From a virus, in the IMG/VR virus record IMGVR_UViG_3300025009_000319, positions 1 through 29,198 of that record: DNA of 29,198 nucleotides; one strand, 5' to 3'. Each line of letters begins with the position of its first letter. The stretch's first letter is position 1. The notes beneath the pieces were generated by a model. That model worked only from the letters and a program-made list of their open reading frames with translations. It had not been told where the DNA came from and ran no database searches. Below are positions 1-29,198 of this stretch, in pieces. Both the position numbers and the translations under genes were made by a program.

Positions 1-1
1 C

Positions 2-1486
2 AAGACCTGGCGCAAGCTCGGGCTCCCGGACGCTACCGTCGTGCGGGCCCACGCCGTGAGCATGATGGCGGCTGATGCCATCAGCAAGCTGCCCAAGCCG
101 GACTTCTCCAAGTCGAAGACCGACGGCGTCACTCAGACCATGGCCGTGCTGGCCGAGGCCGACAAGCTCATCGCGGCCAACCTGGGCAACCCCCCGCCCG
201 CGCCGGGCATGACCTACGTTCCGCCGGCCATCGTGGCAGCCATGGTGGAGGCAGCCGGGGGCCAGAAGTGGTGGCCCGGGGCGTTTGCCCAGCCCACCAA
301 GGGGATGAAGATTGCCATGGGGCGCGGTGCCAAGGCCGGTGCGTCGGACGTGGCCAAGAGCTTCATCGAGCGCGCTCGAGCTGGGGTCACCCGCGAGGTG
401 GCTGACGAGGCCCTCGAGTTCTTCTCCTCGCACCCGGGGCTCACCCCCACTGACCCGGCCTGGGCCGACGCGCTCTGCTACGGCGGACGGACCGCCCCCG
501 ACTTCTACCTCTCCCTCCAGGAGCCCACACCGTGGATCGAGACCCTGTACCCGACGACCAGCTCCCCCTCTCCGACCGTGGTCGAGACATCTTCGACCGC
601 CACCTCCAGTACGAACTCCCCTCCGGCGCCCCGACCGACATCGACCCCAGCGACCAGTTCACCCGCGTCGCCGACAGCTGGCCCCTCCCTGCAGTCTTCG
701 GTGTTGCCGTCGGCCCCAGCGGCCCGGCCTACCCCGCCGGTCCCGGAGGAGCCCCCGGCCCGATCCCCGTCGGAGGCGGAGACCCTGCCCGTGCCCCCGG
801 TAGCCCCGCCGCGGGAGGACCCCCAGGCGGGGCTGCCGCAGTCGCTGTCCCCACGCCTGTTCAACCAGGGTGACCACGTCGTCGTGTTGCGCCGGGGCAT
901 GATGGACAAGATCGCCGTGGCGGCCGTGAGCGACGACGGGGAGCAAGTCACCGTGGTGTCCGTGGACGGTAGCCTCGCTACCCTGCCCGCGGCCGAGCTG
1001 CAGAGCCGGCGCTTCGACGCTGCCACCGTGGCTCGGCTGGTGAAGGAAGCCTACCTCGGGGCGAAGGTCAGCCTGGAGACCTACCGCAGGGTGGCCCATG
1101 CGGCCATCGAGGACAGTTGGGACAAGCTGTACAAGGCTGCCCAGGACGCCCTGCAGGAGATCCAGGCAAACGAGGCCAAGGCCAAGCAGGCCCTGGCGCC
1201 CGCTCCCACCCCGCCCCCAGCGGTGGTCACCCCTGTGGCTACCCCCCTGAAGCCGGCCCCCGTCCCGAAGAACCCCTACGCCTGGGTGGAGGACATCGTC
1301 ACCCAGCGCTCGAAGGAGGTCACCGGCTACCTTCGCTCGCTGGGGGTGAGGAACAGGTTCGAGGCCCTGCGCGAGCTGACGGTCGATGCCCCTGTCTCGG
1401 CCACCTTGGCCCTGTCCATGCTGTCCCGCGTCGGGGGCCCCGACGCCGTTGAAGCTGCCATCGCTGCAGCGCTGCGGAGGTCGTAG
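2..1486 (+). CDS. Unrecognised protein upstream of portal, 5' end outside window
   Basis: The reading frame is open from base 2, and the first in-frame start (GTG at 41) has no ribosome site, so the gene most likely begins left of the window. At least 495 codons are visible. The N-terminal 170 residues look like a normal helical protein. Next comes a stretch very rich in Ser, Thr and Pro, then a Pro/Glu-rich linker. After that is a small beta-rich part near residues 275-315 (numbered from GTG 41) with a GDHVVVLRRG motif like an SH3/KOW fold, followed by helices and another Pro/Ala linker. Position directly before the portal gene would suit a terminase, but I see no Walker motifs or nuclease residues, so I give no function. 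The Ser/Thr/Pro stretch uses codons that are rare elsewhere here (TCT, AGT, TCA, ACA), while another frame looks coding there; see the separate entry. Confidence 0.6.
   Translation, partial: KTWRKLGLPDATVVRAHAVSMMAADAISKLPKPDFSKSKTDGVTQTMAVLAEADKLIAANLGNPPPAPGMTYVPPAIVAAMVEAAGGQKWWPGAFAQPTKGMKIAMGRGAKAGASDVAKSFIERARAGVTREVADEALEFFSSHPGLTPTDPAWADALCYGGRTAPDFYLSLQEPTPWIETLYPTTSSPSPTVVETSSTATSSTNSPPAPRPTSTPATSSPASPTAGPSLQSSVLPSAPAARPTPPVPEEPPARSPSEAETLPVPPVAPPREDPQAGLPQSLSPRLFNQGDHVVVLRRGMMDKIAVAAVSDDGEQVTVVSVDGSLATLPAAELQSRRFDAATVARLVKEAYLGAKVSLETYRRVAHAAIEDSWDKLYKAAQDALQEIQANEAKAKQALAPAPTPPPAVVTPVATPLKPAPVPKNPYAWVEDIVTQRSKEVTGYLRSLGVRNRFEALRELTVDAPVSATLALSMLSRVGGPDAVEAAIAAALRRS
548..735 (+). 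other. Segment whose coding signal lies in a different frame
   Basis: Inside the first gene, the frame of the overlapping reading frame 532-873 looks more protein-like than the main frame over roughly 548-735. It reads as a balanced sequence with DRGRDIFDRHLQYELPSG and VADSWPLPAVFG, built from the codons favoured elsewhere in the window (GAC, CTC, ATC, TTC, GTC). The main frame there gives mostly Ser, Thr and Pro, as out-of-frame reading of GC-rich genes usually does. After about 750 the main frame again has the better third-position bias. Possible explanations are two compensating indels (real or sequencing errors), a small nested gene starting at GTG 532, or frameshifting. Boundaries are judged by eye. 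Confidence 0.4.
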
Positions 1487-2953
1487 ATGTTGCCCACGAA
1501 GCGGGAGATGCAGGTAGCTGCCCTGTCGCCCATCACCGTCGAGGACGTCCCCAAGGCGTACAACTACGAGCCCCGCTGGGCGGCCACGGTTGCAGCGGCC
1601 ATGGTAGCGGCCAAGGAGTACGCCAAGTACGGGGTGGTCAGCCTCGGTACCCTGTACCGGATGTCCAAGACCTTCCTCCCGGCAGCCATCTTCGCAGCGC
1701 GTACCAACGACTGCGCGGACTTCTCGATGTACTCCACGAGTCGTCATGTCCCCGGCTGGACCCCAGGGATGCGTGACAAGCGCCGGACTCCTACCCGGCG
1801 CGACGAGAAGCGCATGCAGGAGATCGCCGACTTCTTCATGGGGGGCGGTACGGACTTCTGGGAGAACGGGTTCGAGGGCTTCATCCGGGCCATCGTACCC
1901 CAGTCGATGACCTGGGACCGCTACACCTACGAGGTGGTACGGAACGAGGACCGCATGCCCGTCTCCCTGGTCCCGGTAGATGCCACCTCGGTGGCCAAGG
2001 CCATGCCGACAGGCAAGAACCTGAACGGGCGCTGGAACCCTCGAGGGGATGAGGTTGCCTTCCTGCAGGTGGTGGACAACAAGGTCACCGCGGAGTTCAA
2101 GCGGGGGGAGCTGGGTTGGGGGGCACGCAACCCCAGCACCCTGCTGAACGGGCTGGGGCATGGGGTGCCCGAGATGGAGACGGGGATGAACATCCTCGTC
2201 GACATCCTGAACATCTACATCGCCAACTCCGCCAGGGCCTCGACCGGGCTGCGGTCGGACGCGCTGGTCATCGTGAAGTCCGACATGGCCACGGGCAAGT
2301 TCAACACCTTCGAGCGGAAGGTGGTGGCTGCCATGTCCAACAACTCAGGGCGCCAGGCCACCCCGGTCCTGCAGATCGACCCCAACCTGAAGGAGGACGT
2401 GACCGTAGTCCCCCTCCACCACCCTAGCTCGGAGATGGAGCTGGGGGCCCAGATGGGGATGCTGGTCAAGTATTTCTGTGCCCTCTTCGACATGGACCCC
2501 GCCCGCATCCAGCAGGTGTTTGGGGTCGAGGGCCAGACCTCTACGGTCGAGTCAGGCAAGGGGCTCAGCTCCCGCATCCTCAGCGGGCACCGTAGCGCCT
2601 ACCCCATGCTGCGCAACATTGCCTGGAACCTGACGACTACGGTCCTCTGGCACACCCCTGGCTGGGAGGACTACGTCTTCGAGTTCACCGGGCTGACGGA
2701 CGAGACCCGCGAGGAGCGGGTGAAGATCGCAGCCATGGAGGCTGACAGCTACAAGTCCGTCAACGAGGTGCGCCAGGAGATGGATGAGCAGGCCTGGGAT
2801 GATCCGATTTCTCGTAGGCCCCTGCACGCAGCCTACGCCCCCCTGACCCAAGCAGTGATAGCAAACGCGGTCAGCCCTGAGGACAACCTGGCTACAGATG
2901 CTAGCCTCGGAGTAGGGGAGTGGCTACAGGGGAAACAGGCTACCAAGCGCTAG
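1487..2953 (+). CDS. Phage portal protein
   Basis: The 488-residue product is a likely portal protein, the twelve-subunit ring at one head vertex through which DNA enters and leaves. Its length and general pattern fit the family. It has a helical N-terminal clip/wing region, a central stretch with ILVDILNIYIANSARAS and the LGAQMGMLVKYFCALFDMDP helix typical of portals, and a later segment, GVEGQTSTVESGKGLSSRI, like the portal tunnel loop. The C-terminal EERVKIAAMEADSYKSVNEVR helix resembles the region where portals carry their crown. ATG 1487 directly follows the upstream stop codon and has GGAGG at 1476-1480. The neighbours support the call: prohead protease, scaffold and capsid follow in the usual order. 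Confidence 0.82.
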   Translation: MLPTKREMQVAALSPITVEDVPKAYNYEPRWAATVAAAMVAAKEYAKYGVVSLGTLYRMSKTFLPAAIFAARTNDCADFSMYSTSRHVPGWTPGMRDKRRTPTRRDEKRMQEIADFFMGGGTDFWENGFEGFIRAIVPQSMTWDRYTYEVVRNEDRMPVSLVPVDATSVAKAMPTGKNLNGRWNPRGDEVAFLQVVDNKVTAEFKRGELGWGARNPSTLLNGLGHGVPEMETGMNILVDILNIYIANSARASTGLRSDALVIVKSDMATGKFNTFERKVVAAMSNNSGRQATPVLQIDPNLKEDVTVVPLHHPSSEMELGAQMGMLVKYFCALFDMDPARIQQVFGVEGQTSTVESGKGLSSRILSGHRSAYPMLRNIAWNLTTTVLWHTPGWEDYVFEFTGLTDETREERVKIAAMEADSYKSVNEVRQEMDEQAWDDPISRRPLHAAYAPLTQAVIANAVSPEDNLATDASLGVGEWLQGKQATKR

Positions 2954-2988
2954 CTTGTTGACACCGTACCCTACTACGCTGCATTTAT
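2954..2988 (+). promoter_or_regulatory. Short gap with a weak promoter-like element
   Basis: This 35-base gap after the portal gene is one of the few non-overlapping junctions. It holds a perfect TTGACA at 2958-2963. The best downstream partner, ATTTAT at 2983-2988, matches the -10 consensus at only three positions and sits 19 bases away. The following gene also lacks a clear ribosome site. I list it as the only promoter-like sequence here, with low confidence. Confidence 0.15.
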
Positions 2989-3783
2989 GTGGCAATGACT
3001 CCGAAGCCCTACATCGAGGTGACCAGAGACGGCGACGGCGGTGCCTGGTATCACCATCGTGGCGGGCTGCTGGTAGGTACCCTGGCCAAGGCTGCTGGCG
3101 ACCCTGAGGGGAAACCAGCAGCCTTGGTCAAGGCTGCTGGGTTTGCTACGACCGAGGCTCGCGACCATAGCAAGCACCGCATCGTCCAGACCGGCATCAA
3201 CTGGGACATCTTCATGGGCAAGGGGCGTCGTAGCCCTGGCCCGGTGACCTACGAGCACCCCATCGGGGTCTCGAACCTCGTAGGGTTCCCCACCCTCATC
3301 GAGTCCCGGCTCGACGATGATGGTACCCCTGGTACCTGGGTCGAGACGGCGCTCTACGGGGAGCTGGACCTGGTCAAGGCCATCGTCGACAAGGCCCGGC
3401 TGTTCGAGCGCTACGGTAGCCACCAGAGCTTCGGCTGGAGCGTGGAAGGCTCCATCGACGCCAAGCCGGTGCCTGGAGACGGTGGCCTGGACATCATGAA
3501 GTCCAGCGTGTTCTCCCTGGCCATCACCCTGGTCCCCCAGAACCACCGCACCTGGCTGACCCTAGCGGCCAGCCTGAGCATGGCTGGGTCCGTCCCGCAT
3601 GCTACCCCCGAGCCCGCCGTCGCGGCCGACGGTACCCAGGCAAGCATCTTGGCCCCTGTTTCGTTTGACGTCATGGTAGCGACTGTCTGCAAGTCGTTCC
3701 CGCACCTGAGCTGGGCCGCCAGTCGTGACGTCGTGCATCAGATTCTCGAGACCGCCGGGCCTGATATCCGGCAGAGAGGTTGA
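2989..3783 (+). CDS. Prohead maturation protease
   Basis: This 264-residue protein looks like a herpesvirus-fold prohead protease, which cleaves scaffold and sometimes capsid ends during head maturation. Catalytic candidates are His90 in the TYEHPIG motif and Ser147 in HQSFGWSVEG. This spacing and the S-x-G-x-S-x-x-G pattern match the HK97-type protease family. Between them lies a GELDLVKAIVDKARLFERYG helix like the segment before the catalytic serine in relatives. The tail beyond residue 200 is Ala/Pro-rich. Start choice is uncertain: GTG 2989 and ATG 2995 are two codons apart, and neither has a good ribosome site. It sits between portal and scaffold, the usual place. The acidic third member of the active site could not be assigned. 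Confidence 0.75.
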   Translation: MAMTPKPYIEVTRDGDGGAWYHHRGGLLVGTLAKAAGDPEGKPAALVKAAGFATTEARDHSKHRIVQTGINWDIFMGKGRRSPGPVTYEHPIGVSNLVGFPTLIESRLDDDGTPGTWVETALYGELDLVKAIVDKARLFERYGSHQSFGWSVEGSIDAKPVPGDGGLDIMKSSVFSLAITLVPQNHRTWLTLAASLSMAGSVPHATPEPAVAADGTQASILAPVSFDVMVATVCKSFPHLSWAASRDVVHQILETAGPDIRQRG

Positions 3784-3785
3784 AC

Positions 3786-4490
3786 GTGAGCACGAAGGCT
3801 TCCGATGTGAAGAGCGCGCTCCTCGGTGCCGGTATCCCCGAGGCCGAGGCTGACGCCCAGGTGGACCGCATGGTCCTGGAGAAGTCCATCACGGTCGATG
3901 ACCGCACGATGGCGGTCGACATGACCAAGTTCGGCAACATCGTCGCCAGCCTGGCCAAGGCCGTCACGGCCCCGGCCGACGGCTTCTGGGGCGCCAAGGC
4001 CACCCCGGACGCCCCGGCGACCAACGTGGACGAGCTGTCCAAGTCGCTCGGAGCCGTCGGCGCCCGCGTCGACAAGCTGGCCGAGGCCAGCCAGACCAGC
4101 ACCGAGGGTCTCGCCAAGGCGCTCGGTGCCCTCGGCGAGCTGAACACCGAGCTGGTCAAGGCCGTCGCCGGCATGCAGGCCAAGCTCGAGTCCCTCACCC
4201 TGGCGGCCCCCGCTGCCAAGGCCCCGATGGCCAAGTCGGTCGCGACCACCCCCGGCAACGACCCCCGCGCCCTTCCCGAGGGTGCCGCGGCCGAGGGCCC
4301 CAGCAACGCCGACCTCTACGACCAGGCCGAGGCGGCCATCGGTCGTGAGATGGCCTCGCTCGCCAAGTCCACGGACCAGGTGTCGCTCCAGCGCCGCCAG
4401 GCCCTGCGGATGGCGTCGGGCCAGCTGACGGCCTTCCCGGCGGCCCAGGTCATCAGCAAGTTCAACCTCCAGACCGTGAAGGGGGCCTAA
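3786..4490 (+). CDS. Scaffold-like head assembly protein
   Basis: A small Ala/Lys/Glu-rich protein with long predicted helices. Residues about 75-145 show heptad-like Leu/Val/Ala spacing that suggests a coiled coil (AVGARVDKLAEA, ALGELNTELVKAVAGMQAKL). It lies between the protease and the major capsid protein, the classical scaffold position, and ends in a basic, helical segment like the capsid-binding ends of scaffolds. Scaffolds fill the immature head and are then removed by the protease. I choose GTG 3786, with AGAGAGG at 3773-3779 at good distance, over TTG 3780, which touches that site. Codons are strongly optimised, as in the capsid gene. It could instead be a minor internal head protein; no sequence motif proves scaffolding. 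Confidence 0.6.
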   Translation: MSTKASDVKSALLGAGIPEAEADAQVDRMVLEKSITVDDRTMAVDMTKFGNIVASLAKAVTAPADGFWGAKATPDAPATNVDELSKSLGAVGARVDKLAEASQTSTEGLAKALGALGELNTELVKAVAGMQAKLESLTLAAPAAKAPMAKSVATTPGNDPRALPEGAAAEGPSNADLYDQAEAAIGREMASLAKSTDQVSLQRRQALRMASGQLTAFPAAQVISKFNLQTVKGA

Positions 4491-4491
4491 C

Positions 4492-6045
4492 ATGGGGCTC
4501 TACGACATCAGCTTCCCGGGAGCCAACGAGACCATCGAGTATGGTCAGCTCGCGGAGATCAACGACGCCCTTCGCCGCGCGGCTCGTGGCCTCGCCAAGA
4601 CGGTCGTCAACGTCGGCGGCACCGTGGGCTACCCCCAGCAGGCCGTCGCCTACCTCAGCCCCAGCGACACCTTCGTCGACCCCCTGCTCCCGCAGAGCAT
4701 CCAGCCGGTCCTCACCAACTTCGACTTCAACGAGTCGCACCTCTGGTTCTTCCAGATGGTGGCCAAGGTCCAGGCGACCAGCACGCTGCACGAGTACAGC
4801 TCGATCCGGCAGCACGGCACGCCCAGCCTGAACCCGTTCTTCGCCCAGGGCGGCGTCGCGCCGCTGAGCCAGGCGAAGTACGCTCGCGGGACCGTGAAGA
4901 TCAAGTTCCTGATGGAGTACATGCAGGTCAGCGACGTCGCTGCCATGCTGGGCACCGTCACGAACGGCACCGTGCTGGCACAGCTCACGCTCGACCACAC
5001 CGTCAGCCTCATGCGGAAGATCGAGCACTCGATGTTCTGGGCTGACGAGTCCGTCAACCCCCTCGCGTTCAACGGCCTGTACAAGGCCATCAAGAACGCG
5101 AACAACGACGCCACCGCGGCGACGAACGGCATCGGCACCCAGACCTACTGGGACAACGAGGGCAACGAGCTGAGCGGCCGCCTGCTCAACTACTACCTCT
5201 CGATCCTCAAGGCCGCCCCCCGCTACGGCAACCCGACGCACATCCTGTGCACGCCGGAGCAGTTCGAGGCCTTCAAGAACCAGCTCCTGGTGCTCGGCCG
5301 CCAGTTCATGGGCCAGGGCGACGGCTACCTCAGCCTCAGCCCGGAGGGTGGCATCTACGCCACGGGGATGATCCCGATCGTCCCGGTGACGTTCCTCGCC
5401 TACCCCAAGGGCATCCTCAACGTCAGTGTCGGCGACGAGCCCCCGACCCTCATCACGCCGACCATCGGCCTCGAGGAGGTGCTCGGCCTCGGCAAGTGGA
5501 CGGCCTACGACAAGACCAAGGACACGCATGTGGCCGTGGTCGCGATCGGTGAGGGCGGCAACTCGGCGCCCAAGTTCGCCACGGTGCAGATCGGTGACAA
5601 CACCGGGCTCGCGACGGACACCATCACCATCGACATCGTGGACACCGGGGCGCCGTGGATCGGGGCTGCCAACAGCCTCATCTACTACTCGGTGTTCCTG
5701 GCGCAGGTGGCCATCGGCGGCGCGGACCCGTCGCTCTGGGACTACACCTGGGTCGGCGACTTCGCGCGCGTGCCGGGGACCAACACGGCCATCACGCTGC
5801 GCAACCAGAAGCGCATCGGCACCGCGCCGGTGTACATCATCGAGCTGAAGCCCGAGGTCATGCAGTTCACCCAGTTGCTCGACCTCACCCGGCGCAACAT
5901 CACCGTGTCCAAGACCACGGCGACCCAGTTCGGCATCATGATGTTCGGCTCGTTCACCCTCATGGTGCCGCACCGCAACTTCATCATCGACAACGTGCTG
6001 CCGGGCTTCACGCTCAACCTCACCGACGCGGTGTCGCTGCCGTAG
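4492..6045 (+). CDS. Major capsid protein (HK97 fold)
   Basis: The 517-residue product is the probable shell protein. The N-terminal third has an extended-loop-like stretch and a spine-helix-like region with IEHSMFWADESVNPLAFNGL. The motif YGNPTHILCTPEQFEAFKNQ is typical of the peripheral domain of large HK97-fold capsid proteins, and a late axial-domain part contains ELKPEVMQFTQLLDL and FGSFTLMVPHRNFIIDNV. A beta-rich Gly/Thr/Asp section near residues 345-440 appears to be an inserted domain, making the protein longer than HK97's. Codon usage is the most selected in the window, as expected for the most abundant virion protein. The gene starts one base after the scaffold stop, with AAGGGGG just upstream, and is followed at once by two hairpins. 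Confidence 0.85.
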   Translation: MGLYDISFPGANETIEYGQLAEINDALRRAARGLAKTVVNVGGTVGYPQQAVAYLSPSDTFVDPLLPQSIQPVLTNFDFNESHLWFFQMVAKVQATSTLHEYSSIRQHGTPSLNPFFAQGGVAPLSQAKYARGTVKIKFLMEYMQVSDVAAMLGTVTNGTVLAQLTLDHTVSLMRKIEHSMFWADESVNPLAFNGLYKAIKNANNDATAATNGIGTQTYWDNEGNELSGRLLNYYLSILKAAPRYGNPTHILCTPEQFEAFKNQLLVLGRQFMGQGDGYLSLSPEGGIYATGMIPIVPVTFLAYPKGILNVSVGDEPPTLITPTIGLEEVLGLGKWTAYDKTKDTHVAVVAIGEGGNSAPKFATVQIGDNTGLATDTITIDIVDTGAPWIGAANSLIYYSVFLAQVAIGGADPSLWDYTWVGDFARVPGTNTAITLRNQKRIGTAPVYIIELKPEVMQFTQLLDLTRRNITVSKTTATQFGIMMFGSFTLMVPHRNFIIDNVLPGFTLNLTDAVSLP

Positions 6046-6049
6046 CCCC

Positions 6050-6111
6050 CAGGCTTGGGCTACCCAGCCTGAGTCTGAACTAGCAGGGGGCCTCGCAAGG
6101 GGCCCCCTGTT
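6050..6111 (+). terminator. Tandem hairpins after the capsid gene, probable terminator
   Basis: Two hairpins follow the capsid stop codon. The first pairs CAGGCT (6050-6055) with AGCCTG (6066-6071) and, after one bulged T, GGG with CCC around a CTA loop. The second is an 11-pair stem with one G-U pair: 6082-6092 with 6101-6111, loop of eight. No long T run follows, which is common for terminators of high-GC bacteria. This is the strongest secondary structure in the intergenic sequence and probably uncouples capsid expression from the genes after it, or protects the 3' end of the capsid message. Confidence 0.7.
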
Positions 6112-6133
6112 CCCCATGAGGAGAAGCATCACC

Positions 6134-6535
6134 ATGATCCTGCACACGCGCGTTCGCACTGGCACTGTCATCCTCGACAAGGTCAAGCACATCATCCACG
6201 ACTTCGTGCTCTACCCGGAGCCAAAGGCCTCGGAGCACCTCGACCTCGTGCTCAGCTCCAAGCTGCTGAAGTTCCAGAAGGGGGACACCCCCAGCCTGGA
6301 GAGCGTCCGCGCCCCCGTCCCTGCCCCGAGTGATGCCGCGGTGGGGGGCGGCAGCGAGGGTTCCGCAGGTGGGCCCCTCGCTGCCGGTTCCCGTATGACC
6401 CAACTCGACGTGCTGAAGACCCTCAGCTTCGCCGAGCTTCAGGTCATCGCCCAGGGCTTGGCCCCGGCTGAAGAGCTGGCCAAGCTCAAGAGCAAGAAGA
6501 GCCTCATCGACCTCATCACGAAGGGCCAGGGCTGA
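6134..6535 (+). CDS. Small head protein with SAP-like C-terminus
   Basis: The 133-residue product has a beta-rich N-terminus (TRVRTGTVILDKVKHIIHDF), a Gly/Ser/Pro linker, and a C-terminal helix-turn-helix-like segment (LSFAELQVIAQGL ... KSKKSLIDLI) that resembles SAP, HeH or Rho-N type domains. Those small domains often bind nucleic acid, and many phages encode such a protein between capsid and head-tail connector. I choose ATG 6134 because GAGGAG at 6118-6123 is ten bases upstream; the in-frame ATG at 6116 overlaps that site. Possible roles are head decoration or connector assembly; neither is shown by the sequence. Confidence 0.6.
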   Translation: MILHTRVRTGTVILDKVKHIIHDFVLYPEPKASEHLDLVLSSKLLKFQKGDTPSLESVRAPVPAPSDAAVGGGSEGSAGGPLAAGSRMTQLDVLKTLSFAELQVIAQGLAPAEELAKLKSKKSLIDLITKGQG

Positions 6536-7512
6536 TGCCCATCCAGGAGCTGGTCACCCCAGACTTCCTCCGGGCAACCATGCCTGGGGTCAAGCTCCAG
6601 ACCTTCGACAAGGTGCCCTTCTCGGACGAGTTCCTGCAGCAGGCCATCGACCAGTCGGTGCGCTTCTTCGAGACGAAGTACAGCGTTTCGCTGACCGGGT
6701 CTCCGGCCCTGACCACCACCATCAAGCACGACGTGCGCTGGTCAGAGGCCGAGACCTGGTACCTCAAGCAGATGCCCATCCGCCCCGTGGCGAAGATCAC
6801 CAAGTTCGAGTTCCGCTTCGGGAACTACCCCCCTGCCAGCATCGACCTTCGGTGGCTGGCCATCCGGGACCCCATCGAGGGCGTGGTCCAGATCATCCCA
6901 GGCCCTGGTGGCGTCACGACGACCCTGGCTGCAGGGCTCCGGTCGACGGGTACCATGGGCGGCGGCACCTTCGGCATGTTCCCCTACACCCCTGACTTGC
7001 TGCACTACAGCTACGTTGCGGGCTTCGAGAGCGACTTGCCTCAGGCCACGGTCACCAACGGCAACGCCCTGGTGACGTTCGACGCGGACATGACCGACAT
7101 GTCCAACGTCACCCAGCTCTCGGGCGTGATGATGACCTACGGGGCCATCCTCAGCCTAGGCGGCGTGCTCTACAAGGTGCAGCGGGTCACCACAGCAGGG
7201 GTCACCCTGACCCGCCCCTACGAGGGGGCCACCGGGGTGGTCGACGCCATCTGGTACCGCTACGACCCCCTGTTCCTCGCAGGGGTCCGGGACTACGCCG
7301 CCCTCGAGGTGGTCACGGCTGCCAACGACACCGTGACCAAGGAGCCCGGTCTCGTGTCCGCCAGCATCGGCATCGAGGGCATGAACCAGGCCAAGAGCTT
7401 CAACCCCCGGGGGCCCTACTCCAACCGCATCGCGCTCCTGCGTGAGCGGCTGAAGGAAACCCACACGGCCTTGCGCCGACTCTACGGCGAGGTCAACCTG
7501 TTCGTGGAATGA
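6535..7512 (+). CDS. Probable head-tail adaptor or connector protein
   Basis: A 325-residue protein read from ATG 6535, overlapping the previous stop codon as TGATG, which suggests coupled translation. The N-terminal helix pair (FSDEFLQQAIDQSVRFFETK) resembles the start of adaptor proteins that dock on the portal. A long beta-rich middle follows, and helices at the end include YAALEVVTAANDTVTKE. Its position after capsid and before the other connector genes fits a head-completion role. I do not recognise a specific family, and the middle domain is longer than in simple gp15-like adaptors. Confidence 0.5.
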   Translation: MPIQELVTPDFLRATMPGVKLQTFDKVPFSDEFLQQAIDQSVRFFETKYSVSLTGSPALTTTIKHDVRWSEAETWYLKQMPIRPVAKITKFEFRFGNYPPASIDLRWLAIRDPIEGVVQIIPGPGGVTTTLAAGLRSTGTMGGGTFGMFPYTPDLLHYSYVAGFESDLPQATVTNGNALVTFDADMTDMSNVTQLSGVMMTYGAILSLGGVLYKVQRVTTAGVTLTRPYEGATGVVDAIWYRYDPLFLAGVRDYAALEVVTAANDTVTKEPGLVSASIGIEGMNQAKSFNPRGPYSNRIALLRERLKETHTALRRLYGEVNLFVE

Positions 7513-8390
7513 ACGACTCACCCCCCTACGTCCCGGCCAACATCGAGGCATGCAGCGTCGACCCAGACGCAGAGGACTTCCGGCGCCTGGTCATCCAGCA
7601 CGGGACGCGGGTGTGGTGGGAGCAGTCGATGCCTTGCCCCTGTGGCGAGCGCTCGGTGTCCTTGGGGTCAGTGACCACGTCGCTGGACGTCCCCGACGGA
7701 AACTGCGCAGCTTGCCACGGCACGGGCATCCTTTATTTCGGGGGCCAGCAGATCCCGGCCATGGTGCTGCAGGCCAAGGACAAGCTCGAGTGGTACCAGC
7801 TCATGGGTGAGCTGGCCGCCGGGCACGCGATGTTCACGCTCCTGCCTGAGCACCTGCCCTCGTCCCGGGACCGCTACACCCTGATGGATGATGTGCTGGT
7901 CTACGTCGAGCGCAGGGTACGCAAGACCACCGTGGAGACCCCGCGCTACCCCATCATCCAGCACACCACCTCGGTGGGTACGGTAGGGTCCCTGGCCACC
8001 CCAGTCGACCTGACCCAGGGGGTCATCTACCTCCGGGGTGCCAACGCTGCTGGGGTCGTCCAGGCTGAGTTGCTGCCAGGGGTGGACTTCGACCTCGTGC
8101 CCCTCTCGGCCGATGGCCAGGGGTACGCCATCGACTGGACCAAGGGCGACGTGCTGGAGACCGCCCCCGCCGTGGGGTCCCGGTACTCCCTGCGCTACTA
8201 CGCCCGGCCGCGCTTCGTGGCCGTTGAGGACGTGTACGCCAAGCGGGCCTACTACATCTGGTCCCAGCTGGAGGCTGTCCGCACTGCCTTCCCGACGGCG
8301 GTCCTCGCCCGGCTCGAGCACGCTGGCTGGACGCACGGTGAGAAGAACCCTGACGAGGCTGCCTACGCAGGTTCTGTGGGGCTCGGATGA
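7509..8390 (+). CDS. Zinc-knuckle head-tail connector protein
   Basis: The 293-residue product has a clear four-cysteine knuckle: Cys43 and Cys45 in MPCPCGE, then Cys66 and Cys69 in NCAACHGTG. The CxC...CxxCxGxG form resembles a rubredoxin/DnaJ-like zinc loop. From memory, connector-region proteins of many myophages carry a similar CPC...CxxCHGTG element in the same genome place. The rest is beta-rich (YTLMDDVLVYVERRVRK, GVIYLRGAN) and ends in an Ala/Gly-rich tail. ATG 7509 overlaps the previous stop codon. The likely role is head completion or closure between portal and tail; the metal is inferred from the cysteines only. Confidence 0.55.
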   Translation: MNDSPPYVPANIEACSVDPDAEDFRRLVIQHGTRVWWEQSMPCPCGERSVSLGSVTTSLDVPDGNCAACHGTGILYFGGQQIPAMVLQAKDKLEWYQLMGELAAGHAMFTLLPEHLPSSRDRYTLMDDVLVYVERRVRKTTVETPRYPIIQHTTSVGTVGSLATPVDLTQGVIYLRGANAAGVVQAELLPGVDFDLVPLSADGQGYAIDWTKGDVLETAPAVGSRYSLRYYARPRFVAVEDVYAKRAYYIWSQLEAVRTAFPTAVLARLEHAGWTHGEKNPDEAAYAGSVGLG

Positions 8391-9571
8391 ACCCCATGAA
8401 CATCCATCTGGCGCAGCTCTCGGCAGACATCACCAAGAAGATCCCGGACCCCAAGACCTTCCAGAAGAAGGTCTCGAAGAAGGTGCTGACGGCCGTTCGG
8501 GACCAGCTACGTACCATCGCAGGGCCCACGTTGCGCGAGGCGGGGTACTCGGGGCTCAGCGTTGGCATGTACATCAGCGCGATGTACGTCAAGCTCAGCA
8601 GCTCCGGGGATGGCATCGAGGTAGGGCTAGCGGACAGCGCCCCGTCCTTCGTCAAGGCCATGGAGTTGGGGTGGAAGCCCCCTGGCTCGGGCAACTGGGC
8701 TGACGGGCTGGGGAAGTGGGATGGTGGCGAAGCGGACATGCGCCCGGTCCTGTTCTCCAAGAAGTACGCCGGGGCCGAGCGGCGCGCCGTGCGCATGCAG
8801 ACCTACGGGACCTTCACCACCATCGCTGCGAAGGTGGAGACCGTAGCCAACGCCACCCTGCGCATGCGTGAGCACTCAGACCGCATGTCGGTCTCCATCC
8901 CACAGGTGTTCAGCAAGGGATTCAGAGATGCTGGTGGTGACCACGCCCGGCGAAGGTTGATGAACTCGGCCGAGATGACCAACCAGGTAGCCCAGTCGAT
9001 GGGCCACCATGTAGCATCCCACCTGGGCAGGACCCATGCCGATGACAGGGGCGTGCTGTCCCAGACAGGGGACGCCACTGGGGTGGGCAAGTCCGCCTTG
9101 CTGACCGCCTGGCCAGCTAGCGTCCGTGAGGGGGCCAAGAAGCTACTGGATGCTGTGGAGGCTGACGGTGGTCAGGCTAGCGTGGCTCTGCCCCGGATGC
9201 CCACCAAGCCCATGCACAAGGAGTCCATCTTCACCCGCATGTCGATGGAGCGGCTGACCCCTGGGAAGGCTGGAGAGTCCCGGCGAAACGCATTTGTCGA
9301 CTACCAGCCGTTCATGCGCAACCCAGCTCAGGCCCCGTCAGCCTGGAAGCCAAACAAGTCCACCCACAACAGCACCCAGGCCATCCCCGCGGCTGCCATG
9401 GGGGGCAAGAAGTACAACGTGTACTCGGTGTTCCGCATGGTGGACCGCCAGGATGACGGCGTGACCTGGCACAGCGCCGGGTTCAAGCCCGTCAACATGC
9501 TGCAGAGCCCCGAGTTCGTGGACCTCTTTGCCCTGCACGCCAACCTCATCCTCAAGGAGATGCTGGCATGA
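8387..9571 (+). CDS. Tail completion or neck protein
   Basis: The 394-residue protein has a late motif, TWHSAGFKPVNML (from Thr360), of the W-x-(H/P)-x-G-x-x-x-x-N/R type found near the end of gp10-like and virion-morphogenesis tail completion proteins. The N-terminal 100 residues are also like those proteins: a basic helical start, then IEVGLADSAPSFVKAMELGW. The middle, about residues 130-340, is long, basic and probably loosely folded. The gene overlaps the preceding stop by ATGA, and a second ATG lies at 8396. Role inferred: joining the finished tail to the head or ending tail-tube growth. Confidence 0.5.
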   Translation: MNPMNIHLAQLSADITKKIPDPKTFQKKVSKKVLTAVRDQLRTIAGPTLREAGYSGLSVGMYISAMYVKLSSSGDGIEVGLADSAPSFVKAMELGWKPPGSGNWADGLGKWDGGEADMRPVLFSKKYAGAERRAVRMQTYGTFTTIAAKVETVANATLRMREHSDRMSVSIPQVFSKGFRDAGGDHARRRLMNSAEMTNQVAQSMGHHVASHLGRTHADDRGVLSQTGDATGVGKSALLTAWPASVREGAKKLLDAVEADGGQASVALPRMPTKPMHKESIFTRMSMERLTPGKAGESRRNAFVDYQPFMRNPAQAPSAWKPNKSTHNSTQAIPAAAMGGKKYNVYSVFRMVDRQDDGVTWHSAGFKPVNMLQSPEFVDLFALHANLILKEMLA

Positions 9572-10284
9572 TCGGCTATGGCGACAGGCTGGTGGAGGCT
9601 GCCCTCAACAAGGGGTTCGAGCTGATCCTAGCAGACCCAGATCCTGTAGGGGCTCTGGCTCGGCTAGCCCCCTCCCCCCTGGGGGACCTCCGGCGGAAGT
9701 GGGCTGCACGGCTGATCTCCCAGACGGTACGGGTCAAGTCTGGCTTCATCACGGGGCTGGATGCACCCCTAGCCCCTACGATGTCCGTGGTGATGGAGGC
9801 ACACCAGCAGACGGCTGACCTGCTCAGCCAGGGGGAGCGCTTCGATCCCGTGACCAAGGAGACCATTGGCTGGGACCCTAGCGTGGCCTCCGTCCGCATC
9901 TTCATCTACGGCCAGCACGTCGAGGACATCCGGCTGCTGACGTACTTTGCCCGGTCGGCGGTCCGTACCCTAGCCAAGTGGTGGGCTCGGACCGTAGGGG
10001 TAGGGGGCTCGATCGACACCTTCAAGTGGGTGAAGACCGAAGACCTCGTCCCCGACAAGGCTATCATCCCCGACGGGGTAACGGTCTACGCTACGGCGAT
10101 GACCTTCCACCTGTCGTCCGTTGAGCCCGTCAAGCACATAGGGGTGTACGACGGGACCCTAGTAGAGTTCCTTTCCGTTGCGGAACAGGGCGTTTCAGTA
10201 GATGCTGAGCCGAACCCGGAGACCAGGGCCTTCGTGCCCTACGGCAGCACGGTGGTCGGCGGAATCACCCCAGAGGAGGCATAG
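9568..10284 (+). CDS. Hypothetical neck protein, tail-terminator candidate
   Basis: I do not recognise this 238-residue protein. It has a helical N-terminus (YGDRLVEAALNKGFELILAD), then beta/alpha sequence with SVRIFIYGQHVEDIRLLTYFARSAVRTLAKWW, and ends in acidic and Gly-rich sequence. It starts at an ATGA overlap with the preceding gene. Lying between the tail completion gene and the sheath, it occupies the slot of a tail terminator. Its codons include many CTA, GTA and TAG-containing pairs that are nearly absent from the sheath gene just after it. Confidence 0.45.
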   Translation: MIGYGDRLVEAALNKGFELILADPDPVGALARLAPSPLGDLRRKWAARLISQTVRVKSGFITGLDAPLAPTMSVVMEAHQQTADLLSQGERFDPVTKETIGWDPSVASVRIFIYGQHVEDIRLLTYFARSAVRTLAKWWARTVGVGGSIDTFKWVKTEDLVPDKAIIPDGVTVYATAMTFHLSSVEPVKHIGVYDGTLVEFLSVAEQGVSVDAEPNPETRAFVPYGSTVVGGITPEEA

Positions 10285-10286
10285 AG

Positions 10287-12425
10287 ATGGCTGGTGGACT
10301 GAGCTACGGCAAGATTGACACCGCGCTGCCGGGTGTCTTCGTGGTGGAAAAGATTGCAGACCTTGCGGCTGCTACCCCCTCGAAGGGCGTCCTCACGCTG
10401 GTGGGGATGTTCCCCAGCCTCAAGCAGGGGGTCGTGTACGGCGTCTCGACGGACGCTGCGATGCGCTCGCTGGCCCCGGGCGACGAGACCCTGGACGTCC
10501 TGAGCGACGTGGTCTTCAACCCGAGCCCCGACAGCGACGTGAAGGGCCCCTCGGAGGTGCGCCTCATCTCGCCCGTCGAGACCTCGCAGGCGCTGGGCCT
10601 CATCCCGGTCACCCCTGGCGTGGGGTCGGCCATCGCGCTCAAGGCGAACATCTGGGGTCTCCGTGGCAACTCGACCCGGCTGTCCGTCACCCCCAACGCC
10701 ACGGTCGGCGGCTTCGACCTCGTCGCCAGCAACGGGGGCCTCACCGAGCGCTTCCGGGCGGAGGACTGCTCGGACATCTTCTCGGTGGCCTACCTCTACA
10801 CCGGGGCTGCTGGCACCGCGACGGCCACGACCAGCTTCGACACCACGGGGGCTGGTACGGGTACGGGTACCCTGACCCTCGAGGTTGGGGACCCCCCGAC
10901 GGGCTACGGTACGGACCAGGGCATCACCCTGCGCTTCGTGCGCACGGTCCCCCCGACCGCCGTGGCCCTGCTCACCGCTGGGGCTACCCTGTCCTGGTCC
11001 CCCAACGGCCCGGTCTTCGGCCCGCTGTCCATCGACTGCACGGGGGGTACGCTCGGCACGGGTGCTACCTCGCTCAAGGCCATCATCACCGGGGTGGACT
11101 CGGCGACGGGGATGGCGACGACCGAGGAGCTGATCCTCATCGACACCGAGGTCCCCGTGGTGACCCCTGGCGTCGTGGTGTCCCCCACCATCTGGGCCTC
11201 GGTCACGTCGGTGTCCATCTTCCAGAACACGGCCACGACGGCGTTCACCACCTCGGGTGCCCTGACCATCTCGGGCATGATCCTCCCGCCGTACACCACG
11301 GCGCGGGGCTTCACCAACGTGGCGGACGTCATCTCGGACATCGTCACCCGCAGCGGGAGCTACGGGTTCACGACGACCACGGCGTCGGCGCGCACCTACG
11401 ACCTGGCCATCGAAGACCTCGACGTCATGGCCGAGGAGGCCCTGGCGACGGCGGTCGTGAGCGCCACGCTCTGGTCGCTGGTCACGGCCATCAACGGCAA
11501 CTCGGCCCTCGTCTCGGCGACCGGGGTGGCGACGCCTACCATCGCGGCAGCGGCCTCCTACAGCTTCTCGGGCGGCGGCGTCACGGGTACCCCGTCGACC
11601 CAGGACTGGGCCGACGTCCTGGCCGAGCTGGCCTGGTACAACACCAACGTCATCGCGCTCCTCTCCACGAGCGCCACGCTGCACGCCCAGCTCGACACCC
11701 ACCTCACCTTCATGCGGGGGAACGGGGCGAACGAGCGCCAGGGCTGGGTCCCGTCAGCGGACCTCGACACCTTCGTGCTGCTCCGCACCCGGGGCATCAA
11801 CCTCAACAGCTCCGAGCTGAGCATCATGTCCAACGGGGGCTACATCAAGAGCCGCCTGGGGACCACCAAGGCCATCACGACCATCACGGCCTGCGCCAAC
11901 ATGGCAGCCTTGCAGTGCGGCGTCCCGGCGGCCCGGCCCATCAACGGCCACCGCACCCGGCTGACGTCCACCACCCAGGGCTGGACCCTCGGGCAGCTGG
12001 ACGACATCACCCGCGCGGGTGTCACGGGCGTCATCGCCACCCCCGGTGACGTCCCCCGCGTCGTGCGCCACGTCACCACCCACGTCGCGACCGAGAACCT
12101 CTGCCTCACCGAGGGCAGCGCCCGCGAGTCGAGCTTCCTCTGCTACCGGGGCGTGCGCGCCACGGTCAAGGCGTGGCAGCGGGCCAACGGGTCCATCACC
12201 CAGGAGGCCGTGAAGACCCTGGCTCCGATGGTCGAGGCCACCCTGGACTCCCAGGCCCTCGGCGACCGCGCCATCATCTTCTCCTACACGGCGGACAGCG
12301 TGGTGGTCCGTCCGTCGGGAGCGGTCACGCTCATCGACTTCAAGTACCGCCCGGTGCTCCCCAACCTCTGGGCCATCATCCGGCCCACGATGGCCCCGGA
12401 GACCGCGACCATCACCATCGCGTAG
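10287..12425 (+). CDS. Tail sheath protein
   Basis: The 712-residue product is the probable contractile sheath subunit, which shortens to drive the tube into the cell. The N-terminus (LPGVFVVEKI) is like the sheath start that carries the linking strand. The C-terminal third is most typical: GYIKSRLGTTKAITTITACA, then a VRHVTTH motif at residues 593-599, and a final beta segment ending TMAPETATITIA. The part near residues 150-400 is Thr/Gly-rich and beta-rich, and looks like surface insertions; it makes the protein longer than minimal sheaths. GAGGAGG at 10273-10279 is seven bases before ATG 10287. Codons are highly optimised, as expected for a protein made in many copies. The tube gene follows, as usual. 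Confidence 0.85.
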   Translation: MAGGLSYGKIDTALPGVFVVEKIADLAAATPSKGVLTLVGMFPSLKQGVVYGVSTDAAMRSLAPGDETLDVLSDVVFNPSPDSDVKGPSEVRLISPVETSQALGLIPVTPGVGSAIALKANIWGLRGNSTRLSVTPNATVGGFDLVASNGGLTERFRAEDCSDIFSVAYLYTGAAGTATATTSFDTTGAGTGTGTLTLEVGDPPTGYGTDQGITLRFVRTVPPTAVALLTAGATLSWSPNGPVFGPLSIDCTGGTLGTGATSLKAIITGVDSATGMATTEELILIDTEVPVVTPGVVVSPTIWASVTSVSIFQNTATTAFTTSGALTISGMILPPYTTARGFTNVADVISDIVTRSGSYGFTTTTASARTYDLAIEDLDVMAEEALATAVVSATLWSLVTAINGNSALVSATGVATPTIAAAASYSFSGGGVTGTPSTQDWADVLAELAWYNTNVIALLSTSATLHAQLDTHLTFMRGNGANERQGWVPSADLDTFVLLRTRGINLNSSELSIMSNGGYIKSRLGTTKAITTITACANMAALQCGVPAARPINGHRTRLTSTTQGWTLGQLDDITRAGVTGVIATPGDVPRVVRHVTTHVATENLCLTEGSARESSFLCYRGVRATVKAWQRANGSITQEAVKTLAPMVEATLDSQALGDRAIIFSYTADSVVVRPSGAVTLIDFKYRPVLPNLWAIIRPTMAPETATITIA
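10854..10871 (+). repeat. Short hexanucleotide repeat in sheath gene
   Basis: Two copies of GGTACG followed by one GGTACC encode an alternating Gly-Thr run inside a variable loop region of the sheath. Such a run could change length by slippage in steps of two residues without breaking the frame. It is very short and may be chance. Confidence 0.35.
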
Positions 12426-12440
12426 CAGGAGCACACGTTC

Positions 12441-12959
12441 ATGGCACTCGAAGACCTCCGCGCACTGTCTGCGCCCAGCGCCCTCCTCTACGTCGCCGGT
12501 GTCCAGGTTGGCTGGGCCGGCGGCGTCGACATCACCGAGACCATCACGAAGGTCCCGATCATGAAGCTGGGTGACGTGCACGTCCAGAAATACGAGACCA
12601 CTGCGGTCTCGGTCTCTGGGACGTTCTCGTACATCCACATCATGCAGCTCCCGCTCTCGAGCCAGCTGGCGGCCATGGAGGGCATGTCCCCGGGCGAGCT
12701 GGTCAGCCTCTGGCCGAACCCCGGGAACGCGGCCCAGCAGACGTCGTCGCAGCGCTCGGACTACTATGTCAAGTTCCCCGAGCTGAACCTCGCGATGGTG
12801 GACAAGTTCAGCGGTCAGAAGATGATCCAGGTCTTCGGGCTGAACCCCCAGAGCCGCAGCTTCTCGCTGTCCAACGGCGGGCTCCTCGCGGTCAACGTCT
12901 CGTGGGTCGCCCGCGCCCTCGTGGAGCGCCCCATCCCCAACGCCGGCATATACAGCTAG
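12441..12959 (+). CDS. Tail tube protein
   Basis: The 172-residue protein directly after the sheath fits the inner tube subunit of contractile tails, whose rings form the DNA channel. It is beta-rich, with a strand-loop start (LLYVAGVQVGWAGGVDIT), a central KYETTAVSVSGTFSYIHIMQ stretch like the tube core, and a final SLSNGGLLAVNVSWVARAL strand pair. Size and position are right for XkdM-like or gp19-like tubes. AGGAG at 12427-12431 lies nine bases before ATG 12441. Codons are optimised like those of the sheath. A membrane or enzyme role is not suggested. Confidence 0.78.
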   Translation: MALEDLRALSAPSALLYVAGVQVGWAGGVDITETITKVPIMKLGDVHVQKYETTAVSVSGTFSYIHIMQLPLSSQLAAMEGMSPGELVSLWPNPGNAAQQTSSQRSDYYVKFPELNLAMVDKFSGQKMIQVFGLNPQSRSFSLSNGGLLAVNVSWVARALVERPIPNAGIYS

Positions 12960-12994
12960 GCGTCCCCCTTCCGTAGCGTCTCAGGAGCATCACC

Positions 12995-13516
12995 ATGACC
13001 AGCCCCTTCCCGAGCGACGCCGACCTGGCCGCCCAGCTTGCCGCTGGGCCGGCAGGCTTCGTGGCAGCTTCCAAGGGGGTGCCCCCGGGCGCCCCCAACC
13101 TCTCCACTGGCCTGTCCCCGGCGGGCACCGTACAGGTGGCCCAGGTCGCGGCGACCAAGCCCTTCACCTTCACAGTGGTGAAGCGGGACGGCCTCGAGGA
13201 GCACGTCACCCTCATCGGACGGCTGCTCACCTTCGCAGACCGGGCGGCCATCGGGGCCACGGTCTCCAGGGTCCTGGCCGGGGCCACCACCGAGGGCATG
13301 CCGGAGGACATCGTCGAGCACGTCCGCAACGTGGTGACGTGCGCCAGGGTCTGGCCCGACCTGGCCCCCTGGCTCTTCCAGATGCTGCACGACAACGACT
13401 ACCTGGCCGCTGGGTTGGCGGGGAGGCTCGAGTCGATGCGTGTCGACTACTTTCTCAGCGATGTTCCCCAGGGTAGCGGCGCTCCGAGCAAGCCCCGCGT
13501 GGTATTCCATTCGTAG
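12995..13516 (+). CDS. Tail assembly chaperone, short form
   Basis: This 173-residue protein lies between tube and tape measure genes, the position of lambda gpG-like chaperones that coat the tape measure during tail assembly. It has a Pro/Ala-rich start, a beta section (FTFTVVKRDGLEEHVTLIG), and helices with ADRAAIGATVSRVLAGA and WPDLAPWLFQMLHDNDY. AGGAG at 12983-12987 is seven bases before ATG 12995. The reading frame overlaps a downstream frame that has no good start of its own, which points to a longer frameshifted form, as in many phage tails. Confidence 0.7.
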   Translation: MTSPFPSDADLAAQLAAGPAGFVAASKGVPPGAPNLSTGLSPAGTVQVAQVAATKPFTFTVVKRDGLEEHVTLIGRLLTFADRAAIGATVSRVLAGATTEGMPEDIVEHVRNVVTCARVWPDLAPWLFQMLHDNDYLAAGLAGRLESMRVDYFLSDVPQGSGAPSKPRVVFHS

Positions 13517-13745
13517 CAACCTGCCCCCTCTGGGGGCAGACCCGCACCGGCCCTGGTGGCCTGCTCAGCTCGGGGAGGAGGAGTGGTTGGAACGCTACCT
13601 GCTCGAGCTGAGCGACAAGGGCTGGGCGCAAGTCTACGGGGACTACCGCCTGGGCCAAGCTGCGTCTGATGGCTTCATCTCCACGGGGGATGCCAAGACG
13701 GACGCCATGCTGAAGCAGCTACTTCAGGGGGCTAGTCATGGCTGA
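13440..13745 (+). CDS. Frameshift extension of the tail assembly chaperone
   Basis: This frame codes for a coherent sequence after about 13470, with RPWWPAQLGEEEWLERYLLEL and helices to the stop at 13743-13745. The listed start is a GTG without a ribosome site; ATG 13461 also lacks one. The frame is open only from 13338 and the short form ends at 13516, so a shift must fall in that span. Relative to the short form the change is +1 (or -2). If it occurs at CCC-C 13466-13469, the long product is 158 plus 91 residues. Independent translation is possible but less likely. The tape measure start overlaps its end by eight bases. Confidence 0.65.
   Translation: MSTTFSAMFPRVAALRASPAWYSIRSNLPPLGADPHRPWWPAQLGEEEWLERYLLELSDKGWAQVYGDYRLGQAASDGFISTGDAKTDAMLKQLLQGASHG
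13463..13472 (+). other. Candidate +1 frameshift site (GTT CCC CAG G)
   Basis: In the short-form frame the codons are GTT CCC CAG. A proline tRNA on CCC could move forward one base onto the next CCC and continue with AGG GTA GCG, entering the extension frame. It is the only clean run of four identical bases with codons matching before and after a +1 step that I found near the overlap. The site is a prediction. Confidence 0.45.
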
Positions 13746-16452
13746 CAAGAAGGTGGGCGTCGACTACGACCTCAACGTCCGCGTTGAGGGTGGTCAGGTC
13801 AAGAGCCTGAAGACCGACGTCCAGGATCTCAACCGTAGCCTCGACGAGACCAAGGCGCTCCTGAAGAGCATCCGAGAGGCCAACCCCACGTACCCTGGGC
13901 GTCTCTCGGCCGGTGGCTCCGTGCAGGCCCAGGGGTCGAAGGCACCCTGGGCCTACTACTCGGCGGGCGAGTCCTCGGCTGATGTCAAACGGTTCAGGGC
14001 TGCCTGGGCAGCCTCTGAGCCAGTGGATGCTGCCAGGGCTGCTGCGGACGTAGCCAGGCTTGATGTCGCCCACCGACGAGCCTCGCGCCCGATGTACGGG
14101 ACCGAGCTGCCTGGGATGCTGGCTGCTGGGTCGCTGCGCAACCACCAGGGCCGCCTGGACATGCTGGCCAACAACCCGGATGCTACCCAGGGCGCCTGGG
14201 ATGTGGCCAACGCAGCTGCACAGGCTGCAGTCAAGGGGGGCATCCTCAATGTCGGTGACGCTCGTGCACAGGACGTCTATGCAGCTGCCAAGGTCCGGTC
14301 GGCAGCTAGGGTAGACGTCGCGGCTGAGCTGGCCAACAGCATGCGTGCGGCTGGGCTGGACCCTGCCGGCCTCGATACCATGTCAGGTGGAAGTCGAGAG
14401 GCTGATGCCAAGCTGAGCCGGACCATGGCCTCCGGCCGTCGGCAGCTCAAGGCATCCACAGCCCGTACTCGGGCTCAAGCCAAGGCTCAGAGAGAGCTTG
14501 ATTCTAGTTGGGCTCAAGCATCCAGCCGTCGGGGGCGCTCTGAAGACCTCGACCTGGACATTGAACGCGTGGCAGCCGAGATGGCTGACGCGGGCATCGA
14601 GGGACCTCTCAGGGCCTTCGGGGATGAGGACACTGCTGAGGGTGTGCAGTCCCGGCAGAAGTACCTCAAGCAGTCCCGGAACAAGTTGGGCATCGCAGGC
14701 TACAAGTACCGCACGGGCAAGGCCCTCATCGAAGGGCATCAGGGCCTGCAGAAGCTGGTCACAGACTACACAGCCCTGGGGGAGAAGGGCAAGAAGTGGG
14801 GCGTCCCGGACGTGGTCGACGCAGGTGTCCTTGCCAGAGCCAGCTCCCTGCTTGCCCAAGGCACGACGTCTGACACCCCCACGGCGCTGGTCCGTGAGCA
14901 GACCCTGATGACCCAGGAGCTGCGGGGGTACGTGCGGACTGCGCACAGCAACATCAAGGCCAACGGCACCAAGCCCCCAGACGACGGGGCTGAGGACCGT
15001 AGCGTCAAGGCGTTCGCCCGGTACTCCCTGCGGGGCCTGTCCCGGGTAGCCGGCTCACTGAGCGAGGGCTACATCTCCGGGGGCATAGAGGGCCTGAACC
15101 AGGGGCTCCTCGGCGGGGCCCAGCAGGGCTCCAACGCGATGATGTCCTACGGGCTCGTCAAGGGCAACATCCCCCTGGCCATCGCGGGTGCAGTGGGGGA
15201 CATGCTCTTCGGGTCCTTGGGAGCGCTGTACCAGCGCGGCACCCAGGTCCGGCAGCGGGGCAATGAAGCCATGGGCGGGCTGGAGAACGCCTCGGCCTTC
15301 GTGGCCGGGGGCTTCAGCCAGGCCGAGGCAACCACCAGCGGGCAGCAGTCGGGGGACTACCGAGCGGCTGCCAGGGAGCTTCGGGAGGCCGGGATCATGG
15401 GCCCCAGTCTGATCGACATGGGGTACTCCACCCCTGCCATGCGGCAAGCGGCCGAGGCTGCCAAGCGCAGCGGGGGCTCGGAGGCTGCCCGGCGCCGTGA
15501 AGCTGTGGCCCAGGATGCCCAGGACATCGGAGGCATCTACGGGTACAGCGACTCGGCTGTCATCCAGGCTGTGGGGGCCTACACCCAGGCCCCCCGGTTC
15601 AACATGCTGACCAAGCGCCGGAACGGGGACCGCCCGAACCCGTTCGGGTCCGCGGCCTACAACATGCGGGCGCTGTTCGGCGAGACCAAGCTGTTCTCGG
15701 ATGTCTCCATGGGCATGGGGACGGGACTCGAGCTTGGCACCGTAGCATCGCTCAGCTACCAGGAATCCATGGGGGTCCTATCTGGGGGCGCAGGGGCCGT
15801 GGCGGGCGTAGCCAACGCTGCAGGTTGGTACGGTGGGGCCGCCCAGGACTACGCATCCTCGGTGCTGGGCATGGGCGAGCGTAGCATCGCGTCCCTCGGT
15901 GGGCGCTTCGATGTGGGCTCCATGCTGCGGACCAACCAGGGGCTGGTGAACCAGGGTCAGAGCCTCGGCGCCATCCAGGCCATGAACCAACGCCAGCTTG
16001 GGGAAGCCGAGAGCGCCAAGGACTTCTTCCTCGCCCCCTACAAGGAGCTGGGCAAGATCGCGCGCATGGCCATGGCAGCGGAGGAGTTCGGGGACGACCC
16101 CGTCAAGATGGCCATGGCGGCTGGGGGCTACGCCCCGGCCAAGACCGCGGCCTGGATGAGTGCGACCGACCAGCGTGCGGCTGAAGGCTACTGGGCCTCG
16201 CAGGGCATGGACCCGGCGAAGGGCATGAACATGGCCGAGGTGGACATCGCAGCCCCGACCCCCAAGAAGATCGACCCGTTCGGCTACGCGATCGGGCTGG
16301 CCAACTCCACCCGGGCCATCGCCTACGCCAGCAACCCTGAGGCGTACCAGCGGATGACCGCGGTGCTCGAGTCCATGAACGACCTGGCCTCGAGCTTCAA
16401 ATCCTTCATGGATGGCGCGGCCGGGGCTGGTGGGACTCGAGGGGGCGACTGA
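13738..16452 (+). CDS. Tape measure protein
   Basis: The 904-residue protein is the longest in the window and follows the chaperones, as tape measure proteins do. They set tail length and pass into or through the envelope at ejection. Residues 22-48 form a probable coiled coil (SLKTDVQDLNRSLDETKALL). Much of the sequence is Ala/Gly-rich helix. A hydrophobic segment at about 472-497 (GLVKGNIPLAIAGAVGDMLF) could cross a membrane. Gly/Ala/Ser-rich stretches follow, including SLSYQESMGVLSGGAGAVAG. I see no lytic transglycosylase or peptidase motif. AGGGGG at 13726-13731 precedes ATG 13738. Confidence 0.8.
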   Translation: MADKKVGVDYDLNVRVEGGQVKSLKTDVQDLNRSLDETKALLKSIREANPTYPGRLSAGGSVQAQGSKAPWAYYSAGESSADVKRFRAAWAASEPVDAARAAADVARLDVAHRRASRPMYGTELPGMLAAGSLRNHQGRLDMLANNPDATQGAWDVANAAAQAAVKGGILNVGDARAQDVYAAAKVRSAARVDVAAELANSMRAAGLDPAGLDTMSGGSREADAKLSRTMASGRRQLKASTARTRAQAKAQRELDSSWAQASSRRGRSEDLDLDIERVAAEMADAGIEGPLRAFGDEDTAEGVQSRQKYLKQSRNKLGIAGYKYRTGKALIEGHQGLQKLVTDYTALGEKGKKWGVPDVVDAGVLARASSLLAQGTTSDTPTALVREQTLMTQELRGYVRTAHSNIKANGTKPPDDGAEDRSVKAFARYSLRGLSRVAGSLSEGYISGGIEGLNQGLLGGAQQGSNAMMSYGLVKGNIPLAIAGAVGDMLFGSLGALYQRGTQVRQRGNEAMGGLENASAFVAGGFSQAEATTSGQQSGDYRAAARELREAGIMGPSLIDMGYSTPAMRQAAEAAKRSGGSEAARRREAVAQDAQDIGGIYGYSDSAVIQAVGAYTQAPRFNMLTKRRNGDRPNPFGSAAYNMRALFGETKLFSDVSMGMGTGLELGTVASLSYQESMGVLSGGAGAVAGVANAAGWYGGAAQDYASSVLGMGERSIASLGGRFDVGSMLRTNQGLVNQGQSLGAIQAMNQRQLGEAESAKDFFLAPYKELGKIARMAMAAEEFGDDPVKMAMAAGGYAPAKTAAWMSATDQRAAEGYWASQGMDPAKGMNMAEVDIAAPTPKKIDPFGYAIGLANSTRAIAYASNPEAYQRMTAVLESMNDLASSFKSFMDGAAGAGGTRGGD

Positions 16453-18968
16453 TGTTGGACGACACCCCCATCAGCGTGGAGTTCCACCGTCTGGGCCTAG
16501 GCAGGGTGCTACGCCCGGCCTGGACCCGAGCCAACTGGACCAACGCCACCACCCCTGGCTACCAGAACGTCACCGTCGAGATGAAGGTCCCGCTCAACAA
16601 GCGCGACGAGATCCCGAAGGCTGGGGACTGGTACGTCATCCGGGACCCCCGCAGGGGCGTGGCCCTCGGGCGGGTGCTCTCCCCCAACATCACCATCAAC
16701 AACATGGAGAGCGGCGCCACCACGATGTCCGTCTCGGTCCGGGGGGTAGGCTGGTTCGACCATCTCCGGTCGATGGCCATCTTCATCCGGCTCACGGGCA
16801 AGGGTCACGTCAAGGGTACGGACGAGCGCGTGCTGGCTGGGACCCTGTTCAGCCTGAGCTACTTCGCCACGAAGGCCTACTCGCTCTTGGCCAGCAGCAT
16901 CACGGAGACGGCTGGTACGGCCCTCGAGCAGTACATCGCGCTGGTCAGCAGCATGCAGCTCCCCGAGACCCTGGGGGGCGGGAACCTCGTGGATGAGGTG
17001 GCCGTCGTCCACGACGAGGAGACCTCGAAGTCCCTGGCCCCTGGCTGGGTGAAGGAGAGCCTGGGGTTCCCTGGCTTCACGATGGCCAACATTGGGGGCA
17101 ACTTCTTCGACACAACCGTGGGGGCGTTGATCGACAGCGCCTTCATGTACGACTCAACCTGGGTGGAGCTGTTCCCCATCCTGCAGCCCCCGGTCTACAT
17201 CAACGGCCAGGGGCCACAGCTGACGGGACTCGAGCTGGCCATCGGTGCCCGCCCCCTGGTTGTCTACCGCACGCGCCCCTACCGCACGCGCCGGCTGGTG
17301 GATGACGTCGAGGGGGATGCCAGCAGCATCGCCCCCATCTTCAACACCGTGACGTGGGACATCAAGACGTCCGGGGCCAACCCCCGCATCCCGGCGAACC
17401 TGGTACGCAACCTGGGTGACATCCGCTACGTGATGTCCGACCACGTCAACACCGCCTCAGTCATCCCCACGGGCTTCGGGGCCTCGGAGTCATCCTCGTC
17501 CGCCCAGGCTTGGGGCCTGCCCCTGGCCAACGAGGCAGACATCCTCAAGTACGGGCTGCATCGGGCGCTGACCAAGTGGCCCTTCATCGGCACGGACGGC
17601 GGGGACTTCGTCAAGACCCTGCGGGCTGTGGCAGCCAGCACCCTGCAGCTCTACCGGAACGGGCACATGTACGGGCATGGTTCGGTGACCACCCCCCTGG
17701 TCTACGTCACCAACGGCAACCCCAGGAACCGGGATGCCACCCCTACCTACGACCCAGAGACCTCCACCCGCCAGGCCCTCCAGCCTGGGCAACTCCAGAC
17801 CACGGCCTACAACGGCCAGCTTCTGGACGTGGAGCCCGGCAAGCACCTGTCCATCGAGATGGGGGACCGCAACCAGCGCACCCTGTACGCCTACTGCACA
17901 TCGAGCCAGCATGTCATCCAGCGCAACCCCAACGCCACCTGGCATGGGTCGTCGACACACGCCATCACGCGGGCGATGTGGGACGACGAGATCGACACCA
18001 TCGGGACAGCCAAGGTGTACCTCGACAAGCTGCCTGTAGCCGCCCCAGCAGCGTCTGACACCCCCTGGTCCACGGGAGGCGTGAAGGAGCTGCAGCCTGT
18101 TCCCTTGGCGGGCTTCAAGTACAAGGGCACCGTCTACCCCCTGAAGAACGCCGATGGCTCCTCGTGGGGTGGCACCGTCAGCTACGCCCAGTCCCAGTTC
18201 CAAGATGGAAGCACGGGCAAGTACCGGGAGGGCAACCTTCAGCTCACCGTCATCCATGATTCGGACTCGGGCACCACGGCTACACCCAAGCGCATGGCGA
18301 ATTACTTCCAGAAGTCCCTGATGGATGGCACCGACCCCAGGTGCGTGAACTTCATCATCGGGGCTGACGGCAGCATCTGGCAGACCTTCGACGCGGCCGT
18401 GGCTACCTGGCACACCCCTAGCCTGGGGGGCTGGGTTAACAACAACGCCGTGGGCATCGAGCTGGTGCACACGGTCTCGAACGGGAAGAAGCCCTACTCG
18501 GCCACGAACACCAAGGGGTGGCTCTTCTCCACCATGACCCTGGCTGAGATCCAAGCAGCCTGGCCTGGCATCCCGGCTCCCTACGGTGGGGCCACCACGA
18601 ACATCACGGTAGTGGACTACCGGGCATCTGAGATGCCCGACTACGGCCCGTTCAAGATCGGCGTGCCCTACTACACCCGGGTGGAGCATCAGTCCGGGGC
18701 CGTCGAGACCCTGCTGCACCGGAACTTCCTGGCTCCCACAGAGGCCCAACTCACGACGCTTCGGGCCCTGCTGCGGGGGCTCAAGAGCGCTGCCGGGCTA
18801 CCTCTTCGGTCCCAAGTGAGTGCGTCGGCTTCGGTCCTCCGGCTCAAGGACCAAGCAAAGGCTGTGGACCTGGCCAGGGGTGGCGGCATCTTCATCCACA
18901 CCCAGCTAGCCCCCGGGCATGCTGACGTAGTTGGCCTCCACCCGGGCAAGCTGGTCGTGTCCCTATGA
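16452..18968 (+). CDS. Tail hub protein fused to N-acetylmuramoyl-L-alanine amidase
   Basis: An 838-residue fusion. The first 550 residues look like a beta-rich baseplate hub protein (gp27/gp44-like): YQNVTVEMKVPLNKRDEIPK, then a DWYVIRDPRRGVALGRVLS strand pair, and later a VEPGKHLSIEMGD-like domain. The C-terminal 240 residues match an Amidase_2 fold, which cuts the bond between N-acetylmuramic acid and the L-alanine of the stem peptide. Zinc-site candidates are His602 (LTVIHDS), His654 (ATWHT) and a later pair, His823 (PGHADV) and His830 (LHPG), of which the true third ligand is unclear. Glu670 lies in NNNAVGIELVHT, a family motif. TGATG overlap with the tape measure suggests coupled synthesis. 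The enzyme likely opens the cell wall during tube entry. Confidence 0.75.
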   Translation: MLDDTPISVEFHRLGLGRVLRPAWTRANWTNATTPGYQNVTVEMKVPLNKRDEIPKAGDWYVIRDPRRGVALGRVLSPNITINNMESGATTMSVSVRGVGWFDHLRSMAIFIRLTGKGHVKGTDERVLAGTLFSLSYFATKAYSLLASSITETAGTALEQYIALVSSMQLPETLGGGNLVDEVAVVHDEETSKSLAPGWVKESLGFPGFTMANIGGNFFDTTVGALIDSAFMYDSTWVELFPILQPPVYINGQGPQLTGLELAIGARPLVVYRTRPYRTRRLVDDVEGDASSIAPIFNTVTWDIKTSGANPRIPANLVRNLGDIRYVMSDHVNTASVIPTGFGASESSSSAQAWGLPLANEADILKYGLHRALTKWPFIGTDGGDFVKTLRAVAASTLQLYRNGHMYGHGSVTTPLVYVTNGNPRNRDATPTYDPETSTRQALQPGQLQTTAYNGQLLDVEPGKHLSIEMGDRNQRTLYAYCTSSQHVIQRNPNATWHGSSTHAITRAMWDDEIDTIGTAKVYLDKLPVAAPAASDTPWSTGGVKELQPVPLAGFKYKGTVYPLKNADGSSWGGTVSYAQSQFQDGSTGKYREGNLQLTVIHDSDSGTTATPKRMANYFQKSLMDGTDPRCVNFIIGADGSIWQTFDAAVATWHTPSLGGWVNNNAVGIELVHTVSNGKKPYSATNTKGWLFSTMTLAEIQAAWPGIPAPYGGATTNITVVDYRASEMPDYGPFKIGVPYYTRVEHQSGAVETLLHRNFLAPTEAQLTTLRALLRGLKSAAGLPLRSQVSASASVLRLKDQAKAVDLARGGGIFIHTQLAPGHADVVGLHPGKLVVSL

Positions 18969-19696
18969 GCCAGTCCCTCCAATCCATCATGCTGCGCGGG
19001 GGCGGTGACGATGCCATCGTCACCGCCGTCGGCGTGGAGAACGGCATCCCCTTCGCGGACGTGCTGCAGCTCTACGATGCCGTCTGGCACCGGCGCTGCC
19101 CCATCATCCACTGGGGTGGCTGGGGCGGGCAGTCGTTCAATGCCATCAGGATCCCCCCGGGTCCGTTCGACCCCGAGAAGATTGGCCAGTACCCCACCGC
19201 CCTGGTCATCTACCGCTCAGGGTCCCAGACCCCGGTCGTAGTGGGCCTGACCAACCCTGGTGCTGGCAAGGGAGCCATGACCGGGGAGTCCCAGGAGGAC
19301 ACGGACACCAAGGACACGGCCGTCACGGACTCCGGGTGGAACAACGGGGGGTCGTACCTGGGGCTGAAGGATGGCACGGGCAACATCCTGGCCTCCCCCA
19401 AGAACGACATGCTCGTCGCCCTTCGGTCTGGACAGGCCCTACGCCTGTCCGTGGCCGGGGATGACGACGGGCGCGTAGCCTTGGTGGACCCACTGCTCAG
19501 CTACCTGGTGGAGCTGACTGCTACCGTCCAGCAACTGGCAACGTGGGCTAGTGCCCTCGTGACCGTACCGCTGCCTACGGTTCCTATCACCTATGGACCC
19601 GTGGTACGGTTCCTCGGGTCAGCACCCACGCCCCCGGCTCCGGGAGACATCTCGGCGGGCGCCCTGCACGTCCCCAGCAATCCTGAGGGAACATGA
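18965..19696 (+). CDS. Baseplate or spike protein candidate
   Basis: A 243-residue protein that overlaps the hub gene by ATGA. It begins with short beta sequence, has a WGGWGGQSFNAIRIPPGPF segment, then ALVIYRSGSQTPVVVGL. That part is followed by an acidic Thr/Asp linker and GLKDGTGNILASPKNDMLVA, which is somewhat like the OB-fold plus repetitive tail of baseplate assembly protein V/gp45-type spikes. Location between hub and wedge genes suits a central baseplate part. The spike idea is inference; I do not see the HxH iron-binding tip or clear beta-helix repeats. Confidence 0.45.
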   Translation: MSQSLQSIMLRGGGDDAIVTAVGVENGIPFADVLQLYDAVWHRRCPIIHWGGWGGQSFNAIRIPPGPFDPEKIGQYPTALVIYRSGSQTPVVVGLTNPGAGKGAMTGESQEDTDTKDTAVTDSGWNNGGSYLGLKDGTGNILASPKNDMLVALRSGQALRLSVAGDDDGRVALVDPLLSYLVELTATVQQLATWASALVTVPLPTVPITYGPVVRFLGSAPTPPAPGDISAGALHVPSNPEGT

Positions 19697-21615
19697 GCAG
19701 CCCGAACCTCACGCTCCTGCCCCCTGGCTCCACGCTGTCCGGCATCCTGGCAGGCCCTGGCACGCCGGACAACTCCCATCCGGTGGAGCCCAACCCGGAC
19801 GTGTACGATCCCGACAGTGGGCCCAGCGAACTTCAGCCGCTGTGGACTGTTCGTGCTGGGTACCTCAACCCCATCAACCGCCCGCTGTCCTCACCCGGTG
19901 GCTCTACGGATGGGCCAAGCTCGGGCTCGGCCGGCACGGCTTGGTCGGGCACGCACAAGGGTGTGAAGAACTACGGCCCGAAGTCCGCCACCCCCAGCAG
20001 GGTCACGTCCTTTCAGGCTGGCTTCGAGGGTGAGTACGTTGACACCTACGCGTCGACCCACACCCTGACCCTGTACGACTACAGCGAAGTCGAGCCCACC
20101 CGTATCGAGACCGAGGGCTCCGTCAGCCTGCCCTACGTGTCCGAGCTGCGCCGCCTGTCCCCGGCAGCCCTCATTCGGTCGTGGACCAACAAGGGCGTCT
20201 ACCGGGAGCACTCGGGCTTCGCCCAGCATGGCTTCACGCTGGCTGGGCGGTCTGGGTACTCCTACGGGGACCTCATCGCCTTCGGCAGCTTCGTCACCTT
20301 CCTCGAGCACTACGGGTCCATGAGCAACGCGGAGGCCAGTGCCTTCTACCAGGGGCGCGACATCCGGCTCGTGCTGAGCTTTGGCTTCGAGGGTGAACGC
20401 TTCTGGTGCGACGTCGTCACGTTCGAGTACAAGCGCGTGGTGTCCAGCTCGAACGTGAGCTTCGAGTGGAACCTGACCCTGGTGACCAACGCCCCAGACA
20501 ACGACCCCCAGGGTGTGGGCATCGCACTGGGCGCGGCAGCCAGCCACGACTGGGTGCGGGACATCTCCCGGAACGTCGAGGGGTTCTTCGACGGTGGGCT
20601 GGGCAGGGACTTCGACCTGAGCGAACCCAATTCGCTGCTGGCCGACACCCTGCGGGACGTCGGGGAGGGCGGGGGCATGTCCGTCCCCGCCCTGGCATCC
20701 TACGCTGATGCCTACAAGGGCCCGGCGGATGCTCGAGACCAGGTCAGCAAGCACACAGGGCTCCTGGGGCGCGGGCGTACCACGCTGGAGTGGGTGCAGG
20801 CTGCACTCGACAAGGTGGACCGGGGCATCGACACCACCTGGGCCATCTACATGGCCTGGCCCCGCACGGGCACCCAAGCCCTGATGATGGCTACCGAGAT
20901 GCTGGGGCTCTATGCCACCGTGCGCTGGTACTCCATCCTGCGCTCGAGCTACCTGGCGATCCTGGGGTCCCAGGGTGCCCGACGTCGCTCCCCCCTGCAG
21001 GGGGACGACGCGATGTTCTACCTGGACAACGTGGGCACGACGGTCGTCGGGGGCGTGGTGGCCATCCGCCACGTCATCGAGCACGAGGTCAACGCTGCTG
21101 ACGTGGCCCGGAGCGTCTTCCAGGATGCCTCCCGCTGGCGGGAGATCGCCATCCTGAATGGCATGAGCGACAGCCGCACGCTGGGGGATGGCAGTGCCCT
21201 CCGGCCAGGGGTCGTGCTGCTGGTACCCGCCGATGGCTCCGTATCTTCCCCGGCTGAAGTGCTGGGGGTGGACCTGGCCACGACGTCGGACGGGGACATC
21301 GTCGCCACGGCTGACGACTACACCTTCGTCTCTGGGGTGGCCTGCCTTGGCCAGGGTCTGGACCACCGGATGCGTACCATCCGGGGGACCAACAAGACGT
21401 ACCCCAGGTTCGGCATCCAGGACCCGCTACGCCTCAACCCGATCGGGGCCGTGGTCACCATCAAAACCGACGTCTACGACCAGCTCATCCGTGAGCCCCG
21501 CGTCCGCGCCGTCACGGGTGTCTCTGCTGCAGTTCGTGGCTCCACCATCGCAGTTGCCTATGGGGTAGTCGCTGCAACTGGTGGTAGGGTCTCCTCAACA
21601 TCCGTAGCGGGGTAG
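19693..21615 (+). CDS. Baseplate protein with LysM-like and gp25-like domains
   Basis: The 640-residue product appears to join parts that are often separate. The first 290 residues are beta-rich with FQAGFEGEYVDTYASTHTLTLY and lack a known motif; a helical linker follows. Residues about 458-516 resemble a LysM domain: RHVIEHEV, then WREIAILNGM, then ALRPGVVLLVPADG. Such domains occur in XkdP- and gp53-like baseplate proteins. Residues about 525-640 resemble gp25/XkdS wedge proteins, with HRMRTIRGTNKTYPRFG (558-574) and an IREPRV motif (599-604). gp25-like proteins help hold the sheath to the baseplate. The next gene is the gp47-like J protein, the usual gp25 partner. Start is an ATGA overlap. 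Confidence 0.6.
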   Translation: MSSPNLTLLPPGSTLSGILAGPGTPDNSHPVEPNPDVYDPDSGPSELQPLWTVRAGYLNPINRPLSSPGGSTDGPSSGSAGTAWSGTHKGVKNYGPKSATPSRVTSFQAGFEGEYVDTYASTHTLTLYDYSEVEPTRIETEGSVSLPYVSELRRLSPAALIRSWTNKGVYREHSGFAQHGFTLAGRSGYSYGDLIAFGSFVTFLEHYGSMSNAEASAFYQGRDIRLVLSFGFEGERFWCDVVTFEYKRVVSSSNVSFEWNLTLVTNAPDNDPQGVGIALGAAASHDWVRDISRNVEGFFDGGLGRDFDLSEPNSLLADTLRDVGEGGGMSVPALASYADAYKGPADARDQVSKHTGLLGRGRTTLEWVQAALDKVDRGIDTTWAIYMAWPRTGTQALMMATEMLGLYATVRWYSILRSSYLAILGSQGARRRSPLQGDDAMFYLDNVGTTVVGGVVAIRHVIEHEVNAADVARSVFQDASRWREIAILNGMSDSRTLGDGSALRPGVVLLVPADGSVSSPAEVLGVDLATTSDGDIVATADDYTFVSGVACLGQGLDHRMRTIRGTNKTYPRFGIQDPLRLNPIGAVVTIKTDVYDQLIREPRVRAVTGVSAAVRGSTIAVAYGVVAATGGRVSSTSVAG

Positions 21616-21617
21616 CC

Positions 21618-23012
21618 GTGCCGATCCAACCCAGATTGCCCGCCGAGATCCTGCAGAGCATGGTGGCCCGCTTGGTCGCTGTGTCTCCGCTGACGGACAT
21701 CGCTGAGGGTGGCGTGGTTCACTCCATCCTCGGGGTGGTCTCAGACGAGCTGTCCACGATGGAGCAGCTCATCTTCGAGCTGTGGTCCGCCTGGCTGTTC
21801 CGGGCCACCGGCGAGCGGCTGGACATCGTGGTCTCGGCCCTGCCCATCTCTCCCCGCCATGGGGCCCAGTCGGCTCGGGGTGGGGACTTCGTGGTGTACC
21901 GCTCGGCTGCCGTGGACACCATCATCATCCCGGCGGGGGGCCTGCTGGCGTTCGACCCCACCAGCCCTGAGACGACGTACACCAACGAGTTCGAGATCGT
22001 CTGCCTGGCAGGGGCCCTCACCACGACCTTGAGCAACGGCCTGCCCATCTCGTTCGTGTGCACCGTGGCAGGGTCCAACCGGGGGGCTGCTGCGGGGCTG
22101 GTGGCCCAGCTCCGGGCCCCCTACAACGACGTCTACGGGCTGGCCAACGCCACGTCCATCTCGGACGGCACAGACGGCGAGACCGACTCCAACCTCCAGG
22201 CCCGTGCCTGGGCTTGGGTGCAGCGGCTGGGCATCTGCCAGCCGGACGCCATCGAAGGACTGGTGCGGGACTTCGTCGACTCTGACGGGCGGGCAGCAAC
22301 CTGGGTCCGGGTCGTGGAGTACCCGGGTGTCCCAGGGTACAGCGAGGTGCTCATCGACGATGGCAGTGGGTTCCAGTCGAGCGTGCGCCCTGGGACATCC
22401 ACATCGGGCATCGTGCCGGCTGGCATCTCGAACAGCCGCTTCTCGTTCTGGTTCGAGGCCCCAGCGTTCACCACGCCCCGGCTGGCCATCACCCATGGCG
22501 GGACGACCCGTACCTACGTGCCCCCGAACCCGGCCCTGGTCATCCACCAGGAGTCGGGGATGGCCTGGACGGTGCCCACGGCGTCCCCGATGGTGATGAG
22601 CCCCGGGGATGCCTGGCGGATGAGCAGCTACAACGTGCTCACGGGCTACCCCAAGTACCTGCAGCAGCTCCTCAACTCGTCCGTTGCTCATACCGGGACG
22701 CGCGTCCGGGTGACCCTGCCGGTGCTCCAGCGCATCACGCTGACCGGGACCTACCGGGCCAGCGCAGGGTACTCGGCCACAACGGTGCTGGCCCGGCTGA
22801 AGCAAGTCATCACGAACTACTTCAAGCAGCTCGCCCCCGGCCAGCCCTTGGTCATCCATGACCTCCACGACTTCATCGGGTCGGCTGCACGTGGCCCAGC
22901 CATGGTGCCCGGCTTGATCGATGTCACGTTCGACCAGACGAACACCGCCCCCACGGCCGACAACCGGAAGCTGTGGGTCGACGACAACGCCATCTCCCTG
23001 ACTCGAGGGTAG
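21618..23012 (+). CDS. Baseplate J-like wedge protein
   Basis: The 464-residue protein resembles the baseplate J/gp47/XkdT family, a main wedge component that changes shape before sheath contraction. The start has an SPLTDIAEGGVVHSILGVVS segment followed by the LSTMEQLIFELWSAWLFRATG helix, typical of the family's N-terminus. The VVYRSAAVDTIIIPAGGLL stretch is the usual beta part. SDGTDGETDSNLQARAWAWV near residues 182-201 matches the conserved G-x-D-x-E-x-D...R motif. Starts at GTG 21618, two bases after the upstream stop, without a strong ribosome site. Confidence 0.8.
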   Translation: MPIQPRLPAEILQSMVARLVAVSPLTDIAEGGVVHSILGVVSDELSTMEQLIFELWSAWLFRATGERLDIVVSALPISPRHGAQSARGGDFVVYRSAAVDTIIIPAGGLLAFDPTSPETTYTNEFEIVCLAGALTTTLSNGLPISFVCTVAGSNRGAAAGLVAQLRAPYNDVYGLANATSISDGTDGETDSNLQARAWAWVQRLGICQPDAIEGLVRDFVDSDGRAATWVRVVEYPGVPGYSEVLIDDGSGFQSSVRPGTSTSGIVPAGISNSRFSFWFEAPAFTTPRLAITHGGTTRTYVPPNPALVIHQESGMAWTVPTASPMVMSPGDAWRMSSYNVLTGYPKYLQQLLNSSVAHTGTRVRVTLPVLQRITLTGTYRASAGYSATTVLARLKQVITNYFKQLAPGQPLVIHDLHDFIGSAARGPAMVPGLIDVTFDQTNTAPTADNRKLWVDDNAISLTRG

Positions 23013-23015
23013 CCC

Positions 23016-24281
23016 ATGCTCGGCGACCGCGTGCAGTTCCCGCTGGCCTTGCAGCGGCTTGTGAAGAGCGACTTGCTCAGCATCCAGAGCCTGCTCACTG
23101 ACACCCTCGTGCGTAGCATCGCCGGGGTGCTGGGGCGTGCCTGGGGGGCGGCGTCCTACATCGACTACGACACGTCGGCCTTCAGCGTGGACCCCGTCCC
23201 GGCGAGCGGGGTGGTCAACATCGGCCATGGCCTGCTGGTTGGGGTGATGGGCTACGACGACCCCAGCCCGACGGCAGACATCACCCCCTACGGCGGGGTG
23301 TACGTGCACGACCCCGACCGCCCGGCCCAGGCAGGGTCGAGCAGCGTGTCGCTCACGGGGGGCGTGCACCGCTTCATCCTGTTCCGGCGGACGGAGCGCA
23401 CGGACCAGGGCATCGCCTCCAGGGTCTGGCTGAACGTGGCCACGGGCGCCCTCGAGATTGATCCCAGCACCCCTACGGAGGTGCACGAGGTCATCGAGTT
23501 CACGGCCTCGGCCACGATCACCACGGGCCTCATCACCGACGACTGGTTCCCGATGGCCACGGTCAGCTGGGACGCCGGGGTCCCGACCATCACGTCCATC
23601 CCCTTCATCGAGGGCCCGACGCATGTCCTGGATGGGGGCTTCGTGTCCCCGCCTCCCAGTGACGCCACGGGCGTCGGGCTCGTCTCGCAGCTCCAGGCCC
23701 TGTGGTCGCAGATGCGGGCCGTGCTCAGCTCCGATGACCCCGGTGGCGTGGTCGTGCCCATGGCCCCCACACGGGGGCTGGCTGAGATCAACGCCATCCT
23801 CGACACTGGCGTGGGGGCCAGGGCCCAGGTACTGGGCGCCGGGGCGGGGCTGTCCACCTACTACTTCGTCGCGGACGGCATCCTGTCCATGACAGGGTCA
23901 TACGTTGGCAACATCATCACGGATGTGACTGCTGGCTACCCTGGCGGTCCTCTGGTTGGACCGGACGTCCTCAACGTCCTGGTGGCCACACAGGCCCAGT
24001 TGGATGCCCACAGTGCCATCACCTACCCCGCCTCAGGTGATGGGTACGCAGTCCTCCGCATTCTGTTCCCGGCTACGGTCCAGCGCCTCGTCCGGTCAGT
24101 CCAGTTGACCACCCGAAGCAGCTTGGCAATCCCGGGGTACATCGCCAGCCACTATGGCACCGAGCGCTTCGCAGCTGGGGTGGTGTCGACCTTCAACGAG
24201 GTCTGGGTGCATGTACAGGTACTGGACTTCGCAGGTGCCCCGGTCAACACCGAAGTCAGCTTTTCCATCTTCAGCATCTAG
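23016..24281 (+). CDS. Unrecognised baseplate or tail-fibre protein
   Basis: No family is recognised in this 421-residue protein. The first 45 residues are helical (FPLALQRLVKSDLLSIQSLL), then comes a beta-rich domain with YGGVYVHDPDRPAQ and VHRFILFRRTE, a short helix region, and a final beta domain from about 320 on. The lack of cysteine-rich or enzymatic motifs and its place after the J gene suggest a virion structural part that joins wedges to fibres. GAGGG at 23005-23009 sits six bases before ATG 23016. Confidence 0.5.
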   Translation: MLGDRVQFPLALQRLVKSDLLSIQSLLTDTLVRSIAGVLGRAWGAASYIDYDTSAFSVDPVPASGVVNIGHGLLVGVMGYDDPSPTADITPYGGVYVHDPDRPAQAGSSSVSLTGGVHRFILFRRTERTDQGIASRVWLNVATGALEIDPSTPTEVHEVIEFTASATITTGLITDDWFPMATVSWDAGVPTITSIPFIEGPTHVLDGGFVSPPPSDATGVGLVSQLQALWSQMRAVLSSDDPGGVVVPMAPTRGLAEINAILDTGVGARAQVLGAGAGLSTYYFVADGILSMTGSYVGNIITDVTAGYPGGPLVGPDVLNVLVATQAQLDAHSAITYPASGDGYAVLRILFPATVQRLVRSVQLTTRSSLAIPGYIASHYGTERFAAGVVSTFNEVWVHVQVLDFAGAPVNTEVSFSIFSI

Positions 24282-24289
24282 GGGGCTTC

Positions 24290-25288
24290 GTGGCTACGCC
24301 AACTCCGATCATCACTGAGGGCCCCTACGTCGAAGCTGCCTGGGCTGGGTCTCCGGTGCCCAGTGTCATCCTGCACGGGGGTACCAGCGTCAGCGGGGCC
24401 ACGTCCATCACGACGTGGCTCTGGTCCATCGTGTCCTCCAGCCTTGGTGCTGGGTCCCTTGCGTCTCTGCTGAACGCTGACACGGACACCGTGACGGTGC
24501 AGGGCATGGTCGAGGGGGAGGCCCTGCGTATCCTGCTCGTGGTCACCAACGACCTGAGCGAGTCCTCGCTGAGCAACGCCTACCCTGTCCAGAGTGGCGG
24601 GGTCTTCGTGGGCCCACCTGCTACAGCCTTCGTGGTCGTCGCCAACAAGCTCGAGCACACGGGCTTGGTCATGTACCCCCCTGGCGGGCGGGACTGGGAC
24701 AGCCGGGCCTTCTCCCCACTGGTCAACGTCGTCGAGGCTATGGAGCCCCGGCTGGCTGCGGCCGAGGATGCCACCGTGGCGGTGGCTACCGTCCTGGCAC
24801 CTGGCACCGTCAAGCTCTCGGATGCCCCAGTCGACCCTGCAGCTCCGGTGGTGTCCAACATCCAACGCGTGGTCCTGTCAGGCAGCTACACCGGGAACCT
24901 GGCTGTCGTGGCTGGTGGTAGCTCTGTCCCTGATGGACAACGAAGCGCTGCCCAAGTTGCCCTGATGGTGGTGGGCAACATGTACCTGGATGCCTACATA
25001 GGCATCCTTGGGCAGCGCGGGACCTACGCGGGGGGCACGAACCACGTCCGAGTGGATGTCTACCTGATGACAGCCGCCCAATACGCAACTGACGACTTCG
25101 CTGGGGCTGCCAGCTTGAGTCCACTGGCCTGGGCCAAGGATACCTCGACTCGAGTGGCCACCATAGTCCCTGCCCCCGGGTACCTGCTACCGTCTGGTGC
25201 CATCCTGGCGTTCGTTGTGACAAACGCCCCCACTACCCTGGCTCCGGCTGACCTAACGGTCAGTGTCCACTGCCACGCCAAGCTCTAG
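24290..25288 (+). CDS. Fibre or baseplate protein with Ig/PKD-like start
   Basis: A 332-residue protein from GTG 24290, with AGGGGG at 24280-24285. Residues about 30-95 look like a PKD/Ig-like beta domain: the TTWLWSIVSS strand, LLNADTDTVTVQG, then EALRILLVVTNDLSES. A middle linker with the helix SPLVNVVEAMEPRLAAAEDA follows, which could form a trimer stalk, and then a beta-rich C-terminal half with YLLPSGAILAFVVTNAPTTL. Ig-like domains are common on exposed phage surfaces and bind weakly to cell sugars. The assignment is by pattern only. Confidence 0.5.
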   Translation: MATPTPIITEGPYVEAAWAGSPVPSVILHGGTSVSGATSITTWLWSIVSSSLGAGSLASLLNADTDTVTVQGMVEGEALRILLVVTNDLSESSLSNAYPVQSGGVFVGPPATAFVVVANKLEHTGLVMYPPGGRDWDSRAFSPLVNVVEAMEPRLAAAEDATVAVATVLAPGTVKLSDAPVDPAAPVVSNIQRVVLSGSYTGNLAVVAGGSSVPDGQRSAAQVALMVVGNMYLDAYIGILGQRGTYAGGTNHVRVDVYLMTAAQYATDDFAGAASLSPLAWAKDTSTRVATIVPAPGYLLPSGAILAFVVTNAPTTLAPADLTVSVHCHAKL

Positions 25289-25297
25289 GAGGCCCTG

Positions 25298-25867
25298 ATG
25301 GCAACATACGGGGCCGGGCCTGACGCAGGGTTCGGGTCAGACAGCGCCGCCTTCGATGCAGGGTTCGGGGACCCGGTCATCGAGTACATGACTGGCACGG
25401 GCTTCGGAGACCCCCAGGACCAGACCACGGAGACGGTCTGGTTCATCGCCGGGATGCTACCCATCCAGGCATACCTGTGGGTGCCACCCCTTGGTCGGGT
25501 GGAAGTCGGCGAGGAAGGCGGCTATCTCCTCACCATCTACGCTCCGCTGGGGTTCATGGCCGGGAGCTACCGGGTGGACTTGCTGGACTCGGACAGCGTC
25601 CAGCACCCCATCGCCGAGCCTGGGTGCCACAGTGGCGTGCCCGGCCAGGGTCGGGCCATCGTGGCCACCCACGGCCGGACTGAGCTGTCCTTCGGGACGC
25701 CCCCCATGTTCCCCGGGGAGTACCGCGTCAAGCTGCTCGCCCCCAACGGGGTGTCCATGATCCTGGGTGGCACCGTGGTGTCACTGCCCCTGCCCCCGGC
25801 AGCCCTCGTCGACCGGATGGCCTCCCGGCTGCCACGCATCTTCAAGACCTCCTGGAGGAAGCCATGA
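25298..25867 (+). CDS. Hypothetical virion protein with Gly-Phe-Gly repeats
   Basis: A 189-residue protein with AGGAGG at 25287-25292 before ATG 25298. The N-terminus has three short related elements: DAGFGSD, DAGFGDP and GTGFGDP. The rest is beta-rich, with GYLLTIYAPLGFMAGSYRVDLL and EYRVKLLAPNGVSMILGG, a pattern like an immunoglobulin-type sandwich. The end is basic. No family is recognised; structural by context. Confidence 0.45.
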   Translation: MATYGAGPDAGFGSDSAAFDAGFGDPVIEYMTGTGFGDPQDQTTETVWFIAGMLPIQAYLWVPPLGRVEVGEEGGYLLTIYAPLGFMAGSYRVDLLDSDSVQHPIAEPGCHSGVPGQGRAIVATHGRTELSFGTPPMFPGEYRVKLLAPNGVSMILGGTVVSLPLPPAALVDRMASRLPRIFKTSWRKP

Positions 25868-26223
25868 CAGGCATCTTCGAGGACCCCATCGACTACACCG
25901 CGTACCCCTATCCGAACCCGATGCCGCACTTGCCGGCGCTGCTCTACGTACTCGGCAAGGAGCTTCAGGCTGTGGGTGGAAGGTGTGAGGCACTCGTCTC
26001 AGCAGACTGGACCCCGGCGACCGCCACGGAGTTCCTCCCAGGCTACGTGCAGCTGGACGTGTTCAGCACCCTGGGGTTCCCCGACACGGGCACCCTCAAC
26101 GTGGATGGGTACCACGTACCCTACACAGGGCGCGCGGCTACCTACTTCGTCGTGGCCCTGACAACCCTGCCCCCCTGGACGCTGCTGTTCGCAGGGTCCA
26201 ACATCACGCTGGCGGTCACCTGA
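25864..26223 (+). CDS. Small hypothetical baseplate protein
   Basis: The 119-residue product starts at an ATGA overlap. It opens with a Pro/Tyr-rich segment (DYTAYPYPNPMPHLPALLYV), then a short helix and a beta region with FSTLGFPDTGTLNVDGYHVP and repeated strands. The DxGTLxVDG form resembles a small beta domain found in tail proteins. Function unknown. Confidence 0.45.
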   Translation: MTGIFEDPIDYTAYPYPNPMPHLPALLYVLGKELQAVGGRCEALVSADWTPATATEFLPGYVQLDVFSTLGFPDTGTLNVDGYHVPYTGRAATYFVVALTTLPPWTLLFAGSNITLAVT

Positions 26224-27086
26224 TGAACACCGCTTGGGGTACCCTGTGGTCAGCCCTGCGCAGCCTCAGCCTGGGGACAGCGACTGGCCTGGATGCTGAC
26301 GAGCTGCAGCGTCAGGCCGGGCTGCCCTACCTTGGCTGGCCCACCAACACCGATGCCTGGCTGGTAGCCTGCAACGCCGTAGCCTTTGGCCGGCGAGGCA
26401 CTCGCCCCGTGCTGGTTCAGTTCCTGGCGGACGCACTGGTAGCCTGGTCTGAGACCATCACGGTCACGGGGTACGCCCCGGCTACGGTCGGCGGGTCCCC
26501 CCGCATCGGCGGGGTAGGGCTGACGGATGCCCACCAGAACCGCATCATCCGCACGACCCTGGGTACCTTCTTCACGGGTCACATCGATGGGGATGGCTAC
26601 CTCACCCTGCCCAACATGGGGCTCTGGCTGGATGACCCCGCGGCGGTCTGGGCGGGGGTGCCTACCACCACCTTCGATGTGGAGTTCACGGCCTTCGTCG
26701 TGAACACCCCTGGGCCTGGGATGGAGGAGCCCGGGTACGGGTTGTCCGGGGCCTACCTCGACCCGGTCTTCAAGTCGAAAGGCTACCCTTGCGTGGTCGA
26801 GATCGTGCTGGTGGGGGCCTTCCTCGACACCCAGCCCCCCTGGCCGTACCTGTTCGAGGGGGCCGAGACCTACCCTGCTGGGACCTGGGGCTCGCTGCTG
26901 TACGAGGCTGGCGAGGACGATCCTGACCTACGGGGGCTGTACCTCGTGGACGAGGACTTCGTCGTGGCTGCCCCAGACCTCACCAGGGTCATCGACCGCA
27001 GCATGCTAGCTGCGGGGGTGCAGCCCCGCATCCTGATCGGGCTAGCCTTCAACAGCCCCCCTGAGCTAGCCCCACCCGGGGATTGA
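26223..27086 (+). CDS. Tail protein I / XkdU-like candidate
   Basis: A 287-residue protein coupled by TGATG. The first 70 residues resemble the wedge-to-fibre connector family (gpI, XkdU): helix WSALRSLSLGTATGLDADEL, a short turn, then a second helix with a VACNAVAFGRRGTRPVLVQF part containing the RGT motif. After that comes a beta-rich domain ending in ALVAWSETITVTGY, then a less clear C-terminal half with PNMGLWLDDP and GTWGSLLYEAGEDD. The likely role is attaching a fibre to the baseplate rim. The match is by pattern, not by search. Confidence 0.45.
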   Translation: MNTAWGTLWSALRSLSLGTATGLDADELQRQAGLPYLGWPTNTDAWLVACNAVAFGRRGTRPVLVQFLADALVAWSETITVTGYAPATVGGSPRIGGVGLTDAHQNRIIRTTLGTFFTGHIDGDGYLTLPNMGLWLDDPAAVWAGVPTTTFDVEFTAFVVNTPGPGMEEPGYGLSGAYLDPVFKSKGYPCVVEIVLVGAFLDTQPPWPYLFEGAETYPAGTWGSLLYEAGEDDPDLRGLYLVDEDFVVAAPDLTRVIDRSMLAAGVQPRILIGLAFNSPPELAPPGD

Positions 27087-27119
27087 GCTAGGGTCCCGTG
27101 TGGTGTCAAGCACTACCGC

Positions 27120-27148
27120 TTGCCGTAGCCCCTGGCAGGCCCCATAAC
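27120..27148 (+). promoter_or_regulatory. Possible promoter before the fibre genes
   Basis: TTGCCG (27120-27125) and CATAAC (27143-27148) are 17 bases apart and each match the sigma-70 consensus at four of six positions. They sit in a 79-base gap, the largest non-coding stretch in the right half. The transcript would begin close to the ribosome site AGGAGG at 27156-27161, leaving a very short leader. Chance is possible in so GC-rich a sequence. Confidence 0.25.
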
Positions 27149-27165
27149 TAGCCCCAGGAGGCCCC

Positions 27166-27501
27166 ATGTTGAACCCTCGTCTCAAGCTCCCCACCAAGAC
27201 CGCCGACGCTGCTGGCGAGGTCTACATTTGGCCTGGCGACATGGGTGGCCAGCAGATCGATGCCTTCGACATCACCCTCCAGGTGAAGATGGCGGCAGGC
27301 ACCGCCTCGGTGTTCGTGCTTGGCCCCCTGGAGGAGTGGGCCCTGTGGCGCGATGGTACGGCCATCCCCACCATGGCTACGGGTCAGGCAGTGGTCATCA
27401 CTGAGGGTGCCTGGGGTGGCATCAAGGTGGTGTTCACGAACGCCGCCAACACCGGGCTGGTGGGTACCACGGTCGTCGAGAAGGCTGGGTTCCGCCGGTG
27501 A
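27166..27501 (+). CDS. Small beta-rich structural protein of the fibre region
   Basis: The 111-residue protein is preceded by AGGAGG at 27156-27161. It is mostly beta, with GEVYIWPGDMGGQQIDAF, ASVFVLGPLEEWALWRDG, and GGIKVVFTNAANTGLVGTTV. It ends at a GTGA overlap with the next gene, which suggests the two are made together. It may be a fibre-associated or virion-decoration subunit; no known family. Confidence 0.45.
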   Translation: MLNPRLKLPTKTADAAGEVYIWPGDMGGQQIDAFDITLQVKMAAGTASVFVLGPLEEWALWRDGTAIPTMATGQAVVITEGAWGGIKVVFTNAANTGLVGTTVVEKAGFRR

Positions 27502-28469
27502 GCGGACTGGTCCCCAACCCCCGCCGAGCACCTGGTGCCATGGTGTCTGTAGCCCTAGCCCCGCCAGCCACGGCAGGGGGTAGTGCAGGGGCACAGGCCA
27601 TGGGCGCTCCGCACATGGCAGGGGACAGGATGGCCTTCGCCGCCCTCTGCATCCCCATCCCCGCATCCCTGGTCCTGGGCCTCGGTGCCCCTGCAGTTGC
27701 AGCCGGCCCCTTCGCCACAGTCTGCACCCCCATCCCCGCGTCGCTCGTCCTCGGCCTGGGCGCGCCCGCGGTGACGGCCGAGAGTGCGGGGCCGGTGTGG
27801 CTCGGCACGCACGGGATGCTCACCGACGGAGCGGTGTTCGTAACTGCGCCTGCAATGGACCTGTCCGGAGCGCACGAGATCGTGGTGCTCTGGGAGCGCG
27901 ACTCCGCGAGTGCGGTGCATTTCATGGCCTGTACAACACAGGGCACCCAATACACGCATACCAACGCCAGCACCACGGCGCTACGGGGAGGGGTCTGGGA
28001 CGGGTCGGTATCCAGGGCGGCGAGCATCGCGGGGGCGCTCTCTGGGCGCCACCTCACTCATTTGGCGATCGAAAAGTCAGGATCAACCCATACCCCCTGG
28101 GTCGCGGTCGATGGGGGCGCAGCCGCGTCGGACGGCAGCGGGCTGCCCCTGACACTGACCGCAGCGCTGATCAGGATCGCACAAAACCCCGGCTCGCTAG
28201 CGGCGAGCGCGGCAGGGCTGAGACTGCGCGAAATCACCATCTACATCGGCGGCGCCCTGTCTGCTAATGACCGCGCCGCGCTCTACGCGTCGGGTGTTCC
28301 TGGCGACATGCGCACCCGCATCGTGCGCCAGCCCGCCCGCTACTACGACCTCAGCAACTTTTACGACTCCGGCGCCGGAGTCTGGAAAGTCAGCGACCTC
28401 ATCACGACCGACGGCACCACCGACGGCACCGTGGTGGGCGGAGACAACACCGACTTTGTGGCGGTCTGA
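27498..28469 (+). CDS. LamG-like tail-fibre or receptor-binding protein
   Basis: A 323-residue protein from GTG 27498. The N-terminal 100 residues are Ala/Pro-rich and include two adjacent 25-residue repeats starting at Cys51 and Cys76 (CIPIPASLVLGLGAPAV, CTPIPASLVLGLGAPAV). From about 100 to 275 a beta-sandwich resembles concanavalin/LamG lectin domains: AHEIVVLWERDSASAVHFMA, strands, then LRLREITIYIGGALSANDRA and ALYASG, a typical LamG_3 end. The last 45 residues contain DGTTDGTVVGGDN. Such lectin folds often bind host sugars. From the second repeat on, codon choice changes toward GCG, CTC and CCG. Sugar binding is inferred. Confidence 0.55.
   Translation: MSGLVPNPRRAPGAMVSVALAPPATAGGSAGAQAMGAPHMAGDRMAFAALCIPIPASLVLGLGAPAVAAGPFATVCTPIPASLVLGLGAPAVTAESAGPVWLGTHGMLTDGAVFVTAPAMDLSGAHEIVVLWERDSASAVHFMACTTQGTQYTHTNASTTALRGGVWDGSVSRAASIAGALSGRHLTHLAIEKSGSTHTPWVAVDGGAAASDGSGLPLTLTAALIRIAQNPGSLAASAAGLRLREITIYIGGALSANDRAALYASGVPGDMRTRIVRQPARYYDLSNFYDSGAGVWKVSDLITTDGTTDGTVVGGDNTDFVAV
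27648..27797 (+). repeat. Two adjacent 75-base coding repeats with different codons
   Basis: 27648-27722 and 27723-27797 encode the same 19-residue core with two amino-acid changes, each followed by six variable residues. Of the 17 codons for identical residues in the core, about ten are spelled differently, e.g. CTG against CTC and GCA against GCG. This is much more divergence than a fresh duplication would show. Confidence 0.75.
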
Positions 28470-28471
28470 AC

Positions 28472-28969
28472 ATGAGCGCAGCGCACCATTACTGGATCCT
28501 CGACGACACCGACGCCGCCATCGGCGCGGCCATGCGCGCGGCTGGCGCCGGCATCGTGCCAGGCGGGCTCGCTACGGGGCAGGGTGCGGGGCGCAACCTC
28601 GCGCTCATCAAGGTCCGCGCCGAGGCGGCCGACACCGCGCCCGCGGGCGTCACCGAGATGGGCCTTGTTGCGTGGGCGGGCACACCTGCGACCGAGACCG
28701 CTCCCGCTGTCGTCGGCTTCTCTCAGACCGGCCCCTGGGTCCCCTGCACCCCGCGGACCGACTGGACCGGCGCCGAGAAGGCCGTGCTCATCCCCGAGGC
28801 CGACGCCGGCCCGCAGCACGGCGACCTGACCACGGCCGAGCGCGTCGACGTGGCCGGCACCATCTGCCGCCTCATCCGCTACACCGGCACGAAGCCCGCG
28901 GCGCTGGCGGCCTACAGCTACATCGCAGCCGCCGACATCCCCGCCACCCTCACGCAGCAGGTGCCCTGA
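28472..28969 (+). CDS. Hypothetical fibre-region protein
   Basis: A 165-residue protein starting two bases after the LamG-like gene's stop codon. It opens with HHYWILDDTDAAIGAAMRAA and has a beta region around TGPWVPCTPRTDWTGAEKAV. A late part reads VAGTICRLIRYTGTKPAALA. No family is recognised. Small genes here often encode fibre parts or chaperones. Codons are of the same type as in the second half of the preceding gene. Confidence 0.45.
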   Translation: MSAAHHYWILDDTDAAIGAAMRAAGAGIVPGGLATGQGAGRNLALIKVRAEAADTAPAGVTEMGLVAWAGTPATETAPAVVGFSQTGPWVPCTPRTDWTGAEKAVLIPEADAGPQHGDLTTAERVDVAGTICRLIRYTGTKPAALAAYSYIAAADIPATLTQQVP

Positions 28970-29198
28970 TGCCCGAGACCTTCTTGTGCGGCGGCGCCCT
29001 CGCGGCGCCCGTAGTCCTCACCAGCGGCGCCAACTTCCCGCGGTTCCCCGCCTCCAGCCCGCTGCTCAGCGTCCGGGGCACAGGTACCACGACCGCCGTG
29101 CTCGACGCCGGGGCGACGGCCACCGCAGGCGCGGCGACGCACGTCTCGCTGCACACCGCCACGCCGGGCCTCACAGGAGCCAACGAAGTCGCCGAGAT
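28969..29198 (+). CDS. Tail-fibre-type protein, cut by the window end
   Basis: An open frame starts at ATG 28969, overlapping the previous stop as TGATG, and runs to the window end; 76 codons are complete. It has MPETFLCGGALAAP, VLTSGANFPRFPASSPLLSV and then HVSLHTATPGLTGANEVAE. The last element resembles the HxxLHTxxPGxTGxNE(V/I) stretch found in phage tail-fibre and tail-associated proteins, usually near their N-terminus and followed by a Tyr-Ala-Arg. Only the start is visible. Confidence 0.55.
   Translation, partial: MPETFLCGGALAAPVVLTSGANFPRFPASSPLLSVRGTGTTTAVLDAGATATAGAATHVSLHTATPGLTGANEVAE

Follow-up and report, generated by a model that had tools for sequence, protein, structure and literature searches.

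In a GC-rich virus contig of 29,198 bases (IMGVR_UViG_3300025009_000319, analysed whole and hereafter called the window), the putative fibre-like gene at positions 27498–28469 is best read as a mosaic tail-fibre-like gene whose distal module was probably gained by recombination in a repeat-bearing linker common to both parents, or next to it. We assign this reading a probability of roughly 0.6. It is supported by a break in codon style stronger than any obtained by shuffling (LLR 66.5 against 45.4), by 80% of the posterior for the junction falling in 27708–27741 and by the segregation by style of the codons in two repeat copies. Against it stand the facts that neither half is carried by any relative found, that the product has no family or structure marking it as a fibre, that the break lacks significance when the gene is scanned by itself and that codon heterogeneity also occurs elsewhere in the genome. 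The discontinuity between a native proximal and a foreign-looking distal part is present inside the gene by codon style only.

A myovirus gene set was recovered by PHROG hits of the genes scanned in the window, comprising a portal, a protease, a major capsid protein (MCP), a sheath, a baseplate and an amidase-bearing tail protein. Most matches of the MCP (about 25% identity) and of the sheath (about 24%) were to Herelleviridae-type phages, and judged by these matches the phage is a myovirus and distant kin of the Herelleviridae. It resembles Herelleviridae-type myoviruses in that both proteins match mainly that group, but differs from them in being very distant and GC-rich and in a fibre region for which no counterpart was found. 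The tail protein encoded at 16452–18968 carries the amidase domain (phrog_1794, E 6e-7), which suggests a host bearing peptidoglycan. Positions 558–5877 were 100% identical to IMGVR_UViG_3300025154_001433 (5320 bases) along the entire length of that contig, and the same phage was thus probably present in a second sample (3300025154).

The gene under study sits downstream of baseplate genes, the usual place of fibre genes, and it is from this location that its product is called fibre-like. The coding signature, with GC highest at the third codon position, is kept over most of the gene. Searches of its product against Pfam, PHROG, NCBIfam and PDB gave no matches, and two single-sequence structure models had pLDDT values of 33 and 31. 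A candidate likeness of the distal part to LamG/ConA-like domains, suggested by the motif ITIYIGGALSANDRAALY, was rejected, as Pfam gave it no support even at E 10. The features of the region are listed in the table.

Table. Features of the fibre-like gene and its surroundings (positions in the window).
Feature	Position	Strand	Basis or remark
Fibre-like gene, 323 aa	27498..28469	+	ORF; GTG start overlaps stop of preceding gene
N-terminal part, ordinary codon style of the phage	27498..27635	+	27498–27630 versus bulk: z 1.30, p 0.11
Repeat copy 1, FAALCIPIPASLVLGLGAPAVAAG, upstream codon style	27636..27707	+	Repeat and codon-pair analysis
Most likely codon-style break (putative junction)	27708..27741	.	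Posterior probability
Repeat copy 2, FATVCTPIPASLVLGLGAPAVTAE, 3' part in downstream codon style	27711..27782	+	Repeat and codon-pair analysis
Codon-atypical distal module, about 165 codons	27738..28233	+	GCG-rich, several rare codons
Second codon-style break	28218..28263	.	Downstream split at 28233
Next gene, 165 aa, no family; MCP/sheath/tube-like codon style	28472..28969	+	Codon comparison of 28472–end
Further structural gene, start only, rest cut by contig end	28969..29196	+	Weak phrog_240 match, E 0.0016

A direct repeat with 72-nt units at a spacing of 75 nt was found at 27634–27705 and 27709–27780, the two units sharing 78% DNA identity. The preliminary description had reported two adjacent, nearly identical 25-residue repeats with about ten synonymous differences at 27648–27800; the adjacent copies are indeed there, starting slightly earlier, at 27634–27636, and FAALCIPIPASLVLGLGAPAVAAG and FATVCTPIPASLVLGLGAPAVTAE share 19 of 24 residues, 10 of those 19 being encoded by different synonymous codons. 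The motif matched twice in the window and not once in 100 shuffles. Between the copies dS was about 1.0 and dN about 0.12: synonymous sites have come close to saturation under a conserved peptide, and the copies are therefore not a recent duplication. That the joining event itself left two copies, as proposed earlier, is possible but not required, and an in-register exchange between genes both carrying tandem copies fits equally well. When codons were paired between the copies, those of copy 1 resembled the upstream style and those of copy 2 the downstream style (sign-flip p = 0.006 to 0.02), in line with the assignment made at first sight. The 5' third of the copies was more similar (23 of 27 nt identical) than the remainder (31 of 45), but its matching codons mostly end in C, which both styles favour, so that this similarity gives no finer position for the break. 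The longest identical word common to the copies across the junction was 12 nt. Degenerate searches of IMG/VR for the repeat peptide found no occurrence.

The genes from 21618 to 29198 were scanned for a change-point in codon usage conditioned on the amino acids, without the location being supplied. The maximum-likelihood split fell at 27705 with an LLR of 66.5, against a mean of 30.5 and a maximum of 45.4 in 200 shuffles. A comparison of codon usage before and after 27720, which the preliminary description had proposed, is thereby answered by unequal styles on the two sides, and the position of the break agrees with the one given there. A scan within 27498–28469 alone placed the break at 27726 but was not significant (p = 0.16), the N-terminal part having only 75 codons; the significance of the first break is thus owed to the inclusion of the upstream genes. 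A posterior for the junction was also calculated, in which the styles were defined by codons outside the repeat. Taking the module style as the reference for the downstream side placed 80% of the posterior in 27708–27741, at the start of copy 2; taking all downstream codons as the reference placed 47% in the same interval and most of the remainder in copy 1. The junction thus lies in or adjoining the start of repeat copy 2.

A further break was detected at 28233 (LLR 43.2, null mean 27.8, a value reached in 0 of 300 shuffles). The sequence between the two breaks, 27738–28233, departed from the whole window with a z of 7.98, which exceeded all 225 sliding blocks, the highest of which (7.64) itself lay inside the module region. 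The module also differed from the bulk style (z 8.3), from the combined MCP, sheath and tube genes (z 13.9) and from the sequence from 28233 to the end (z 4.9); this piece of about 500 bp alone had a foreign look in all of the tests.

Two codon styles are native to the phage, that of the bulk and that of the MCP, sheath and tube genes. The MCP, the sheath and the gene that follows the sheath (4492–6045 and 10287–12959) have a common style rich in GCG, GGC, CTC and CGC that is set apart from the rest with a z of 26.5, probably through selection for expression. The region from 28472 to the end was indistinguishable from the MCP style (z 0.40, p 0.29) and likewise from that of MCP, sheath and tube combined (z 1.41, p 0.09), for which bulk blocks of the same size had a median z of 8.5. 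High expression rather than foreign origin may account for the codon usage of the genes in this region. The whole of 28233–end differed from the bulk style (z 7.5). The intervening 28233–28470 was closer to 28472–end (p 0.34) yet differed from the capsid set (z 5.6), and the point where native sequence resumes after the module is uncertain. Atypical codon usage was also seen in other parts of the window. The second half of the gene at 24290–25288 lies in a segment (24716–25343) nearly as atypical as the module (z 7.58), in a style with more A/T-ending codons, and is possibly another exchanged fibre segment. Internal codon-style breaks were found in other genes at 10377 and 26655, and the first 30 codons of the sheath gene (10287–10377) were unlike its remainder (z 4.4).

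Exact-peptide-word searches of phages, plasmids, IMG/VR and genomes, which diverged relatives may escape, found no relatives of either side of the junction, so that no donor, no version predating the swap and no second instance of the junction were observed. Locus searches by the same means and in the same collections with the fibre gene, its neighbours, baseplate J and the MCP gave no relatives beyond the distant MCP and sheath matches and the one identical fragment. As for known switching systems, long inverted repeats of the kind used in Gin/Cin-type segment switching were not found in 26000–29198, where the only inverted pairs were weak ones of 22–31 nt with 71–73% identity, a partner beyond 29198 being possible, and a reverse transcriptase of a diversity-generating retroelement was absent from the PHROG hits of the genes scanned in this contig, which is a fragment.

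An old internal duplication without any exchange, in which the linker has long been two-copy and the distal half has drifted or been selected (for expression, folding or mRNA structure) to another codon usage, would agree with the dS and dN values, as these fit an old conserved tandem repeat, and with the existence of two native styles, by which style varies by gene. The break, however, falls inside a single gene and at the repeat, and the module conforms to neither of the native styles, which makes drift after duplication the less likely account; we consider it unlikely. It is more doubtful still that the entire 3' end from about 27705, including the genes past 28469, is one foreign block. 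All of this sequence differs from the bulk, and 28233–28470 and 28472–end do not differ significantly from each other, but a single block is at odds with the second break at 28233, with the contrast between the module and the sequence following it, and with the agreement of 28472–end with the MCP and with the MCP, sheath and tube set. The preliminary description had given everything downstream a single style, which does not hold, and of the foreign fibre end that it saw joined in frame at the repeat, the join at the repeat is kept as the best reading while the foreign-looking piece shrinks from the whole 3' end to the module.

That an assembler misjoined two phages of the sample at the repeat is very improbable. 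The contig is from an uncultured source, the junction is covered by no second contig, and the identical fragment from the second sample spans 558–5877 only, all of which would allow for a chimera. The word shared across the junction is nevertheless only 12 nt long; the usual assemblers need more than this to make a k-mer misjoin, which is therefore unlikely, and the frame is continuous with the coding signature kept.

The codon style shifts sharply within the gene, the shift lies at a repeat, and the distal piece resembles neither of the native styles; recombination at or next to a linker common to both parents is the best reading of this combination. Under the mosaic reading, the first 70–80 codons, including repeat copy 1, would belong to the phage's own lineage, the distal module (27738 to about 28233) would stem from a different source, probably another phage or prophage, and recombination would have taken place within or beside the repeat-bearing linker, the peptide of which was common to both parents. 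As read from codon usage, the break would be the trace of this past event, and the module would form the outer part of the fibre, possibly a host-binding one. A more speculative extension, to which we give little credence, is that the linker serves as a docking point at the protein level: unrelated fibre tips would carry the same 25-residue linker, its peptide under selection while its codons diverge, permitting in-frame swaps that need no more than about 12 nt of DNA homology. If the mosaic reading is true, codon style by itself has placed a join in a fibre gene to within a few tens of bases, in a phage none of whose relatives has been sequenced. It would show the reshuffling of fibres, an ordinary phage way for parts probably touching the host, and the mechanism is not new.

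The kind of event, an exchange of fibre parts, is already well known, and the present case is a new example. In T-even phages, fibre exchange at gp37/gp38 occurs at repeated sequence boxes. The putative junction described here likewise lies within a repeated peptide motif of the gene, but the longest run of identical nt common to its two copies is 12, and a population with alternative fibre tips was not observed. Published work describes C-terminal receptor-binding domains as very prone to horizontal transfer and the N-terminal anchor as conserved within the genus; motifs conserved inside such genes or close to them may assist recombination (PMC10408124). Compared with such modular receptor-binding proteins, for example the tailspikes of E. 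coli phages (PMC10408124), the fibre-like gene differs in having no relatives and no recognised anchor or receptor-binding domain, in its second break about 500 bp on and in an exchange deduced from codons alone; it shares with them an abrupt change in DNA composition within a gene that follows the baseplate genes, the upstream part being native and the distal part different.
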